From Natronosalvus vescus (GTDB lineage: Archaea; Halobacteriota; Halobacteria; Halobacteriales; Natrialbaceae): 64,000 nt of DNA. Below the pieces are notes generated by a model, which was given only the letters and a program-made list of their open reading frames with translations, did no database searches and had not been told where the DNA came from. The translations under genes were made by a program, and so were the position numbers. This document shows, piece by piece, positions 1 to 64,000 of this stretch. Positions within the stretch are counted from its first letter, which is position 1; every line of letters starts with the position of its first letter. The DNA lies in assembly GCF_023973145.1 (NCBI RefSeq), contig NZ_CP099546.1, forward strand, positions 124,001 to 188,000, given 5' to 3'.

Positions 1-795
1 GGGGAGCGTGACGGCGATGAGGTAGCTCAAAAAGTTGCTCTCTGGAGCAATCGCTCCACTCGAGCCCTCTCCGAATAGTAGGTCGTATCCTCTGAACAAC
101 AGTGCAACTGGAATCGGCATCACTGCGAGGGGAACGAACTTCATACAGACCGTCCGAGCCATCTCAGAGACCACAGGAAGGTTCCCGTACGCGAGGGCAA
201 TCCCGATCGGCATTGCATAGATGAAGATGTACAGTATGATCTCTCGCAGGAAGAATAACGCCTGGAGAACCCACATCGCCAGGGCTCCGATCCCGGCTAA
301 GAACAATGCGAGAAGTGGGTTGGAAAGTGTCGCATCAAGGAACGATCCGACCGCAACCATTAGTGCCGACACATCCGGAATCAATGCGATAGTAAACCCG
401 TCTACAAGATAGAGTGCCAGGACAGCAATCCAGTACCAAGTAACAATCAAGAACGCGCCTGTCCAGGCACTCCGTGTAGCCTTTCGGGATTCGTATACAC
501 TTCCAATATTGAAAATACGGATCGCGTGTCGGCCCTGAACGCACATCACCAGCAACAACAGTGAGATGATCATGACGTCGCCAGTCACAAGCGACTCATA
601 GATCTGTTCCCAGGGTGCGTTCGTTGGTTGCCCAAATACGAACGCACCACCTGTCTCTGGTGTCGTGGTTCCGAATATCTGCGCAGTGACGGCATCGTAT
701 CCGTCTGTTAGCCCCTCTTGAAACCATTCGATGAGCTTGTCAACTGCATCCTCGAACCACTTAATCCCGATATCAGAGAGTGACCAGGCAAGCAT
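1..795 (-). CDS. Polytopic membrane protein, VirB6/TrbL-like (3' end beyond window)
   Basis: An open frame runs from an ATG at 795 to the left edge without a stop, so at least 265 residues are present and the C-terminus is missing. The start overlaps the stop of the upstream lipoprotein gene (TGATG), which implies translational coupling. The N-terminus is amphipathic (MLAWSLSDIGIKWFEDAV). About five hydrophobic spans follow, including VMIISLLLLVMC, FLIVTWYWIAVLALYL and IILYIFIYAMPIGIALAYG. This topology, with a soluble N-terminal part and a packed hydrophobic middle, resembles VirB6/TrbL-type inner-membrane channel proteins of type IV secretion systems. That assignment is an inference from topology and neighbours; no diagnostic motif is seen. 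It could equally be an unrelated haloarchaeal membrane protein carried on plasmids. Confidence 0.75.
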   Translation of the reverse strand, partial: MLAWSLSDIGIKWFEDAVDKLIEWFQEGLTDGYDAVTAQIFGTTTPETGGAFVFGQPTNAPWEQIYESLVTGDVMIISLLLLVMCVQGRHAIRIFNIGSVYESRKATRSAWTGAFLIVTWYWIAVLALYLVDGFTIALIPDVSALMVAVGSFLDATLSNPLLALFLAGIGALAMWVLQALFFLREIILYIFIYAMPIGIALAYGNLPVVSEMARTVCMKFVPLAVMPIPVALLFRGYDLLFGEGSSGAIAPESNFLSYLIAVTLP

Positions 796-1649
796 CACGT
801 AGCAACCTCTATCTCTAATTGACAGCCTTCCACGTCCGAGGTTAGGTAGTCAATATCGTAATCGATGGTCGAATTCTCAGATGAATGGGGTGCTGTGAGT
901 TCAATAGTAAACTGTCCTCCTTCGCCAACGGTCTCACACTGATTCGGTATCCTCGACGAAGAGAACGGGAGAGTACTGCTAAAAACGCGAACGGTTTCTC
1001 CAGATGGGATTATAATCGCATCAGCATTTCCAATGAAGTCGTCGTCAATATCATATATTCCACTATCTCCAGTCTCGTCGTAGCTACTGTCTGTCGGAAG
1101 TGGGACATCACCCCTAAAACGAAGAGCAGTAACTGCAGTTGGGGCAGAACCGGTATTCTCGAGAATCACGATTGCCCCACCATCCTTAGCCAGTCTACCA
1201 GCCCCTTCGTACATCTCCTCTGGATGATCTCGAGCCAACCGAAGATCGACAAACTCGAGATTCGGCTCGAGTGTCATCGTTACCGATCCCATTGTCTCAT
1301 CACCAGAGAGTGCGATGAACTCGTAGGCACCGGGAGTGTACTCAAAGCCCAGTTCAATCTTCGTCCGGGTAACACCTGCCTCGATATCTCGATAGGCAAA
1401 TAGCTCACCAGCGGGATCGATGACGTTCAATCGTGTGGTTGCATCGCGCTCGAGATCGATGACCAACTGTGTCTCATCGACGGTAACGGACTGAATTGGG
1501 CCACTCTTCTCATCATTAATCTTCGAATCCGAGTGATCATCTTGATCCGCCGAATCACTCCGACTCGCACACCCTGCGAGGGCGGCCACGAGTCCGGTTG
1601 TTGCTCCAGTGAGGACGGTTCGTCGGCAAATCCGCTGTTCTATAGTCAT
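795..1649 (-). CDS. Tat-exported lipoprotein of a secretion-like operon
   Basis: The 284-residue product starts with a twin-arginine signal (CRRTVLTGATTG) followed by a lipobox, LAGC, so it should be exported folded and lipid-anchored outside the membrane. An acidic linker (SDSADQDDHSDSKINDEKSG) follows. The rest is rich in beta-strand-like sequence with no recognised catalytic motif. Residues near 150-175 (AIVILENTGSAPTAVTALRF) look like an Ig-like or CARDB-type fold. The gene overlaps the upstream 586-residue surface protein gene by four bases and the downstream membrane protein gene by one, so the three are probably made together. No specific function is recognised; a structural role in an envelope complex is inferred. 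Confidence 0.85.
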   Translation of the reverse strand: MTIEQRICRRTVLTGATTGLVAALAGCASRSDSADQDDHSDSKINDEKSGPIQSVTVDETQLVIDLERDATTRLNVIDPAGELFAYRDIEAGVTRTKIELGFEYTPGAYEFIALSGDETMGSVTMTLEPNLEFVDLRLARDHPEEMYEGAGRLAKDGGAIVILENTGSAPTAVTALRFRGDVPLPTDSSYDETGDSGIYDIDDDFIGNADAIIIPSGETVRVFSSTLPFSSSRIPNQCETVGEGGQFTIELTAPHSSENSTIDYDIDYLTSDVEGCQLEIEVAT

Positions 1650-3406
1650 AATGTATCGTCTCTGATTTTCAGGAAGGTTCCGATGCGTGTTGCAGCGTAG
1701 AGAGCGACAGCAAACGGGAGGGCATACCGGATGACGTCAACCAGGAGGGTGAACCATCCAGCTGTCGTTTCCAGGGGGTGCCACGTGTCGGTTGCCGAGT
1801 CTCCGAGGTAGGCTGGCTGGTGTGAGCGCCACGAGCCTGGGTGATACGTTGCCGTGTAGATGCCTGGCTGGGTAACCGTGACTTCGACACGGCCAGACAG
1901 ATCCGTTCGAACAACCTGATCGCCAACGGTGATGTATCCTGCTCGAGCGTCCTGCCCTATGATCGATAACCGAGAATCATCATCCCAATTCTCGAGCGTT
2001 ATCGGATAGCCCGAGTCGACGTCACGAAGCTCGATCAGGAACGTTGCTTCAGTGGCGTTCGAGTCGATGCGTTCGATGGAAAGCTCGCTCTCTCGAATCT
2101 CTCGTTCGCCACCCCCATCAGGTTCGAAGAGTTCCGCAGTGACGCCACGGACGATTCCCTCCACAGCAATGTCGTCTCGGTCGATCGCATCATATCGAAG
2201 GGCAAGGCCTGAGGATTCGGTGTACGTGCCAGACACGACGTCTACCTCGACGTGCTCGTGGAGTGCGGGTTCAGGAGAGTCACGCTCTCGTCCCCAGACT
2301 TCGAGGATTTCTGGGCCATCGCGTATCGGTTCGACTCGTGGCCCAATCGCAGACGGATAGGCGTAGACGAATACCGGTCGTGCAGTGGAGGCGACCGTCT
2401 CCTGGCCTTCTCGAGTTGCTCGAGTGAGTTCATCCCAGTCCGTATCTCGAGCGGTGTAGTATCGCCAGATACCACGGACGCCCACCTCCTCATCTGCTGA
2501 AAGCGTGTAGCCATGCCACGGCTGGGTGGTATAGATCGCAACGCCGGTGTCGCCATCCGGATATCTGGCATGGTAGACCGATGCCCGTAGATCGTACACC
2601 TCGACGTCGATATCCTGGCTGACCGTGACTTCGTCCTCGATCACCCTCCGCTCGGTATGCTCGGTGCCGTTGGTGATCGTCGTCGCCTCCTCGAGCGTGG
2701 TCGCGATATCCGCCTCAAGCGTCAGCGTTGCCGAGCCACCGCGCTCAAAATCGAAATCGAGGACTGGCGTGTGTGTCCCATCGATACGGGTGTGCACTTC
2801 CCCGTTGCGTCTCAACCGAACCTCCTCGATGGAACTCCGCACGAGTGACCGTTCGACGGTCTGATTCTCGTGAACGGTTGGCGGCTCGAGGCGAACTCGA
2901 TAATCGACGAAGCCACGGAGTTCGCCTTCTGGTGCGATGTAATGGACAGATTCGGATGGATCCAACTGCGTTTTCGTCGATGGTGTGAGAGCGAAGATGG
3001 TCGCGTGTGCATCGGCGATCGCTACCGAATCCACTCGCTCCGCATGGGACGGATAGACGGATGTATCGGTGTCACCCGCCTCGAGGTGTTCGAAATCCGC
3101 ACTCGTCCACCGTGCAGCCGTATCCGGTGGTGCACTGAACGTGATATCGGTGCAGGTAGCCAGTTCCTGCATCGCCGTTGGGGTGGTGCCAAACCGTTCT
3201 TGGTATTCCACACTACTGAGACACTCATTCGGCTCTTTTGACCACAGCGTGGCCGTCTCGTTCTCATCCAACGGTGTATCGTGACTAATGCTGATTGTGT
3301 TCGACTCAGGGTCGGAACTCGCAGTGGTGATCGTACCAACACTGACGAGCACGACCACACCTACCAGCATCGCGACGAGTGTAACCGTTCGAACGGGGAG
3401 GGCCAT
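1646..3406 (-). CDS. Large secreted, C-terminally membrane-anchored protein
   Basis: The 586-residue protein has an N-terminal signal or anchor segment (VRTVTLVAMLVGVVVLVSVG). A long extracellular part follows, and a C-terminal transmembrane helix near residues 555-575 (WFTLLVDVIRYALPFAVALY) precedes a short basic tail. The extracellular part is beta-rich and threonine/glutamate-rich. A segment near residues 500-540 (VRTDLSGRVEVTVTQPGIY) resembles an Ig-like fold. It is the second gene of a minus-strand operon, 22 nt after the pilin-like gene and overlapping the lipoprotein gene. No enzyme motif is visible. By position it may be a surface component of the putative secretion or conjugation machine, but I do not recognise the family. 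Confidence 0.85.
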   Translation of the reverse strand: MALPVRTVTLVAMLVGVVVLVSVGTITTASSDPESNTISISHDTPLDENETATLWSKEPNECLSSVEYQERFGTTPTAMQELATCTDITFSAPPDTAARWTSADFEHLEAGDTDTSVYPSHAERVDSVAIADAHATIFALTPSTKTQLDPSESVHYIAPEGELRGFVDYRVRLEPPTVHENQTVERSLVRSSIEEVRLRRNGEVHTRIDGTHTPVLDFDFERGGSATLTLEADIATTLEEATTITNGTEHTERRVIEDEVTVSQDIDVEVYDLRASVYHARYPDGDTGVAIYTTQPWHGYTLSADEEVGVRGIWRYYTARDTDWDELTRATREGQETVASTARPVFVYAYPSAIGPRVEPIRDGPEILEVWGRERDSPEPALHEHVEVDVVSGTYTESSGLALRYDAIDRDDIAVEGIVRGVTAELFEPDGGGEREIRESELSIERIDSNATEATFLIELRDVDSGYPITLENWDDDSRLSIIGQDARAGYITVGDQVVRTDLSGRVEVTVTQPGIYTATYHPGSWRSHQPAYLGDSATDTWHPLETTAGWFTLLVDVIRYALPFAVALYAATRIGTFLKIRDDTL

Positions 3407-3428
3407 TGACTACTCTCTCGAGGGTGTC

Positions 3429-3791
3429 TTACCACGGAACGAGGTTCACACACTCTGCGAGCGGGAGCCCCATCACTGATCCAGCAACGGTGTACAGCGG
3501 CCCAAGCACGACCAGGATCACGGCTGACTTCAACGCCGTATGTTTGTGCTGCTTGAGATCGCGTTTCTGATCGACGTTCATCGTGAACATCTCGACGAGC
3601 GAGTCAGCCTGCCACACAACGACCAGACCCATGATCCCGAGTGCGGTCGTTATCTGGAAGAACCCCGAGATCATTCCGGGGAGGGCTTCAGCTTCACAGA
3701 CAACGCTATCCTGTGCGAGTACGGGATCAACGGCAACGAGCGAAAGGAGGGCTGTAACCGTGAGTATATGCCGAGTGACTCGAGTCCTCAT
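3429..3791 (-). CDS. Small pilin-like membrane protein (VirB2/TrbC-like topology)
   Basis: I chose the ATG at 3791 because it gives a compact Sec signal peptide (HILTVTALLSLVAVDPVLAQ); the frame stays open upstream to 3878 but that extension is not signal-like. The mature protein of about 93 residues has two hydrophobic helices (FFQITTALGIMGLVVVWQAD and SAVILVVLGPLYTVAGSVMG) joined by a short charged loop (NVDQKRDLKQHKH), and two cysteines. Signal peptide plus two helices and a polar cytoplasmic loop is the classic VirB2/TrbC conjugative pilin layout. It is the first gene of the operon that ends in the VirB6-like gene, which supports this reading. The family assignment is inferred from topology, not from sequence identity. 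Confidence 0.75.
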   Translation of the reverse strand: MRTRVTRHILTVTALLSLVAVDPVLAQDSVVCEAEALPGMISGFFQITTALGIMGLVVVWQADSLVEMFTMNVDQKRDLKQHKHTALKSAVILVVLGPLYTVAGSVMGLPLAECVNLVPW

Positions 3792-4378
3792 AGTCGTCTG
3801 GGTATCGGTTCGTTCGAGGTCAATTGTGGAGGGATCCGGAGAGTGCATTGGTGCTATTACGCCAGCAAATGAACGCACAAACAGGGGATAGAAGCGCTAC
3901 TCCGGCCCAAAACCGGAGTGAAATCACACTGTCGTCTTCCGTCGTTTGTTTCTACTGGTATCCAGACCAGAAGATGCGTCACGAACGTGCATCCGAAAAG
4001 TCATGGATAACCAGCGATCACATTCATTTTGTGGTGAAGTTCATTATCCATAGGCCGATTATATATCTTTCTAGTTTTAAACTGTGGAATTATTAGAATA
4101 TGTTTGGCTGAGAGTCTTATTGCCAGTCAGAACGTGGCCGATGGAAACTCTGAAAGTACCACGCTTGTACAACATGTCCCAAAGTACAACGAATATGGAG
4201 ATCCTGAACAAGTTTGGTTGGATCTGACCAACTGGACGTCAATTTAGACCTCGATTCGTGACCTCCGTCGGCCACAATAGAGAGTTGACACATCGGTTCT
4301 TCCCACAGCTGGGCAGCATATCGGCTCCTCCACAGGCGGAACGCCTAAGTCATTATCCCGATAATCATTATTTAGAGT
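3792..4378. other. Intergenic region between divergent operon starts
   Basis: About 590 bases separate the pilin-like gene (minus) from the DUF234-type ATPase (plus). A stretch near 4020-4100 is AT-rich (attatatatctttctagttt) and may hold promoters. A short plus-strand frame near 4106-4247 ends in VWLDLTNWTSI and could be the tail of a lost gene, but it has no good start. No other gene is supported. Confidence 0.5.
4351..4363 (+). promoter_or_regulatory. Probable promoter of the DUF234-type ATPase gene
   Basis: An AT-rich stretch (cattatcccgata) lies 22-28 nt before the ATG at 4379, the spacing expected for a TATA element with a leaderless transcript. The sequence from about 4364 into the gene is duplicated at 5840, so the duplication carried the promoter-proximal part with it. 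Confidence 0.4.
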
Positions 4379-5785
4379 ATGACCTTCTACGATCGTGGCA
4401 GCGAACTCGAATCCCTCGAGGCAGCAGCCGCATCATCGAACTATGAGTTTTATGTGGTGTATGGCCGACGTCGCGTCGGGAAGACCGAACTGCTCAAAAC
4501 CTTTTGTGCTAATCGACCACATATCTATTTTCTCGCTGCTCAAGAATCAGAGCACCGCCAGCGTGAGAAGTTCATCGAGCAAGTTGCCGACTACTTCGAT
4601 GATCGCATCCCCCGAATCGATGGGTGGGACAATGCGTTCGACTACCTCGGAGAGGTGATCGCTGACGAACAGATTGTGATCGTCATCGATGAATTTCCGT
4701 ACCTGATCGAAGAAAACGACTCCCTCCCGTCGTACGTGCAGTCGTTTGTCGACGAACGACTCCAGGACACAGATTCGATGCTCGTCCTCTGTGGCTCGAG
4801 TGTGAGCACGATGGAGTCGGAAGTCCTCGGTCACAAGAGCCCCCTGTACGGCCGCCGTACGGGCCAAATTGATCTACAGCCGTTTTCGTTCAAACAAGCT
4901 CGAGAGGCGATTGCATACGATTTGGAGGAAGCAATCCAATCGTACGCAGTCACCGGTGGCACGCCGATGTATCTCACTCACTTTGATTATGAGTGCTCAC
5001 TCGCTGACAATATCCGAACGCATATCCTGTCTCCAACGGGGATTCTTTACAACGAACCGGAGTTCCTCTTGCGCACTGAATTGCGAAATCCTTCGCGATA
5101 CATGAGTATCCTTGAAGCGGTCGCGTTAGGCCACACAACGCCGAATGAAATTTCGGGAGGAACCGGTATTGACGTAGGGCCACTGTCGAAATACTTACAG
5201 ACACTCCGCCGGCTTCGCCTCCTCGATCGTGAGGTACCCATCACGGAATCCAGGAAGAAGTCGAAGCGATCGCGCTATCACGTCGCGGACGAATTCCTAC
5301 GCTTCTGGTTTCGATATGTCGAGCCGAATCGCTCGAGTATTGAGGAAGCACCCGACGTCGTCTTGGAAGGCACTATTCAGCCAGATCTGCCTGACCACGT
5401 TGCACCAACGTTTGAGGATATCTGTCAGGAAGCCATCTGGGAAGTGATTCGAGGTAGTGAAATCGAGCCCTACTCCAAAGTTGGCCGCTGGTGGTATGGC
5501 GAACACGAAATCGATATCGTGGGCCTGGCACCGAACGACGACCGGATCCTGTTCGCCGAATGTAAGTGGACGAATGAACCGGTCGGGTACTCGCTCGTCG
5601 ATAATCTCCGAAATAAAGCTGAAAACGTCCGGTGGGGGCCGGAAACCCGAAGCGAGCAGTTTGCGCTTTTCTCGAAATCCGGTTTTGTCGACGGACTCGA
5701 ACAAGAGGTAGAAGACAATGAGAAGTGGTTATTCTTCGACCTCACTAAGCTCGATTCAGTTCTCTCGTCAGTTACCCACGACTGA
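4379..5785 (+). CDS. Archaeal AAA ATPase with DUF234-type C-terminal domain
   Basis: The 468-residue protein begins with MTFYDRGSELESLE and has a Walker A motif near residue 30 (GRRRVGKTELL), a Walker B-like strand near residue 100 (IVIVIDEFPYL) and a sensor-like VLCGSSVSTME. The second half has a winged-helix region (PTEISGGTGIDVGPLSKYL-like spacing near 260-290), then FLRFWFRYVEPN and a PD-(D/E)XK-like core (GEHEIDIVG ... ILFAECKW). These are the hallmarks of the archaeal ATPase/DUF234 family, whose members are often multicopy in archaeal genomes and of unknown role, possibly in defence or mobile-element biology. The gene looks intact. Two further decayed copies lie nearby and at 27.1 kb. 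The last codons (VTHD) run into a palindrome, acgactgaagtcgt, like those of the dispersed palindromic ends. Confidence 0.9.
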   Translation: MTFYDRGSELESLEAAAASSNYEFYVVYGRRRVGKTELLKTFCANRPHIYFLAAQESEHRQREKFIEQVADYFDDRIPRIDGWDNAFDYLGEVIADEQIVIVIDEFPYLIEENDSLPSYVQSFVDERLQDTDSMLVLCGSSVSTMESEVLGHKSPLYGRRTGQIDLQPFSFKQAREAIAYDLEEAIQSYAVTGGTPMYLTHFDYECSLADNIRTHILSPTGILYNEPEFLLRTELRNPSRYMSILEAVALGHTTPNEISGGTGIDVGPLSKYLQTLRRLRLLDREVPITESRKKSKRSRYHVADEFLRFWFRYVEPNRSSIEEAPDVVLEGTIQPDLPDHVAPTFEDICQEAIWEVIRGSEIEPYSKVGRWWYGEHEIDIVGLAPNDDRILFAECKWTNEPVGYSLVDNLRNKAENVRWGPETRSEQFALFSKSGFVDGLEQEVEDNEKWLFFDLTKLDSVLSSVTHD

Positions 5786-5839
5786 AGTCGTTTGTTTCCG
5801 CCTCTTACCTCTGTGAGAGCGACAATAGGTCATTTTTGA

Positions 5840-5931
5840 AATAATCATTATTTGGAGTATGACCTTACGACCGTTGCAACGAACTCGAGGCCCTCGAGAG
5901 TGCAGCCACATCACCGGACTACGAGTTTTGT
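5840..5931 (+). pseudogene. Duplicated 5' fragment of the DUF234-type ATPase gene
   Basis: This segment repeats the promoter-proximal region and first 25 or so codons of the ATPase gene at 4364-4450: both read taatcattattt, then gagtatgacctt, then a matching run to gagtttt. Small deletions after the ATG at 5859 shift the frame, so it cannot code. It ends exactly where the minus-strand remnant of another copy begins. Confidence 0.8.
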
Positions 5932-6790
5932 TTTTGAACAACGTCCTCGAGCGTGAACAGTTGTAAATCGTCACGTGCTGAGACTGCCTCACGAACGGAC
6001 TGGGTGGCCCCACTTCGAGTGAACAGTGCATATTGTGTGTTGATGACACCACCGTCGTCTGGTGGCCATCGAATCTCGCTCAAGTGGTCTTCAAGCGACG
6101 TGAGCGCGCTTTGACATCCTCCGCACGACTTCAGTCCTGTCTCTTACCCACAAATGGCGCCCCTGTCGTGAGTGAACAAGATCGAGGAATGCAACCGAAA
6201 CTTCCGGTTTTCACGGATACAATCAACCTCGAGGAGCGATTTCGTCGATCCCGCCTACCGGTGTTCATCCACCCCAACCACTGGCATCATCGCTCGAATC
6301 GCTCCGAACCTCGAGTGTCCGGTCACAACTCGAGTTCGAGAGCGGCTGAAACGCCTGTTTGGAATGCCGTGGACTTATGGGTAAGAGACAGGACTGAAGT
6401 CGTGGGCTTTCTCCTCGACTTCGTGTAATCGAGCGGTGAGTTGGTAAACTTACATTCTCCAACGACCATTGTACCCGCTGTCGTGAAGCCTACAACGTCG
6501 ACCTCGTGCTCTCTGTACCACCTCGCCCAATGTCGAGGAACATCTCATCCGGATACAATCGAGGGAGTGCGTTCTGACACACGGTCTCGAAATTGTGACT
6601 GACAAAATCCGGAAGCTCGGGTTCGATAATGGCCTCGTATGCCTGACTTCTTAGTCGCTCGTACCGATCTTCGTTTCCGGATACAAATCTGAACCAAAAG
6701 CGAAATAGCCTATTCTGAAATTGGTAACCATTCGGTTGATTCGGCTGGATATAGCGATTCGAGTATCTCAATACTCTGAGCTTCATCGGA
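5919..6790 (-). pseudogene. Decayed DUF234-type ATPase, C-terminal half, split by an insertion
   Basis: On the minus strand, 6790-6500 encodes NRLFRFWFRFVSGNED, AIIEPELPDFVSHNFETVC and, after a frameshift near 6525, WWYREHEVDVVGFTT and VVGECKFTNSPLDY. The reading then meets a 281-bp inverted-repeat element (6124-6404) and resumes at about 6105 with ALTSLEDHLSEIRWPPDDGG, YALFTRSGATQSVREA and LQLFTLEDVVQKQ before a stop at 5919. These match in order the winged-helix/nuclease-like half of the DUF234 family. The ATPase half is absent. The frameshift, the missing N-terminus and the insertion show the gene is dead. Confidence 0.85.
6124..6404. mobile_element. 281-bp MITE-like element with 30-bp inverted repeats
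   Basis: The left end (6124-6153) and the right end (6375-6404) are inverted copies with 29 of 30 bases matching; both contain cttcagtcctgtctcttacc. The 221 bases between encode nothing recognisable. It interrupts the DUF234 remnant between the codons for SPLDY and ALTSLED. Just outside the left end lies tttgacatcctcc, the start shared with other palindromic ends in this window. It therefore looks like a non-autonomous IS200/IS605-type derivative, although long terminal inverted repeats are unusual for that group. Confidence 0.7.
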
Positions 6791-6814
6791 CGGAATTGTT
6801 CAGCCTCCCTCGAG

Positions 6815-6961
6815 TCATTCAATCTCGAAGACGGCAACGTCGTTCGAGTCACAGTAAGGGCACTCTTCATTCCGAGAGGAGACAGTCGTTCCACAGTGTC
6901 GACACTCGTATACGACACGCCCATTAGCACGCCTCATTTGGAACCACTCGAGGACGCTCAT
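6815..6961 (-). CDS. 48-residue double-CxxC zinc-finger protein
   Basis: The ATG at 6961 overlaps the stop of the upstream SWIM gene (ATGA), and the frame ends at a TGA at 6815. The product carries two zinc knuckles, YECRHCGTTV and NEECPYCDSN, about 15 residues apart, the pattern of the small zinc-finger proteins that are numerous in haloarchaea. Function is unknown; members have been linked to regulation and nucleic-acid or protein contacts. The ATGA coupling suggests it is made with the SWIM protein and may act with it. The size and intact cysteine pairs make chance unlikely, since the surrounding sequence is otherwise decayed. Confidence 0.75.
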   Translation of the reverse strand: MSVLEWFQMRRANGRVVYECRHCGTTVSSRNEECPYCDSNDVAVFEIE

Positions 6962-7410
6962 TCGCAATCCTCGAGTGAGCGCCGGCCAGTTTGGACACAG
7001 TCCCAGCAGGGGAACGACCCTTCGGACGTCTCACACCAACACTCGCTATCGGGCGACGACTGACCTCCCTCTCCTGAGGACGCGTCCTGAGTCCTGTCCG
7101 CCCTCTTAACGGGCAGACCTCCATCAGCGATGAGCTGGTTTTCGGTCGCAGCCTGGATGATCGGTCGTCGAATCGCAACCGCAACTCGGTGTTTGCAAGC
7201 ACCCTTGTAGTGTTCGTCTGCAGGGCACTCACACCGGGCTGGCACGCCGTTTGTGACTGTGACGAGGTATTCGTGTTCGTCGGGATTGGCGTGACTGCCG
7301 TTTCGCACGAGCACGCCCTCCGGTGTGAGTTGATACTCGAAGGCTTCGTACTGGGCGCGTTTCGCTGTTCGGCGGGTAAACTCGAGACTCGAGAGTGGAT
7401 TTGTCGACAT
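6958..7410 (-). CDS. SWIM zinc-finger protein
   Basis: The ATG at 7410 (MSTNPLSSLEFTRRTAKRAQ) is preferred; the frame is open to 7449 but the extra residues are not conserved-looking. The 150-residue product has a SWIM motif at residues 60-73 (CECPADEHYKGACKH), the CxCx(n)CxH zinc site known to bind nucleic acid or protein. The C-terminal third is polar and carries a further cysteine-rich patch (SECWCETSEGSFPCWDC) that may bind a second zinc. SWIM proteins of this size are common on haloarchaeal plasmids and accessory regions. The next gene encodes a small zinc finger and overlaps by one ATGA. Confidence 0.9.
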   Translation of the reverse strand: MSTNPLSSLEFTRRTAKRAQYEAFEYQLTPEGVLVRNGSHANPDEHEYLVTVTNGVPARCECPADEHYKGACKHRVAVAIRRPIIQAATENQLIADGGLPVKRADRTQDASSGEGGQSSPDSECWCETSEGSFPCWDCVQTGRRSLEDCE

Positions 7411-7644
7411 TCTAGTTTTCACGCGAGGTGTGATCGTGTTGCCCCGCACCCCCAGGGGGCAAACAAAATTGGCAAGCGAAGGAAGAGATGTTCCACTCGG
7501 GAAATGAGAGACAAATGGTTCGCTCCGCGCTCAGATGATCCCCGACAGAAGTCGTGGAGTTGTCAGTGGCTCCCCCTATCGACACCCGTTTGTACTCGGT
7601 GGCATCGTGTGGACTCGAGTCAACTCCTCGCTATACCCCTTTTC

Positions 7645-7914
7645 TCACTCGAGCGACCCAATATCGGCTTCGTGTTTTCGAACGGCCTCATCCAATGCAG
7701 ATTCGATGGGTTCCTTTTCCAGGCCGGATACTTGTCGACAAATGACGTTTCTGAGGCCGACTTTCCCGGCTGGTTTTCGGACGTCAGCGCTGGTTTCGTA
7801 GCTGACGATCTCTTCACCGCTTGATACCACTGTGTAAGCAAACGATTTCTCGTCACCAGATTCGACAATGACAGCCACGTCATCAGTGAGTATGAGTTCG
7901 ACCATCCTCACCAC
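7645..7914 (-). CDS. Small conserved-looking hypothetical protein
   Basis: The 89-residue product starts MVRMVELILTDDVAVIVESG; the second methionine four codons in is an alternative start. It overlaps the 3' end of the MOSC-domain gene by seven bases on the same strand, so the two are probably cotranscribed and coupled. The sequence mixes beta-strand-like segments with a charged C-terminal helix (IESALDEAVRKHEADIGSLE). No cysteine cluster, membrane segment or known motif is visible and I do not recognise the family. Confidence 0.65.
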   Translation of the reverse strand: MVRMVELILTDDVAVIVESGDEKSFAYTVVSSGEEIVSYETSADVRKPAGKVGLRNVICRQVSGLEKEPIESALDEAVRKHEADIGSLE

Positions 7915-8393
7915 CTGATTTCATCGCCAATCGAAATCGTTCCGGAGGAAACCACTCGTGCATTCAGGCCGCCTCGATGAACAAGTGCATCACTTAATCC
8001 CACTTCACCAATCAGTGATTGCATGTAACCACACGGTTCGCACAGTTCGATGCCCTCACAAGATATCTCGCCTACCGTGAATCGTTTTCCGACAAGGTGG
8101 TTCAACGGGACATCTCGAGTCTGAACATTCCTCCGATGGGCTCCATCGTCAATCAAAATGTCCGCATCTCGTTCGACGGCCTCGAGCGCTTCCGCTTCGA
8201 TGAACGTGATATCGCTTGCCCCCTTCACATCTCGATCGGGATCTTGATCAAGCAGATTCCACAGCCCTTCTTTTTTGAAATAGCGATCTCCACGTAGCCC
8301 CTTCCCTTCAATGACTTCTCCATGCTCGATGGATTTCATAGGGTCGCCGCTTTCTGGAGCGATAAATATCCCTTCAACACGTCCTGGATCCAT
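7908..8393 (-). CDS. MOSC-domain protein
   Basis: I chose the ATG at 8393 (MDPGRVEGIFIAPESG) over an upstream GTG at 8408. The 161-residue product has the MOSC fold signature: an early G-x-RGDR segment (GKGLRGDRYF), a glutamate-rich middle (ITFIEAEALEAVE), a conserved N-x-x-T-x-D-like segment (RRNVQTRDVPLNHLVGKRF) and a late cysteine motif (CEGIELCEPCGYMQ) followed by HRGGLNARV. MOSC domains bind or transfer the sulfur of molybdenum-cofactor enzymes, and stand-alone ones such as YiiM-type proteins reduce N-hydroxylated bases. The cysteine in LCEPC is the likely functional residue. It is cotranscribed with a small unknown protein. No other molybdenum genes are in the window. Confidence 0.9.
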   Translation of the reverse strand: MDPGRVEGIFIAPESGDPMKSIEHGEVIEGKGLRGDRYFKKEGLWNLLDQDPDRDVKGASDITFIEAEALEAVERDADILIDDGAHRRNVQTRDVPLNHLVGKRFTVGEISCEGIELCEPCGYMQSLIGEVGLSDALVHRGGLNARVVSSGTISIGDEIRW

Positions 8394-8538
8394 GATATTG
8401 ACTCTCACCGTTTGCGGTTAATAGTATTGCCAATATCCGGACAGCTACGAGGTGTTCACCTTGGAATTGACAAAATGTGAGTGGACTTCTGGTTATAGCC
8501 TTTAACCTTATTATCGCAGAGATCCGATTTGGTCTATA

Positions 8539-8919
8539 ATGGCGAGAGAATCAGCGACCAAACTGATTGATTATCTCGAGGAGGAATTCCCAGAAGCCCT
8601 CCGAAGCGTTGGCTACTATACTTCCGAGGAAAGCGAGTTCCTATTCGTTCGAGATGATGTCGATTCAACGTACGATTGTGGTGAACTCCAGCGGATTTTC
8701 CGGGACTACAAACTGGAAGCGCTCGACGCAGCCCACCAAGAATCGTTGTACGAGCATGGAAGCCTGCTCGCGACAGCTCGCTTTTTCGATCGTGCGACAG
8801 AACTCCATTTCGTCCACGGGGAGACCGAAGGGATCATCACCGCGATTGACGCGGGGTCAGTTGATGACGTCCGCGGCCTGGTGTGTGAGTGTGCAACCGT
8901 TGTCGATACTTCTGAGTGA
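8539..8919 (+). CDS. Haloarchaeal hypothetical protein of ~126 residues
   Basis: The frame starts at an ATG preceded about 25-30 nt upstream by an AT-rich segment (taaccttattatc), consistent with a leaderless transcript. The protein is acidic and soluble, with a layout of LRSVGYYTSEESEFLFVRDD, a central helical section and a final beta-strand region (LHFVHGETEGIITAIDAG). Similar small alpha/beta proteins with a Y-x-R-D-D element occur widely in haloarchaea, with no known function. It stands alone between the minus-strand MOSC gene and a transposon-associated pair. Confidence 0.8.
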   Translation: MARESATKLIDYLEEEFPEALRSVGYYTSEESEFLFVRDDVDSTYDCGELQRIFRDYKLEALDAAHQESLYEHGSLLATARFFDRATELHFVHGETEGIITAIDAGSVDDVRGLVCECATVVDTSE

Positions 8920-9080
8920 CTTTTATCGATGCCACTGAACGCAGTAGCGGTTTCGTAAAAGGCCTTGATGGCCTAGGCACTGAGAAGTGCCTCTGACGTT
9001 GGTGGTGAGTAGTTGACGATGTACTCCGTGTGGTTTGACCGCTTCTCGCCCATGCTGATGACACACCACCGATACAGCTA

Positions 9081-9090
9081 AGTATATACA
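9081..9090 (+). promoter_or_regulatory. TATA-like element before the DUF2080-type gene
   Basis: The segment agtatataca lies about 20 nt before the ATG at 9106 and is followed by a second copy of atatacaaa. Two small perfect hairpins precede it: aggccttgatggcct and ggcactgagaagtgcc, between about 8959 and 8993. Together they may form a promoter with an operator-like or mobile-element end structure. Confidence 0.4.
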
Positions 9091-9105
9091 AAGGATATAC
9101 AAAAT

Positions 9106-9261
9106 ATGGCGAACCGATTTGAAATCGACGGCGAGGAAGTTCTCGACGGTGAGGTCAAACCGTTCGGGAACAGCGCCCACGTCACCGTCCCCAAACGTTG
9201 GCGTGGAGCAGACGTGAAAGTCGTCCGAATCTCAGAACCTACCGAGGAGGGCGAAGAGTGA
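9106..9261 (+). CDS. DUF2080-type transposon-associated small protein
   Basis: This 51-residue frame begins MANRFEIDGEEVLDGEVKPF and contains GNSAHVTVPKRWRGADVKVV, the signature of the DUF2080 family. That family is an AbrB/SpoVT-like swapped-hairpin fold repeatedly found next to haloarchaeal IS elements and described as transposon-encoded. Its stop overlaps the GTG start of the following gene (GTGA). Function is unknown; an AbrB-like fold and coupling to a second gene would suit a DNA-binding autoregulator or antitoxin. The family call rests on the PFGNSAHVTVPK-type motif and small size. Confidence 0.8.
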   Translation: MANRFEIDGEEVLDGEVKPFGNSAHVTVPKRWRGADVKVVRISEPTEEGEE

Positions 9262-9827
9262 GTGGTGCAACTAACGATTCTGCACGAATCGTTTCACTCG
9301 TTCGAACACTCTGTGAAGCCGAAGGGCGTGAGGTGGTGTTCCGGTTCGATGGCCCGATGAGCGCCCCTACGTCGAAATACAACGGTTCTTCCTACCGACA
9401 TGATACGCTTCCCAAGGCAACGCTGAAAGCGACTATTGAGCGTGCCAGTGTTGAAGGCCTGGGGGAGACGCTCATATGCTTTGCAAAAATCGATATGGAG
9501 GAACTTGACCGGGTGGGAATTGCCCCTTCGAATGTGTACACCGAACCAGTTGACGGGACACCTGAATACTGTGTAGTTGATGTGAACGCTTCACGCAAAT
9601 GGTGGCTGGATGAGTTCTCTGAACTGACCTTGGAGGGAGCAGAACAGGCAGTCGAAGAGGGTCGTGAGGAAGACGTGCTTCCGCCGTGGGATGGTCTGCC
9701 AACTGTTACAGTCACCGTCGAACGAACCGCCGAGTGTCATGAGCGATCATACAACTCGGGATTCCATATTCAGTATGATCCCCCGACGCACGAGATTGGA
9801 AATATAATAGACGTCCGAATCAAATGA
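9258..9827 (+). CDS. Unknown protein coupled to the DUF2080-type gene
   Basis: The frame is open from 9198, but that region is the coding body of the DUF2080-type gene. The GTG at 9258 overlaps its stop and gives a 189-residue product (SGATNDSARIVSLVRTLCEA onward). It is acidic, soluble, with predicted mixed alpha/beta content, a central ICFAKIDMEELDRVG and a C-terminal HIQYDPPTHEIGN. No transmembrane segment, cysteine cluster or nuclease motif is evident. I do not recognise it. Its position where a transposase or toxin would be expected makes it notable. Confidence 0.7.
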   Translation: MSGATNDSARIVSLVRTLCEAEGREVVFRFDGPMSAPTSKYNGSSYRHDTLPKATLKATIERASVEGLGETLICFAKIDMEELDRVGIAPSNVYTEPVDGTPEYCVVDVNASRKWWLDEFSELTLEGAEQAVEEGREEDVLPPWDGLPTVTVTVERTAECHERSYNSGFHIQYDPPTHEIGNIIDVRIK

Positions 9828-9912
9828 CCAGCAAACTTCTCGTGAAGACGCTGGAGCCACCTTCGAAGCTCGCAAGGTATACAACGAAACCATCCGCCTC
9901 GCCAAACAAGGA

Positions 9913-10956
9913 CTACTCTCGTCGCTGATCCATTTTGGGGAGTGAAAGACAAACGACGTTCCCTCGAGGTGAGCGCTCTTTGAAGGTGAGTTTCCCACCC
10001 AACGAATCAACACACCACTTCATGATCCACAGACCGACCCCTGAGCCGTGGTAGGTGCTAGAGGTCTTGGTTCGTTCATCGATCGCATTGATTTCCATCT
10101 CAGGAATTGGTGGCCCATTATCGATGATTTGAATCTGCCCTACCTCGTTTTCGATGTCGTCATCGACGGTTACGGTGACCTTAGGCGTGTCACGATCATT
10201 GTGTTCGACGGCATTTCTGATCGCGTGATCGAGTGCATAGGTCAGCCCTTCATCAGCAGTTACCCACACGTCCGTCGAGGCGTCGATAGAAAACTCACAC
10301 TCAGGATACGTAGATTGGGCTGTTTCGACATGCTCTCGAGCGACGGTGCAGAGATTTCTCGGATAGCGCTTAGTCACGTCGGCGTCGGTGACTTGTTCGA
10401 TTTCCTTGATAGCATTGCTCAGGTTCCCGACTTCGGTTGCAACATCCAGAATCGTCTCCACCTCTTCTTCGAGGCGATCATCTTCGATTGCTGTACGCAG
10501 TTGTTCGGCGTACCCGATCAGTACCGACATATCGTTCCGGAGATTGTGTCGGATCACGCGTGTGAGCAACTGCAACAGGTTTTCTCGAGACTTGTATTCG
10601 GTAATATCGTTGACTTGCCCGAGGACATACCGTGAGCCGTCGATCGTCGTCTCTGTGAGAGAGACGCGAGTCCATCGAAATTCCCCGTTGAGGCGTTCGA
10701 TTTGCCACTCGAAGGACTGCTGTTCGCCGCTGATTGCCGTCTGGATGAAGTGAACAACTTCCTCCTGGGTAAACGGGGTTGACGGTGCCGTGTACTCGTC
10801 AACCTGCATCGCCCGGAGTTGGTCAGCAGAGTACCCAAATAGCCGTTCTGTGTACTCATTCACGTCGAGTATCTCCCCTGTCGATGGCTGATAGAGGATA
10901 ATACCGACGTCTAAATCGTTGAAAGTCGGCGGTAACCGTGTGCCCGGATTTTCCAT
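9913..10956 (-). CDS. PAS-domain sensor histidine kinase
   Basis: I chose the ATG at 10956 (MENPGTRLPPTFNDLDVGII); the frame extends to 11013 but the extra residues are hydrophobic and out of family. The 347-residue protein has one PAS domain at about residues 10-125 (NEYTERLFGYSADQLRAMQ; FEWQIERLNGEFRWTRVS). A haloarchaeal-type H-box, LTRVIRHNLRNDMSVL, follows with the phosphorylatable histidine. The ATPase domain has an N-box (HAIRNAVEHN), G1 (IIDNGPPIP) and G2 (GSGVGLWIMKW). It is cytoplasmic, with no membrane segment. No response regulator is adjacent, so it is an orphan kinase. The PAS domain may sense redox or light, but the ligand cannot be read from the sequence. Confidence 0.9.
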   Translation of the reverse strand: MENPGTRLPPTFNDLDVGIILYQPSTGEILDVNEYTERLFGYSADQLRAMQVDEYTAPSTPFTQEEVVHFIQTAISGEQQSFEWQIERLNGEFRWTRVSLTETTIDGSRYVLGQVNDITEYKSRENLLQLLTRVIRHNLRNDMSVLIGYAEQLRTAIEDDRLEEEVETILDVATEVGNLSNAIKEIEQVTDADVTKRYPRNLCTVAREHVETAQSTYPECEFSIDASTDVWVTADEGLTYALDHAIRNAVEHNDRDTPKVTVTVDDDIENEVGQIQIIDNGPPIPEMEINAIDERTKTSSTYHGSGVGLWIMKWCVDSLGGKLTFKERSPRGNVVCLSLPKMDQRRE

Positions 10957-11043
10957 ACGTGTGATTTTGAACAGGAACTTAAAGATTCGCAGATATAGGT
11001 AGAAAATTCCCAAATGCAGCAGATATGTTTGGATACTAATCGG

Positions 11044-11889
11044 TTATGCCGATTCAATCACCACGTCCCTAAATTCGAATCGAGTACCCCCGTCTACTCT
11101 TCTCGTGGTCGTTATTTGCCATTCGTGGGCCTGGGCAATCCTTTCGATGATGTGAAGTCCGTACCCAGTTCCCTCGTCAGTCGTTGAATATCCCCACTCA
11201 AAAATTCGATGGTGGGCCTCAACGGGAATGCCTGCCCCATCATCTTCCACGTAGAACCCTTCATCAAGAAGCCCAACACACACGGTAACGTCGGAACCGG
11301 CGTGTTCGATTGCGTTACGAAACAGATTGGCAAGTAATTGCTGAAGCCGAAATGGATCTGTGTTAATACGGGTTCCGGTATCTACATCACAGTTGAGCGT
11401 CGCTTCAGCGGTCGCCACACTGTGCCAACTATCATTGATTGATTCGACCAGATCAATCAAGACACAGCCCGAGAGGATGTCCCCCTGTTGAGCGAGTACC
11501 AACAACTCCTCGATAAGGGCGTCCATTCGCGTGTGCATCTCTTCGATCTGATCTAGATGAGAACTCTCACACACTTCTTGCGCTAATTCGAGGTAGCCGC
11601 TGGCAACCTGGAGTGGGTTCCGGAGATCGTGGGAGACGACACTCACAAACTGCTCTAATTCAGCAGTGTATTCAACACGGTTAATTGCGTTCTCTGTGTG
11701 ATTCACCAATAATCAACGAGTTGGAGGTCGTCGTCGTCTGTGAAATCTGCCGATGCTTCGGAAACGGCTTGAAAAACACCTCTATCCCCTATCGGAACGC
11801 TGAGCCCGGATGAATACGGGCCTTGAGATTTCGCCTCGGGAACAGTTGTGAGATCATCGAACCGGTATGACTGTTGGGTTCGGTGACAT
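11044..11889 (-). pseudogene. Frameshifted, 5'-truncated GAF-histidine kinase
   Basis: The 11044-11709 part encodes a kinase core: VEYTAELEQFVSVVSHDLRN with the H-box, N-box LLANLFRNAIEHAG and G-boxes VEDDGAGIP and GTGYGLHIIERIA. Upstream in another frame, 11711-11889 encodes the end of a GAF domain (QSYRFDDLTTVPEAK, GPYSSGLSVPIGDRGVFQ, FTDDDDLQLVDYW), then a TGA. Joining the two with a one-base shift restores the usual haloarchaeal order of GAF, ENAINRVEY linker and H-box. The GAF fragment itself begins abruptly at a palindromic mobile-element end (11884). A downstream TTG start could still give a sensorless 221-residue kinase, but a broken gene is more likely. Confidence 0.75.
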
Positions 11890-11934
11890 CCTCGCCCGGC
11901 GTGAACAGTAGACGCCGATTCTACTGTAAGCGTC
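11884..11934 (+). repeat. Palindromic IS200/IS605-like end
   Basis: The segment starts tgacatcctcgcccggcg and contains a perfect 7-bp stem, cagtaga/tctactg (11906-11912 with 11920-11926), with an alternative pairing of gacgc and gcgtc. It matches the TTGAC(A/C)(T/C)CCTC-plus-hairpin pattern of other solo ends in the window. It marks the exact truncation point of the histidine-kinase pseudogene. Confidence 0.55.
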
Positions 11935-11993
11935 GGGGTTTTCGCCTGTTCATCCCATACATGTCTAAAGAAGAGGGTTGCAACAGAACCAGA

Positions 11994-12560
11994 TTACAGT
12001 ACATAGTCACTGACGGCTGTTCCCACTCCACACGCCCCAATACAGAATAAGAGAAGAGAACCAATGACTGGTATCAAAGAGAGTACGCCTGCCACAACAA
12101 CTGCAATCAGAAGAACGACTCCCCAGTCATCACTGAACAATCGCCCTACTGTTAGGAATCCTAATTCGGCAACGATCCCAGCTAGGATAGCAAGTGGAAG
12201 TGCAAATAGAACGCCAATAACAGTGAGTATCAACAAGAACAAGATAATAAATAAGCCAATCAGGGCTACCAGTCCTGTACCAAACGTTGCCAACGGGTTC
12301 TCTCTGATAAATTGAGTATTCCGCTCGGTGTATTCTGGATAAGCCACAATGAGCCATCCCCCAAATACCAAAGTCCAAAGCATGTGCCAAATAGTCTCGA
12401 TATTCGGGAGGGGAGAAACTCCGTGGTTGACTTGCTCCATTGCGCTAACAGAGGTTACAGAAAGAACTCCCAGAAAAACAACGGCAAGCACCGAACCAAC
12501 TATCCATCGAACTGGTCGTTTAATCATATACGTCCCCCTGAGACCCTTCTTTCTATTCAT
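11994..12560 (-). CDS. Four-helix membrane protein of unknown function
   Basis: The ATG at 12560 overlaps the end of the preceding gene, which favours coupling; an internal ATG at 12527 (MIKRPVRWIVGSVLAV) is an alternative. Up to five hydrophobic segments can be seen, including WIVGSVLAVVFLGVLSVTSV, which could be a signal, ALIGLFIILFLLILTVIGVL and VVLLIAVVVAGVLSLIPVIG. The middle block resembles the membrane domain that follows bactofilin-like or polymer-forming proteins in haloarchaea. No soluble catalytic domain is present. Function is not recognised. Confidence 0.8.
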   Translation of the reverse strand: MNRKKGLRGTYMIKRPVRWIVGSVLAVVFLGVLSVTSVSAMEQVNHGVSPLPNIETIWHMLWTLVFGGWLIVAYPEYTERNTQFIRENPLATFGTGLVALIGLFIILFLLILTVIGVLFALPLAILAGIVAELGFLTVGRLFSDDWGVVLLIAVVVAGVLSLIPVIGSLLLFCIGACGVGTAVSDYVL

Positions 12561-12786
12561 GCAACCCTAATGAAAACCGATCAACGTAGTCCATATCCGC
12601 TGATCGCTCGATTGCAGCTTCCCGTACCGTCCGAGATTCTTCTAACCCCCCGTACAACTCAATAGCGTGCTGTTCAGCCTTCTCAATCTTCCGAGTACAT
12701 AAAAGGTCTGCAATTTCTGTGAGCTGTTGCTTATCTGCCCAGTCTTTTCGTTCATTTACACCTATCTGATCCCGTATATGGAACAT
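12553..12786 (-). CDS. Small helical hypothetical protein
   Basis: The first ATG of this frame is at 12786 (MFHIRDQIGVNERKDWADKQ); more upstream starts would be TTG. The 77-residue product is helical and charged (LLCTRKIEKAEQHAIELYGG), soluble, and overlaps the start of the membrane protein gene downstream by eight bases, so the pair is probably one operon. No motif is recognised. Confidence 0.6.
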   Translation of the reverse strand: MFHIRDQIGVNERKDWADKQQLTEIADLLCTRKIEKAEQHAIELYGGLEESRTVREAAIERSADMDYVDRFSLGLHE

Positions 12787-13115
12787 CTTGTCAGAACCGC
12801 CTTCGTCCCTAGAGCCTTTTGGAGACAAAGTCAACAATGATCACCATATATCAATAGAAATTTCTTTTGAATACTTATAACTTTAGGTACATTCCGCCGT
12901 GAGCGGTTCGAATCTCCGCTTGAAACAATACTGGTGCAGATAGATGAATCACGGATGTGGTAGTCAATTATACTAATTGAAATGACTCCTCAACAAAACA
13001 GAGTAACAGAGACTTCGGGAGAGTTTGCGCTCGGTTATACTATTGGGCAAACTTATAACTCCTCAAGAAGTTCAACAGTGCAAAGATCTATAAGCAGTTA
13101 TATTTATCTGATTTC

Positions 13116-13604
13116 ATGGATATGGCTCGATCAAGACGAAATTTTCTGAAGAAGAATGGTGTTGCAGTTGCAGCTGTATTAGGTGCTGGTTGTACTGCGC
13201 TCGGATCAGATGAAGATGAGGGGTTGGTTGTGGGTGATATTTTCTTCATGAATCACCACAGTGACGCGCGAAAAGTCCGTCTCGCAATCGATCGAAATGA
13301 TAATCAGATCTATGACCGAACTGTGCACGTTCCGGGAGGTGATCGTTACTTGAAAACGATAACTGCGAGGTGGTCATCCGAACCAGCAGTGTTCAAATTG
13401 ACGTATGTGGGCCTCAGCGAAGAGGTAGAATCTGAGATTTATGAACGAACGCTAACCGCTGAGGATGCAGTTGACGGCGAGTGTACAATCCCTGTGATTG
13501 ATTTGAAAGCACCTGGCTCTCAGAGGCAAGGCCGGATCGCGTTCGGTCTGATGAAACCCTCGCAATTCAGAGATCATGTCGGTGTAAGCTGCCCAGAACG
13601 ATAA
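13116..13604 (+). CDS. Tat-dependent lipoprotein
   Basis: The 162-residue product has a twin-arginine signal (SRRNFLKKNGVAVAAVLG) ending in a lipobox (GAGC). An alternative ATG lies two codons downstream of the first (MARSRRN). The mature part is beta-rich: LVVGDIFFMNHHSDARKVRL, then an Ig-like pattern with VFKLTYVGLSEEVESEIYER, and a late cysteine (DGECTIPVIDL). Such lipoproteins are anchored outside the haloarchaeal membrane. No enzymatic motif is seen. It is single, in an AT-rich region with a TATA-like gcagttatatttatc before the start. Confidence 0.85.
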   Translation: MDMARSRRNFLKKNGVAVAAVLGAGCTALGSDEDEGLVVGDIFFMNHHSDARKVRLAIDRNDNQIYDRTVHVPGGDRYLKTITARWSSEPAVFKLTYVGLSEEVESEIYERTLTAEDAVDGECTIPVIDLKAPGSQRQGRIAFGLMKPSQFRDHVGVSCPER

Positions 13605-13799
13605 TGCATTAATTCAAACCTCTCCGTGCGCAATTACCACTCACATTACTGTCCTGAGCGATTTGCATTCCCTATGTATCACAGAGATTGTAATCAATAT
13701 CGTCTGTGAACTAACATACAACAGCCTAAAATATTAATCTCGGTCTATCGGATAATGCCAAAGCAGTAATATGTGCGAACAATATAATTATGAAGCAAT

Positions 13800-15017
13800 A
13801 TGACTCCTCCTGACGCTACTCTCACTGCTGAAGAGGCTCGTAAAGAGCTGTATGCCGTCATGCATCGGGATCTCGAATTTCTCGCTAAGGCCCGCCGTGC
13901 TCTCGAAATCGGTACCGCCTATCTTGGCGTCGAGAATGGCCATATTGCCCGAATAGAGACTGCCACAAACTACTGGGAATCTATTGAGAGTACTGACCCA
14001 CCTGATGGAGAGTATCCGGCTGGCATCACGCTCGATCTGGGCACGACGTACTGTCGACGAACAATTCAACAGGAGTCCCCGCTTGCCCTCCATAATGTTC
14101 CCGAACAAGGCTGGGAACACGACCCTGCCTTCGAAACCCATGGGCTTCATTGTTACCACGGGGTGCCGATTCATGTCAACGGCGACCTCTTTGGAACGGC
14201 CTGTTTTGTTGATTCCGAACCACGCGATGAGCCGTTCACCGAGGAAGAACTGATGTTCACCGAGTTGATCGGACACATGCTCGGCCACACGCTTGAGCGG
14301 GAATACCAACGAGTGAGAAACGCCGAACGCGACCGCCTCATTAGCGTCCTCAGTCGAGTTCTTCGGCATAACCTTCGTAACGATCTGACCGTGGTACGTG
14401 GTCACACTGAGATTCTCCAGGAGATTCTCCCACCGAATCAGCTCCACCACACCAATACTATCATCGACACGGTCGACGACTTATTAGCGGTCAGTGAGAT
14501 GGCTCGGCAACTCGAGACAGTAAACGATCATACGTTCGATCGGCAAGCACTCGATATCGAAGCGCTCGTTCGAGAGGTAGTGTCCCATGTTGCAGACGAC
14601 TATCCTGACGCATCGTTTTTAGTCGAAGGAGATGACACGGCGACAGTTCGTGTCTCACAACAACTGGAGACGGCATTGCACGAACTTCTCGACAACGCGG
14701 CTAAACATACGGGAGCCGAGCCAACTGTTACTGCCACGGTGACGACCACACCGAACGCCGTGGAGATTCACGTTGCGGATGACGGCCCCGGGTTACCCGA
14801 ACATGAACAACGAGTACTGCAACAGGGAGTCGAAACGCCACTCAGTCACGGGAGTGGACTCGGTCTCTGGCATGTGTACTGGATCGTCAAACGCCACGAC
14901 GGAGAGATCTCCATCGCATCGTCAGCGAGTGGAACGACCGTGACGATTACATTGCCATTTGGTGAAACACGAATACTCTCAGAAAGCGATCATTTATTGA
15001 CACCCCCCTCGCGCTAA
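13800..15017 (+). CDS. GAF-domain histidine kinase
   Basis: The 405-residue soluble protein has a GAF domain at about residues 20-165, typical of haloarchaeal sensors (YLGVENGHIARIETATNYW; GITLDLGTTYCRRTIQQ; GVPIHVNGDLFGTACFVD). An H-box follows (LSRVLRHNLRNDLTVVRGH) and an ATPase core with N-box (HELLDNAAKHTG), G1 (VADDGPGLP) and G2 (SHGSGLGLWHVYW). The C-terminus (ETRILSESDHLLTPPSR) is longer than usual, and its last codons are encoded by a palindromic mobile-element end that begins at 14997. The original terminus has thus been replaced by inserted DNA. No cognate regulator is nearby. Confidence 0.92.
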   Translation: MTPPDATLTAEEARKELYAVMHRDLEFLAKARRALEIGTAYLGVENGHIARIETATNYWESIESTDPPDGEYPAGITLDLGTTYCRRTIQQESPLALHNVPEQGWEHDPAFETHGLHCYHGVPIHVNGDLFGTACFVDSEPRDEPFTEEELMFTELIGHMLGHTLEREYQRVRNAERDRLISVLSRVLRHNLRNDLTVVRGHTEILQEILPPNQLHHTNTIIDTVDDLLAVSEMARQLETVNDHTFDRQALDIEALVREVVSHVADDYPDASFLVEGDDTATVRVSQQLETALHELLDNAAKHTGAEPTVTATVTTTPNAVEIHVADDGPGLPEHEQRVLQQGVETPLSHGSGLGLWHVYWIVKRHDGEISIASSASGTTVTITLPFGETRILSESDHLLTPPSR

Positions 15018-15035
15018 CGCGCGAGGATTTGCCTC
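14997..15035 (+). repeat. Palindromic IS200/IS605-like end overlapping a stop codon
   Basis: The sequence ttgacacccccctcgcgc begins the pattern and forms a perfect 8-bp stem, cctcgcgc/gcgcgagg (15007-15014 and 15019-15026), whose four-base loop holds the TAA stop of the histidine kinase. It may also serve as a terminator. It fits the family of solo ends seen elsewhere in the window. Confidence 0.55.
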
Positions 15036-15290
15036 CGAAGTAGTTAGCTAGCGATGGGGCAATATTGCGGGTTTACCCGTTTACCAGACACTTCGGCGTT
15101 TAATAAAATTCCCAAGGATATACATTGGAGAATTAACAGTTGTGGTGACTGAAATGGTAGAATGAAATAAGCGTTGCAATAAATATTGCAATAACTCATG
15201 GGTCGTTCACGGGGTTCGATTGTGGGAATCCTCTCAACAATTATACCGTCCGTATAGTAACTATAGCAACGCCTCACATTCAGTATCGCA

Positions 15291-16961
15291 ATGGTTTCTG
15301 ATCAGGAGAAAAAGAAAGTCAGTACAACCGAACAAAGTACCTCGCGGCGATCGTACTTAGGTGCTTTAACAGCCCTCGGTGCGGGAGGCGGTCTCGTTGG
15401 TTCATCCACACAAAAGTCGAAGGGGACGACTCAAGCGGCAAGCAACCAGAGCCCGTGGGAAGGGATTTCTGTGTCCGATTCGGGAACAGAGGTCACCGAT
15501 GACATTTCCCACCTCGATTTCGGTTCATCGCTGGCCGCAACTGAGCTCGAGAACGACAATAACGTTCGGATCGACCTCGATACTGAAGGTACGAACCCTC
15601 ATATCGTCAACGTGGAAAGTGACCTGGGGGTTGAACCAAATGAGGACGACCTCTGGGAGGCGGTCTACGACCACTACCAGTCGTTCAGCCCGAGCAACCG
15701 AAACCATATGTACATCGTCCCACCGGGGACGTGGCTCGTCGAAACGGACAATATCCACCTCGATGCCCACGAGTTCTTTGGAATCAGAGGAAATCCCTCG
15801 GCGACGCTGCGGATCAACGATCAGGATATTGACCGGATGATGACCGTCGGGACGATTGATGATTCGGTTCCACACGCCCAGCGAACCGTCATGCAGGACT
15901 TCCAGATCGACATTCGCGGCGACTTCGACACAGGTATTGGTCGGTGGTACACGTACAGATTCGGCCTCATCGAGCGGGTCAACATGCGTGGATCTCGGAA
16001 TAGGCTCCATCCAGAGTACGGCGGTGACCGTCATACGATTATGGTGGACGGGGTCAAATCAACGTCAACGAACCTCATCAGGGCGTGTCATCTCAACAAT
16101 TGGGATGTCCAACACGACGCTGATCAGGTTGGTCACGCGATCGCCTATAGCTCGGAGCCCAACCATTCTGGGTTAAACGTATGGGAAGGGTGTCAAGTGA
16201 CTGGCTACACGGACAACGGATTCTATATGTCGACCAGTAACGGGCGGAACCTCATTACTGGATGTACGGCCGTCAACTGTGCCGGCGCGGGCATTCGCAT
16301 CGGTGCAAACGACATGGTTCGTAATTGCAAGATCATTATGACGGAAGAGCCCGCCCATCCGTGGAGTGGACTGTGGATAGAAAACGGCGGTGGACAGGTG
16401 GTCGAGAAGCTCTACGTTCAAAATAACATTCAAAAACCGACCGAGATTATTCGGTGTACACACGACGGACACGCACGGTTCACGGACGTCCACATCAACG
16501 ATCAAGGCGAAGGCGGACGTATAATCCGTGTCAACGACGACGACGATAGCAAAACGACCTTCAATTCGTGTACAATCACCGATCGATCGAGTCCATCGAC
16601 ATCCGATTACGGTGTCTACGTACAGTCGTCGAACGTTCGATTCCGCGATTGCGATTTCGACTTCGAATCGCAATCGGATAACGATCGGCACGGAATCTAT
16701 GTCAATGGTCGAGGAGATGACGTTGACAATCTCGTTCTTGACGACTGTGACATCAACGCGGATGGGGCGAGTTTACGGTTTGCCGACGGCGGGGAGAAAC
16801 ACCGTGTTCAGCATTCAACTTTCGAGGAACTCGTGATGAGTGACGCTAACACATCGCTCAGAGATGTATTGTGGCTCGGGAATCACCACGAAGGGCGCAC
16901 AGTTTTCCACGGGGAGCGGTCGGACTGGAAAGGAGACTTCAACTGGGGCTTCGAAATATAG
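15291..16961 (+). CDS. Tat-secreted right-handed beta-helix protein
   Basis: The 556-residue protein has a Tat signal (SRRSYLGALTALGAGGGLVG) and no membrane anchor, so it is probably released or cell-associated. From about residue 120 it shows repeated short beta-turn units with asparagine and glycine ladders, such as NRNHMYIVPPGTWLVETDN, FYMSTSNGRNLITGCTAVNC and VNGRGDDVDNLVLDDCDINA. This is the appearance of parallel beta-helix folds used by polysaccharide lyases and glycosidases. A catalytic site cannot be assigned. Substrate may be an extracellular polysaccharide (inference). The gene stands alone, with AT-rich DNA upstream. Confidence 0.85.
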   Translation: MVSDQEKKKVSTTEQSTSRRSYLGALTALGAGGGLVGSSTQKSKGTTQAASNQSPWEGISVSDSGTEVTDDISHLDFGSSLAATELENDNNVRIDLDTEGTNPHIVNVESDLGVEPNEDDLWEAVYDHYQSFSPSNRNHMYIVPPGTWLVETDNIHLDAHEFFGIRGNPSATLRINDQDIDRMMTVGTIDDSVPHAQRTVMQDFQIDIRGDFDTGIGRWYTYRFGLIERVNMRGSRNRLHPEYGGDRHTIMVDGVKSTSTNLIRACHLNNWDVQHDADQVGHAIAYSSEPNHSGLNVWEGCQVTGYTDNGFYMSTSNGRNLITGCTAVNCAGAGIRIGANDMVRNCKIIMTEEPAHPWSGLWIENGGGQVVEKLYVQNNIQKPTEIIRCTHDGHARFTDVHINDQGEGGRIIRVNDDDDSKTTFNSCTITDRSSPSTSDYGVYVQSSNVRFRDCDFDFESQSDNDRHGIYVNGRGDDVDNLVLDDCDINADGASLRFADGGEKHRVQHSTFEELVMSDANTSLRDVLWLGNHHEGRTVFHGERSDWKGDFNWGFEI

Positions 16962-17004
16962 CTGACCACGGGTCTTTTTAAGGAGGGGAATTTAACCAAA
17001 GACT

Positions 17005-17166
17005 CTACCTTTGGTTGACAAACCTACTCACGCTTTGAGCGAAAGCCTGAGTATTAGCAAACGACTCTCTGGGATGTCTCGAAACCGTATCTTGAGACCA
17101 AGTCAACACTTCAAACGGTCTCGAATAAATCGACCCGAACTCACCGGCCCGGTCGTGGTCGCTCAT
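17005..17166 (-). pseudogene. Probable truncated partner of the winged-helix gene
   Basis: An ATG at 17166 overlaps the stop of the winged-helix regulator gene (ATGA) and opens a 53-residue frame (MSDHDRAGEFGSIYSRPFEV). Such coupling is usual for two-gene modules of this regulator type, but the product is very short and its end runs into unrelated sequence. It may be the stub of a lost partner protein. Nothing else supports a function. Confidence 0.3.
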
Positions 17167-17678
17167 GCGGTGAGCTGGTGGCTGGCTTCGTCGTAGGCGA
17201 GAGCTGCCTGGGCAACGGCGAGATTCTGACGTGTGGTTTTCCACGCGGTGAGGTCGTCCCACCCCTCTGTCTCGTCGGCGTCGAGTTTCTGGGTGAGTTC
17301 TTCGGGTGACACCACGTCGTATCGATCCTCGTAGCGACGAATCTCGGATTTCATCCGTTTGATCCCGCTGATCAACTCTGTGCGATCTGCGTTCTCGCGA
17401 AGTTCGCGAATTCGGGACATAAGGATACGGTCGCTGTTTCGCCTGTAGAGGGTTGTTTGACCGTCCATCTCCGTCTCAGCGAAGCCGGTGTTCACAAGCG
17501 CCTTGCAGTGCCGACGTGCAGTCGGCTCGCTCACGAGTGCCCGTTCGGCGAGCTCGGCTGCCGACTGCCCCTCGTGGGTTTGTTCAACGATTTCATACAC
17601 CCGCTCGAATGGCGTGGTGTCTGCTTTCCACTCCGCTTTGACGTGCTCGTTGATGTCATCCCACGTCTCGGTGGTCAT
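17163..17678 (-). CDS. Winged-helix transcriptional regulator
   Basis: The ATG at 17678 (MTTETWDDINEHVKAEWKAD) is preferred over an upstream start at 17705. The 171-residue product carries an N-terminal winged helix: FERVYEIVEQTHEGQSAAEL, then ERALVSEPTARRHCKALVN as recognition helix, and a wing (FAETEMDGQTTLYRRN). A coiled helical tail follows. This arrangement belongs to a haloarchaeal regulator family common on plasmids, generally coupled to a downstream gene. Here the partner appears reduced to a stub. Targets cannot be inferred. Confidence 0.88.
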   Translation of the reverse strand: MTTETWDDINEHVKAEWKADTTPFERVYEIVEQTHEGQSAAELAERALVSEPTARRHCKALVNTGFAETEMDGQTTLYRRNSDRILMSRIRELRENADRTELISGIKRMKSEIRRYEDRYDVVSPEELTQKLDADETEGWDDLTAWKTTRQNLAVAQAALAYDEASHQLTA

Positions 17679-17868
17679 ACTGGATACTACGCCCTGAAAC
17701 ACCAAATGTTTTTCTTGGGAAATTATTCTTTTCCTCTGAGCGGCAGTATAGCAACCAGACCGCGTTTTTCAGTTTTGATTTTGAAATAGGTGGGCAACCC
17801 CTAGTCAATAATCCTACATAAACTCAGTTCAGAAAATACTGATATCAGTCCATGATCTCTGATCACAT

Positions 17869-18720
17869 ATGCGACCAAACACCACTGGTTCAGGCCTCTT
17901 CTCCGATGAGACGACCGAAACTCTGCCGTCAGTCATGACTGTTCGTCGCTATCTGAATCGCATCGGTCTCGACGAGACTGCACTTGAGGCGACCGACCTA
18001 GAGACGCTTACTCGGCTCCAATACGCTCACATTACAAAGGTTCCCTTTGAAAACCTCGACATTATTGGCGACCCGTTTAGCGACCAAGACGGAAGTGGTG
18101 TCTCACTATCGCTATTAGCCCTCTATGAGAAGATCGTCGAACGCGGTCGGGGAGGGTACTGTTTCGAACTCAACGGACTCTTTCACTGGTTGCTTGCTGA
18201 ACTCGGATATGATATCGACCGTGTTGGGGCACGTATCACCAGCGGTGATAGTATCACTGTCCCTGCGAATCATCACTCAAATATTGTTCACCTCGAGAAA
18301 GACTACATCGTTGATGTCGGATTGGGTACACCGAAGCTTCGCCAGCCGATCCCTCTCGACGGTTCGGTAGTGAGTGATGACCTCGGAATCGAATGGCGCG
18401 TCGTCGAGAGCGACCGGCCTGATGCGACGTACAGAACTGAATTCTTCGACGAACAGAACAATGACTGGACGAGACGTTATATCTTCGATGAGACGCCGCG
18501 TAACCTCTTGTACTTCGAAGCGACAAACGACTATCTGCAGCGCGCCCCCGAGTCACCGTTTACCGGGTCGCCTACCGTGTCCCTCGGATCCGATCGCGGA
18601 TTCTTGAAGCTGAGTACAGACACCTTCATTGAATGGCGGAACGGAGACAAACAAGAACACCACGTGCCACCTGAACAGTGGTACGATACGTTAAAAAAGG
18701 AGTTCGCCATCCAACTTTGA
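17869..18720 (+). CDS. Arylamine N-acetyltransferase
   Basis: The 283-residue protein matches the arylamine N-acetyltransferase family in length and order. The catalytic cysteine is C98 in RGGYCFELNG, the histidine is H136 in ANHHSNIV, and the aspartate is D149 in YIVDVGLG; VPFENLDI near residue 60 is also typical. The enzyme transfers acetyl from acetyl-CoA to aromatic amines and hydrazines in the cytoplasm. An internal ATG at codon 23 (MTVRRYLNRIG) is a possible start, because the first 22 residues are not part of the fold. The gene is monocistronic here, so its natural substrate is unknown. Confidence 0.95.
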   Translation: MRPNTTGSGLFSDETTETLPSVMTVRRYLNRIGLDETALEATDLETLTRLQYAHITKVPFENLDIIGDPFSDQDGSGVSLSLLALYEKIVERGRGGYCFELNGLFHWLLAELGYDIDRVGARITSGDSITVPANHHSNIVHLEKDYIVDVGLGTPKLRQPIPLDGSVVSDDLGIEWRVVESDRPDATYRTEFFDEQNNDWTRRYIFDETPRNLLYFEATNDYLQRAPESPFTGSPTVSLGSDRGFLKLSTDTFIEWRNGDKQEHHVPPEQWYDTLKKEFAIQL

Positions 18721-18838
18721 CTTGGCTGGTCGATGAAGATACCAAAACCACACCCTCTAGAACCGAGGCGCGTATGCACTGAGTGAGTAGGCAGGGGTAG
18801 TTCACTACCGTCGTGACTCACCGAACTTTGATGACATT

Positions 18839-19147
18839 GTGAAGTCCACCAACCATCTCATCGAGTTCGACCATATTCTTCGGTTACCGAATCGAGACAG
18901 GATCGGGTACCTCCTCCTCGTACGCCGGACTGGATTCCTTTCAGGTGTCGTAGGCGTGGTATTTGGCTTGTTTGGATCAGCCGCGGCAGTCACACTGCAT
19001 CGGTACCTGGATCTTGGGTTGTCGCTCGCCTACAAGAACCCAGACGACATCACCGTGAAATCGTGGGTGATCCCGATGACACGGGTGCTTGGAATCACTG
19101 CGTTAGTGCTGACGATCATGTCCCTCCGCGGTGAGGGTGACGATTGA
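18839..19147 (+). CDS. Small two-helix membrane protein
   Basis: The 102-residue frame starts MKSTNHLIEFDHILRLPNRD and has two hydrophobic segments (FLSGVVGVVFGLFGSAAAVT and VLGITALVLTIMSLRGEGDD). Its stop lies in the edge of a palindromic repeat at 19145. No family is recognised. The start ATG has no clear ribosome site, and the coding potential is moderate. Confidence 0.5.
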   Translation: MKSTNHLIEFDHILRLPNRDRIGYLLLVRRTGFLSGVVGVVFGLFGSAAAVTLHRYLDLGLSLAYKNPDDITVKSWVIPMTRVLGITALVLTIMSLRGEGDD

Positions 19148-19196
19148 TACATAGTGCGAGCGCATACCCGCGTCTTCAGGTGCGGGAGGAGGTCAA
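19145..19196 (-). repeat. 52-bp palindromic IS-like end, inverted copy of 54823-54874
   Basis: On the minus strand it reads ttgacctcctcccgc, a hairpin of cccgca/cgcggg type around cctgaaga, then tatgcgctcgcactatgtat. It matches 54823-54874 at 51 of 52 bases in opposite orientation. Both copies stand alone, with no transposase nearby. Confidence 0.8.
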
Positions 19197-19396
19197 TGAA
19201 TCGGGTCTTCCTGAATCAAACTCGAGAAGACCGCTGCCCGTCAGCGGGTCTCAAAACCCTATCGTGCGGTTAGTATCGAAATTCCGAGCGAATTAAAAGT
19301 GCCTTCGAGTACTGAACTCTCCAGTTTCGTGAATTCTCAGATGAGGGTTTTCTACCCCAAAGGGGCTTGTTCCCGAGAGGTGTTCATTCCACGTCC

Positions 19397-20467
19397 ATGG
19401 ATTCAGACGATGGTTTTATCGATAAACGACTTAGCTGGTGGATTTTCGGGCTTGTCCTTGCAACCATCTTAGTATACACACTTCGTGGGTATCTCGGATG
19501 GGCCGTTTTCGGTGTATTTCTCTATTACGTAGCTCGACCAGTGGCCAGACAACTTCGACAGCGTGGGCTTTCGGAAAGTACGGTTGCAGTCATCACTCTT
19601 GGACTCGTTATTCTCCCTTTCGTCGGTATACTCATCGTCCTCGCTTCAATTGCTATTGTACAACTTGCAACCCTCGAGGCAACTGATTTCGAACGGATCG
19701 TCGAGGCGTTGTTCCCCGACGGAGTCCCGGACACGGTACCCACGACTGAGGAGGAGGTATACCCATTTGTGGAGGACTTCGCCACCGATCCAACTGTTGG
19801 CTCAGTGATCGAGCGGGGAAGTGACGTATTGGGTGCGTTTGTCACAGCAGCATACAATCTGTTTATCATGCTTCTTTTTGCGTTCTTTCTCGTTCGTGAT
19901 GAGAGACGACTCGCTAAGTGGTTTCGAGTCGAAATTGTTGGTGAGAGAACCCGTGTCGACGAGTTCGCTCGAGCGATTGACAAGGGATTAAGTTCTGTGT
20001 TTTTCGGATATACCCTGACAATTTTCGCGATCATGGTACTCGCTGGGATCATCTACACGCTGCTCAATGCGATTGCACCACCCGGACTTGCGATTCCACA
20101 GGTGCTGTTGTTAGCTATCGTCACTGGTCTCGCTTCGGCTATCCCACTCATTGGTCGATCCATCGTGTACGCAGCAGTCGTCATTTACCTCGCAGTGATG
20201 GCCATTCAGATTGATCTGGTGGCATTGTGGTTTCCTGTTGCGTTTTACATCGTCATGGGTCTCTTCTTCGACAATATCATTCGAACCTACGTTCGACCAT
20301 CACTCTCAGGCCGAATGTTCCCGACGGGACTCGTTCTCTTTGCGTATATTCTCGGGCCACTTGCGTTCGGCTGGTACGGTATCTTTCTTGGGCCGCTTTT
20401 GATGGTCGTTGCGACGCTGTTCGTGCAAATGGAGTTACCACGGCTGCTTCACGGCGACGCAAACTGA
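19397..20467 (+). CDS. AI-2E family (PerM-like) transporter
   Basis: I chose the ATG at 19397 (MDSDDGFIDKRLSWWIFGLV); the frame opens at 19367. The 356-residue protein has the family layout: two early helices (IFGLVLATILVYTLRGYLGW), a helix after a loop with VILPFVGILIVLASIAIVQL, a long polar segment, and five to six later helices with GLASAIPLIGRSIVYAAVVI and a FGWYGIFLGPLLM end. This superfamily includes TqsA-like exporters and sodium/proton antiporters, and in haloarchaea a role in ion or small-molecule efflux is plausible. The substrate cannot be read from the sequence. Confidence 0.92.
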   Translation: MDSDDGFIDKRLSWWIFGLVLATILVYTLRGYLGWAVFGVFLYYVARPVARQLRQRGLSESTVAVITLGLVILPFVGILIVLASIAIVQLATLEATDFERIVEALFPDGVPDTVPTTEEEVYPFVEDFATDPTVGSVIERGSDVLGAFVTAAYNLFIMLLFAFFLVRDERRLAKWFRVEIVGERTRVDEFARAIDKGLSSVFFGYTLTIFAIMVLAGIIYTLLNAIAPPGLAIPQVLLLAIVTGLASAIPLIGRSIVYAAVVIYLAVMAIQIDLVALWFPVAFYIVMGLFFDNIIRTYVRPSLSGRMFPTGLVLFAYILGPLAFGWYGIFLGPLLMVVATLFVQMELPRLLHGDAN

Positions 20468-20504
20468 TCGTCCAAAACTGGTATATTCAGCGAAAGCCCG
20501 GCAG

Positions 20505-20525
20505 CTCACGGCTGGTGGCCGTGAG
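20505..20525. terminator. Hairpin between convergent genes
   Basis: A perfect 8-bp stem, ctcacggc/gccgtgag, encloses a five-base loop (tggtg). It sits between the end of the AI-2E transporter gene and the end of the minus-strand OB-fold gene, a place where a bidirectional terminator would be expected. No clear T-run follows, so a mobile-element end is an alternative. Confidence 0.4.
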
Positions 20526-20582
20526 CACCCCGGAACGTGGAGGTGGGTGATCGGGCACCAGCAAAAAAGAGATCGCTATCGG

Positions 20583-21431
20583 CTACTCCCACCACCGACC
20601 GCGCTCTGGGAAGATGATTTCCGACCAGTGAGTCAACGCGATCGAGCACCGTCCATTGTACCAGTTCTTCGCCGCCGCCCTGAACCGCACTTGCTCACCC
20701 TCCCGAACCATCGTCTGATTGCTCTTCGCCCAGATCGTGAACTTCGTCCGACCAGTCTCGTCCTCGAGCAGCCCAACCTGTTGAATCGCTGGACTTGAGG
20801 GTTCCCACAGTTCGATCACACGGCCTTCCACACTCACCTCGCCTCGCCTGACCGACTCGAGCCTTCCAATCGGCACAATCGTTCCTGCCTCATGTTGCAT
20901 CTCTTCTTTCGTATCCATCACCGCCTCGAACAGATCCGAACCCTCGAGAACCCGACTGGCGATCCGCTTTCCGATGACCGCTCGCGTGTACCCACTGTTG
21001 ACGTCCGCTACCAACCGTTGTGCCTGCCAATTGACCTGACCCAACTTCGCTCGTCCAAGTTTCTCTCGAGGATCGACGTCCTTGACCGGCCGCTGATCCC
21101 GTCGTGCCTGTTCGACCGCCTGTCTCGTTCGCTCTGCCCGACCCTCCTGTCGACCGAATGCCGCCTGTACGCTGATTCGCTCGAGTTCTTCTTCTCTGGC
21201 TCGAATGCGTTCTTCCTGGGCCAGGGTCACGCCGTAGATCCGATCCTCGCTCGTGTCGACTATTCCCTCTGGGTGGTTTGCATCGACCTTCGCCTGAATC
21301 TCCATCTCCACCGTTGCCCGAAACTCTGGCGTCTCATCGACGACGTCCTCGTGCTCCGCTCGACCCGCATCTTGCTCGTACGCTTGTTCATCGACCGAAA
21401 CGACCTTGCTAACCGACTGCTTACTAGACAT
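20583..21431 (-). CDS. OB-fold (RPA-like) single-stranded DNA-binding protein
   Basis: The ATG at 21431 (MSSKQSVSKVVSVDEQAYEQ) is used; an open extension to 21590 is low-complexity and overlaps a hairpin. The 282-residue protein has a long charged helical N-terminal half (EERIRAREEELERISVQAAF). A C-terminal OB-fold follows at about residues 190-275: IGRLESVRRGEVSVEGRVIE, VGLLEDETGRTKFTIW and GEQVRFRAAAKNW. These are typical of archaeal RPA-type OB domains that bind ssDNA. Such short RPA-like proteins are common on haloarchaeal plasmids and ICE-like regions. An ArdC-like remnant upstream fits a mobile context. Confidence 0.85.
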   Translation of the reverse strand: MSSKQSVSKVVSVDEQAYEQDAGRAEHEDVVDETPEFRATVEMEIQAKVDANHPEGIVDTSEDRIYGVTLAQEERIRAREEELERISVQAAFGRQEGRAERTRQAVEQARRDQRPVKDVDPREKLGRAKLGQVNWQAQRLVADVNSGYTRAVIGKRIASRVLEGSDLFEAVMDTKEEMQHEAGTIVPIGRLESVRRGEVSVEGRVIELWEPSSPAIQQVGLLEDETGRTKFTIWAKSNQTMVREGEQVRFRAAAKNWYNGRCSIALTHWSEIIFPERGRWWE

Positions 21432-21524
21432 TGGAATTTTGTTCCAAAGGCGCTCACTCGGCGTCTTTCCGACACCACGACTCTCCAGCCCTGGCTCTCT
21501 CGCTGTCCAACATTTCATCACACG

Positions 21525-21572
21525 CGTCTCGCTCGCGCCTTCGCAAGCGCCCGTCAGGGCGCGAGCGAGACG
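21525..21572. repeat. Perfect 15-bp stem hairpin upstream of the OB-fold gene
   Basis: The sequences cgtctcgctcgcgcc (21525-21539) and ggcgcgagcgagacg (21558-21572) are perfect inverted copies around an 18-base spacer that itself can fold. It lies about 95 nt upstream of the OB-fold gene start, in its probable leader or promoter. It may be an operator, a replication or transfer signal, or a mobile-element end. Confidence 0.6.
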
Positions 21573-21631
21573 TTTCGATGTCTGACCCAACCAGTCCCAC
21601 GCGTCGCTTCAATCGGAGCGAGCGTCCAGTT

Positions 21632-21985
21632 TTAAGCCGTTTTCGCGTCTGAGCGTGAGCGATGACCGAAAGCGCGCTTAATACTGGCATCCGAAGAGCG
21701 AGAGTGAACGGAGGCCGGAAGCGGCGAGCGGGACGTGCCGTCATTGAAGAGGGAGCAACCGCCCTCGACAGCCAGCTGACTGATCCACGTGGGTGAGAAC
21801 GAATGGGGCTGGTGTACTCGAGGAACCCCGACGACGTATCCGACGGTTTTGACCTCGAGTTTCGCGTTTCGACCGTTCGTCCCCGTCGCCGAATGCAATA
21901 GCGCGTGCGTGGACTCGTGGACGAGCGTAACGTGGAGATCCCCGTCAACCGACCAAGCGCCGACGAGGGGCCGGTTGGTTTGAAC
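21632..21985 (-). pseudogene. Remnant of an ArdC-like zincin
   Basis: The minus strand from 21985 encodes SLTVQTNRPLVGAW, then DLHVTLVHESTHALLHSATG and KLEVKTVGYVVGV. The HExxH zinc site with ALLH, followed by an E-x-x-x-V-G-Y-V-V helix, is the pattern of ArdC-like antirestriction metalloproteins carried on plasmids. There is no start codon and the N-terminal ssDNA-binding part is missing. Downstream sequence loses homology after about 40 residues, so it is a fragment. It abuts the stop of the Bat-type regulator gene. Confidence 0.55.
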
Positions 21986-21987
21986 GG

Positions 21988-22683
21988 TCAGGGATCCAGA
22001 AGTTTCGACTCCGCCTTTCGGAGGTGCTCGAGGAGCGTCGCCTTCGCGATTCCGAGTTCGTCGGCTAACGCAGCCGAAGTGATCCTGCGAGGCAAATCGT
22101 AGTAGCCGTGGCAGCGTGCAGCCTCGAACACTTCACGCTGGCGCTCGGTGAGACGGTCGTCGAGATCGGCGACAGTTGCGACGGAGGAACCGGTTCCCGT
22201 AACCGTGATCTCCGCGTTCATCTCCCGGCGCACTTCGTCGAGACACTCCTGGAGATCGACGTCGGCTTCCGCGAGCACCGTCCACCGCTCTCGGCCATTA
22301 CGAATGCGAATCGGCGCATCGGGGATCAACCCTCGAGAGACGAGGGCCTCGTGGATGCTCTCGTCCGATCGGTAGGTCACCAGCAACTCGCGGGTCGCGT
22401 TCCCCGCCGTAATCGCTTTGGAAGCGCCGAACGCGTGATCCATCTCGTGGACGGCGTCAGTAAATGGCGAGGCGCGCGTGGCGGCGACGACGTCGTCGAT
22501 CGTGGCGACGTCGTCTCCATACGCGACGATTCGTGCTTTCACCGCGTTCTCGAGGTCGTAGACTCCGTATGCGATCAGCCCGGCATCCGTTGCTTCTGTC
22601 ACCTGGAGCGTCCAGCAGTCCGGATGCCAGATATCTAACCGGATCCGTTCGGCACGATTCGAAACGCGTGACTCTTCCTGCAT
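21988..22683 (-). CDS. Bat-type helix-turn-helix regulator
   Basis: The ATG at 22683 (MQEESRVSNRAERIRLDIWH) gives 231 residues. The C-terminal 50 residues are a HTH_10 (bacterio-opsin activator) domain: LTERQREVFEAARCHGYYDL, PRRITSAALADELGIAKATL and LEHLRKAESKLL. The N-terminal part is a sensor-like alpha/beta domain of the type fused to HTH_10 in many haloarchaeal regulators. It sits 55 nt beyond the end of the YkvI-like permease gene, on the same strand, and beside the D-glutamate genes. It is the obvious candidate regulator of that island (inference from position). Confidence 0.9.
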   Translation of the reverse strand: MQEESRVSNRAERIRLDIWHPDCWTLQVTEATDAGLIAYGVYDLENAVKARIVAYGDDVATIDDVVAATRASPFTDAVHEMDHAFGASKAITAGNATRELLVTYRSDESIHEALVSRGLIPDAPIRIRNGRERWTVLAEADVDLQECLDEVRREMNAEITVTGTGSSVATVADLDDRLTERQREVFEAARCHGYYDLPRRITSAALADELGIAKATLLEHLRKAESKLLDP

Positions 22684-22738
22684 GCCATACACTACCACAT
22701 CACTCGCTCACCTCACGAAAAACATTGTGGTCGGTGGG

Positions 22739-23950
22739 CTACGCGTTCGTCCAGAACTCGACCTTCCAGTCGGGGTTGAATATCCGGTAGACGCCGACGG
22801 TCAACAGTGGGATCGCGAACAGCGCAATGAAGAAGTACGCCATCAGGGTGTACCCCTGGGCGACCAGTGCGATGATCCCGAACTGCGAGAGCGCCATTGC
22901 CCCAACAAGAATGCCGACGCCGAGCGCGCCGCGGTGGATTCGCGACAGACCCTCCACGTCCTCCATCGGGCCAGCATCGACCTCCTCGACATCGGCGTCG
23001 ATTCGATCGAGGATGGCGTGAATAAGTCCGACGCTGGTTTCGATTAACGTCCAGCCGACGACGATCCCGTATAACACGATGATCGTCGTGCCGCCGACCG
23101 ACTCCAGCATCGGAAGCCACGGGACGGGCGCTCCCATCACCGACTCTTGTGGGTAAAAGCCCATCATCGCCACGTACGACAGCGCGAACGGGAGGCTCAT
23201 CAGCGTTCCCGCCAGCAAGCCGGCCGTCAGCGTCTCTTTGCGCGTCGTCTGCCGGTGGAGAGCGAAGAATACCGCCGGGAAGACAGCGAGGTTGTAACCG
23301 ACGTAGAGGATACCGGACTGCACGACCGCCCCGGTGCTCGTGTCGTCTGCGTAGGACGTGTCGCTGGCGGCGAACGTTGACGTGATGTCGCCCCACGTCG
23401 AAACGATCACGATCCCCGCAAAGAGGATGAACGCGACGTACAGGCCGGCGCTCCCGATCGTTTTGAACTCCTCGATCAGCCAGGCACCGTAGTAGGCAAG
23501 AACGCCGACGACGGCGATGATCGCGACGATGCCGGCGAGGTATGGGACGCCGAGGGTTTCCTCCATGATTTCGCCCGCTGCGGAGGCCATGATGGCGATG
23601 ATAAGAATCGCCATCGCCAGGAACAGAAGATCGAACAGCGGCCACGCCTTCCAGATCAGTTCCTTGATGAAGGACTTGTAGTTGTAGACGCCGAACACCC
23701 GCGCCAATTCGAACGTCAGGACGGCCATCACCGAAAACCCGATCCAGATGCCGATCACGGCGATCCAGCCCGACGCGCCGTACTGTGCACCGTACTCAAC
23801 GATCTCCCGACCAGTCGCATACCCGCCGCCGATGAGCACCGACTGGAGGATGATCGCCGGCAACACGATACTCATGAACCAGCTGCCAAGCAGGTCGTTC
23901 AGGATTGCCGTCACACCCTGTTCATCCTGATCCACCGTCTCTCGAGACAT
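22739..23950 (-). CDS. YkvI-like permease of the APC superfamily
   Basis: A longer open frame continues upstream through the dgcN region, but the true start is the ATG at 23950 (MSRETVDQDEQGVTAILNDL), giving 403 residues. About ten helices are seen, beginning with a glycine-rich GGGYATGREIVEYGAQYGA typical of the COG3949/YkvI group of APC-like transporters. Others include IWIGFSVMAVLTFELARVFG and ILYVGYNLAVFPAVFFALHR. It is divergent from dgcN with an 88-bp shared regulatory gap. Uptake of D-glutamate or a related amino acid is the natural guess from context; the substrate is not shown by the sequence. Confidence 0.9.
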   Translation of the reverse strand: MSRETVDQDEQGVTAILNDLLGSWFMSIVLPAIILQSVLIGGGYATGREIVEYGAQYGASGWIAVIGIWIGFSVMAVLTFELARVFGVYNYKSFIKELIWKAWPLFDLLFLAMAILIIAIMASAAGEIMEETLGVPYLAGIVAIIAVVGVLAYYGAWLIEEFKTIGSAGLYVAFILFAGIVIVSTWGDITSTFAASDTSYADDTSTGAVVQSGILYVGYNLAVFPAVFFALHRQTTRKETLTAGLLAGTLMSLPFALSYVAMMGFYPQESVMGAPVPWLPMLESVGGTTIIVLYGIVVGWTLIETSVGLIHAILDRIDADVEEVDAGPMEDVEGLSRIHRGALGVGILVGAMALSQFGIIALVAQGYTLMAYFFIALFAIPLLTVGVYRIFNPDWKVEFWTNA

Positions 23951-24016
23951 ATGTTCACACAGGACAGTCGAACTAGTAATACACACCCCCTCACATGGGA
24001 GGTGGTGGCGTTTTTT

Positions 24017-24036
24017 CCCTCCCCTCGAAAGGAGGG
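24017..24036 (+). promoter_or_regulatory. Hairpin that could mask the dgcN ribosome-binding site
   Basis: The Shine-Dalgarno-like ggaggg (24031-24036) lies two bases before the ATG at 24039 and pairs perfectly with ccctcc (24017-24022), loop cctcgaaa. A run of six T precedes the stem. If transcribed, the stem would hide the ribosome site, so translation of dgcN may be controlled. A strong ribosome site is itself unusual in haloarchaea, where leaderless starts dominate. Confidence 0.4.
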
Positions 24037-24038
24037 TT

Positions 24039-25082
24039 ATGAACCTTCGTAACGAGTTCGAAACGCCGGTTTCGGCCGTCGTTCTCGCGGAAGGCGAGTT
24101 CGGTTCGACCGGTGGTAAAACCGCCAACGGCGTGGTAATGCACAGCGAGATATTCGACGCCGCCGTCGTCGTCGACTCGGAGACAGCCGGCTCGACCGCC
24201 GATGCGGTTCTCGGTCGACCGGACGCGGCGTCCGTCCCCGTCGTCGCGACAATGGACGAGGCGCTTTCGCGTGCACCCGAGGCCGAAGTGCTGGTAATTG
24301 GCGTCGCGCCGGCCGGTGGGAGCCTCCCCGAGTCGTGGATCGACGACATCCGGACGGCCATGCAGGCGGGCTGTGACGTCGTCTCGGGCCTGCACGTCTT
24401 CCTCTCCGAACGCGACGAGTGGATCGAACTCGCCGACGAAGCGGGCGTTCGGATCTTCGACGTGCGAAAACCGCCCGCCGAGGACGACCTCCGCGTCGGG
24501 GACGGGAGCGTCGACGACGTCGACGCCGACGTCGTGTTGACGATGGGAACCGACTGCGCCGTCGGCAAGCGGACGACGACGTTCGAACTGTACCGCGCCG
24601 CCCGCGAGGCCGGCCTCGACACCGGCTGGGTCGCCACCGGCCAGACCGGAATCATGGTCGGGGCCCACCGCGGCGTCGTGATCGATCGCGTGCCCGCGGA
24701 CTTCACCGCGGGAGTCGTCGAGGATCTCGTCACCGACGTCGCCGAACACCACGACATCGTCTTCGTCGAGGGACAAGCGTGTCTCACCCACCGGGCTTAC
24801 TCAGGGGTGACGCTCTCGATCCTCCACGGTGCGTGGCCCGACGCCGTCGTTCTAGTCGATGACCCGGATCGTAGCGGGCGAACCCACTTCGAACAGTGGG
24901 CAGTGGCCGGCGTCGAGCGGGAGGTCGAGGCGATCGAGGGGCTTTCCGACGCGACCGTCGCCGCGCTCTCGACCTGGGGCGACGCCGACGGGGCAGCGGC
25001 GCGTCACGATCTCCCCGCTGCGAACGTTTATGATGCCGACGGCCCCGCGACGTTGCTCGAGACCGTCCGGGAGGCGCTATGA
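24039..25082 (+). CDS. dgcN: DgcN-type D-glutamate N-acetyltransferase (DUF1611 family)
   Basis: The 347-residue protein belongs to the DUF1611 family, with an N-terminal Rossmann-like part (FDAAVVVDSETAGSTADAVL) and a C-terminal P-loop domain. The P-loop is GTDCAVGKRT at residues 170-179, with lysine K177; VEGQACLTHRAYSGVTLSIL lies later. In marine Proteobacteria and halophilic archaea, DgcN acetylates D-glutamate and DgcA then racemises N-acetyl-D-glutamate, allowing D-glutamate to be used. The stop overlaps the dgcA start (ATGA), the same gene order as known dgcN-dgcA clusters. The specific substrate is assumed from this clustering. Confidence 0.85.
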   Translation: MNLRNEFETPVSAVVLAEGEFGSTGGKTANGVVMHSEIFDAAVVVDSETAGSTADAVLGRPDAASVPVVATMDEALSRAPEAEVLVIGVAPAGGSLPESWIDDIRTAMQAGCDVVSGLHVFLSERDEWIELADEAGVRIFDVRKPPAEDDLRVGDGSVDDVDADVVLTMGTDCAVGKRTTTFELYRAAREAGLDTGWVATGQTGIMVGAHRGVVIDRVPADFTAGVVEDLVTDVAEHHDIVFVEGQACLTHRAYSGVTLSILHGAWPDAVVLVDDPDRSGRTHFEQWAVAGVEREVEAIEGLSDATVAALSTWGDADGAAARHDLPAANVYDADGPATLLETVREAL

Positions 25083-26143
25083 AGATTGTAGACGTTCGAG
25101 TCGAACCGCTCGACCTTCCACTGGTGGAGCCCTTCGAAATTTCCCTGGGTGAGCGAACCACCGCCAAGAACGTGGTCGTGGCCGTCGAAACCGAGGACGG
25201 GACGGTCGGCTACGGGGAGGGATCACCGATCCCGCCAGTCACCGGTGAGACGCAGGCGGCCGCCGTTGCAACCGCTCGTGCGGCAGGGGAGTTACTGGTC
25301 GGCGAAACCCTCACCAATCACCGCGCTCGAGTCCGGCAGGTTCGGGAGACGTTTCCCGGTGCCGTTTCCGCGACGCTCGCCGTCGAGACCGCGCTGCTGG
25401 ACGCCTACTGTCGCAGCCGAGAGATCCCGCTCGCAGCGCTGTTCGGCGGAGAGCCGACGCCTGTCGAAACCGACCTCACGATCCCCATCGTCGATCCGGA
25501 CGACGCTCGCGAGAAGGCCCGCCGTGCCGCCGAGCGCGGCTTCGACCACCTAAAAGTCAAAACCGGAAGCGACGTGCTCGCTGACGTAGAGCGCGTAGCG
25601 GCCGTTCGAGAGGGCGCGCCCGCGGTGGAGATCAAGGTCGACGCAAACCAGGGGTGGACGCCCGCCGAAACCGCTCGATTCGCCGATTTTTGCGCCGACC
25701 GTGGCGTCGACCTTGCGCTAATAGAACAGCCAGTTCGTGCCGACGACTTCGCCGGATTGGCCCGTTGCCGAGAGGCAGTGTCGGTGCCGGTTGCTGCCGA
25801 CGAGACCGTCTTCACTCCCGCCGACGCCGTTCGAGTCGTCCGTGAGGACGCAGCCGATGTGATCAACCTCAAGCTGGGGAAGTCCGGGCTGCTGGGTGCG
25901 CGCGACATCGTGGCGATCGCCGAGGGCGCCAATCTGGAACTGATGATCGGGTGTATGCTTGAGAGCGCTATCGGCATCCACGCCGCCGCCCACGTCGTCG
26001 CCGGAACGGGCGCGTTCTCTTATGTCGATCTCGACGGGAATCTACTGCTGGACGAGGACGTCGTCCCCGTCGAACGGATCCCCACGATCGAACCGACGGG
26101 GCCCGGCCACGGAATCGAACCGGACGCGCTTTGCGAACGGTAA
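25079..26143 (+). CDS. dgcA: DgcA-type N-acetyl-D-glutamate racemase (enolase superfamily)
   Basis: The 354-residue protein is a muconate-lactonising-type enolase-superfamily member. It has a KxK base pair at K159/K161 (FDHLKVKTGS), metal ligands at D188 (IKVDANQGW), E216 (ALIEQPV) and D241 (VAADETVF), and an opposite lysine near 265-268 (NLKLGKSGL). This is the dipeptide-epimerase/racemase subgroup, to which DgcA belongs. It is translationally coupled to dgcN. By sequence alone it could be an L-Ala-D/L-Glu epimerase, but adjacency to dgcN supports the N-acetyl-D-glutamate racemase role. Confidence 0.85.
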   Translation: MKIVDVRVEPLDLPLVEPFEISLGERTTAKNVVVAVETEDGTVGYGEGSPIPPVTGETQAAAVATARAAGELLVGETLTNHRARVRQVRETFPGAVSATLAVETALLDAYCRSREIPLAALFGGEPTPVETDLTIPIVDPDDAREKARRAAERGFDHLKVKTGSDVLADVERVAAVREGAPAVEIKVDANQGWTPAETARFADFCADRGVDLALIEQPVRADDFAGLARCREAVSVPVAADETVFTPADAVRVVREDAADVINLKLGKSGLLGARDIVAIAEGANLELMIGCMLESAIGIHAAAHVVAGTGAFSYVDLDGNLLLDEDVVPVERIPTIEPTGPGHGIEPDALCER

Positions 26144-26191
26144 CCGCCCGTCGCCGCTACGTTTTTAACCGCAGTGAACGCCGAGGGCATC

Positions 26192-26974
26192 TCACCTCGA
26201 CCCGTCACTCCCGACCCGTTTCTCGAACGACTCGCGCGCGGCGTCGCTCCCGTTCGCGAGGTAGAACATATCCGCGCCGGCGATCACGAAGTCGACGCCA
26301 ACGTCGATCCAGCGACGAATGTCCTCGTGGTCAGTCGCGAGCATTCCGACCGGCTTGTCGGCGCCGTGGGCGGCTTCCAGCACCGACTGTAACGCCGATC
26401 GGAATCGCTCGTGTTCCCACTCGCCGAAGACGCCCATCGAGGCCGAGAGATCGCCGTGGCCAACGAGGATCCCGTCGACGCCGTCGACCGAAACGATCCC
26501 CTCGGCGTTCTCAACGCCGCGTTCGGTCTCTATCTGGACGACTGTCGTCAGCTCCTCGTCCGCGCGCTCGAAGTATTCGCCGAACGTCCGCCCGTAGTCG
26601 GAGGCTCGAGCCGGAGCGGCCCCACGAAGGCCGTCGGGCGGATACCGCATCGCCTCAACGGCGGCTTCTGCCTGCTCGGCGGTTTCGATCATCGGAATTA
26701 CCAGCCCCGCGACCCCCAGGTCGAGAACGCGTTTTATCCGAGTGTGGTCGTTCCACGGGACACGAACGAGCGGCGCGACGTCCTCCTCGACCGAGTCGAC
26801 CGCTCGAAGCACGTTCTCCAGGGACTCGAGACTCACGGGGGTGTGTTCGGTGTCGATAACCACGAAGTCGAACCCGCGGGCGCAGATCTCCGCGACCGTC
26901 GGGTGGCCGATAGAGATCCAGTTCCCGACCGCGTGCGCTCCGGGTTTCGGCAGGTGGCGCGATCCGTCTTCCAT
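26192..26974 (-). CDS. HpcH/HpaI-type aldolase
   Basis: The 260-residue protein has the family's conserved stretches: FDFVVIDTEHTPVSLESLEN, PLVRVPWNDHTRIKRVLDLG, LVIPMIETAEQAEAAVEAMR, then VVQIETERGVENAEGI and GILVGHGDLSASMG, which hold the metal ligands. Such class II aldolases cleave 2-keto-3-deoxy acids to pyruvate and an aldehyde. It is convergent with dgcA and 48 bases away, so it may be cotranscribed with nothing else here. Whether it belongs to D-glutamate use is unclear; it may serve a separate sugar-acid route. High GC and low CTCGAG content match the dgc genes. Confidence 0.9.
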   Translation of the reverse strand: MEDGSRHLPKPGAHAVGNWISIGHPTVAEICARGFDFVVIDTEHTPVSLESLENVLRAVDSVEEDVAPLVRVPWNDHTRIKRVLDLGVAGLVIPMIETAEQAEAAVEAMRYPPDGLRGAAPARASDYGRTFGEYFERADEELTTVVQIETERGVENAEGIVSVDGVDGILVGHGDLSASMGVFGEWEHERFRSALQSVLEAAHGADKPVGMLATDHEDIRRWIDVGVDFVIAGADMFYLANGSDAARESFEKRVGSDGSR

Positions 26975-27066
26975 ACCCTACCCACCCACCGTCCGCATTT
27001 GAACGCGGGGAATCCGGAAATTCGGTGCTTGACAAGACGGCAAACCGTCTCGAACCATCCCACGAA

Positions 27067-27101
27067 GGAATCCTCGTGTTTCAACACGGGGACGATGTCA
27101 A
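27067..27101 (-). repeat. Palindromic IS200/IS605-like end
   Basis: On the minus strand it reads ttgacatcgtccccgtg, then a small stem cgtgtt/aacacg, then aggattcc. It is another member of the TTGACATC-plus-hairpin family and lies ten bases beyond the end of the third DUF234 remnant. Confidence 0.5.
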
Positions 27102-27110
27102 CCTCCGGCG

Positions 27111-27580
27111 TCAATAGTCAGTTCCACTCTCGAGAGCGGTAACGATATCGGACAGATCGAAGAGACGGAGGTCATCACGCTTGTCTGCAGCTTCCTCGAC
27201 GGAGCGTGTAAACCCAGAGCGGCTGAACAAGGCGAATTCATACGTCGGCTCACCACCTCCGGTGGGCGTCCAATCGATGTGTTCCACGTCGTCTTCGAGA
27301 TCCGCGAGCACGTCATAGCCGAGGGGCGTGTTGGTAAATTTCGCTTCGCCAGCGATCAGCGTTGACTCATCAGTTGGTGCGACGACATCTACCTCCCGAC
27401 CCTTATGCCACCACTGGCTTGGCACCTGTGTGAGCTGGTAGTCTGCATAGAGCGCCGGCACCGCCTGGTGACAGAGCGATTCGAATGTCTCGCTAACGAA
27501 GTCGGGCAATTCCGGCTCGATGAGATCCGCGTAGGCGTTCTCGCCGTAGAGTTCGTACTGCCCCCCGCGACCGTAGACGT
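27111..27580 (-). pseudogene. C-terminal remnant of a third DUF234-type ATPase
   Basis: The minus strand encodes DLIEPELPDFVSETFESLC, SQWWHKGREVDVVAPTDEST, IAGEAKFTNTPLGYDVLADL and YEFALFSRSGFTRSVEEAAD, matching the C-terminal nuclease-like domain of the family, and ends at a normal stop at 27111. The ATPase and winged-helix parts are gone: homology stops near 27580, just before the divergent S9 peptidase gene at 27637. An in-frame extension upstream to 27956 is only the shadow of that gene. It is closer to the remnant at 5.9-6.8 kb than to the intact gene. Confidence 0.85.
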
Positions 27581-27636
27581 CCCCGATAGGTTGCCGTTGC
27601 CCGGCCGTTAATACCGCCGTGGCGTGATCGTGAGGT

Positions 27637-29628
27637 ATGCTCACCATAGACGATGTTCTTGGCCTCGAGTGGCCTGGCACACCCGAGTGGTCTGCGGATT
27701 CCACATTTCTCGCGGCGACGATGTACGAGGACGACGGCAACGCGTTGCTCGTTACCCAACCAGAGACGGCGGACGACGTAGACGTGGAGCCCTGGCGCGT
27801 CCGACCGAAGGGCGGGCACGTCACCGAGTTTGCGTGGTCGCCAACTGACCCCCGCCTCGTCTGTGCGACCGACGACGGACTGACAGCCCTCGTCGATCCG
27901 ACCGAACGCACCGTCTCTGAACTCGCGCACAGTCCCGATGGGGACGCTTCGCTCACCTGGTCACCCGACGGAACGAGGGTCGCCTTCTACCGCGACGGTC
28001 GACCCCGGATCCGTTCGCTCGAGGACGGAACCGAACGCGGCTTCGACGTCCCGGCGCGCGGATCCTATCTCGGCGAATCGCGTGCGTTCGCCTGGCGGGA
28101 AGAGGCAGACCACTTGCTCGCGTACCGGTTCGTGGATCGGGAAACGAAGTGCGTCGGCGTGATCGATACCGCCACCGGAGAACTCCTCTGGCGAACCCGA
28201 TCCGACGCCTCGTCGCACTCGCCGGTGTGGCTTGGCGACGGACGACTGTGCTTCGAGCGCCGCCGCGAGTACGGCGTCATCCGGGAGTTCGTCGCCGTCG
28301 ACGTCCCATCCGGAACGGAGACGGTACTCTTCCGAGAGGAGGACAACGAAACAGGAGCGCTCTCGAGTGGCTCGCCCCAGGTGTCTCCCGACGGAACCAG
28401 ACTCGCCGCGGCACTCCCGATCGACGGCTACGAACACGTCCACGTGATCGACGTTGAGAGTGGCGAGCGGACGCAACTCACCGAGGGATCGTTCGAAGAC
28501 AAGGGACTCGCGGACGACTCGCCGCGGTGGATCGACAACCGGCGGCTCGTCTTCGCCTCCAACCGCAGGGAGTCGGGACAGCGACAGCTCTACTCGGTGA
28601 CGCTCGAGGGGACGGTCACGCCACTGGTCGAGACCGTCGGGACGAACGTCGAACCGCGCCCCTCACCCGACGGGACGCGGCTCGCCTACCTCCACTCGAG
28701 TCGCGATCGATCGACCGAAATTCGCGTTCGGGCGCTCGATAACCGCGAACCTGGCACGTCCCGCGTCACGCAATCCGGCGTCGAGACGTGGCCGACGCCG
28801 CCGATCGAACCCGAACGAATCACGTTCGAGAGCGACGAGTTGGGAATCGACGGCTACCTGCTCGATCCCCGCCGAGGCGAGTCGATTCCCGACGACGCGA
28901 CGACACTCCCGGGGGTCGTGTACGTCCACGGTGGGCCGATGCGCCAGATGCGCGACGGGTTCCACCCCGACCGGTCGTACGGCCTCGCGTACGCGATCCA
29001 GCAATACCTCGCCTCGGAAGGGTACGTTGGCTTGCTCGTGAACTATCGCGGCGGCATCGGGTACGGCCGGGCGTTCAGAGGCGCGATCAGCGGGAATCGG
29101 GGTAGAGTCGAGATGGGCGATATCGTTCGTGCCGCTGAGTTCCTGTGCGACCTCGAGTACACGAGCGATTCGGTCGGGCTCTGGGGCCTCTCCTACGGTG
29201 GGTACGCGGCCCTGCAACTCCCCGGAACCCATCCCGGAGTGTTCGACGTGACCGTCAACCTCGCCGGCCTCGCCGACATGGAGAACTACCACGAGTGGGC
29301 CACCGAAACGAAGTATCCCGCGATCGGCTCGGCAGCCACCACCGTGATGGGCCGCCCACTCGAGGCGAAAGAGCGCTGGGACGACGCCAGCCCTGCCACG
29401 CACATGGATCGGTACGAAACGCCCCTCTACAGTTTCCACGGCACCGACGACCGATACGTGAACGTCGAGCAACAGGACGTCGTCGTGGAGACGCTCCTCG
29501 ACCTCGACCGGGACGTCTCGTTCGAGGCGGAGTACTACCCTGGCGAAAGTCACGTGTTCTCGAGGCGAGCGACCTGGGAGCGGACGCTCGAGAAGATCGA
29601 GACGGCGTTCGAGAGACACCTCGAGTGA
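27637..29628 (+). CDS. S9 family serine peptidase (acylaminoacyl-peptidase type)
   Basis: The 663-residue protein has an N-terminal beta-propeller region with repeated units such as TEFAWSPTDPRLVCATDD, SLTWSPDGTRVAFYRDGRPR and SPQVSPDGTRLAAALP, each in the style of a propeller blade. The C-terminal alpha/beta-hydrolase domain has the catalytic triad S519 (WGLSYGGYAA), D604 or D605 (HGTDDRYVN) and H639 (GESHVFSRR), with VVYVHGGPMRQM forming the oxyanion region. It is cytoplasmic (no signal) and cleaves short peptides. The start overlaps nothing and is divergent from the DUF234 remnant. GC is high and CTCGAG moderate, like the dgc island. Confidence 0.95.
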   Translation: MLTIDDVLGLEWPGTPEWSADSTFLAATMYEDDGNALLVTQPETADDVDVEPWRVRPKGGHVTEFAWSPTDPRLVCATDDGLTALVDPTERTVSELAHSPDGDASLTWSPDGTRVAFYRDGRPRIRSLEDGTERGFDVPARGSYLGESRAFAWREEADHLLAYRFVDRETKCVGVIDTATGELLWRTRSDASSHSPVWLGDGRLCFERRREYGVIREFVAVDVPSGTETVLFREEDNETGALSSGSPQVSPDGTRLAAALPIDGYEHVHVIDVESGERTQLTEGSFEDKGLADDSPRWIDNRRLVFASNRRESGQRQLYSVTLEGTVTPLVETVGTNVEPRPSPDGTRLAYLHSSRDRSTEIRVRALDNREPGTSRVTQSGVETWPTPPIEPERITFESDELGIDGYLLDPRRGESIPDDATTLPGVVYVHGGPMRQMRDGFHPDRSYGLAYAIQQYLASEGYVGLLVNYRGGIGYGRAFRGAISGNRGRVEMGDIVRAAEFLCDLEYTSDSVGLWGLSYGGYAALQLPGTHPGVFDVTVNLAGLADMENYHEWATETKYPAIGSAATTVMGRPLEAKERWDDASPATHMDRYETPLYSFHGTDDRYVNVEQQDVVVETLLDLDRDVSFEAEYYPGESHVFSRRATWERTLEKIETAFERHLE

Positions 29629-29642
29629 TACCCCTAACGCAA

Positions 29643-29679
29643 GGAATCCCACGACTTCAGCCGTGTTGAGGATGTCAAA
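29643..29679 (-). repeat. Palindromic IS200/IS605-like end
   Basis: On the minus strand it reads tttgacatcctcaacacgg, then ctgaagtcgtgggattcct, with cacg/cgtg pairing. It lies 14 bases after the S9 peptidase stop. The cgacttcag core is shared with the 281-bp element at 6124-6404, which suggests one origin. Confidence 0.5.
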
Positions 29680-29771
29680 CTCGAGCACGCCAGGGGCTTT
29701 CAGTCTCCGTATTTCGGTTCTACCTCCAAAAATTCCGAACGGTCATGTAGCGCCACCCGAATCACAAACCC

Positions 29772-30842
29772 ATGAAACGACTCCTCCTCATTGTGCTTGT
29801 CGTGGCGATGCTCGTTCTTGCAGGCTGTGTTGATGGGACGAGTATTGAAACCGATGACCCCACAGTACAAACAGATGATGACCTCGAGGATGCCGATTCG
29901 AACGGCGCTGAAGACGGACACGACCCAGGTGATGCTCCCGATGTCGACGGAGAGCTCGAGATTCACCATATCGACGTTGGCCAGGCCGACGCCACGCTCC
30001 TGATCGAACCCTCCGGTGAGACGATGCTCATCGACTCCGGCGACTGGCGCCAAGGAGGCTCCGACGTGATCGAGTACCTCGAGGCACAAGACGTCGATCG
30101 GATCGACCATCTCGTTGCGACCCACGGGCACGCCGACCACATTGGTGGTCACGACGGGATTATCGAGCACTACGAAACCGAACGGGACGGCATCGGCACA
30201 GCTTACGACTCTGGCGTGGCAGCCACGAGCCAGACGTACGACCGATATCTCGATGCCATCGAAGAGTACGATGTCGAACTCCTGATCGTCGAAGAGGGCG
30301 ACCATATCGAGTTCGGCGAGGCGGACGTCAACGTCCACAATCCGCCGGCAGGCGACTCGGGCTCAGACCTTCACTACAACAGTGTGGCGCTTATCATCGA
30401 GTTCGGTGAATTCTCCTATCTCACCACAGGCGATGCGGAAGCCGATGCCGAGCAACGGATGGTCGACGAACACGGAGACCAACTCGAGGCAGACGCATAT
30501 CAGGCGGGCCATCACGGTTCGACGACGTCCTCAACAACGCCGTTCATGGATCAAGTCACTCCGAGCGTGGCGATCATCTCGAGTGCGTACGACTCCCAGT
30601 ACGGACATCCACACGACGAGGTTCTCGAGGACTACGCCGAACGAGGAATCGAGACGTACTGGACTGCGGTTCACGGCGACGTCGTACTCACGACTGACGG
30701 GAGCGATATAGCACTCGAGGTGGAACACGAGTTCTCGACTGACGCTGCAGATCTCCTCGAGGAGAAACCAGCTGACGATGACGAGACACAGGAGTTGATC
30801 ACCCCACCGATTGACGTGGCTACAGCACCACTAGCGGGCTAA
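29772..30842 (+). CDS. Secreted ComEC-like metallo-beta-lactamase lipoprotein
   Basis: The 356-residue protein has a lipoprotein signal ending LAGC (cysteine 20) and an acidic linker. A metallo-beta-lactamase domain follows: HHIDVGQADATLLIEPSG, then the zinc motif THGHADHIGGHDG, LTTGDAEADAEQRM and YQAGHHGSTTSS. This is the arrangement of the extracellular domain of ComEC/Rec2 DNA-uptake proteins and of their free-standing archaeal homologues, thought to act on extracellular DNA or nucleotides. It is coupled to a DUF3006 gene by an overlap of one base. The function is inferred from family; the lipobox shows it faces outside. Confidence 0.92.
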   Translation: MKRLLLIVLVVAMLVLAGCVDGTSIETDDPTVQTDDDLEDADSNGAEDGHDPGDAPDVDGELEIHHIDVGQADATLLIEPSGETMLIDSGDWRQGGSDVIEYLEAQDVDRIDHLVATHGHADHIGGHDGIIEHYETERDGIGTAYDSGVAATSQTYDRYLDAIEEYDVELLIVEEGDHIEFGEADVNVHNPPAGDSGSDLHYNSVALIIEFGEFSYLTTGDAEADAEQRMVDEHGDQLEADAYQAGHHGSTTSSTTPFMDQVTPSVAIISSAYDSQYGHPHDEVLEDYAERGIETYWTAVHGDVVLTTDGSDIALEVEHEFSTDAADLLEEKPADDDETQELITPPIDVATAPLAG

Positions 30843-31123
30843 TGACTGAGACATATACTGCGACGCTTGATCGGATCGTCGACGGACGGACAGCGGTGCT
30901 CTTACTCGAGGAGAACGGTGAAACCGTCGAACAGCTTGACGTCGACATAACGAAGCTACCGGACGAAGGACAGCACGAAGGGGCAGTTCTCGAGATCACC
31001 GTTGAAGCAAGCGAATTTTGTGAAGCCGAATACCTTCCTGACGTCACACAGTCTCGCAAAGAGAGTACACAGGAACGTCTCGATCGTCTTTCAAACCGAT
31101 TGTCCGATCGGACAAGGGACTGA
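30842..31123 (+). CDS. DUF3006-domain protein
   Basis: The 93-residue product begins MTETYTATLDRIVDGRTAVL, with the small beta-rich DUF3006 pattern (LLLEENGETVEQLDVDITKL; GAVLEITVEASEFCEAEYLP) and a helical tail. DUF3006 genes regularly follow ComEC-like metallo-beta-lactamase genes, and here the start overlaps the stop of that gene (TAATG-type). The protein is cytoplasmic. A supporting role for the hydrolase is inferred; the biochemical role is unknown. Confidence 0.9.
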   Translation: MTETYTATLDRIVDGRTAVLLLEENGETVEQLDVDITKLPDEGQHEGAVLEITVEASEFCEAEYLPDVTQSRKESTQERLDRLSNRLSDRTRD

Positions 31124-31230
31124 TTCGACATGCAGGACTCGAGTACGTCACGGCTTTCACTCTTAGCTTATGACTGGCTTTGAATCATATCCACGAAACG
31201 CTTTTGCGTATGAGTACCCATACACAATAT

Positions 31231-31458
31231 ATGAGTAAGAACATAGCAATTTCCGATGACGTCTATCGCGAACTCAAACGCGAGAAGGGAGACCGCAGCT
31301 TCAGCGACGTCATCAGGGATCATCTTGAGGAGCGCCGCCAGCTCGCCGACATTACGGGCGCAGGCGTCCTCGACCGAGAGACGTACGACGACGTCAAAGA
31401 CGATATCGGGCGGTTGAGCCGCGGTACGCTCGAGAATCTCGACAATGAAACTTTGTGA
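31231..31458 (+). CDS. vapB: VapB-type antitoxin
   Basis: The start at 31231 (MSKNIAISDDVYRELKREKG) fits the family; earlier in-frame starts at 31180 and 31210 add only linker. The 75-residue protein has the ribbon-helix-helix-like N-terminus of archaeal VapB (DUF217-type) antitoxins (DRSFSDVIRDHLEERRQLAD) and a C-terminal tail that would wrap the toxin. It overlaps vapC by 14 bases. It would bind and silence VapC and repress the operon. Confidence 0.88.
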   Translation: MSKNIAISDDVYRELKREKGDRSFSDVIRDHLEERRQLADITGAGVLDRETYDDVKDDIGRLSRGTLENLDNETL

Positions 31459-31855
31459 CACGTCGGTGCTCGTCGATATCGACCGCGGCGGGGTCACCAA
31501 CCAGGTCGCTAAACTCGATGATGAGGGGCGCCACGCGATCAGTGCGGTCACGGTCACCGAACTGCGCCTCGGTGTGAACAAGCGATACGCGGATAGTGGG
31601 ACACGACAAGACGCACTCGAGGATCTCGGGCGGCTACTTGCGCGGTTCGAGATTGTCGACGTCGATCGTGCGGTCGCGACCGCTGCCGCTGAAATCATCA
31701 GCGAGCTCCAACATCAAGGCACGCCACTACACGACCTCCACGACGTTTACATCGGGGCAACGGCGATGGTCGAGCAGCTCCCGGTGCTGACCGGGAACGT
31801 CGACCATTTCGACCGGATGGATGGCGTGACTGTCGTCGACTGGTCGACGTTTTGA
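31445..31855 (+). CDS. vapC: VapC-type PIN-domain toxin ribonuclease
   Basis: The 136-residue PIN protein shows the acidic active site: D5 (MKLCDTSVLVDID), E39 (AVTVTELRLGVNKRY), D97 or D100 (LHDLHDVYIGATA) and D120 (LTGNVDHFDRM). Such enzymes cleave tRNA or rRNA when freed from VapB. The gene overlaps vapB, the usual arrangement. All catalytic acids are present, so the toxin should be active. It may stabilise this accessory region, as is common for plasmids and islands. Confidence 0.92.
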   Translation: MKLCDTSVLVDIDRGGVTNQVAKLDDEGRHAISAVTVTELRLGVNKRYADSGTRQDALEDLGRLLARFEIVDVDRAVATAAAEIISELQHQGTPLHDLHDVYIGATAMVEQLPVLTGNVDHFDRMDGVTVVDWSTF

Positions 31856-31861
31856 TGAGTT

Positions 31862-32384
31862 TCATGTGAACCGCCTCGAGATCACATATTTCGAGATGGT
31901 GGGCGTCTCATCATCAAGCGAACTCCTTCGGTTTCGCTCAGTCACGCGAGAGCGTCGCTCTCTCGAATAGCCCCAAGGCACTCGGCCACTGTGAACCGCC
32001 TCGGGGTCAAGCCCCGAGGCACTCGCCTTGAACCGCCTGTAGAACTGCCCAAACCACCCGGGTGGGGTTGAAAGGGGCCGACCGGTGGGCGAAGCCCGGT
32101 CTCGCAAGCACTGCAGTCGAACGGAGTGAGACGAAGCGCACAGCGTCGGCCGCGCGAGTCGAGCGGTCGGGGGCTTTCCCTCGATACTATTCGAAAACAC
32201 CTCACAAACATCAAATATTGTATCTTATCACACACTCACAAACCCAGATCAACAGAGTGTCTGTCGGTCGTTGAGACAGTTCAATGGAATCGAATAGACA
32301 CTTATTACGAAGCACTCTAGTTACGGCATATTGGAGTTCCTCGAGTGAGGCGGTCTCCATCTCCTGAGTGGTGATGCAGTCTCT
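31862..32384. other. Gene-free region with structured repeats
   Basis: Three copies of tgaaccgcct lie at 31867, 31992 and 32029. A perfect 9-bp stem, gcctcgggg/ccccgaggc, lies at 31998-32020. A 109-bp segment at 32070-32178 is bounded by gaaaggggccgaccg and cggtcgggggctttc, which are imperfect inverted copies. No coding frame longer than about 110 codons looks real. The region may hold mobile-element ends or a structured RNA, and the promoter of the large ATPase. Confidence 0.6.
31998..32020. repeat. Hairpin with 9-bp perfect stem
   Basis: The stem is gcctcgggg paired with ccccgaggc around tcaag. The preceding tgaaccgcct repeats twice more within 170 bp. It resembles the ends of haloarchaeal IS200/IS605-type elements, though of a different subfamily from the ttgacatcctc ends. 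Confidence 0.5.
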
Positions 32385-32411
32385 GTGAGTCTCCGTAGCC
32401 CAATCAAGTCA

Positions 32412-35400
32412 ATGGCGACAGAAAAACACACCACGCCACCAGCTGTTGAATCGACTTCTTCCTCCGCGGATGTAGATGCAGATGAGGATGCGCTTTCAGA
32501 ATCGGCGTCACATACCGAATCGGATACGATCGAAGCCTCGAGTACACGAGAAACGAAGCCCAGGGGCGAACCAGGGGATACGGTTGACCCACCCTCTGCG
32601 TCTGCGTCCGAACTCGAGGAACCCGAGACACGGACGTATCTCGAGATCCGACCATCGACGAAGGGACTCAATCTGTTTGCAGTCACGCAGGCAATGGAGT
32701 CACTTTACAGTCGTCTGGAAGCGGCGACGACGAGTGGGCTCTGGAATACGCTTCGAGGGAAGGCCAACGCGCCACTCGTTGAGTGGCTTCTCGTCGCCGA
32801 TGGAAAATCGGATACGAGTATTCGCTATCTGGTTGGAACCACAGATGAAGCGTTTCTCGAGGAACTCGAGACGATTTGTCGAACCTGTATACCGAACTCG
32901 TATGAACTCACCAAGGTGCAGTGGCATCCACAGCATCTCGTAGACTCACTGGATACAGTCCCGGATCGCTCGAGTCCGAATTCACAATCAATACACCCAG
33001 ATCCAGATTCAGATCCAGATCCAGATTCAGTGTCAGACTCGAGTTCTCACTCACGCTTACACTCGTCTTCGACCTCGATCTCGAACTCAGATTCCCCTCC
33101 GCACGTAAATCCACAACCAGACTCAGCCAGCGAACCACCGTACGTTGCAGGGGTAGAATACCGTGGGAAAGCACACTTAGCCCGTGATTGGCTCACCTCG
33201 TTTCGATCGTTCGAAGCGGTGCTTCCCCCGACAACAACCCACCCTGAACAACACACCCATGAGTCACATCGCGTTCCACTGGCGACGCTCATAGAGACGA
33301 TGTGTGAGGTAGACGTCCCCCTCATCTACCAGGTGGTGTGTCGCCCAGCAGGATCCCTCCAGGCAGCGGCCGATTCCTATCAGATCGAACTCGAGGGCGG
33401 GATCGTCACGACAGGGGACAAGATCGCCGATTTCATGTTTTCAAGCACGGAGCCCAGAGATCCCGATTCGATCGAACCCACACCGGCCTATAGAGATCGC
33501 CTCGAGTCACTCGCGCATCGAGATCACCGACATCCCTTTCAGGTATCGATCCGAGCGGTTGCACTCTCGAGGAAGAATCCACAGCGAGCAAACGAGGCAG
33601 CACACCATCTTTCAGGTGCGTTCGATCACCTGAGTGGCCCATTTCACGAGATTCGTGGTCACGTCGTAACCGATGACGACCTCCACAACCAATCTCTCCC
33701 GCCAGGGAGTCACCTCTTTGAGAAACTCAGAGATCGGGTGTGTGATGAACTGACCTACGACGCGCTGAGGAATCGACCGCCATGGAGAGCACACGAGAGT
33801 GCTGGGCTGGTAATGTCCGTCGAGGAACTCCCTGCAGTCTGCCTACTCGACGGCGTCGGATTGACCGCACATGGCCAACGGGCACTTGAGGCACGCCACT
33901 CAGAGCGAACGGGGCTCCCACTTCCATCGCCAGAGGCACTGGAGCGATATTCGGGAGCTGGACAAGCACTGTGTCTCCCACTGACTGATGATCGACAACC
34001 TCACTCTCAGCCCTTCGTTTTGCGACCCGCTCTCCAGGATCGCCATCTGTTCGTTATTGGGGACACTGGCTCGGGGAAGTCGGTGCTCACCACCACCGCA
34101 CTCCTTTCGAATATAGAGGCTACAGCAGGCCCGGAGATCCTGTTCGATTACAAAGGTGGAGGAACGGCCACCGAATTGCTCCAGGCTCACTACGCGGCTC
34201 GTGGCGACCTCAGTGACGTTCTGTACTTCGACCTGACCAAGACGCTGCCTGCACTCTCGATCTTCACGATCAGGCCACTGCTCGAGGCAGGGCTCTCACG
34301 CGAGGAAGCTCGTTCACGCATCGCTGGCCACTACGAAGAGATCCTTTCGGGGTTGATGGGGGAAGAACAGTACTATGGCGCAACGGAGTCGACAAAGGCG
34401 ATTCGAAATCACCTCCGAGCACTGTTCGATCCGATTCACGGTTCGGAGACGGTTTCGCATAAAGAACTCTACGATGCACTGCAACAGACGCTCAGTGACC
34501 GGACACCACCATCAACCTCCGATGAGCGCCTCACTGCGTATTTTGCAGGCTTACTCGAGCGAGACCGGGACGTCTTCAATATGATTCTCGGTGGGGCCGT
34601 GGCTCGAGTCGAAACCATCGCGACGGATGATCGCCTCGCACCACTGTTCGATCACGTCTACGTTCCAGAAGCAGATGGTGAATCCACAGCCAAGTCGGAT
34701 ACTCCAAACCTCGAGTATACAGCCAAGTCGGATGCTCCAAACCTCGAGTACAGAGACGGCAAACCCGGGCATACAGACGAATCTGACACTCGAGACCGCG
34801 GGTACATAGCCGAAACCAAATCTCGAGACCACATCCATGCTCGCCCCCTCTCTGAATCACAGGGGACTCGAGGGGGTCACACTCTCGAGGATCTCGAGGA
34901 TCTCGAGGATCTCGATACTCTCGCTGCAATCGATGAGGATCGCGAGCCGTATTTCGATTTCACCGATATTATCAACGAGGACGTTGTCGTCGTCTTCGAT
35001 TTCGGTGGAATGGAAGAGCGAGTTAAACGGGCGCTCACGCTCGTTTTGCTCTCGAATCTCTGGAGTGCGCTTAAAGCGCGCTCTGAAGACGATAATCAAA
35101 ATCGGAAGCCACCACGGGTCAACCTGTATCTCGAGGAAGCCAGAGATGTGGCGACGACACAGTTAGTCGATACGCTGTTGTCACAGGGGCGTTCGTTCGG
35201 CTTATCGATCATGCTGGGGGTGCAATTCCCCGGCCAGCTCCGCTCGGCCGATCCATCGAATCAAACGTATGAAGAGGCGCTCAACGAGATCGGGACGTTC
35301 GTCGTCGGGAACGTGAGCATTGAAGAGGATCTCCCAAAGGCCCTGGCAACTGACGACATCCAACCAGCGAAGGTGGCACGACGGCTTGCGGCAATGCGTC

Positions 35401-36617
35401 ACGGTGAGTGGCTCATCCGCCCAGCCGCTGCATTCGGAGCCCCTGCACCCCGGCCATTTCTCGGGCGTTCTCTCACACCACCAGCCGGCCATCCAGTGAG
35501 TGAACAGCCACTAAAAGGTGAGGAGTACCAGTCGTTTGAAGCTGCGTTCGACTTACTCACAATCGAGACATGGAACAACGCAGGCCTGGGGTACGAATCA
35601 GACCCGGTTCTCGCCGACCCCATCGATGGGTCAGCCAGCGATGAGACCCAATCCGAAGAGCTTCGCGTTGACTCATTGTTACCACATACGAAGCGGATGC
35701 CCGATTGTGTCAGGTACAACGAGGCCATCGATGCACTCTGTTGTCGGATCTGCCAGAACCGATATGACCCAACCATCGAGGGCATGAAACGCGCAATTGC
35801 CTGTTGTCACGCCCTCGAGGACGTCGACCCTGCTGACATCCCCGCCTGTGAGATCAACCTCAAACTCACGCCCGAAGAACGAGAGGAATCCCCGTGGACA
35901 GACCGACAACTTCTCTTCATGCAGACAGTCTACAACGCCCAGCAACTCCGGTATGATCCACTCGAGTACGATTTACTCCACGACTCGATGATTCGCCTCC
36001 AGGAGTACGTCGGAATCGACACGGAGGAGATTACCCCACTCCTCGAAGCAGACGTCCTTCGTCACGATGCCGATCACCCACACCGCCTGTATTCCGTCTC
36101 ACCCGAGGGACGGACACTCATAGGCGAAAGCTACCGACAGGGCGTCGATTATGGCCACGGCGAAGGCGATCTCGAGGAATCTTCCCAACACGTCTTCGGC
36201 ATCGAAGTCACCCGACAGTACCTCGAGGCTACCTACGTCGACGACCCTGACTCGAGCGTCACCGAGATCATCCCCTACTACGATATCGATGGGAACCACC
36301 GCCTCGACCTCGCTGGGGTCGATGCAGATGGCGAGATCATCATCACAGCAGAGGTCGAACGGATCAATAACGACGTTCACCGTGCCGTTCCCGATGATTT
36401 CGATAAAATGGCTTCCGTCGAACCCGAAGAAGCCATCTGGGTCGTTATGAAACAGGCCGATGGGCACAAGGTTCTCTCTGCGCTCAACAACCCACCCGAA
36501 GGCCCACCTCGAGTCACCAAGACCTATGCCGAAACGACCCCACCCCAGCAGTTCCGGATCGACACACCCGGTTTGACCGCTATCTACCCGGCTGAGTGGC
36601 TCAAAGATCAATACTAG
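32412..36617 (+). CDS. Large TraD/HerA-like ATPase with nuclease-like C-terminus
   Basis: The ATG at 32412 (MATEKHTTPPAVESTSSSAD) gives 1,401 residues; a GTG at 32385 would add nine. Order: acidic low-complexity N-terminus; a folded region to about 530 with a Ser/Asp-rich insert near 190-235; and an ATPase with Walker A GDTGSGKSVL (K556), a KGGG element (ILFDYKGGGTATELL) and Walker B VNLYLEEARD (E908), followed by GVQFPG. This is the VirD4/TraD-HerA pump pattern. Residues 1290-1330 (HRLDLAGVDADGEIIITAEV, D1299, E1314, E1316) look like a PD-(D/E)XK site. Between Walker A and B lies a repeat-rich insert at 750-840. In a mobile region with T4SS-like genes at the left edge, a DNA-transfer motor is the best guess. 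Confidence 0.88.
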   Translation: MATEKHTTPPAVESTSSSADVDADEDALSESASHTESDTIEASSTRETKPRGEPGDTVDPPSASASELEEPETRTYLEIRPSTKGLNLFAVTQAMESLYSRLEAATTSGLWNTLRGKANAPLVEWLLVADGKSDTSIRYLVGTTDEAFLEELETICRTCIPNSYELTKVQWHPQHLVDSLDTVPDRSSPNSQSIHPDPDSDPDPDSVSDSSSHSRLHSSSTSISNSDSPPHVNPQPDSASEPPYVAGVEYRGKAHLARDWLTSFRSFEAVLPPTTTHPEQHTHESHRVPLATLIETMCEVDVPLIYQVVCRPAGSLQAAADSYQIELEGGIVTTGDKIADFMFSSTEPRDPDSIEPTPAYRDRLESLAHRDHRHPFQVSIRAVALSRKNPQRANEAAHHLSGAFDHLSGPFHEIRGHVVTDDDLHNQSLPPGSHLFEKLRDRVCDELTYDALRNRPPWRAHESAGLVMSVEELPAVCLLDGVGLTAHGQRALEARHSERTGLPLPSPEALERYSGAGQALCLPLTDDRQPHSQPFVLRPALQDRHLFVIGDTGSGKSVLTTTALLSNIEATAGPEILFDYKGGGTATELLQAHYAARGDLSDVLYFDLTKTLPALSIFTIRPLLEAGLSREEARSRIAGHYEEILSGLMGEEQYYGATESTKAIRNHLRALFDPIHGSETVSHKELYDALQQTLSDRTPPSTSDERLTAYFAGLLERDRDVFNMILGGAVARVETIATDDRLAPLFDHVYVPEADGESTAKSDTPNLEYTAKSDAPNLEYRDGKPGHTDESDTRDRGYIAETKSRDHIHARPLSESQGTRGGHTLEDLEDLEDLDTLAAIDEDREPYFDFTDIINEDVVVVFDFGGMEERVKRALTLVLLSNLWSALKARSEDDNQNRKPPRVNLYLEEARDVATTQLVDTLLSQGRSFGLSIMLGVQFPGQLRSADPSNQTYEEALNEIGTFVVGNVSIEEDLPKALATDDIQPAKVARRLAAMRHGEWLIRPAAAFGAPAPRPFLGRSLTPPAGHPVSEQPLKGEEYQSFEAAFDLLTIETWNNAGLGYESDPVLADPIDGSASDETQSEELRVDSLLPHTKRMPDCVRYNEAIDALCCRICQNRYDPTIEGMKRAIACCHALEDVDPADIPACEINLKLTPEEREESPWTDRQLLFMQTVYNAQQLRYDPLEYDLLHDSMIRLQEYVGIDTEEITPLLEADVLRHDADHPHRLYSVSPEGRTLIGESYRQGVDYGHGEGDLEESSQHVFGIEVTRQYLEATYVDDPDSSVTEIIPYYDIDGNHRLDLAGVDADGEIIITAEVERINNDVHRAVPDDFDKMASVEPEEAIWVVMKQADGHKVLSALNNPPEGPPRVTKTYAETTPPQQFRIDTPGLTAIYPAEWLKDQY
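34884..34910 (+). repeat. Nine-base tandem repeat within the ATPase gene
   Basis: Three copies of ctcgaggat encode LEDLEDLED between the two ATPase motifs. Just upstream, near 34690-34750, a 33-base unit encoding AKSDTPNLEYT and AKSDAPNLEYR is duplicated in frame. Both lie in the low-complexity insert, which is likely to be length-variable. Confidence 0.75.
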
Positions 36618-37128
36618 TCCAGTCCCAATTCGTCGCTCGAGAGCAGCGTTCGAGGAAGCTGATGCGGTTCCTCGAGATCATAATCGGGTGTAAAGCCCGC
36701 AATTAGAGCGATGTGAGGTGTGTGAGGGTGAACTAGGAAAAGGAAGATGGAGCGTGGGGAGGAAAATAGCTCGAGCAAGGGCACGATCCGGGAACCACTT
36801 CAGGGTACTCGAGCGTGTCTCGAGGTTCCCTGACGCGTTTCACAGCGTCTCGAGCGGACTCGAGCGTCTGGAGTCTGCTCTCGATATCCTGTCCTGTAGG
36901 ATTCACGACGATGCGTACGTTTGAGTCGAAACCTCGAGAGAGTGCGACCGCAACAGGGAGAGTGAGCGGACGACCATCGAAACGACAGTCGATACTCCAT
37001 ATTCCGTGCTCCATACTCAAATACGACTGGAATACTCGAGATATCGTCCCTAACCCTGTTTTTGGCAATCTCGCTATCGAACCACTTCGTTCACACACGT
37101 ATGACCCCTGATCCTCTGAAAAGTCGAT

Positions 37129-37225
37129 CTCCGTATCTCACATAGCGAATACGGAGTAAACTACCCCGCCCTACTCGCTCCCTCCCGTCTTGTGGCGGTC
37201 GGTCACTCCTTGAGGGCAGGGCTTT
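37129..37225 (-). mobile_element. Remnant of an IS200/IS605-type right end
   Basis: On the minus strand the segment reads gccctgccctcaaggag, a gap, then gagggagcgagtagggcggg and gtagttt. The tnpB element at 58919-58962 ends ccccaccctcaa, a hairpin, then gggtggggtagttgac. The shared ccctcaa ... ggg(c/t)ggggtagtt layout supports a degraded right end. A hairpin at 37129-37156 flanks it. The transposase gene itself is not present. Confidence 0.4.
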
Positions 37226-38453
37226 CCCGCAACGACATTGTGCCCCGCGACCTCATGCATGGACGCGGCCCGGCTTCTTACCGTCCACGCTTTCGACGCG
37301 CTCCTCCCTTCCCTCCTCGCTTTGCTCGGTGAGGAAGTGGGCTCCGCGCTTCCCGCCAAAGCTAAACCTGGACTCTCTGCTCACCGCACCCCCTCTCTCG
37401 CCGAGTATGAACTTCTCACCTGTTCGATCACCACCAATCCCACTCGAGTCCAACATCACCCTCAAATCTCGATACGTTATGCACCCCTCCTCAAACATGC
37501 TCGAGTAGACAAGCCAGCCACATTGACCGTTCAAACCGACCGTATCGACCGTCTACGCGGCCAGGGCGCCCGTTTAGGGACACACTCGAACACCCAAACT
37601 ACCCCGATCTCGGGCGGTGAATCCTCAATTCTACGGATCCAAAACCGATAGACTGCAACCGATTATGAAAAACGTTCTATTAAATTGATAATTCGCTCAT
37701 ATCATATATTCGTCTGTTCTATTCGCCCCGTAGAAGCCTCATAACCTCCAATCCCAACTGAGATTCTCTCCTGAAACCCGTTTTCATCACCTCCTATAAA
37801 TGAGATCGAACGCCACCCCAAAACGCAAGACGAGAACCGATTATGAACTCCTCAGAAAGGGATTTTGCCACCCTCGGTGAGACGAACTCGAGTCACCCAA
37901 CAAACTCGAACACCCACTACGCACGGACGAAACCCACGAACAATACATCCCTCGAGTTAGCTCTCTCCACTCCTGATCCGCACCTAGTTCTACCGTACCA
38001 CGACTTCACAGGCTTATTTGCGGATTCCGTACGAGTTCATGGGTGTGAGAAGACCCCAAACCAGCCTTAACAGCGTACAAGAGCGTCCCCGAGTACACCG
38101 AACGCAGACTGATTCTCTCTGAGAACGTGGAAATTTCAGCGGGGCGAGTGTCCCGGTTTTGGTGAGGACACTGTCGTTGCAGGTGTCATCGAAGAGGTCG
38201 TACTTGCTCATGCGTCGAGGAGGAGTGGCCCCAGCATCGGTGAAAACCCGTTCGAGTATTGACTTCACAGTGAGCCCATTACCCGGTCACCACACGGTCG
38301 CTCACCTTTGTCTGGTGCTTGCTCCCTCGAGATTTGATTTGGATGGCATATCAGAATCACATCATATCAGTAATGAATAATGGTGCATATCACTCCACGC
38401 TAGTGAAAACCACCCACGCAAGCAAGGACGCTGCATCCTCTAATGGCCAAAAG

Positions 38454-38465
38454 TATTATTATAGA
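38454..38465 (+). promoter_or_regulatory. TATA-like element of the giant protease gene
   Basis: The segment tattattataga lies about 24-35 nt before the ATG at 38489, the spacing of a haloarchaeal TATA box for a transcript with little or no leader. Confidence 0.45.
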
Positions 38466-38488
38466 TATCTTGAAAGTCTTACGAGTTA

Positions 38489-41400
38489 ATGAATTCCGGC
38501 AGGGGGAAACGGAAGCAGTCTAGGTGCGGACGAACGACACGGTCGAACGGGGGATCGCATTCACGGGGGTGGATGCGTGTGCTCGAGAGTTCGGCTCACG
38601 CGATCCTTGTGATGGTGATGGCGCTGTTGATGGTGACCAGCATCATGGTTCCAGCAGTGGCTGCGGGATCGTCACCGGCGGCCGACGGCGCCAGTGATCC
38701 GCTTGAATCGGCGGGTACACCGCTCGATACCGCCCTCAACACTGAACGGGAACGGAGCCACGCTGACACCGACCACGATCAGTCTAACGACGCCGACACC
38801 GAGGATGTCTCGGCGGTGTCCGAGGGTGACACTGCGAGCGGAACGGATCACGAGATTACGCTCATCACAGGCCAGACGATTCACGTCTCTGAACAGGCCG
38901 ATGGTGGCCTCACTGTCCATACCTCGAGTAACGACGTCCTCCACCAGGTTGACACCCCTGATGGAACGTACGTCTACCCCGAGAGCGTCGATTTGAGTGT
39001 CTACGACCGGGAGCTGTTCAACGTTGATCGGCTCATCGACGAGGGGATGACTGACGCCGACGCCGAGACGATTCCAGTGATTATTCGTGCATCGGAACAT
39101 TCCGATGAAGTTCGAATGAGCGATGTCGGTGCCTTCGATGCCGTCGAGGGGTATGCGGCGACGCGGTCGCTCACCCTCGTCGACGCCACGGCCGGCGAGA
39201 TCCAGAAGGATCGATCGGCACGCACACTTCGCACGCTCGAGCGCGAGTTCGAACTCGAGAGCGTCTCTCTCGACCGGACGGTCGACGTGGCAACTGACAC
39301 CTCCGTCGACGCCATCGCGGGTGAAACCGCTCGGGAAACACACGACGTGAACGGCACCGGCGTGACGGTCGCAGTCCTCGACACCGGCGTCGACACCGAC
39401 CATCCGGATCTCGCGAACGCGGTCGTCGATCAGGCCGACTTCACCGGCGACGGAACCGGCGACGTCAACGGGCATGGCACCCACGTCGCGGGCACGATCG
39501 CCGGCGACGGCACCGCCAGCAACGGCACGTTCGTCGGCGTCGCCCCTGGGGCGAGCATCGTGGACGTGAAAGTACTCGGTGATGCCGGCTCCGGCTCAAC
39601 GTCGGGCATCATCGAGGGGATCGAGTACGCGATCGACGAGGACGTCGACGTCATCTCGATGAGTCTGGGCGGGCCGGGTGCGCCGGATGACCCGCTCGTT
39701 GAGGCCGTTCATGGGGCGGTTGATGAGGACATTACCGTCGTCGTCGCCGCCGGAAACACCGGCCCCGATCAGTCCACGATTGACGTTCCCGGGAAGGCCG
39801 AGCACGTGATCACGGTCGGTGCCACCGACCACCGGGAGGACGATGTCGCGGGGTTCTCCTCGCGCGGCCCGACTGCGACCGAGCTGGCGCTCAAACCCGA
39901 TATCGCCGCCCCAGGTGTCGAGATCGGGGCCGCCCGCGCCGACGGCGCCTACGATCCGATTGCGGACTATCCTGAGTACGCCCGCATCAGCGGTACCAGT
40001 ATGGCGACTCCCCACGTCAGCGGGGTCGCCGCGATGATGCTTGAGCAGAATCCCGACAAAACCCCGGATCGCGTCAAGGACGTCCTCCTCTCGAACGCAG
40101 ACGTGGTGTCGGGCACTGATGACGCCTACGCGGTCGGCGCCGGTCAGGTGAACGCTACCCGAGCGGTCTCGCCCGATCTGGTCGTCTCCAACGCCACCGA
40201 GAGTTTCGGAACCGTTAGCGGTGACGACCAGGTGACGCGCACGCTTGCCGTCGAAAATCCGACGGACGAGACAGTCGAGTTGGCCGTCGACGACCATCTC
40301 CTTGAGACTACCGGTGGAACCACCCACGCCGAGCTTGTAACGGTCAACCGGACGAGCCTGACGCTCGACCCCGGTGACGTGGGCTATGTTGAGTACACCA
40401 TCGACGCTACGGCTGGGGGGATCTTCTCAGGACACGTCGAGTTTACGAACAACGCGACGGCCGAGACCCACCGCGCGGTGTTCGGATTCGCCGTCGGGGA
40501 CGAAGTGACCGTCGAAAAATCGCCTTACAGCGCTGATGGCTCCGTAGAAGGTGATGAGGTGTGGGTCTTCTCCCTTGAGAGGGGCAGTTCCCAGACGCTC
40601 ACGGTCGAGAACGGGCAGGTCTCGTTCATCAGAACCGGTGAGGAGTATCAGCTCTGGTCGAGTGGCTACGACGAACCCACTAACACGCCGATCAAGACCG
40701 CGACCGCACTCAATGCGAGTGACGCCACCACGGCGATCCTTGACGAGCAAGCAACGGTCGCCTACACCATCGACGACTCCGAACTCAACGCTTCGCTCCG
40801 TTCGATGCAGGTGCAGCCGAAGATGCAACACCACACCGATCACGGAGATCGGCTGAGTTCGCGGAGTTTGTATGACAATATTGACGCCCAGACGGTTCGT
40901 TTCCCGAAGGGGGCAGAGTACAACGCCAGTGTCCACCACGTCACGGTTTCGACTGACCAACACGATGGCGGAAATAACGTCGATGTTGATGACGTCTACT
41001 GGCTCGTCTACGGGACGGTCGGTGTTGACGGCGACCAGAAGTTCGTCGTCAATGAATCCGAACTCGGCACGTTCGAGCGAACGTATCTCCGCAGTGCAGA
41101 AAACGAACGTATCGCTCCTTTCTTCAATAGCCAGACGACCGTCTGGGAGGACTACGGTTCTGGAAGTACGTCGTTCGATGTGCGCGACCGAACCGAACAG
41201 CGGATCCATGTCACCCAGGAGGCGATCTATCTCTCAAACGGTGTAGTGCACGACGGTTCGCTCAGCTCGCAGTCGCTGACCCCACCCGAACCGGGTGGAG
41301 TTCACCAGATCGATTTCAATCGACACCCCTACACGGGAACGTTCGACGGCTTCATCATTGAGGACTGGCGTATCGACCTCTACGGTGGCTACCTATCCGA

Positions 41401-44400
41401 TCAGAACACCCCTCGACACGTCTATAGAAACTGGGATCACGGCTCATCGTACGTGGTCACCGTCGACGGAACTACGATCGACGAGGGAACAGAACACAAT
41501 CACCACTTCGACTCGATTAACGACATCGAACTCGAATCCGGTCAGGAAGTCAGCGTCGAACTTGTGGGGGAGAACCCAACGGGGGTACTCTCTACCCAGG
41601 TCACAACGGATGCACACGTGACCTACGAGGAGTATGGCGACAACACCCCGCCGCTGCTCCAGCACGTCGACGTCAACGGCCTCGACGAGTACAACAGCGT
41701 TGAGTCCAGCGAGGTCACGATCACCCTCGTTGTCGAGAGCAGCGACGGCCTCGCCGAGGACGACCTCGCGTTGCTGACAGCCACTGAAGACGTCGACGAT
41801 CCCGCGTTCACCGATGCCACCGTCAATCCGGCTGGGACATGGGATACATGGGATCTCGAGATCGTCGATACCGATGGTCAGAGTTACCTCCTCGAAGCGA
41901 CGGTGAACGCGACCGACGAAGAAGGCACGCTTCATCTCGCGACACGCCTCGTCGACGTGGAAGGCGATCGGTACGAGACAACCGTTCGCGACGCGTTCCA
42001 CGTGGGCGACCCGCCATCGTTCGATGACGGTGACAGTGGTGAGGACGAACCGGATGAGGTGCGCGATCAGACGATCACCGGACAGTTCATCCAGGCAGAC
42101 GGCGACCCGGGCGTCAATCACACGGTGATAGTCAACCGGCGTGATGATGGCTCCTTCCTCTATGCGGACGCCGAGACGAACGCAACGGGCCACTTCGAGA
42201 TTGACGTGGCCAGCGGGTACGTCTACGATCTCACTTACGTCCAGTGGTCGGCGTTCTCCGATGGGGAGGTTGAGATGCCACGAGATGGGAACGTCGACGT
42301 AAAATCGATCGCCTCGGTCGATCTGACGGACGAGGAGGCCGAGAGTACAGCGACGGAGCCAACCGCAACCGACACCGTCTCTGGCCTCACGGCCACGAGC
42401 GGATCCGACGGTTCCGCGACCATCATCGACACGAACGAGACGGAGCTCGGCACGATCGAGCTCCCCATTGGCCACGTCTTGACTGTCGACGCCAAAGACG
42501 AGAGCGGAAACCTCGTCGAGAACGCAACGAAGTTTGTCTCCGATGGGGCTCCAGAGGAGTTCATGGGCATCGGAATTAACTTGGACACACTCGGTGAGGA
42601 ACCCGGCCTGGAAATGAACGGCTCGACGACGGTCACCGTTTCGCCGCCTGAAAATGACGACCGATTCGTCGACCAAGAGTACGAACTCGAGTTCAATGTA
42701 ACCGAGGATACGCACGCCGAGGTGGTTCTCGAGGAACGTGAGACGGTAACGCTCACCGGCCAGGTGTTGCTCGCCGACGGCACCCCGGCGGCGAACGATC
42801 AGATCCATATACCAGATCCGAACGGCTTCCAGCACGTCGCCACCGATGCTGACGGCTACTTCAGTACGAACGTCACCAGTAACTCGACCCTCTCACTCGG
42901 CTACTATCAGGCCGCCGAGAACGACTCGTTCGCCCCCGTTCGTGACGGCTCGCCGGACGTCTACTCCCTCGATCGTATCGAGGTCGGGGACGAAGACACC
43001 GATGTCGGGACGTACCACCTGCCTGATGCGTCGGTACTCGACGTGGAAGTCGTCGATAAGGACGGCCAGCCCGTTGAGAACGCCCAGGTGAGGGTCGTCG
43101 CGTACAACGAGAATCGATCCAACGGCTTCGGAACCGGCTTCGAGCCGTCGACCAACGCCGACGGGTGGCTTGATTTCGAGAGCGCGGACGACACCGGGAT
43201 CGAAGTCACCGGTGAAGTGACCGTTCAGGTCAAACCACCGGAGAACGACGACCGGTTCGACACCTACACGTACGAACAGGAGGTGACCGTCGAGGAGGAC
43301 ACGTCGCTACAGTTCGAACTTGCAGAAGACGCGCCCGAGCAACCCGATACCATCACCGGGCAACTCACCCTGGCTGACGGGACGCCAGCGGCGAATAATA
43401 CGTTGCTCGTGAACAAACGGAACGACCGTTGGTTCTATGACCAGGTCGAAACCAACGAGACGGGACACTTCGAAGTCCCCATCGAGAGCGGCGCCGTCTA
43501 TGATCTCGTCTACGTTCAGTTCCTGGATGACGACGGGTCAGATACTGACGTGCTTATTCCCCGAGACGGCAACGTTGACCTCTATAACGTTGCTTCGATC
43601 GACTTGCGCGATGGTGGAGAAGAGACATCCAGCGGGCCGCTGACGCTCGATCCCGGTGTCGAGGGGATGACAACGACAACGGCGAGCGCCTCGGGCGTCT
43701 CATCTGCGATCATCAACACGGACGATCCAGCTCTCGGGGAGATCGAGCTGCCGAAAGGTCACCCTGTTACCGTTGAAGTCATCGACGAGGCCGGAAACCC
43801 CGTCGAGAACGCAACGGCGACCTACACCGATGGGGCACCCGAGGAGTTCATGGCCACTGGATTGGTCGGCTTCACCGAGAACGACGGGCTTGCGTACTGG
43901 AACGATGCCCCACATCCGGGACTCGAGATGAACGGATCCGCGACAGTGATGGTCGAACCTCCGGAGGGCGATAGCCGCTTCGTCAATACCACGTACGAGT
44001 TCACCCCGTCCGTCACTGAGGGGACTAATATCACCATCGAACTCGAAGAGCGGGATAGACCCACCATAGCGATCCAGGAACCCGCTGACGGGTCGACTGT
44101 CAACGAGAGCGCGGTGGCGATCCTCTATGAGCTGGCACACACCAACGTTGACGACGCCGCAGCCGTCGAGTACCGCATCCTCGACGACGGTGAAGCGGTC
44201 GTCGACTGGATTGACGCGCCGTTCGAGGCGACCGGCGAGTCGGTGACACTCGACACCATCACGCCCGAACTCGAGGACGGTTCGTACGAACTCGAGATGC
44301 GCGTACTCGATTCGGCAGGGGACGTGATCGAAGTCTCGAGCGCGGTCGACAACAGTGCGTTAGAGGTTTACACGACAGCACCGGTGATTACGCTCATCTC

Positions 44401-47400
44401 GCCCGACGAAGGTGAGCACCCGTACGAGTCGGTACTCGATTTCGATGTCGACGTCGCTCAGGAACGCACCGTTACCGTCGAATATCGCACCGACACTGAC
44501 GTAACCGACTTCACCGAACTCGAATCGCCGTACGAACTCGACGTCCTCGGCGAAGCGTGGACTGAAGGCCCGACAACGGTAACGATCCGTGCAACCGACG
44601 ATCTCGGCAACGTTGCCGAGGAGACGTTCACCTTCGAATTCGTCTCACTGCCGTCGATCGACGCCGTGTCACCAGCAGACGGGGCACTCATTAACGAGAC
44701 CGCCCCCACAATCGTCGTCGAATACAGCGACAATGACGTTCCAGGCGACACCGGTGTTGATCCCGACAGCGTCACGCTCGACGTTGACGGGGAACCGGTC
44801 GATCTCACCGAAGCGACGACCCTGACGGACACACACCTCGAGGTCACGCTGTCCGATCTCGATCTCGATGAGCCACAGAATAGTACCCACACGTTCACCG
44901 TCACGGCTGCAGACCAGGCCGGATACACGGCCACCGAGACGTGGAACGTCACAGTCGATGCGGAGGCGCCAGAGGTCGACCTCGACGCGCAGCCGGCGAA
45001 CGAGGCGTATCCCAACGTGAGCATGGCGAACCCGGCGGTCATTACCGTCAGCTCGGATGACGTCAATCACGAGTCGACCACCGTCGAAGTGCGCAATGCC
45101 GCCGATGAGGTCGTCTTCCCGAAAGATGTATCAGACAAAACGGGCGCTGGTTCGTCCCACGAGTTCGAGTGGCTACCGATTGATACCTCCCAAGAACGTC
45201 TCCCAAGCGGCGAGTACACCGTCGTCCTGACGAGTACTGACGCTGCAGGCAACATCGGGACGGCGTCGACGACGATCGCGGTCGATACCGACGATCCCGT
45301 TATTGATCTCATCGCCGTCGACGGCGGCGAGCTATCAGACGACGAAACGACGCGATACGCCAACGGGACGCTCAACGTGACCGTCGACGCGACCGACGGA
45401 ACCGCGGACTCGGGCGATGTCGAAGACGTCGAGGTGACTCTCGAGTCCACGTTCACGAACTACCGCCAGATCGTTGGGGCCGAACCAGTGACTGGAGAAC
45501 CCAACCGCTGGCAGGTGGCACTCGATGCAGCCACACTGCCTGATGAGGGCGAGTACGAACTCCGCGTGAACGCGATCGACGCCGGTTTGAACGAAGCCGA
45601 ACTCGTCGCCGACGAAACGCTCGTCTACGACGAGACGCCGCCGCGGCTCTCGACCGTGTTGCACCTTGATGAAGAGAGCGACGACGGGACGGTAGTCGTA
45701 CGTGCAAACGAGCCACTCGCTTCAGCGCCAACGGTGGTCGTCGAACACCCGGACGGAACCGAAGAAACGGTGGCCGTCACCGAAGACGGCGAGAACCGGT
45801 GGATCGGTACCATCACCGCCACTGACGACGGCACCTACCGCGTCGAAGCGACGGGAGCGGATTACGCCGGAAATGTGGGAGTGGATACGGCAACTACGAC
45901 CGTCGAGTACGTGGCCACTGAAAACCGCACGGTCACCGTGTACAACGAGGACACAGGGACGGTCATCCAGTTCAACACGACTGATGACGTCACAAACTCG
46001 TTCGTCACGGTTTCTGAGAGCGACGTCCCGCCGGCCGACCTCGAGGAAGATCTCTTCGGTGTGGGCTTCCTCACGACACAACTCGGCACTGAACTCGAAA
46101 CTGAACTCACGAACGCGACGATCTACATCCCGGTTGATGAGAGTCACCTACCTGATGGGGTTGATCCCGAGGCCGTCTCGATCACTCACTACAACGAGTC
46201 GACAGAGACCTGGGAGGAACGCCCGACTGAAATCCACGACCTCGATGATGAGACCCGTTCAGGCACCTACTGGGTCACCACAGTCGAGCACTTCTCGACG
46301 TACGGAACGGTCATCGCCGACGAGCAACCACCATCCCTGCTCGACCTCAGTCACGGACAGGAGGCGACGGTTGCCTGGAACACCGACACGCTTGACGTGA
46401 CGTTCGAGTACGCCGACGCACTTTCCGGTGTCGACGCCTCGGCAATCGAGGTCGATGTCGATGACGTGTCTGTGACTGACGACGACGCTACACAGATCAC
46501 CTCGAGTACGACCACGCACACGCTCGAGCCCGAAATCGGCCAGACGACCACGGTCACAGTGACCGTCTTCGACAATGCTGGAAACAGCGACACGTTCGAA
46601 CAGAGCGTAACGGTCGCCGAACCACCCGCACCGGTCGTCACCAGCATCGATCCGGTCGATGGAACGGAGTTCGATCCAGGCATCGAGATGGTTGACATCG
46701 CGTTCGACGTTGCCACTGATGGGATGGCCATCGACGCATCCGAGTCGACGCTTCTCGTCAACGGCGATTCAGTGGCCATGACGATTGACGACGGAACGGT
46801 CAGCGCCGCGATCCCCGTCGCAGACGACGAAGACTACGACGTTGAACTCACGCTCGTAGATGAGTGGGGTCACACCGTGTCCGAACCCCTCGCGTTCTCG
46901 GTTGCTGCCGAGGAGACGGGTTCCAGCCCACCACCACTCCCACCGATCGGTGGTGGCGATGATCCCGTAGACGATCCGTTCGTCTTCCAGTACGAACCGT
47001 CCGCCCACGGTGTGGTCGTCATCGGTTCCGACGCGACGGCCGGCGAGACCGACCTGACGACGTTCCAGGACGTGACATCTGACAGTGTCAGTCTCATCTC
47101 GTTCGAAGGTGAGTCGGCCGTCACGCAGTCGACGTTCGATGTCGCCGTTGAGTTCGATACCGCCGACACCTCGTCGATCGATGGAACGGCCGTCGAAACG
47201 ATTGCGATTGACGACGAGGACAACGCACTCGAATGGATGACGCTCACGTTCGCGGTCGATGAGACCGCACTCCCGGCTGGAATGACCGCCGATGACGGGG
47301 TACTCTACTACCAACCCCACGGCGAAGAGCAGTGGCACACCGCTACATTCGACCAGAGTGACAGCACGTTCACAGTCACTCTCAAGGAGTCGGGAACGCT

Positions 47401-47680
47401 CGCCGTTGTCGTGCCCGCAGAAGACGACGAGGAAACGAAGCCGGACGAAGATTCCGACGAGTCGACGGAACCGGATGACGACACAGACGACGGGACGGAT
47501 CCGGATGACGACACAGACGACGGGACGGATCCGGATGACGACACCGATGACGACGAGGTACCATCCGAATCGCCAGACGATGACGATTCAAGTAGCGATG
47601 GACTCCCTGGATTCGGGTTCACTCTTGCAATCAGTGTCCTCCTCTCGTTTGCACTCATCCGTACTCGCTGGCGGAATTGA
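38489..47680 (+). CDS. Giant secreted S8 (subtilisin-like) protease with PGF-CTERM-like tail
   Basis: The 3,063-residue protein begins with a basic extension and a Sec signal (ILVMVMALLMVTSIMVPAVA); an ATG at 38573 is an alternative start. A propeptide-like region runs to about 285. The S8 domain (290-560) has D298 (VAVLDTGVDTDHPDL), H329 (GHGTHVAGTIAG) and S504 (SGTSMATPHVSG). From about 1193 come three carboxypeptidase-regulatory-like repeats (TITGQF, TLTGQV and TITGQL near 1193, 1420, 1620), then Ig-like domains from 1859, two PGF-pre-PGF-like domains (near 2480-2610 and 2830-2975), an Asp-rich stalk and a final LPGFGFTLAISVLLSF helix with RTRWRN. That tail suggests archaeosortase processing and lipid anchoring. 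It probably degrades proteins at the cell surface and is several times longer than typical halolysins. Confidence 0.93.
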   Translation: MNSGRGKRKQSRCGRTTRSNGGSHSRGWMRVLESSAHAILVMVMALLMVTSIMVPAVAAGSSPAADGASDPLESAGTPLDTALNTERERSHADTDHDQSNDADTEDVSAVSEGDTASGTDHEITLITGQTIHVSEQADGGLTVHTSSNDVLHQVDTPDGTYVYPESVDLSVYDRELFNVDRLIDEGMTDADAETIPVIIRASEHSDEVRMSDVGAFDAVEGYAATRSLTLVDATAGEIQKDRSARTLRTLEREFELESVSLDRTVDVATDTSVDAIAGETARETHDVNGTGVTVAVLDTGVDTDHPDLANAVVDQADFTGDGTGDVNGHGTHVAGTIAGDGTASNGTFVGVAPGASIVDVKVLGDAGSGSTSGIIEGIEYAIDEDVDVISMSLGGPGAPDDPLVEAVHGAVDEDITVVVAAGNTGPDQSTIDVPGKAEHVITVGATDHREDDVAGFSSRGPTATELALKPDIAAPGVEIGAARADGAYDPIADYPEYARISGTSMATPHVSGVAAMMLEQNPDKTPDRVKDVLLSNADVVSGTDDAYAVGAGQVNATRAVSPDLVVSNATESFGTVSGDDQVTRTLAVENPTDETVELAVDDHLLETTGGTTHAELVTVNRTSLTLDPGDVGYVEYTIDATAGGIFSGHVEFTNNATAETHRAVFGFAVGDEVTVEKSPYSADGSVEGDEVWVFSLERGSSQTLTVENGQVSFIRTGEEYQLWSSGYDEPTNTPIKTATALNASDATTAILDEQATVAYTIDDSELNASLRSMQVQPKMQHHTDHGDRLSSRSLYDNIDAQTVRFPKGAEYNASVHHVTVSTDQHDGGNNVDVDDVYWLVYGTVGVDGDQKFVVNESELGTFERTYLRSAENERIAPFFNSQTTVWEDYGSGSTSFDVRDRTEQRIHVTQEAIYLSNGVVHDGSLSSQSLTPPEPGGVHQIDFNRHPYTGTFDGFIIEDWRIDLYGGYLSDQNTPRHVYRNWDHGSSYVVTVDGTTIDEGTEHNHHFDSINDIELESGQEVSVELVGENPTGVLSTQVTTDAHVTYEEYGDNTPPLLQHVDVNGLDEYNSVESSEVTITLVVESSDGLAEDDLALLTATEDVDDPAFTDATVNPAGTWDTWDLEIVDTDGQSYLLEATVNATDEEGTLHLATRLVDVEGDRYETTVRDAFHVGDPPSFDDGDSGEDEPDEVRDQTITGQFIQADGDPGVNHTVIVNRRDDGSFLYADAETNATGHFEIDVASGYVYDLTYVQWSAFSDGEVEMPRDGNVDVKSIASVDLTDEEAESTATEPTATDTVSGLTATSGSDGSATIIDTNETELGTIELPIGHVLTVDAKDESGNLVENATKFVSDGAPEEFMGIGINLDTLGEEPGLEMNGSTTVTVSPPENDDRFVDQEYELEFNVTEDTHAEVVLEERETVTLTGQVLLADGTPAANDQIHIPDPNGFQHVATDADGYFSTNVTSNSTLSLGYYQAAENDSFAPVRDGSPDVYSLDRIEVGDEDTDVGTYHLPDASVLDVEVVDKDGQPVENAQVRVVAYNENRSNGFGTGFEPSTNADGWLDFESADDTGIEVTGEVTVQVKPPENDDRFDTYTYEQEVTVEEDTSLQFELAEDAPEQPDTITGQLTLADGTPAANNTLLVNKRNDRWFYDQVETNETGHFEVPIESGAVYDLVYVQFLDDDGSDTDVLIPRDGNVDLYNVASIDLRDGGEETSSGPLTLDPGVEGMTTTTASASGVSSAIINTDDPALGEIELPKGHPVTVEVIDEAGNPVENATATYTDGAPEEFMATGLVGFTENDGLAYWNDAPHPGLEMNGSATVMVEPPEGDSRFVNTTYEFTPSVTEGTNITIELEERDRPTIAIQEPADGSTVNESAVAILYELAHTNVDDAAAVEYRILDDGEAVVDWIDAPFEATGESVTLDTITPELEDGSYELEMRVLDSAGDVIEVSSAVDNSALEVYTTAPVITLISPDEGEHPYESVLDFDVDVAQERTVTVEYRTDTDVTDFTELESPYELDVLGEAWTEGPTTVTIRATDDLGNVAEETFTFEFVSLPSIDAVSPADGALINETAPTIVVEYSDNDVPGDTGVDPDSVTLDVDGEPVDLTEATTLTDTHLEVTLSDLDLDEPQNSTHTFTVTAADQAGYTATETWNVTVDAEAPEVDLDAQPANEAYPNVSMANPAVITVSSDDVNHESTTVEVRNAADEVVFPKDVSDKTGAGSSHEFEWLPIDTSQERLPSGEYTVVLTSTDAAGNIGTASTTIAVDTDDPVIDLIAVDGGELSDDETTRYANGTLNVTVDATDGTADSGDVEDVEVTLESTFTNYRQIVGAEPVTGEPNRWQVALDAATLPDEGEYELRVNAIDAGLNEAELVADETLVYDETPPRLSTVLHLDEESDDGTVVVRANEPLASAPTVVVEHPDGTEETVAVTEDGENRWIGTITATDDGTYRVEATGADYAGNVGVDTATTTVEYVATENRTVTVYNEDTGTVIQFNTTDDVTNSFVTVSESDVPPADLEEDLFGVGFLTTQLGTELETELTNATIYIPVDESHLPDGVDPEAVSITHYNESTETWEERPTEIHDLDDETRSGTYWVTTVEHFSTYGTVIADEQPPSLLDLSHGQEATVAWNTDTLDVTFEYADALSGVDASAIEVDVDDVSVTDDDATQITSSTTTHTLEPEIGQTTTVTVTVFDNAGNSDTFEQSVTVAEPPAPVVTSIDPVDGTEFDPGIEMVDIAFDVATDGMAIDASESTLLVNGDSVAMTIDDGTVSAAIPVADDEDYDVELTLVDEWGHTVSEPLAFSVAAEETGSSPPPLPPIGGGDDPVDDPFVFQYEPSAHGVVVIGSDATAGETDLTTFQDVTSDSVSLISFEGESAVTQSTFDVAVEFDTADTSSIDGTAVETIAIDDEDNALEWMTLTFAVDETALPAGMTADDGVLYYQPHGEEQWHTATFDQSDSTFTVTLKESGTLAVVVPAEDDEETKPDEDSDESTEPDDDTDDGTDPDDDTDDGTDPDDDTDDDEVPSESPDDDDSSSDGLPGFGFTLAISVLLSFALIRTRWRN
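47471..47553 (+). repeat. 30-bp tandem repeat encoding the acidic stalk
   Basis: The unit beginning ccggatgacgacacagacga is present twice exactly (47471-47500, 47501-47530) and partly a third time. It encodes PDDDTDDGTD units. Such repeats expand or contract easily, so stalk length may vary between strains. Confidence 0.85.
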
Positions 47681-48060
47681 AACCTCGTTCGTTCAATTTA
47701 GTGGCGTACCAGATCCCGTGGGTTGAAGCCGGTTGACGGTGCTAGCGCCACTGTTGCAGTCGTTTCCAGTGGCTCGGTTGTAGCCGAGCCAGTCGATGTC
47801 TTGACCGGTATCGGCATTGAACCTTATTTGCTGCCTTGCTCGGAAGGGAGGTGGCACCGATCCCGCAATCGAGATCTGTTGGTTTGTGTTTGTGAGCGAT
47901 TCACCGGAGGAGCCAACTCACGTGAGAACGACAAGCGGTCAATACTGAAACGTAGTGGCGGTCTTAGAATCGACCCGCAACGTTCACTACTAGTGCACGT
48001 GGGTCGTAAAATACCTCACCGGCCGTTACAATCATAACATCTGATAGCCAGGTATCACCA
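47681..48060. other. Intergenic region with a hairpin
   Basis: About 380 bases follow the protease gene. A perfect 8-bp stem, tggctcgg/ccgagcca, lies at 47770-47791 with a six-base loop and could end transcription. No gene is supported; a frame from 47723 to 48037 has poor protein character. Confidence 0.5.
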
Positions 48061-50025
48061 ATGAGTCCCACGAGCCGTGCCACATCACCTACGCCAGCGG
48101 CCTCCACAGAGCGCGGGCAATCGGAGCTCGTGGGCGTAGTGTTCCTGATGGGGTTCGTGGTCATTAGCGCTGTGGGCATTGCGCTCGTGGGGGGCAGCGC
48201 CCTCGACCACCTTCAGGGTCAGAGCCAGGACGAGACGGCCTCTCAGTCGCTCCAGCACATCAAAGGCGAGCTGGCCTCCCTCAAGCCAGGTGACGTGCAG
48301 GCGGTCACAATGGGTGAATCGGTTGCTGCGGAGACGCGCACCGATCCAACGGCCGGCAGGATGACGATCACCGTCGACGGGCGCGAGACCTCGTTCGTAC
48401 TCGGTTCGATCATCTACGAGCGAGAGGGTACCCAGATCGCCTACCAGGGTGGGGGCGTCTGGCGACACACCGACGGACGGACACAGATGGTGAGCAGCCC
48501 GGATATCGCAATCGAGACTGCCGAGGGCGACATCTCGAGCATTCATTTCGACGTCAAGCGCCTCCAGGGGACGGGGCAGGCGGCGACCGACCTGCAGATG
48601 CGCTCGGCCGGACACAACCTGACCGCCGAGGAGATGTTCCCACATCGGTTGCCCCGTGGGCCGATGACCCTTGAGATCGAGTCCGTTTATTACGAAGGGT
48701 GGGCGGACTACTTCGCCGCCCAGGACGGGATTACCTACGCGGATGAGGGCGAGGGCCATATCGGCACCGTCCGCGTGGATGAGGCGGCCCAGACGATGAT
48801 CCTCGAGGTGGATATCGACGAGGCGATCCCGGAGATTCACTCGGCCAGAATCGGCAGCGATGACGCCGGCTCCCAGCCGATCCACTTCGCCAACGGAACG
48901 CTGGTGACCAGCTACGACTCGGAGCTGGCACCGTCGGATGGATCTACGCCGACGGACTTTACCGACAGCGCCACCATCGCCGCGTGGACGGGGACGGCCA
49001 ACTCCATCAGCATGGAGGTGGAGCTCAGAGGCGATCTGTACAACACGTTAGGGCAGCACTCCTCGGGAGAAGGAGATACGCTCGACTTCAATGATGCCGC
49101 GGTCGTGACGGGTGAGGTACACAGCGATTATCGGATCGATCTCGGTGGGGCGAAGGTGGGAACCGTGTACGTGAACCATACGGGTTCACAGGCGAATCAC
49201 GCGAGTCTCACCATGGATGGCGGTACGATCAACGGCGACCTTCATGCCCATGGCGAGCCGTCATCGGACAACACCGTCGTCGAGATTCAGGGGTCGAGCC
49301 AGGTCAATGGCGACGTCCGCGTCGCTGGCGGCGACATCAGCGTGGACGACGAAGCGAATATCACCGGCGACGTCTGGGTGAGCGGTGAGTTCGACGGCAA
49401 TAACGACAGCGTCATCGGCGAGATCCACGAACACGTCGCGGATCCTGAAGCCGAGAAGCCAACCGATAAGATTGCCCCCGAAGAGGCCGATCGAAGCTAT
49501 GAGTTCACGTATACTGGAGATCTCGACGGGTGTGACGAGCACACGAACAACAACAATGAACTCAGCCTTGACGACGGCGATATGTGTACGCTCCGCTCCG
49601 GCGTGTACCACCTCGAAGAACTCCACGTGGCTGACGGCGCCACGTTGGAACTGGACACCTCGGACGGGCCGATCGTGTTGCATGTTGAAGGGCAGGTGAC
49701 GATTGAGCCGGACGCGGAGATTCACCGACCGACTGATCCGTATCGGTCACCGTCGATCCAACTCGTCGTCGAGGGGAACCACGACGTTTCGCTCGGAAGT
49801 GAGTTCGCCGGCTTCATCGACGCCCGTGAGAGTTCTGTCGCCTTCGAAGAGGACGTGCCCCTGTATGGGGCCGTCATCGCTGAGCAGATTACCCTTGAAC
49901 AGGGAGCAGCCATCTATTTCGACGAACGGCTTCTCGTCGAGGAGGGCGAAGAACTCGACTTTGTGCGGGCGGCCCAGTTCGTCTATTTCGATATCTCGGT
50001 CACGGAGATCGAAATTTCCGAGTGA
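48061..50025 (+). CDS. Type IV pilin-like surface protein with polymer-type beta-helix
   Basis: The 654-residue protein opens with a class III-like signal: RGQSELVGVVFLMGFVVISA, where cleavage would leave a hydrophobic pilin helix (residues 22-47). This matches haloarchaeal pilin-like proteins of the DUF7289 type. The middle region is beta-rich. From about residue 340 regular short repeats appear (AAVVTGEVHSDYRIDL, GTINGDLHAHGEP, SSQVNGDVRVAGGD, ANITGDVWVSGEFD), spaced like the right-handed beta-helix of bactofilin or polymer-forming proteins. The last part (SIQLVVEGNHDVSLGSEFAG; YGAVIAEQITLEQGAAIYFD) continues that style. It probably sits on the cell surface as part of a pilus or secreted fibre. 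Confidence 0.85.
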   Translation: MSPTSRATSPTPAASTERGQSELVGVVFLMGFVVISAVGIALVGGSALDHLQGQSQDETASQSLQHIKGELASLKPGDVQAVTMGESVAAETRTDPTAGRMTITVDGRETSFVLGSIIYEREGTQIAYQGGGVWRHTDGRTQMVSSPDIAIETAEGDISSIHFDVKRLQGTGQAATDLQMRSAGHNLTAEEMFPHRLPRGPMTLEIESVYYEGWADYFAAQDGITYADEGEGHIGTVRVDEAAQTMILEVDIDEAIPEIHSARIGSDDAGSQPIHFANGTLVTSYDSELAPSDGSTPTDFTDSATIAAWTGTANSISMEVELRGDLYNTLGQHSSGEGDTLDFNDAAVVTGEVHSDYRIDLGGAKVGTVYVNHTGSQANHASLTMDGGTINGDLHAHGEPSSDNTVVEIQGSSQVNGDVRVAGGDISVDDEANITGDVWVSGEFDGNNDSVIGEIHEHVADPEAEKPTDKIAPEEADRSYEFTYTGDLDGCDEHTNNNNELSLDDGDMCTLRSGVYHLEELHVADGATLELDTSDGPIVLHVEGQVTIEPDAEIHRPTDPYRSPSIQLVVEGNHDVSLGSEFAGFIDARESSVAFEEDVPLYGAVIAEQITLEQGAAIYFDERLLVEEGEELDFVRAAQFVYFDISVTEIEISE

Positions 50026-50299
50026 GTCGGAACTGAATACTCACTGTGACGCCTCCGGTGTCGTGGGTGAAAATCTCGATGTCAGCGCGTGTTTCAGCGA
50101 AGTCACCCCAGCGGGTCGGGCGCCTGTTGTCGGTGCACTACCGGTGGCGAACCTCTCGTCGAATGCCAACTGGGTTGTGTCTCTATACTTTCCACCGGAA
50201 CTACGAGTGTATGTCACTGGCACCGAGACGACGAGTTTGCCGTCGACTGTTGGCCCAGTCCAACACCAGAACCGGTACAAGCACAGATGAACGGCCCCC

Positions 50300-52099
50300 T
50301 CACTCGACGGTGACGCTCTTTGCTAAATGTCGAGGCTTGTCGATCGAGCGGCCCAACTCATGGGCCACCCAGTAGGCGACCAACTGTAACTGGACGTTGG
50401 CGGCGACCGAACTCGCGATGCCCTTGAGGGCGGGCACCTCGAGGACGTGATCGGCATAGCGTTCGACGTCCGACTGGCCGTCGGTGACGGCGACGACGGG
50501 GACGCCCCGGGCCTCGACCTCTTTGATGTTGCCGATGGTCTTCTCGGCTCGGTCGCCGTCCCCGGTCACGAGCGCAAACACCGGGGTTTGCTCGCCGACG
50601 AGGGCGAGTGGGCCGTGTTTCAACTCCCCGGCGGCGAACCCTTCGGCGTGTTTATACGTAATCTCTTTCAGCTTGAGCGCCCCCTCGAGGGCGACGGGAT
50701 AGTGCAACCCGCGACCGATGAAAAAGTAGGCGTCGGCGTCGCGATACGCCTGGGCTACCTCCCGGGCGCACGAGGTATCGAGCACCTGCTGGATGGCGTC
50801 GGCGATCGAGCGGAGCGACTGCACCAGTTCACGCGAGCGCCGGCCGCTGAGTGCGGCTGCGACCATCGTGAGCGCAGCTTGCTGGCTCGCAAAGGATTTG
50901 GTTGCGGCGACGCTGATCTCCGGCCCGGCACGGATGTAGACGACGTGATCACACTCGCGGGCGGCCGAACTGCCGACGACGTTCGTGACGGCGAGCGTCG
51001 TCGCCCCGGCACGGTTGGCCTCCCGCAGGGCACGCATGGTGTCGGCGGTCTCGCCGCTCTGGGTGACGCCGACGACGAGCGACGACTCGGTCAGCGGTAC
51101 GCTCGCGGCGTCGAACTCACTGGCCAGCATGGCCCGGGCATCCACGCCCCACCGATTCAACAGCGTGACGCCGACCATTGCGGCGTGATATGAGGTGCCA
51201 CACGCGACGAGCGTGACCGGCCCCTCCCAGGTGAGGTCGGCCAGTTCCTCGAGTTCGATGCGGCCCGTGAGTTCGTTAAGCCGCCCGCGGAGACACTCAC
51301 GGATGGCGTTGGGCTGTTCGTGAATCTCCTTGAGCATGTAGTGGTCGTAGCCGCTCTTGCCGGCGTCCTCGGCGTCCCACTCGATCGTCTCGACCGTGGT
51401 CTCGACGGTTTCGCCGGCCGCGTCGGTGATTCTCACGTGGTCGGGCGTGATCGTCGCGAACTCACCGTCCTCAAGGTAGATCACCTGGTCGGTGTACTCG
51501 ATGAACGCCGGCACGTCACTGGCAAGGTAGTGCCCATCCTGCCCTATGCCGAGGACGAGCGGCGACTCGTGTCGGGCCGCGTACACGGTGTCGCTCCCCT
51601 CGAAGACGGCTGCGATGGCGTAACTCCCCTCGAGTCGCTCGATCGCCTGCCTGAACGCCGACTCGGGCTCTAGTCCCTGGTCGAGCCCCTGTGCAATCAG
51701 GTGGGGGACGACCTCGGTGTCGGTGTCGCTCTCGAAGTGAATGCCGCCCTCGGAGAGTTCCGTCCGAAGTGACTGGTAGTTCTCGATGATGCCGTTGTGG
51801 ACGACGGCGACCTGCCCTTCGGCGTCCGTATGGGGGTGGGCGTTGTAATCGGAGGGCGGCCCATGTGTACTCCAGCGGGTGTGGCCAATGCCGACGGATT
51901 CGCTGGCGAGGTCAGCCTCGGCGAGTGCCGACTCGAGAGAGGAGACCTCGCCCTGGCGTTTGTGCACGTCGATCGGTGAGTTCGCGAGGGCGATGCCCGC
52001 CGAGTCATAGCCCCGGTACTCGAGTCCAGCGAGGCCGTCGAGCAAGACATCGAGGGCGTCACTTTCCTGGGGGCCAACGAAGCCGATGATGCCACACAT
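50300..52099 (-). CDS. glmS: Glutamine--fructose-6-phosphate aminotransferase (isomerising)
   Basis: The 599-residue protein is full length. The glutaminase domain starts MCGIIGFVG with catalytic C2 and contains GIGHTRWSTHGPPSDYNAHP. Two SIS domains follow (VACGTSYHAAMVGVTLLNRW and YFFIGRGLHYPVALEGALKL), and the end LAKSVTVE is typical. It makes glucosamine-6-phosphate from fructose-6-phosphate and glutamine, the first step to UDP-N-acetylglucosamine. Its start overlaps the stop of the GlmU-like gene (TGATG), so both are made from one mRNA. In haloarchaea the product feeds surface glycan synthesis, which fits the surrounding surface-protein genes. Confidence 0.97.
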   Translation of the reverse strand: MCGIIGFVGPQESDALDVLLDGLAGLEYRGYDSAGIALANSPIDVHKRQGEVSSLESALAEADLASESVGIGHTRWSTHGPPSDYNAHPHTDAEGQVAVVHNGIIENYQSLRTELSEGGIHFESDTDTEVVPHLIAQGLDQGLEPESAFRQAIERLEGSYAIAAVFEGSDTVYAARHESPLVLGIGQDGHYLASDVPAFIEYTDQVIYLEDGEFATITPDHVRITDAAGETVETTVETIEWDAEDAGKSGYDHYMLKEIHEQPNAIRECLRGRLNELTGRIELEELADLTWEGPVTLVACGTSYHAAMVGVTLLNRWGVDARAMLASEFDAASVPLTESSLVVGVTQSGETADTMRALREANRAGATTLAVTNVVGSSAARECDHVVYIRAGPEISVAATKSFASQQAALTMVAAALSGRRSRELVQSLRSIADAIQQVLDTSCAREVAQAYRDADAYFFIGRGLHYPVALEGALKLKEITYKHAEGFAAGELKHGPLALVGEQTPVFALVTGDGDRAEKTIGNIKEVEARGVPVVAVTDGQSDVERYADHVLEVPALKGIASSVAANVQLQLVAYWVAHELGRSIDKPRHLAKSVTVE

Positions 52100-53283
52100 C
52101 AGCCACGCACCTCCACGTCGTCGTCGATCGTCCCACGGATGGTCGAGCCGGCGTGGACGTGGACGTCTGCACCGACGATCGCCCCCGGACAGTACGTGGC
52201 TCCGCCCTCGTCTTGTGCATGATCGGCGATCAACGCCCCGAATTCGACGTCGCGGTGGACGGAATTGTTTATCATGACGTCACTCGGGCCACCGACGACC
52301 GCCGAAGCGGGCCCGATCCGGGCGCCTCGGCCGGTCACACAGTCACGAACCGTCGCCCCGGCTTCGATACGCGTATCTGAGTCGATCACGGCGTGTGTTA
52401 CGGTGGTGTTTGCCCCGACGGTCACGTTCTCACCGAGACAGACGTTTGGCCCGACGACGGCCCCTGGCCCGACGACACAATCGGGTGTGATCACGACGGG
52501 ATCGACGATCGTCGCCGACTCGTGGACGTATGCGTCGGCGGAGATCTCGTTCCCGCCTTCGACAAGGTCATCGAGGAGATCGTCGGCGATTTGGAGTAAG
52601 TCCCACGGATACGTCGCATCGACCCAGACGCCATCGGAAATCGTGCCGCGAACGTCGGCACTGCCCTCGACCAGCTTCGAAATGGCGTCGATGAGCGTGT
52701 GTTCACCGACGCGCGGATCGACCGCTCGGATCGCGTCGAAAATCGTCTCATCGAAGACATAGACTCCAGCGTTGAGATAGTACTCACGGTCATCGAGGGG
52801 ATTCTCGACGATTTCGATTACCTCCCCATCGCTACACAGCACGCCCCCATACTCGCCAACTTCGCGTGCCGGAATCAATCCAAGCGTCGCTGTTGGTGAG
52901 GTTCGTTCGTGCGCCTCGAGGACGTCATCGAGGATGTTGACGTCGACGAGTTGGTCACCGTAGACAACGAGCGTCGGCCCATCGAGTTCCGATTCCGCGG
53001 CTAACAGCGCGTGACCGCTCCCGAGGAGTTTGTCCTGGGTGACGTACCTGATCGGCACGTTTCGGTACGTCGGGCCAAAGTGAGACTGCACCCGTGAACG
53101 CTGGTAGCCGACTACGGCGGTGATCTCCGTGACCCCAGCATCGATGAGTGCATCAAAGACGTGCTCGAGTATCGGCTTCGTCGCCGCAGGCAACATCGGC
53201 TTCGGCCGGTGTTTCGTCAGCGGTCGAAGCCGACTCCCCTCCCCAGCTGCAAGAACTATCGCAGACCATTCGTTCATATCCAA
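52099..53283 (-). CDS. GlmU-like bifunctional sugar-phosphate nucleotidyltransferase/acetyltransferase
   Basis: The 394-residue protein has a nucleotidyltransferase domain with AIVLAAGEGSRLRPLTKHRP near residue 10, VVYGDQLVDV near 110 and YYLNAGVYVFDE near 167. A left-handed beta-helix C-terminus follows, of hexapeptide repeats (VVGPGAVVGPNVCLGENVTV; TRIEAGATVRDCVTGRGARI). This is the GlmU-type architecture seen in archaea, making UDP-GlcNAc or a dTDP/UDP-hexose. It is cotranscribed with glmS. A second ATG two codons in (MNEWSAIVLAAG) is an equally likely start. The exact sugar cannot be told from the sequence. Confidence 0.93.
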   Translation of the reverse strand: MDMNEWSAIVLAAGEGSRLRPLTKHRPKPMLPAATKPILEHVFDALIDAGVTEITAVVGYQRSRVQSHFGPTYRNVPIRYVTQDKLLGSGHALLAAESELDGPTLVVYGDQLVDVNILDDVLEAHERTSPTATLGLIPAREVGEYGGVLCSDGEVIEIVENPLDDREYYLNAGVYVFDETIFDAIRAVDPRVGEHTLIDAISKLVEGSADVRGTISDGVWVDATYPWDLLQIADDLLDDLVEGGNEISADAYVHESATIVDPVVITPDCVVGPGAVVGPNVCLGENVTVGANTTVTHAVIDSDTRIEAGATVRDCVTGRGARIGPASAVVGGPSDVMINNSVHRDVEFGALIADHAQDEGGATYCPGAIVGADVHVHAGSTIRGTIDDDVEVRG

Positions 53284-53523
53284 CCAGAGAAGTGGCTAAC
53301 AACGTTATTCTTTTGGCTTGATACTTTCACGAACACCTTGGGGGAGAAAATGGTAGCGGTCTGTAAAGTCCACCTTGTATTTACATTCCAGTAGTCAACT
53401 ACCCACTACGGATCTTGGGCGCGTTGAGTATTGGATCTGTCCTAGATCCGTCCCCTCACTCGTTTGAGCCTCCACCCTCCTTCGAGAACGTTCGCTCGAG
53501 ATGGACACTCTCTCAGGACAAAC

Positions 53524-53529
53524 ATTTTA
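53524..53529 (+). promoter_or_regulatory. TATA-like element of the acidic surface protein gene
   Basis: The segment attttatcc, with its core at 53524-53529, lies 25-30 nt before the ATG at 53554, which supports that start over the upstream one at 53464. Confidence 0.45.
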
Positions 53530-53553
53530 TCCACTCGTGAGCGAGTGACGGGT

Positions 53554-54789
53554 ATGAACAGCCCTCCTCGAATAGTTGCCCTCGGCCTCGGGTTCGTGCT
53601 GGTCGTCGCCCTCTCACTCGCAATGCTCGTCGGTGCCAGTTCAGGCTACGAGCTTACAGTCGACGACGGAATCTCGACGCCTACACAGTCTGTTGAAATC
53701 GACGGCGACGAGTACGATATCGAAGGCGTCGGCGTCGTCACCCCTGGGGATCAGATCTCGATCACGGTGACGTCAGCGGAGGACTATCGCATTTTTCTCT
53801 ACAACCAGGACGGACAGAGTGAGTTTAACGCGGGGTGGTCTGCCGATGAAGAACACATCACGATAGGTACTGCCGACGACGACCTCGACACAGCCGAGCT
53901 GGCCCCCGGAACGTATCTGTTATCGCTCGAGCCTCGTGGAGAGGGGAGACAGGCAGTATACCCGGTCGTCGTCGAAGGCTACGATCTTGAGCTTTCCTTC
54001 CCGAACGAAATCGATTCGTCGAGCGCGCTCGAGGTGACAGCCACGGTCGAACGAACTGCGCTCGATGAGGAACCTGCGGACGTCTCGGTTGCGATCTGGG
54101 ATGGCGATGACGTGACCGAACTCACCCTCGATCGAGATGGTGAGGGGAGTTACTCGACCGTGCTCGAGGCCGGTTCACTCGAGAGTGGAACCTACGACGT
54201 ATACGGTGGCATTTCGAGTGATTCGTCCGATGGCCATCACTCCGCTCTCGCCGTTACCAACGGGGGAACGCTGACTGTGTTTACGGACTCAGATGACTCG
54301 GACGATGCCGGTGACCATGATGATGCGGACTCAGATGACTCGGATGACGCTGCTGACGAGAGGGAAGGGGACGACTCAGACGACTCGGGTGAGTCAGACA
54401 GCGGAGCAAGCGACGACGGTGACACAGATGGGGCGGCGGACGATTCGGACTCAGATGACTCGGGTGGCGACGACGACCACACTGATCACGATGGAGATAG
54501 CGACGATGGCTCGAGTGACGAGGGCTCCGAGGATGGCGACACCGACGGTGAGAGTGATGATGAGACGGAACCGACCGATGATGATGCACCGGTGACGGAG
54601 AGCGATGACGACGATGAGGAACGTGACGGGGATGCCGACGACCGAACCGTTATCGATCGGAACGAAAGCACGGGTGATGACGGTACCGACGACGACGGTC
54701 TCGGGAATTCATGGCTGTTAATCGGTGGGAGTCTGTTTGCCCTGCTCTTCGTTGCCCGGTTGCTGGGTTCCCCTTCCACTGAAAGTTAA
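53554..54789 (+). CDS. Secreted protein with acidic stalk and C-terminal membrane anchor
   Basis: The ATG at 53554 (MNSPPRIVALGLGFVLVVAL) begins a Sec signal. The 411-residue protein has an Ig-like or CARDB-like domain to about residue 230 (ELSFPNEIDSSSALEVTATV; VSVAIWDGDDVTELTLDRDG). An extreme Asp/Ser/Glu-rich linker of about 135 residues follows (DDSDDAGDHDDADSDDSDDA), then a final helix SWLLIGGSLFALLFVARLLG with a short tail. The layout is of a surface-exposed stalked protein anchored in the membrane. No PGF-CTERM motif is seen, so the anchor probably remains. Function is unknown; it lies beside glmU and another stalked protein. Confidence 0.85.
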   Translation: MNSPPRIVALGLGFVLVVALSLAMLVGASSGYELTVDDGISTPTQSVEIDGDEYDIEGVGVVTPGDQISITVTSAEDYRIFLYNQDGQSEFNAGWSADEEHITIGTADDDLDTAELAPGTYLLSLEPRGEGRQAVYPVVVEGYDLELSFPNEIDSSSALEVTATVERTALDEEPADVSVAIWDGDDVTELTLDRDGEGSYSTVLEAGSLESGTYDVYGGISSDSSDGHHSALAVTNGGTLTVFTDSDDSDDAGDHDDADSDDSDDAADEREGDDSDDSGESDSGASDDGDTDGAADDSDSDDSGGDDDHTDHDGDSDDGSSDEGSEDGDTDGESDDETEPTDDDAPVTESDDDDEERDGDADDRTVIDRNESTGDDGTDDDGLGNSWLLIGGSLFALLFVARLLGSPSTES

Positions 54790-54822
54790 CCGTCCCTTCA
54801 CCCCTTCTCGGTGCAGATATAC

Positions 54823-54874
54823 TTGACCTCCTCCCGCGCCTGAAGACGCGGGTATGCGCTCGCACTATGTATCA
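54823..54874 (+). repeat. 52-bp palindromic IS-like end, inverted copy of 19145-19196
   Basis: The sequence ttgacctcctcccgcg, with stem cccgcg/cgcggg around cctgaaga, runs on to tatgcgctcgcactatgtat. It matches the minus strand of 19145-19196 in 51 of 52 bases. It lies in the gap before a surface-protein gene and has no transposase beside it. Confidence 0.8.
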
Positions 54875-55026
54875 CTCCGTGTGGGTGACGACCCCACCTC
54901 GAACGCTGCTATGACACTCAATGTGACGAAGTGGTGTGTGAGAACGACACACCACAGAATCGAAACGCACTGACTCGAGAATATCATCTCCCGAAAGGTT
55001 AAGATTCGGGAGTTTCATGTTCAGCT

Positions 55027-57519
55027 ATGAAAGGTGCAGGACGTGTCTGGGTGGTTCTTCTCGTAGCTCTCGCGCTCGTGATCTCTCCGATCGCGGGCAC
55101 CGCGGGTGCAGCGATTGGAGCTACACCGATGGCGAACTCGACGAGTATCGATGACGATGAACGAATAACGATCACTGATCAGGTATCTGTCTGGGATCGG
55201 TCGGCGGTGACACTCCGCGCTGATTCGAGCGCGGAGGGTGCCGTCAGTGTTGACTTCTTGGCTGATCTGAAGGCCCCTGACGATGAATATTATTCTTCAT
55301 TCCGCCAAAACCTAACCGTCTTCAAACAGGGAAAGACTGTTCCGGTTCACTTCGATACGAACGTTCAGTCATCGAGTTCCTTTGATGAGAACGACGAGGT
55401 ACAGATTCTCACCGCGAAACTTCACGATGACGCGGATGTGGGCGCGCTGCCGATGTCCAACGGTGACCTGTCTGATGCGTTCACACAGGAGAACCTGGAT
55501 AATCTCAACGAGAACGTCTCGTTCTCACTCGAGCCGAAGAAGAAGGCACTCGATGAGGATGGCGAACTCACGTACCAGTTCGAGGACGAAGGCGCGGGCA
55601 TGTACGCCCTGTTTGTGGCGACTGGGGATGGCCTTTCAGTCGACGATAACGATCTCGAGATCATCGACGACACGACCATCGTCGGCGTCGAACACCTCGC
55701 TGTCCAAGAAAACCCTTCGGAGGTCACCGTTGACGATGATGGAGTGCTCCCCGGGGACACCGTCACGTTCGATGCCGAGGCTACTGACCTCGAGGGAGAG
55801 ATCGATCACACGGTGATTCTGTACGATGAAGAGACGTATCTCGACTTCGTCATCAACATCACCGATCAGATAGATGGTGACTTCTCGGCCAGCGATATCG
55901 TGATCGAACACGACATCGAGTCGATAAACGGCGTCCAGTCGCTCGAGGACGACGTCTCGTTCCTCGGGATGGATATTGGTGCTCAATCGGTCTCGGGCGT
56001 CACCCACGTCGGCGACATTATCTCCTTCATCACGAGCGAGGCCGGTGATGCTGTCGACGCCGACATCGATGGGCCACAGACGAAAGCCACTGGCGACGTC
56101 GTCCTCAACGCCTCCTCGACGGCGATTGCCGACGCAGGAACGACCGCCGAGATCGACGTCGAGACGTTTGGGAACTGGTCTGAAGGTGACTATCGCTGGG
56201 TACACGTCGCTACCGGTGACTCGAGCGATGCGTTCCAGACCAATACGGGAACGATCTCGCTCGAAGAAGAGAAGGACACGACACCTCCACCAGGGCCACC
56301 AGCGCCACCGGGGCCGCCGGATGACCCACCGGTTGGCCCACCGGAAGTGCCGGTTGATCCACTGCCGTTCGCCAGCTTCGACGAACTGCAGGTGGCGGCC
56401 GTTGACGAGAAGACCGGCCTTCCAACGGCGCGGTTCAGTCCGGAGTCACCAGTCGGCTGGGTCGCTTTGCAGACCGACACCGAGATCGAGGTGCTCGTCC
56501 AGGGCTTCGATCTCTCGAACCCACCGGAAGAGCTCACGTCGGTACCGGATGACACTATCTCGCTCCAGTCGATTACTGTCGCCGAAGGGTACGAAAATAC
56601 CCCCGGAACGATCGAGTTCCGCGTCGACAAGACGACGGTCGATGAGACCAAAGTCGATCAAGGGGCGCTGACCGTCCTCCGGTATGATGCGGCTGCCGGC
56701 GAGTGGGAAGCGCTCGAGACTGAGGTTGTTGGGACGACCGGTGATCGTATCATCCTCGAAGCGGAGACGCCACGGTTCTCGTACTTCGCGGTCGCGGAGA
56801 CCGAGACGACACCGGAGACGACGCCCCCAACCGCAAACATCGAAATCTTGCCGGATTCGACGATCGAAGAGGGTGACACGGCAACGCTGTCGGCTGCAGG
56901 ATCCGATCCCGGAAGCGGCGAGATCGTTGGCTATGAGTGGAAACTCGATGATGAGAAGATCGGTAACGGAGAAGAACTCGAGATCACGCCCGATGCTGGT
57001 GAATACGAAGTTGAGTTGACGGTCGTTACCGACGAGGACGAAAGCGATACCACAACCGCTACGCTCACCGTCCAAGTGCGAATCGTCGACCCGAGTGAGA
57101 AACACCGTGTCGAGATCACCGTGACGGACAACGATGGAGACCCGATTGAAGGGGCGACGGTCACGATCGGCGATGAGGAAGTGACGACGGGTGCTGACGG
57201 CATTGCGACGTTCGACCTCGAGAACAACGTTTACACGGCAACGATCACTGCAGACGGGTATGAAACGGTCACGCAGGAGGTCGATGTCGACGGCCAGGAA
57301 ACGGAATTCGCGATCCAGATGGCTTCTGCAGTCGAGGATGATGGCTGGCCGGTCTGGCTCCTCATCTTGGTGGTGCTGGGTCTGATGGGGCTCGCGATCG
57401 GTGGGCTCTATATCAAGTACCTGCAGGAGGAAGAGGATCTCGACCTTCAGGAGGAGTTCGAAAAGCTCCGCGAGAGTCTCAACGAACGCCGCAAAGACGT
57501 GAGCAACCGCTTCAACTAA
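55027..57519 (+). CDS. Surface protein with PKD-like domains and cytoplasmic coiled-coil tail
   Basis: The 830-residue protein has a Sec signal (VWVVLLVALALVISPIAGTA), then a beta-rich region to about 415. A proline linker (PPPGPPAPPGPPDDPPVGPP) is followed by a PGF-pre-PGF-like domain near 443-595 (FASFDELQVAAVDEKTGLPT; RFSYFAVAETE), a PKD-like domain near 599-690 (PTANIEILPDSTIEEGDTAT) and a carboxypeptidase-regulatory-like domain near 694-770 (GDPIEGATVTIGDEEVTTGA). A membrane helix (WPVWLLILVVLGLMGLAIGG) precedes about 35 charged residues (LQEEFEKLRESLNERRKDVS) that would form a cytoplasmic coiled coil. The inward-facing tail is unlike the short basic tails of the other surface proteins here and could transmit a signal or bind the cytoskeleton (inference). 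Confidence 0.9.
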   Translation: MKGAGRVWVVLLVALALVISPIAGTAGAAIGATPMANSTSIDDDERITITDQVSVWDRSAVTLRADSSAEGAVSVDFLADLKAPDDEYYSSFRQNLTVFKQGKTVPVHFDTNVQSSSSFDENDEVQILTAKLHDDADVGALPMSNGDLSDAFTQENLDNLNENVSFSLEPKKKALDEDGELTYQFEDEGAGMYALFVATGDGLSVDDNDLEIIDDTTIVGVEHLAVQENPSEVTVDDDGVLPGDTVTFDAEATDLEGEIDHTVILYDEETYLDFVINITDQIDGDFSASDIVIEHDIESINGVQSLEDDVSFLGMDIGAQSVSGVTHVGDIISFITSEAGDAVDADIDGPQTKATGDVVLNASSTAIADAGTTAEIDVETFGNWSEGDYRWVHVATGDSSDAFQTNTGTISLEEEKDTTPPPGPPAPPGPPDDPPVGPPEVPVDPLPFASFDELQVAAVDEKTGLPTARFSPESPVGWVALQTDTEIEVLVQGFDLSNPPEELTSVPDDTISLQSITVAEGYENTPGTIEFRVDKTTVDETKVDQGALTVLRYDAAAGEWEALETEVVGTTGDRIILEAETPRFSYFAVAETETTPETTPPTANIEILPDSTIEEGDTATLSAAGSDPGSGEIVGYEWKLDDEKIGNGEELEITPDAGEYEVELTVVTDEDESDTTTATLTVQVRIVDPSEKHRVEITVTDNDGDPIEGATVTIGDEEVTTGADGIATFDLENNVYTATITADGYETVTQEVDVDGQETEFAIQMASAVEDDGWPVWLLILVVLGLMGLAIGGLYIKYLQEEEDLDLQEEFEKLRESLNERRKDVSNRFN

Positions 57520-57694
57520 ACGGTAGCGCGGAGTCCCCTTCCTCAAGCACGAGCGAAGCGAGCGGTAGGGAGGGGAGGAGCGCGTTCGTATAGTCGTTCG
57601 AAAGGCGGGCCTTTCGTGATGACGAGAGACTCTGTCTCTCGAACCACTGTGCAAAACGCCAGCCTATACATAGCCACGGAGCTACATTGAATAT

Positions 57695-58948
57695 GTGGCA
57701 GACGACTACGTGCGTCGGACGGCAATCACCCGCCTCTCGGTAGACGACGAGCAACGCGACGTGCTCGAAGAGACCATCACCGAGTGGAAACGGGGCTGCC
57801 AACTCGCCACAGGCCTCGCGTGGGGACATTGCAACACCAAGAGCGATGTGCAACCCCTCGCCTACGACGCTGTGCGCGAAGATACTAACCTCGGTAGTCA
57901 GCACGCGATCCTCGCTACCCACCAAGCTGCAGAAGCCATCACTGGGTGTATCGAACGCCGGTCGAAAGGAAAGAAGGTCAGCAAGCCGACGTTCACCGCG
58001 CCGACCGTAACGTACGATACGCGGACGATGACGGTGTTTGATGACGATACTGTCTCCCTCTCCACTACGGAAAGTCGGGTTCGGTGTCCGCTTGACCTTC
58101 CCGACGCCGACGATGGCTACCAGCGACAGTACCTCGACTCGGACGAATGGAGCGTTACGGAAAGCACGCTCACTGCCCGCGACGGTGAGTTCTTCTTGCA
58201 TATCGGCTTCCGCCGGTACAAGAACGACACCGAACGAAATACCGCCGAGGACGGAACGGTTCTCGGGGTTGACCTCGGTATCGAAAACCTCGCCGTTACC
58301 AGTACCGCCTACTTTTTCAGCGGGCGGAAGCTAACCCACCGGCTTCGCGAGTTCGAGAAGGTACGCGCCGGATTGCAACAGACCGGAACGCGAAGTGCTC
58401 ACCGAACACTCGTACAGTCGAGTGGCCGGGAACTTCGTTACGTCCGTGACGTTCTCCACCGGGCGTCGAACGCGTTGATAGATGAAGCACTCCGCTACGA
58501 CTGTGACGTTATCGCGTTCGAGAACCTAACCCATATCCGCGACCGAACCGGTGCGTCGTGGGGTCACAAGTGGGCGTTCCGAACGCTCTACGAATACGTC
58601 GAGTACAAAGCCGAAGCCGTCGGTATCTCGGTGAAGCAAGTCGGGTCGGCGTACACGTCGAAGCGGTGTTCTGAGTGCGGATTTACCGCAAGCGAGAATC
58701 GCTCGTCGCGTAACGAGTTCCGATGCGTGAAGTGTGGGTCGGAAGCGAACGCCGATTACAATGCGGCGAAGAACATCGGTATGCGGTATGTCCGCCGGGG
58801 CCAACAGTCGTCTCGGCGGACGGGCAACAGTCAACTCACCCTGAAGTCTGGAACGGTGACGCCGAAGCGCGGATTTACCGGCTACCCCGACGGGTTCGAG
58901 GCCGAGTTCACGGACAAGCCCCACCCTCAAAGCGCCGAAGGCGCTTAG
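57695..58948 (+). CDS. tnpB: TnpB RNA-guided endonuclease of an IS200/IS605-type element
   Basis: The GTG at 57695 begins ADDYVRRTAITRLSVDDEQR, a usual TnpB N-terminus, giving 417 residues. The RuvC catalytic acids are all present: D193 (GVDLGIENLAVT), E276 (VIAFENLTHIRDR) and D354 (NADYNAAKNIG). The zinc ribbon is C325/C328 (KRCSECGF) and C344/C347 (FRCVKCGS). The protein looks fully functional. TnpB uses an RNA from the element's right end to cut DNA and keep the element in place. No tnpA lies nearby, so this is a stand-alone element of the IS1341 type. The last codons lie in the right-end hairpin. Confidence 0.95.
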   Translation: MADDYVRRTAITRLSVDDEQRDVLEETITEWKRGCQLATGLAWGHCNTKSDVQPLAYDAVREDTNLGSQHAILATHQAAEAITGCIERRSKGKKVSKPTFTAPTVTYDTRTMTVFDDDTVSLSTTESRVRCPLDLPDADDGYQRQYLDSDEWSVTESTLTARDGEFFLHIGFRRYKNDTERNTAEDGTVLGVDLGIENLAVTSTAYFFSGRKLTHRLREFEKVRAGLQQTGTRSAHRTLVQSSGRELRYVRDVLHRASNALIDEALRYDCDVIAFENLTHIRDRTGASWGHKWAFRTLYEYVEYKAEAVGISVKQVGSAYTSKRCSECGFTASENRSSRNEFRCVKCGSEANADYNAAKNIGMRYVRRGQQSSRRTGNSQLTLKSGTVTPKRGFTGYPDGFEAEFTDKPHPQSAEGA

Positions 58949-58955
58949 GGTGGGG
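58919..58955 (+). ncRNA. Probable right end and guide-RNA (omega RNA) hairpin of the tnpB element
   Basis: Two nested perfect stems are seen: ccccaccc/gggtgggg (58919-58926 with 58948-58955) and aagcgcc/ggcgctt (58930-58936 with 58940-58946). The tnpB stop codon lies inside. Guide RNAs of TnpB come from the 3' end of the gene and the right end of the element, so this hairpin is the likely core, with the guide starting downstream near gtagttgac. Exact processing ends cannot be seen. Confidence 0.55.
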
Positions 58956-59350
58956 TAGTTGACCTGAAAATACTACTAGTTAATGCTATAAAAATCGAAA
59001 GAATATTTCATTCACGTGCAGTCAACGACTGACAGACCGTTCGAGGAACCTGTACCCGTCCGTATGACCGGGCCGTTCACGCCTAATTCGCTTCTCGATC
59101 CCCACGATAGACACACTACCCACTGCAGTCTGGCCACGGGCTGACGGGCATTGTAAGCAAATACTATGGTCTCCACGACACCGGATGCGCCACTCGAACG
59201 GGTAGTCTTTTAATCTTCCCGAGTCGCGAACGAACACGACCGTCTGTCTCGACCGATCGACACCTATATTCGGGTATCAGCGATGCCGACGATCGTCGAA
59301 ACTCGTCGAGTCGTCGTCCGAAGCGCTCGTTATCGACCCCGTGCCCCCGA
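58956..59350. other. Intergenic region after tnpB
   Basis: The first 60 bases are AT-rich (tactactagttaatgctata) and may include the element's outer end or a target site. No coding frame with protein character is seen before the convergent surface-protein gene. Confidence 0.4.
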
Positions 59351-60868
59351 CTACCGCGAGTGTCGAACCCGCCAGATCGTTCCGAAGGCGATCGAACCCG
59401 CCAGGAGGAGCCCCGCGACCCCCAACGCTCCGAATCCACCCTCTTCCTCGATCGGTTCGCCACGTTCGTCCGGTTCGTCCGGGGTTTCCACCGTCTCCTC
59501 TTCTTCCTCGTCGTCGCCACCTGTGTCAGGTGCCGTCGGTTCGTCGGCCTCGAGGACGGTGAGCGTCACCGGTTCGGCGTCACCGACCCCGATCTCGTAC
59601 TCGCCCGGCTCGTCGATCGTGAGTTCGAACGTCTCAGTGACCGACACACCGGCGTCGACACTCGCCACGATCGTCTCGCGTTCGTCGCCGTCGACCGTCA
59701 CCGCCAGCTCGTCGGTTCCGTTCACCCGGCCACTGTTCTCGATCGTCGTCGTGACGGTGACTGCCTCGCCAACCGTGACCGTCGAAGGTTCGAGCGCAAG
59801 GTCTGTCACGGTCAACACCGGAGCATCGGCCGTCAGTGCGTGCGTCGAGAACACGTCGAGCCTCGCCTCGAGGACGACCGCCTCCGCAGTTTCGTCGACG
59901 ACCGTCGTATCACTCGGCTCCCAGCGATCGGCTTCCTCGTCGTAGCTGTGGACGGTGATGGTCTCCGGATCGGCCCCGGTCGCGTTGAGCCAGTCTCGAT
60001 CGATCGCGTATCGGTACTCGACGTCGCGGATCGTCTCCGCCTCCGACGCGTTTCGAACGGTGTAGGAACCGATCTCGACGGTACCAGTTTCAGACGGGAG
60101 CCGCTCCAGCCGCTGGTCGTGCTCGGCCACCTCCGCAGCGTCGAGCGTGAACGTCGGATCGCCGCGACCGTTGAAGCGCACAGTCAGTTCCTCGAGCATG
60201 ACGTTCGACCCGATCTGGAACGCATGGGCGTCGCCGGTCAGCGCGATGTGGGATCTGGCGTGTTCGATCGTCACGACGCGGGTGACGTTGTCGGGCGCGT
60301 CGATCTCGATCGTCGCCCGCGGCGAGGCAACGTACACCCTGCTGTCGGCGATGGTCGCGTGGACGGTGAACGTCCCGACGATCTGATCTCCCGCCTCGAG
60401 GCCCTCGCTGTCCACCGAAAACCCGACGGCAACGCGCTCGTTCGGGCCGAGCACGGTGGCGTTTTCCTCGTCACCGATCACTCCCGATTCCGTGTGGAAT
60501 TCGAGGCGTTCGTCGTCGGTTTCGATCCAGACCGTTGTGCCCTCGGATCCGGTGTACTCGAGTTCGAAGACGTCGTCGATGCCCGTGAACGCGGACGGTG
60601 GGACGCCGTCGACCGCCGTGTTCGGGTTCCCGCTGGTCAGGTCGATCATCAGGTGGCCGTCCTCGTCGATCACGACGTAGTCGCCGTTCGGCCCCGAACT
60701 GGGGGTGGCGATCAGGTCGTCGATCTCCTCGAGGGTGTCGACCCCGCGGTCGTTCCCGTCTTCGCTCGAGTTGCCGTCGAAACCCGGTGGAAGGACGCCC
60801 GCACTCGTCGCTCCGATACCGGCGGCCAGGAGTACGACCGTCAGCAACAATCCAGTGACTCGTTTCAT
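59351..60868 (-). CDS. Secreted protein with CARDB domain and C-terminal anchor
   Basis: The frame is open to 61105, but the ATG at 60868 (MKRVTGLLLTVVLLAAGIGA) begins a clear Sec signal, giving 505 residues. A PGF-pre-PGF-like region (NVTRVVTIEHARSHIALTGD to EARLDVFSTHALTADAPV) is followed by a CARDB domain near 350-445 (LTVTDLALEPSTVTVGEAVT; YEIGVGDAEPVTLTVLEAD). An acidic linker leads to the membrane helix GGFGALGVAGLLLAGSIAFG with a basic end. The E-GGFGALG start of the tail resembles PGF-CTERM but lacks the exact PGF. Function is unknown; it is a surface component. Confidence 0.88.
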   Translation of the reverse strand: MKRVTGLLLTVVLLAAGIGATSAGVLPPGFDGNSSEDGNDRGVDTLEEIDDLIATPSSGPNGDYVVIDEDGHLMIDLTSGNPNTAVDGVPPSAFTGIDDVFELEYTGSEGTTVWIETDDERLEFHTESGVIGDEENATVLGPNERVAVGFSVDSEGLEAGDQIVGTFTVHATIADSRVYVASPRATIEIDAPDNVTRVVTIEHARSHIALTGDAHAFQIGSNVMLEELTVRFNGRGDPTFTLDAAEVAEHDQRLERLPSETGTVEIGSYTVRNASEAETIRDVEYRYAIDRDWLNATGADPETITVHSYDEEADRWEPSDTTVVDETAEAVVLEARLDVFSTHALTADAPVLTVTDLALEPSTVTVGEAVTVTTTIENSGRVNGTDELAVTVDGDERETIVASVDAGVSVTETFELTIDEPGEYEIGVGDAEPVTLTVLEADEPTAPDTGGDDEEEEETVETPDEPDERGEPIEEEGGFGALGVAGLLLAGSIAFGTIWRVRHSR

Positions 60869-61638
60869 GTGACCACACCCGGTGGTCGACGTCCTCCCTG
60901 TAGCAGTCGTACGTTGGCTAGCATTGTTCCCCCGGATGCACGCGAACGTGTCGGTGCACCCCCTTGCTCCGCCACTTTCGAACACAGGGGTATGGTAATA
61001 GTCACGTTGCACTAACCCAACGAGTGATCGATACACGCCAACGTTCGCATGTGTTCGTTCTATCCAGCCGTTCGGCCGGTAGGGGAGGGTTCGTGGCCGG
61101 TGCATTGTCGTTTCTGGGTCGATTATTCGATTATTCGATTATCCGACTATCCGACTATCCGACCCCAGTTCTCGACCGACCCTGCTACAAGTCGAGTAAC
61201 ATCCGTCACAGCTCCTCGAGAACGATTCAGGTGGCCTGTAAAATCGTACTGGCTCACACAGTCATCACTATGGTATGGTGTGAAGGAGAACCGACTCCAC
61301 TCGAGATGCCGGTGAGTCGAAACGCGTCGGCGTGTTGCGGTGTCGAAGCCGATTTCGTGTCGATGGTGGGTGGTGGATTGCAGCAGCGGAATCGGCTCTC
61401 GTTTACCACGGCGTTTCATCCCGTGTGGGGTTCCCCATCGAGCCGGTGACACTCCAGGGGTATGGTAATACGCCTGTTGTAGACGGAACAATGTCGAATT
61501 TCGAAGTTGACGTCGACCGTTGCTCCCTTGACGTACAGTTCTGGACGCGCGTCTCGCCGGATAACTGAAGCTAACATCCGGGTTTCACCGGTACAACCTC
61601 TCTATACCTTAGTATCCCGACCCGAAACGGGTTCCTCA
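60869..61638. other. 770-bp gene-free region with repeats
   Basis: Two identical 16-base copies of caggggtatggtaata lie at 60985-61000 and 61455-61470. An octamer tandem repeat lies at 61121-61163. Frames in this region have no protein character. It holds the promoters of the divergent surface-protein and zinc-ribbon membrane-protein genes and perhaps a degraded mobile element between the two 16-base copies. Confidence 0.55.
61121..61163. repeat. Octamer tandem repeat
   Basis: Five copies of an 8-base unit follow each other: gattattc twice, gattatcc once and gactatcc twice, then a partial unit. Such short arrays are rare in haloarchaea. It lies between divergent promoters and could be length-variable. 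Confidence 0.85.
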
Positions 61639-62487
61639 ATGGGGACACCAACGCGAACGATTGATCGGCTCAGAGCATCGGAGTACACCGGAGCCAACAG
61701 GTGCCTCCCGTGTACGATCGTCAACGCGGTCATCGCCTGTGTGATTGCCGTTGCCGCCGCAATACTGTGGATTCCCGCGGGAATCGTCACCTTGCTGGCG
61801 TGCGCCGTCGTCATCTACGTTCGGGGCTATCTCATCCCGGGAACGCCGGCACTGACCGCCAGATACCTTCCCGAGCGCGTTCTCGCCTGGTTCGACAAAG
61901 GCGAGGTACTCGAGCCGGCCGACCCTGATTCTGCCCATGAATACGCAACCCCTGTTCAGTCGAACGACGACTCGGAGGCGGTGGACGTCGAGAAACTGTT
62001 GTTCTCCAGCGACATCGTAGAGGAGGATCCACGAGGGGACGACATCCAGCTCACCCGACCCTTCCGAGACGCGTGGTGGCGACACATCAGACGCTTCCGG
62101 GATGGGGGAGACGCGACCGCACAGCTCGCCGCGGTACTCGAGGTACCCTCCGATGCTCTCACGATTGAGCCCGACGGCGATCGATTCGTCGTCTCGTTCG
62201 AGGGAGCGCCGATCGGGCGATGGCCCTCCGATGCGGCGTTCTACGCCGATCTCGCCGTCGAGCCGACGCTCCGCGAACGGATTCCCGAGTGGGACGAACT
62301 GGGTGATCGGACTCGAACGGAACTGATCGCCGGAATGCGGGCGTTTCTCGAACAGTGTCCGACGTGTGACGCCACCCTCGACCCCGTCGAGGACGTCCGC
62401 AAGTCGTGTTGCTCGAGCGATTTCACGAGCGTGAACGTCGATTGTACGGCGTGTGGCGCTCGGGTGTTCAGCGGGTCGTATCGGTGA
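61639..62487 (+). CDS. Haloarchaeal membrane protein with C-terminal zinc ribbon
   Basis: The ATG at 61639 (MGTPTRTIDRLRASEYTGAN) fits better than the frame's start at 61507. The 282-residue protein has two adjacent helices (TIVNAVIACVIAVAAAILWI and GIVTLLACAVVIYVRGYLIP), a short conserved-looking segment (LTARYLPERVLAWFDKGEVL), an acidic cytoplasmic middle and a zinc ribbon (CPTCDATLD, SCCSS, VDCTACGARVF). Similar proteins beginning RLRASEYTG-x-NRCLPCT occur in haloarchaea with no known role. Four or more cysteines at the end probably bind zinc. It is followed by an acidic small protein. Confidence 0.85.
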   Translation: MGTPTRTIDRLRASEYTGANRCLPCTIVNAVIACVIAVAAAILWIPAGIVTLLACAVVIYVRGYLIPGTPALTARYLPERVLAWFDKGEVLEPADPDSAHEYATPVQSNDDSEAVDVEKLLFSSDIVEEDPRGDDIQLTRPFRDAWWRHIRRFRDGGDATAQLAAVLEVPSDALTIEPDGDRFVVSFEGAPIGRWPSDAAFYADLAVEPTLRERIPEWDELGDRTRTELIAGMRAFLEQCPTCDATLDPVEDVRKSCCSSDFTSVNVDCTACGARVFSGSYR

Positions 62488-62672
62488 CGGTGGAAACACC
62501 AGCCGACGATTGCGGAAGACTCGAGCGGCACGAGTGCAGCTATCCGATCCGTTCTTCCGGTGGGAATTGGACGTTGGGCGCGTGCTATCGAATGTTGTGA
62601 GAAAACACGCGCCGCCTGAAAGCTGGCTACGAGCGATAGGGGGTCGGAACGACTGATGAACTGCCAACGTAG

Positions 62673-62679
62673 TTTATAA
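62673..62679 (+). promoter_or_regulatory. TATA-like element of the acidic protein gene
   Basis: The segment agtttataac has its core tttataa at 62673-62679, 24-30 nt before the ATG at 62703, the spacing expected for a leaderless haloarchaeal transcript. Confidence 0.5.
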
Positions 62680-62702
62680 CACTTGTGGCCGAACGATCGG
62701 CT

Positions 62703-63146
62703 ATGTCTTGGGGAAGGCTTGGGGGGACGTTCGATCGCGTCCGATCCGTCATCGGATACGACGACACGACCAATGGGCAAACCACGACGACCGAGCGGAA
62801 CCGAGCGACTGCAACCGAAATAGCCGCCGGGGAAGGGACTCCTCCTGCGCAGATCAACGAAGAAGAGCCACTCGAGACCCTCGAACCGACCGATAGCGAC
62901 CTCGAGTCGCTCCTCGGTGACGTCTCCGACGTGTCCACCACCGCTGATGAAGCGGGCGGTACGACGTCGGATCCCTCCTCGGACGACGAGGAGATCGTCG
63001 AGGCGCTCGACGAGGCGTTCGTCGATCTCGAGTGGATGGTCGGTCAAGAGACTGCAGACCCGACCGATGGTCTCGAGGTGTCACCGGAAGAGACCCGTTT
63101 CGAGTGGGTCGATCCGACGTCGCTCGAGGCCGTCGACGGGCAGTAA
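62703..63146 (+). CDS. Acidic hypothetical protein
   Basis: The 147-residue product starts MSWGRLGGTFDRVRSVIGYD and is strongly acidic, with a disordered middle (DVSTTADEAGGTTSDPSSDD) and a helix near residues 95-115 (EEIVEALDEAFVDLEWMVGQ). No membrane segment or motif is seen. A good TATA-like element before the start supports expression. It lies just after the zinc-ribbon membrane protein gene and may be related in role, but nothing shows this. Confidence 0.7.
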   Translation: MSWGRLGGTFDRVRSVIGYDDTTNGQTTTTERNRATATEIAAGEGTPPAQINEEEPLETLEPTDSDLESLLGDVSDVSTTADEAGGTTSDPSSDDEEIVEALDEAFVDLEWMVGQETADPTDGLEVSPEETRFEWVDPTSLEAVDGQ

Positions 63147-63485
63147 CCCGTCGGCGACGACTGGGTATTTTGTTCGGTGGAACGGGAAGGCAGTTTTTTC
63201 GCCTCACTGAACGTCGAATCGACGCCAAACGAGTTGGACGACACAGCGGTGGTCAGCGTCTCGAGCTGATCGCGGTCGCTGCACGACGCTCGAGGTGTAA
63301 CGGGTGAATTCGAACTCGACCTCGAGCCCGTCGAAGACGTGGCACCCCTCCTTGGCGTCCCTCAACGGCGTGAACGCTGAGTGTGCGTCACCGTTCGGTA
63401 AGGTCTGGTAGTAATCGTGCCGGTAAAACCGAACCAGAGCGGACGTCCAGGAAGGAACTGGACGGATGGTGGGGCGTCCATTCGG
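63147..63485. other. Intergenic region
   Basis: About 340 bases between the acidic protein gene and the minus-strand partial gene show no coding frame with protein character and no strong hairpin or repeat. Confidence 0.4.
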
Positions 63486-64000
63486 TTAGTTGCTCCCACA
63501 GTACTCTGCGTCCACGTGTATGCCGTAGTAGGGATATCGTTCGACGGAGACACCCGTTTCGCGGCCTTTGTACGTCGAGAACAGACCGGGTGCGGGGTTA
63601 CCCGATGGAGCTTCGTCGTATCCCTGGATTTTGATCGCTTCCTCGCCGTCCTGTAGCGACCACCCGTCGTGAAAGTCGATGCCGATCTCCACGACCCCAT
63701 CGGATGAATCGTCGAACGTCACGGTTCCAGCCTTACTGGTCTGTCCAGCGAGGAGGTCGTGAGTCGACCCGTCCACCCACGGTGTATACGTGGCCCAGCT
63801 TCCGGTGCCGTCACTCGAGTATGGTTCGCCGTCAACCCAGGCAGTCTCCGATTCGCAGGGGCACTCACAGGAGACCTCGATCTGCCTGTCACGATCCGTT
63901 TCCACCGAGAACTCCTCTCCGGCGGCCTCGACGCCGAAGGTGATCGTCGTCGTGCGTACGTTGGAGGCGGTACAGTCGACGTCGACGGAAACCACCCCGG
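63486..64000 (-). CDS. Secreted-type beta-rich protein (5' end beyond window)
   Basis: The frame is open from the right edge to a stop at 63486, so the N-terminus is outside the window; at least 171 codons are present. The sequence is beta-rich with cysteine pairs (IEVSCECPCESETAW, DAEYCGSN) and segments such as DDSSDGVVEIGIDFHDGWSL and GLFSTYKGRETGVSVERYPY. It has the look of an extracellular Ig-like or adhesin-type domain, matching the surface-protein neighbourhood. No family is recognised. Confidence 0.7.
   Translation of the reverse strand, partial: GVVSVDVDCTASNVRTTTITFGVEAAGEEFSVETDRDRQIEVSCECPCESETAWVDGEPYSSDGTGSWATYTPWVDGSTHDLLAGQTSKAGTVTFDDSSDGVVEIGIDFHDGWSLQDGEEAIKIQGYDEAPSGNPAPGLFSTYKGRETGVSVERYPYYGIHVDAEYCGSN

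Follow-up and report, generated by a model that had tools for sequence, protein, structure and literature searches.

We propose, with a probability of roughly 0.6, that the block at positions 21988-26143 of the window (the whole 64,000-nucleotide stretch of Natronosalvus vescus DNA that was analysed) forms a catabolic unit under local regulation, acting on a small compound that carries a D-residue, for which cell-wall dipeptides or N-acyl-D-amino acids would fit as well as D-glutamate or better. The block and its surroundings contain the following features:

21988..22683, minus strand: HTH_10 transcription regulator, 231 aa from ATG (PF04967, 74.4 bits)
22739..23950, minus strand: multi-pass permease, divergent from dgcN, whose family no Pfam or NCBIfam model covers
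23986..24015, plus strand: putative operator and T-rich promoter element, CCCCCTCACATGGGAGGTGGTGGCGTTTTT, with an imperfect palindrome core at 23989-24002
24039..25082, plus strand: dgcN-like DUF1611 protein (PF07755, 205.6 bits; PF17396, 106.4 bits)
25079..26143, plus strand: dgcA-like enolase-superfamily racemase/epimerase (PF13378/PF02746)
26192..26974, minus strand: HpcH/HpaI-type aldolase, a neighbour without demonstrated membership (PF03328, 130 bits)
27637..29628, plus strand: S9-family peptidase (PF00326), beyond the region covered by the first-pass annotation

The gene calls agree with the coupling of dgcN and dgcA, the divergent permease and the regulator gene after it that the first-pass annotation had described: the dgcN-like and dgcA-like genes overlap by 4 bases, the divergent gap between permease and dgcN measures 88 bases, and the HTH_10 gene lies on the same strand as the permease at a spacing of about 55 bases, from which the pair looks co-transcribed. 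A separate origin had also been suggested, on the grounds of a higher GC content and fewer CTCGAG sites than in the left flank. The island is indeed richer in GC (64.1%) than positions 1-21900 of the window (52.4%), but a 400-kb sample from the same genome has 61.9% GC and the GC3 of the island genes (0.73-0.83) falls within the genome range (median 0.786; 5-95%: 0.60-0.88), so GC gives no reason to call the island foreign. The density of CTCGAG (1.6 per kb in the island, 2.37 in the left flank, 3.92 in the genome sample and 6.75 at 30-38 kb) is uninformative on origin. It is positions 1-21900 that are atypical, with a low GC content for a genome at about 62%.

Using the window DgcN as query, we searched 391 Halobacteria genomes, scoring at most five candidates per genome, so that the DgcN counts are lower bounds. 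Window-type dgcN (at least 437 bits) occurs at no fewer than 58 loci in at least 54 genomes, including its own, and the proteins of the other genomes are 62-82% identical to the window DgcN; all remaining listed matches reach at most 271 bits, with about 47% identity. Some DgcN match is present in at least 360 of the 391 genomes, and the other-type dgcN-dgcA pair is near-universal in haloarchaea. The genome of the window has one dgcN per lineage, the second pair being located at C1:385943-387918 with neither a regulator nor a transporter nearby. For the comparison of neighbourhoods, 57 window-type and 23 other-type loci were fetched, the window itself making 58 of the former.

The window DgcN carries both the N- and C-terminal DUF1611 domains (PF17396, PF07755) and a Walker-A-like GTDCAVGKRTTT at residues 170-181, and it matches structure 7xrj, which we take to be a DgcN structure, at 122 bits. 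It scores 189.3 bits with the NCBIfam DgcN model (NF041892) and the second copy of the same genome 249, both below the cutoff of 480; with the DgcA model (NF042940) the window protein reaches 182.4 bits, under the cutoff of 400, and the protein of the second pair 246. The D-glutamate label that the first-pass annotation gave the island fits the second pair better than that of the window.

The dgcA gene follows dgcN in 48 of the 58 window-type loci and in all 23 of the other type, and an HTH_10 regulator is encoded no more than 6 kb away in 39/58 window-type loci versus 0/23 (25/37 window-type loci once those with similar upstream regions are removed); in G107, G008 and G009 the best regulator homologue is some 15-16 kb away on the same contig. 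The permease accompanies window-type dgcN in 5/58 loci (4/37 in the reduced set), other transporters there being APC permeases (8/58), NhaC-like proteins (13/58) and Dpp-type ABC permeases (10/58), and the enzymes M20 (7/58), amidohydrolase_3 (8/58) and S9 peptidases (6/58, window included). None of the neighbours scored (regulator, transporter, M20, amidohydrolase_3, S9 or aldolase) was found at the 23 other-type loci. Synteny of dgcN with the regulator and, in five genomes, with the permease is therefore real, and the idea of a complete uptake-and-use unit holds in so far as both genes recur beside dgcN, but the permease does so in a minority of loci. Within the genome of the window, the M20 and APC proteins of other islands find no close homologue (best matches 34% and 31%).

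S9 homologues are present in five other window-type loci and directly follow dgcN-dgcA-HTH_10 in L042, L048 and L051; the peptidase at 27637-29628 is a probable associate of the island. The aldolase, which had been presented as a new member of the neighbourhood, has no homologue near dgcN in any of the 57 other window-type loci and must be regarded as a chance neighbour. An archaeal alanine-dehydrogenase-like OCD gene lies near dgcN in 14 clustered loci (L043, L046, L067-L083), and in L043 and L046 it is preceded by the operator described below.

For the permease, which the first-pass annotation called YkvI-like, no match was obtained among the models of Pfam and NCBIfam, and its AlphaFold model (six sequences), with a pLDDT of 36, is too poor for use. 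Matches to it were found in nine of the 391 genomes: five, its own included, at 63% identity or more (close relatives at 63-67%), all beside window-type dgcN, two relatives at 45% and 32% that are not beside window-type dgcN, and two marginal ones. The genes around the relatives at 45% and 32% (proline racemase, FAD oxidoreductase and hydantoinase; asparaginase and M20) are compatible with amino-acid-type transport, which proves nothing.

According to its AlphaFold model (pLDDT 83.6), the HTH_10 protein has a predicted N-terminal part of two alpha/beta sub-domains and an HTH at the C-terminus. Structurally the model comes closest to 5m86 (Thermoplasma Ta1207), with Z 11.8 and an rmsd of 2.9 over 143 residues, in a match that spans regulator residues 8-168; ACT-domain proteins come far lower, at Z 7-8, a range where common folds also score. 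The term "Bat-type" applies to the HTH_10 domain (PF04967) and not to the PAS and GAF domains of Bat, for which there is no Pfam match at E up to 1; none was recognised either among the best 50 structural matches listed, although this proves nothing. NarO and DmsR are described in PMC11218638 as bacterioopsin-activator-like HTH_10 regulators that, like the window regulator, have neither PAS nor GAF. The promoter motif reported there for denitrification genes, CGAAYATDKTYG, to which no regulator is assigned, differs from the CCCTCTCATGAGAGGG-like site considered here, as do the target genes. An exclusive tie of the regulator to dgcN is ruled out, homologues being present in 229 of the 391 genomes at E up to 1e-25.

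Expectation-maximisation on 37 dissimilar dgcN upstream regions yields the motif c.cCCt.tCATG.gAGGG.GtGgggtTTTg, with a log-likelihood of 380.7 (repeat run) versus at most 110.7 in 30 dinucleotide-shuffled sets. Using a profile trained on dgcN upstream regions only, we find a palindromic CCCTCTCATGAGAGGG-like operator with a score of at least 10 in 53 of the 58 window-type upstream regions versus 0/23 of the other type. Where present it invariably begins 53-60 bases ahead of dgcN, and 0.31% of 10,253 random stretches reach the same score. Ten of 13 held-out upstream regions (less than 60% identical to any earlier one) score at least 12.7; L133, L143 and L145 are low, and L143 has a palindrome of the other class. 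The Haloarcula group has weak scores (11-13 bits), and low ones are seen in L032, L034, L035, L039 and L054. The first four of these loci have a window-type dgcN without dgcA, regulator or operator. The window site scores 27.9 (23.2 on the other strand), fills the gap between permease and dgcN and, with up to 3 mismatches allowed, occurs nowhere else in the genome of 3.84 Mb.

Each of the 39 loci whose regulator is at most 6 kb away has the motif, versus 14/19 of the loci without one (Fisher p 0.0025), and in the reduced set the counts are 25/25 versus 8/12 (p 0.0075); since those 14 have kept it with no regulator close by, another regulator could read it there. Judged by strength alone, the palindromes do not surpass those of dinucleotide-shuffled upstream regions, and palindromicity was dropped as proof of an operator; the case is built instead on shared sequence, position and co-variation. 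We consider 23986-24015 a putative operator to which the HTH_10 protein would bind. The conserved operator in the shared gap supports this protein as the local regulator, the role that the first-pass annotation had given to a Bat-type protein in place of the bacterial DgcR.

The recognition helices vary with the sites: LEHLRKAE helices pair with CCTCTCATGAGAGG-like sites, HEHLRKVE helices with CCACACATGTAAGG or CCGGACATGTCTGG, and the VLEHLRKGE helices of L042, L048 and L051 with CCCAATCATACGAGGG-like sites. In a set of 27 dissimilar loci, the distances between helices go with those between sites, with a partial correlation of 0.32 after correction for DgcN distance (6 of 5000 permutations as high) and of 0.31 after correction for the distance of the regulator N-terminal part (1 of 5000), in a permutation test that does not fully remove shared ancestry; the N-terminal part itself has no such link with the site at these loci (-0.10).

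Away from dgcN, 15 further island matches score at least 15, and 12 of them are centred 24-40 bases before the start of an ORF on the same strand (comparison by eye). The genes behind these 12 motifs encode seven APC permeases, two amidohydrolases, an OCD-family protein, a beta-lactamase-fold protein and one unknown. For the matches in L036 (permease) and L046 (OCD) the placement hinges on the chosen start codon, and that in L077 precedes no gene on its own strand. Twenty further neighbourhoods, each around a regulator homologue, were also fetched; six come from genomes with window-type dgcN and 14 from genomes lacking it. An APC-M20 pair adjoins the regulator in 10 of the latter 14, and the motif (score of at least 14) precedes the permease in eight of the 10 operons.

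The best match of the window "DgcA" is the NCBIfam model for L-Ala-D/L-Glu epimerase (NF041118), at 283.6 bits and below the cutoff of 500. All six window-type epimerases examined score 263-293 bits as L-Ala-D/L-Glu epimerase versus 160-182 as DgcA, and a paralogue from the lysA operon described below falls within 263-293 versus 160-185, while the four of the other type reverse the order (246-271 as DgcA versus 160-183); none of these proteins reaches a curated cutoff. In a tree of 61 rows, the window-type epimerases group with the lysA-operon epimerase of the same genome with a support of 100/99, the window-type clade alone having modest support (93/50); the long branches L165 and L180 are placed with the other type. 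Family score and tree thus assign the window "DgcA" to the L-Ala-D/L-Glu-type epimerases. The protein contains KVKTG at 159, a second lysine in KLGKS (265-269) and DxD at 317-319 (DLDGN 317), the lysines being, as we assume, catalytic together with the DxD motif in L-Ala-D/L-Glu epimerase, and these motifs align with 1jpm. DxD was rejected as a means of telling DgcA from dipeptide epimerases, as it is present in both clades. The L-Ala-D/L-Glu epimerases 1jpm and 2zad (presumably from B. subtilis and T. maritima) align with the window epimerase over nearly the full length, at 217.8 and 213.7 bits; unlike them it is paired with a DUF1611 protein and stays below the equivalog cutoff, its substrate being a prediction.

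The lysA-NlpC/P60-epimerase operon is located in the genome of the window, where it includes an amidohydrolase, at about 3.123-3.129 Mb of C1 (L238:6449-11631) and also occurs in L241-L246. In most cases an oligopeptide ABC transporter, an amidohydrolase_3 and an HTH_10 gene in divergent orientation accompany it. Its decarboxylase passes the diaminopimelate (DAP) decarboxylase cutoff (317.8 versus 297.9), and the operon looks like one for the use of murein peptides in haloarchaea. In 7/7 of these operons the operator found before dgcN also stands before lysA, at -52 to -55, with scores of 11.0-22.0. A separate 67% relative of the lysA-operon regulator is encoded at C1:3282161, with the window regulator as its 33% paralogue. 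NlpC/P60 homologues are present in 27 of the 391 genomes, all of which were inspected: seven have the lysA-NlpC-epimerase set, and the epimerase lineage is found in the fetched stretch of 13 and absent there in 14. In L042 and L051, NlpC/P60 comes immediately before dgcN-dgcA-HTH_10-S9. A link with D-glutamate is plausible on these grounds, and murein dipeptides would account for it no less well than the free amino acid.

In the unit that we propose, a small compound with a D-residue would enter through the permease. Together the DUF1611 protein and the epimerase would convert this residue to the L-form, and L-amino acids would be freed by a peptidase or deacylase, perhaps the S9 enzyme in the window and M20 elsewhere. 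The HTH_10 protein would sense the compound or a product and bind to the palindrome, which lies in the 88-base gap immediately before the promoter element, probably activating both permease-regulator and dgcN-dgcA. Candidate substrates are L-Ala-D-Glu-type murein dipeptides, free D-glutamate and other N-acyl-D-amino acids.

An accidental juxtaposition of dgcN-dgcA, regulator and permease appears very improbable: the transporter type does differ among loci, and the aldolase is an instance of a chance neighbour, but the regulator recurs in 39 of 58 loci, the permease is exclusive to these loci and the operator is conserved. The choice between substrates is closer. In marine bacteria, D-glutamate is N-acetylated by DgcN, the N-acetyl-D-glutamate is racemised by DgcA and a deacylase yields L-glutamate. 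This DgcN-DgcA-DgcR pathway was reportedly described by Yu et al. (ISME J 2023), who are also said to have noted DgcN and DgcA in Halobacteria. The window resembles it in its adjacent DUF1611 and enolase-superfamily genes with a local regulator and differs in its HTH_10 regulator, dedicated permease and operator, and in scores far below the equivalog cutoffs. The DgcN-DgcA pathway is mentioned in PMC10845958. That the island imports free D-glutamate through the permease and follows this route is, in our opinion, rather unlikely. Its proteins share fold families with DgcN and DgcA, 7xrj is matched, amino-acid-type permeases and an ArgE/DapE-like M20 deacylase belong to the same regulon elsewhere, and in L220 and L235 an HTH-APC-M20 set adjoins an other-type dgcN-dgcA pair; against this stand the distance from the curated cutoffs (189/480 and 182/400), the better scores of the second pair on both models and the top score of the epimerase as L-Ala-D/L-Glu epimerase.

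This last score instead suits a scheme in which "DgcA" would be a dipeptide epimerase, the S9 peptidase would split the resulting L,L-dipeptide and the DUF1611 protein would be an accessory, a possibility that we hold only tentatively. The opposite preferences of the two epimerase types (6/6 plus the lysA-operon paralogue, and 4/4), the grouping of that paralogue with the window type and the NlpC/P60 genes, directly before dgcN in L042 and L051 and accompanied by the epimerase lineage in 13 of 27 genomes, speak for it. The window island, however, has neither NlpC/P60 nor lysA, the scheme assigns no role to DUF1611, and DxD is common to both types, with no equivalog cutoff reached.

Beyond the locally regulated D-residue unit of the window, it is conceivable, at somewhat less than even odds, that an HTH_10 family with a shared, co-evolving palindromic operator governs several haloarchaeal operons scavenging bacterial D-residue compounds: window-type dgcN islands, APC permease-M20 operons and the murein-peptide operon, which would combine a peptide ABC transporter, DAP decarboxylase, NlpC/P60 endopeptidase, dipeptide epimerase and amidohydrolase. 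The window island would be one member, with a new family of amino-acid or dipeptide permeases. Such a regulon is testable, with one operator sequence, one regulator family and helix variants whose sites should differ predictably. If it exists, archaea that have no murein themselves would be equipped to live on D-amino acids and on peptides from the cell walls of bacteria, which form a large, resistant organic pool in brines, the haloarchaeal "DgcN-DgcA" annotations would split into two lineages with different likely substrates, and the permease family would gain its first functional context.

Two minor observations concern the surroundings of these genes. Between 27111 and 27956, DUF234 matches part of an ORF that overlaps the S9 gene on the opposite strand and is possibly a gene remnant. 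In L044, L050, L053, L056, L058 and L060, a second enolase-superfamily gene (37-38% identical) lies before dgcN, adjoining amidohydrolase_3.

Follow-up and report, generated by a model that had tools for sequence, protein, structure and literature searches.

A 3,063-residue haloarchaeal S8 protease with a modular stalk and a PGF-CTERM-like tail, the largest found of a scattered archaeal family

Lactocepin and the other sortase-anchored cell-envelope proteinases are composed of a signal, a prodomain, an S8 domain, a long modular extension and a C-terminal sorting tail. Among haloarchaeal secreted subtilases, to which the protease described here would also belong, the halolysins (e.g. SptA of Natrinema sp. 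J7) are known examples, and the mature SptA-type enzyme carries a C-terminal extension of only ~120 residues (PMC3158780), unlike our protein. SAM-P45, a membrane-anchored protease of Streptomyces, has been placed in a pyrolysin subgroup of its own (PMC9549277; MEROPS S08.069). On the side of anchoring, ArtA substrates of Haloferax combine a PGF motif with a hydrophobic stretch and with positively charged residues (PMC7157517). Within an incomplete coverage of the literature, we found no paper that treats PGF-CTERM tails together with serine peptidases, or together with both subtilisin-like proteins and archaeosortase, and public annotation names the protease family as 'S8 family serine peptidase' only.

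The window analysed here, a stretch of 64,000 nucleotides, comes from a 3.84 Mb genome on a single contig, of which it covers bases 124001-188000. At 38489-47680 (+) it contains a single intact open reading frame of 3,063 aa with an ATG start and zero internal stops. We read the product as a secreted, surface-anchored S8 endopeptidase on a modular stalk, with a probability of roughly three in four; its proteolytic activity, cleavage, anchoring and substrates are predicted from the sequence. Its layout appears to be that of the cell-envelope proteinases (grouping: PMC9549277), a likeness of architecture by which it would also work in their manner, and its tail is of the PGF type, the LPXTG-type signal of those enzymes being absent on direct reading. 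The parts, namely S8 peptidase, Ig/prealbumin stalk and PGF-type tail, are known, and their combination at such length is an extreme of the family. The protease is thus real and unusual in size, and it is not a new kind of machine.

Integrity of the gene and its catalytic end

The gene and its surroundings are divided as follows.

38450..38467, +, A/T-rich TATA-like stretch ~25-35 bases upstream of the ATG, possible leaderless promoter (from sequence)
38489..38665, +, secretion signal, residues 1-59: basic n-region, hydrophobic core and AVAA-type cleavage region, with the most hydrophobic 15-mers of the protein
38840..39352, +, prodomain-like region, residues 118-288 (ITLITGQT ... YVYPESVD ... 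LFNVDRL), from which alignment with Streptomyces S8 peptidases runs onwards
39353..40138, +, Peptidase_S8 catalytic domain, residues 289-550 (PF00082, PDB relatives, conserved D/H/N/S)
40172..42019, +, post-catalytic module, residues 562-1177, conserved in relatives (alignment; hhalign to the Streptomyces S8 post-catalytic region)
42065..42742, +, tandem unit u1, residues 1193-1418, CarboxypepD_reg-like and prealbumin/Ig-like (self-alignment, domain search)
42746..43336, +, tandem unit u2, residues 1420-1616 (self-alignment, domain search)
43346..44059, +, tandem unit u3, residues 1620-1857 (self-alignment, AF2 model)
44060..45262, +, Ig-like domains (Big_13 and relatives), residues 1858-2258 (PF19077 37.1 bits, cut-off 27)
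45263..46618, +, cassette of Ig, PGF-pre-PGF-like and Ig domains, residues 2259-2710, common to two other giant proteins of the same genome
46970..47422, +, weakly PGF-pre-PGF-like domain, residues 2828-2978 (hhalign 43.6%, E 2e-4; aligned by position)
47417..47602, +, Asp/Glu-rich linker, residues 2977-3038, 36/62 residues acidic, with three 30-base DNA repeats (tandem repeat 47464-47552)
47606..47677, +, PGF-CTERM-like tripartite tail, residues 3040-3063: PGF, hydrophobic stretch, RTRWRN

The promoter role of 38450..38467 is possible and is suggested by the usual haloarchaeal spacing.

An assembly error or a fusion of two genes, considered in the sequence-only reading, would also give a very long frame, and apart from the extreme length nothing else speaks in its favour. 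The genome is a single contig. GC3 along the gene varies between 0.71 and 0.81, and its one lower value, 0.56, belongs to the final 63 residues, with the acidic repeat linker among them; GC this even by codon position is what one coding gene should show. Moreover, there are colinear relatives from other families, both ends included. Relative L008 (1,994 aa, from another family of the same order) is colinear with the giant protease from signal to tail in the order signal, prodomain, S8, module, Ig, PGF-pre-PGF-like, Ig and tail, and is without the ~1,000-residue stretch that holds the tandem units and proximal Ig domains. With end-to-end colinearity and even codon composition, a join of two genes was rejected, and its probability is negligible. 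The composition of the protein is acidic (D+E 21% vs K+R 3.6%).

The hydrophobicity maximum of the whole protein lies at residues 35-59, in the signal-like segment. Were translation to begin at Met29, the signal would be of more usual length, and a similar signal is carried by relatives. By its hydropathy, this N-terminal signal would direct export. The prodomain, of ~170-230 residues, would then be removed, probably by self-cleavage as in the family. The S8 domain matches PF00082 at 213.4 bits (E 5.3e-63; curated cut-off 21.8), and has solved PDB relatives at E values down to 2e-65. The triad given by the sequence-only reading is present and intact: D298, H329 (the first H of HGTH) and S504 (GTSMA), together with oxyanion N423, the D/H/N/S set being conserved in 16/16 aligned sequences. 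From this triad the catalytic domain is expected to be active.

Post-catalytic module and distribution of the family

Kinship of the catalytic end reaches beyond archaea. Prodomain, S8 domain and module together align with Streptomyces S8 peptidases over 999 columns (hhalign 100%, E 2.7e-98), and the module alone aligns with their post-catalytic region at 98.1%. The Streptomyces long S8 peptidases matching the N-terminal ~1,060 residues measure 1,096-1,273 aa; they have prodomain, S8 and post-catalytic module in common with the giant protease, and differ from it in being without long stalk and PGF tail. Seen from the bacterial side, the post-catalytic module of these peptidases (L065, L066, L067) has a conserved haloarchaeal counterpart. 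The SAM-P45 pyrolysin subgroup is likely a relative of the giant protease, and the sequences aligned here are Streptomyces S8 peptidases other than SAM-P45.

For residues 562-1177, no Pfam or NCBIfam model matched over cut-off, and family matches were all below it. The first ~100 residues are choice-of-anchor-D/ASH-like Ig, also below cut-off, and the remainder is without family model. Against the PDB, the module profile gave HYDIN/ASH-like Ig matches only, covering the first ~70 positions; an AF2 model from a two-row alignment reached a pLDDT of 36.8. By homology with the Streptomyces region, this ~615-residue module is probably substrate-shaping or stabilising.

The sequence-only reading took known haloarchaeal subtilases to be about 400-600 residues long, a premise that does not hold and that overstated the rarity of the present gene. 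Among the 150 S8 matches listed from the source genome and 60 relatives, the median length is 592 aa, at least 26 frames exceed 1,000 residues and at least 13 exceed 1,500; S8 frames of >1,000 residues are hence frequent in Halobacteria. The module profile was found in 27 of the 391 genomes of the class and in 17/86 sampled genera, three of those genomes having partial weak matches only. Three candidates were scored per genome in this search, so that 27/391 is a lower bound. No fewer than 24 further Halobacteria genomes carry the same core, in open frames of 1,115-2,484 aa, and the protease of the window is the longest member seen.

When all candidates were scored with a single-sequence query, 0/7 congeneric genomes carried the module at E 1e-10; one of them (G003) gave a partial profile match to the first Ig-like part. 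The protein tree places the giant protease as sister to that of Halorubrum trapanicum, from another family, with support 100/100, and rows of its own family are scattered over several places. This patchy distribution is consistent with transfer and loss. Scans of genome contigs with the whole protein returned no matches in the first case and the Halorubrum trapanicum locus only in the second. That relative (strain DSM 12287, NZ_JAGGKE010000022.1, 2,484 aa) is 44.7% identical over residues 39-1431, comprising prodomain, S8, module and first tandem unit. Its stalk, read by eye, carries a NosD/beta-helix-like stretch and PKD-like domains, and is without the full tandem-unit set, Big_13 Ig and PGF-pre-PGF-like cassette of the giant protease. 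Within Natrialbaceae, plasmid pHTUR02 of Haloterrigena turkmenica encodes an S8 family serine peptidase of 1,405 aa, which has the prodomain-S8-module core in common with the giant protease, a short C-terminal part without PGF tail, and a tyrosine recombinase gene close by. Its genome is assigned to the same family as the source genome, which makes Natrialbaceae the most likely family of the host.

Stalk, distal cassette and sorting tail

Beyond the S8 domain lie ~2,500 residues in all, of which ~1,900 follow the module as stalk. Repeats had been noted here from the sequence, and three tandem units were confirmed: u1 and u3 are 50% identical and align with a score of 524, where shuffled sequences reach 78 at most, and u1/u2 and u2/u3 are ~30% identical, far above shuffles. 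Furthermore, u2 shares 43% identity with one of the units of the Halorubrum trapanicum relative. Each unit (~200-240 residues) consists of a CarboxypepD_reg-like half and then a prealbumin/Ig-like half, with scores below cut-off. The earlier term 'regulatory-like' is thus a fair description at sub-threshold level, as CarboxypepD_reg (PF13620) scored 31.9 bits in u2, 23.2 in u3 and 18.7 in u1, all under the gathering score of 32.3. The tandem-unit profile had no matches in the PDB. A moderate AF2 model of u3 (pLDDT 62.5) resembles, at low TM-scores, the folds of pilin, CnaB and transthyretin, supporting the predicted fold class only. With its tandem prealbumin/Ig-type units, the ~1,900-residue stalk may hold the enzyme off the membrane, across the S-layer.

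The distal cassette (residues 2259-2710) gave three domain scores over cut-off, PF19077 at 48.2, PF13750 at 36.7 and PF08329 at 25.9 bits. Two PGF-pre-PGF-like domains had been proposed by the sequence-only reading. The first, at residues ~2468-2617, aligned at 90.6% (hhalign) to the pre-PGF region of relatives, and profile comparison speaks for it as a candidate domain of this kind; the second, with the 43.6% listed above, resembles it weakly. The PGF-pre-PGF profile TIGR04213 matched neither 2468-2617 nor 2818-2984. Among the relatives compared, L054 matches TIGR04213 at 47.9 bits.

Elsewhere in the genome, the cassette finds its best matches within two proteins (E 8e-49 and 2e-39, 38-39% identity), which measure 3,435 and 3,462 aa. 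These giants, encoded at L084:582-10889 (~2968381-2978688 of the source genome) and L085:724-11112 (~3227223-3237611), have right-handed beta-helix/NosD heads and PGF tails, together with an extended series of ~95-residue repeats. The presence of the cassette in two beta-helix giants indicates that the distal part is generic and placed under different heads. A NosD/beta-helix-like stretch was also observed in the Halorubrum trapanicum relative, at residues ~1420-1900 between two tandem units; with this stretch inside its stalk, stalk modules seem to have been exchanged between the protease and beta-helix giants. In our reading, the protease head would have been combined with a distal cassette which, in the same genome, also sits beneath quite different heads. 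It is very unlikely that the protease and the two giants form one surface system, in which the common cassette would dock all three at the same places on the surface, with the protease trimming or shedding the other two.

The same stalk may be read as that of a protein that is mainly an adhesin, binding surfaces or cells through Ig/prealbumin units and using the S8 head for accessory or processing activity. The resemblance of stalk units to pilin/CnaB folds, Ca_tandemer adhesin repeat matches in the stalk at sub-cut-off scores, and the recurrence of the cassette under beta-helix heads would all suit such a function. However, the conserved part of the family is the protease core, with its four catalytic residues intact throughout the alignment, whereas the stalk is freely rebuilt between relatives. 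A mainly adhesive role is therefore improbable.

Evidence for anchoring comes from the tail, PGFGFTLAISVLLSFALIRTRWRN, in which PGF is accompanied by a hydrophobic stretch and by three Arg. The tripartite order is complete: PGF at 3040-3042, then GFTLAISVLLSFALI, then RTRWRN. Residues 3043-3057, directly after PGF, form the second most hydrophobic stretch of the protein (15-mer mean hydropathy 2.33). Against TIGR04126 the tail scores 17.8 bits (E 0.002), below the curated cut-off of 24.5, and we therefore name it PGF-CTERM-like; of the tail proposed earlier, the tripartite features all hold and the profile score falls short. The genome encodes archaeosortase ArtA (TIGR04125 319.5 bits, cut-off 75), for which the sequence-only reading had suggested looking, and its picture of a secreted S8 protease with a long extracellular stalk and a C-terminal sorting-type tail is supported.

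Among relatives, TIGR04126 is over cut-off in L046 (Halorubrum trapanicum, 39.8 bits) and L008 (24.8 bits). The motif is PGFG at the end of L048, L049, L050, L051 and L055 and PGVG at that of L052 and L054, in each case with a hydrophobic stretch and an Arg-rich terminus; most large relatives read to the end finish in this way. L009, L010, L011, L012, L047 and L058 have no evident PGF tail, and anchoring is hence not constant across the protease family. Archaeosortase A would cut the PGF-type tail and lipid-anchor the protein, as the motif and the ArtA gene suggest. Under such processing, the mature protein would lose everything past the PGF region, and would no longer contain an intact GFTLAISVLLSFALIR.

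Other secreted subtilases have C-terminal prosequences, and the present enzyme may likewise be a digestive protease released into the medium after stalk and tail are cut off in maturation. Relatives of 1,199-1,405 aa are without long stalk or PGF tail, indicating that the core works without anchor, and the Streptomyces counterparts are of similarly small size. Against release stand the recurrence of the PGF tail in distant relatives, at the extreme C-terminus, and the cost of a ~1,900-residue domain array as prosequence. We consider release unlikely, and surface anchoring remains the preferred reading. The likely job of the anchored enzyme would be to cleave extracellular proteins, whether as a source of nutrients or in the turnover of the surface.

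Neighbouring genes and meaning of the combination

A pilin-like gene (48061-50025, +; 654 aa, DUF7289/DUF7305) adjoins the protease, and the sequence-only reading proposed that the protease matures the surface proteins next door. Adjacency alone favours a maturation protease dedicated to this and other adjacent surface genes. DUF7289/DUF7305 pilin-like relatives occur in 16/16 genomes searched, genomes without the protease among them, and the pilin-like gene lies beside the protease in 0/10 other protease-bearing genomes. In three congeneric genomes, the equivalent glmS locus was read and contains other genes and no giant ORF. The proposal thus lost its basis in the neighbourhood, and dedicated maturation is highly improbable.

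Several other genes of the window were observed. Upstream of the protease, a lower-GC region contains a gene for a 1,410-aa ATPase (32385-36617, +) weakly similar to TraD/VirD4/HerA (TrwB_AAD_bind 29.7 bits), which may belong to an integrated conjugative element. Near the protease, the gene at 55027-57519 (+; 830 aa, PKD and CarboxypepD_reg over cut-off) encodes a second candidate surface protein, and there is a TnpB-like gene (OrfB_IS605 and Cas12f1-like TNB domain) at 57695-58948 (+).

The module at residues 562-1177 constitutes a conserved domain that awaits a family model of its own. More broadly, our results suggest that haloarchaea make their own counterpart of the bacterial cell-envelope proteinases, with a tail of the archaeosortase type. 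Its construction suggests an actinobacterial-type protease core, combined with freely rebuilt stalks and a distal cassette common to other giant surface proteins. The giant protease thereby offers a testable case of large-enzyme display across the archaeal S-layer.
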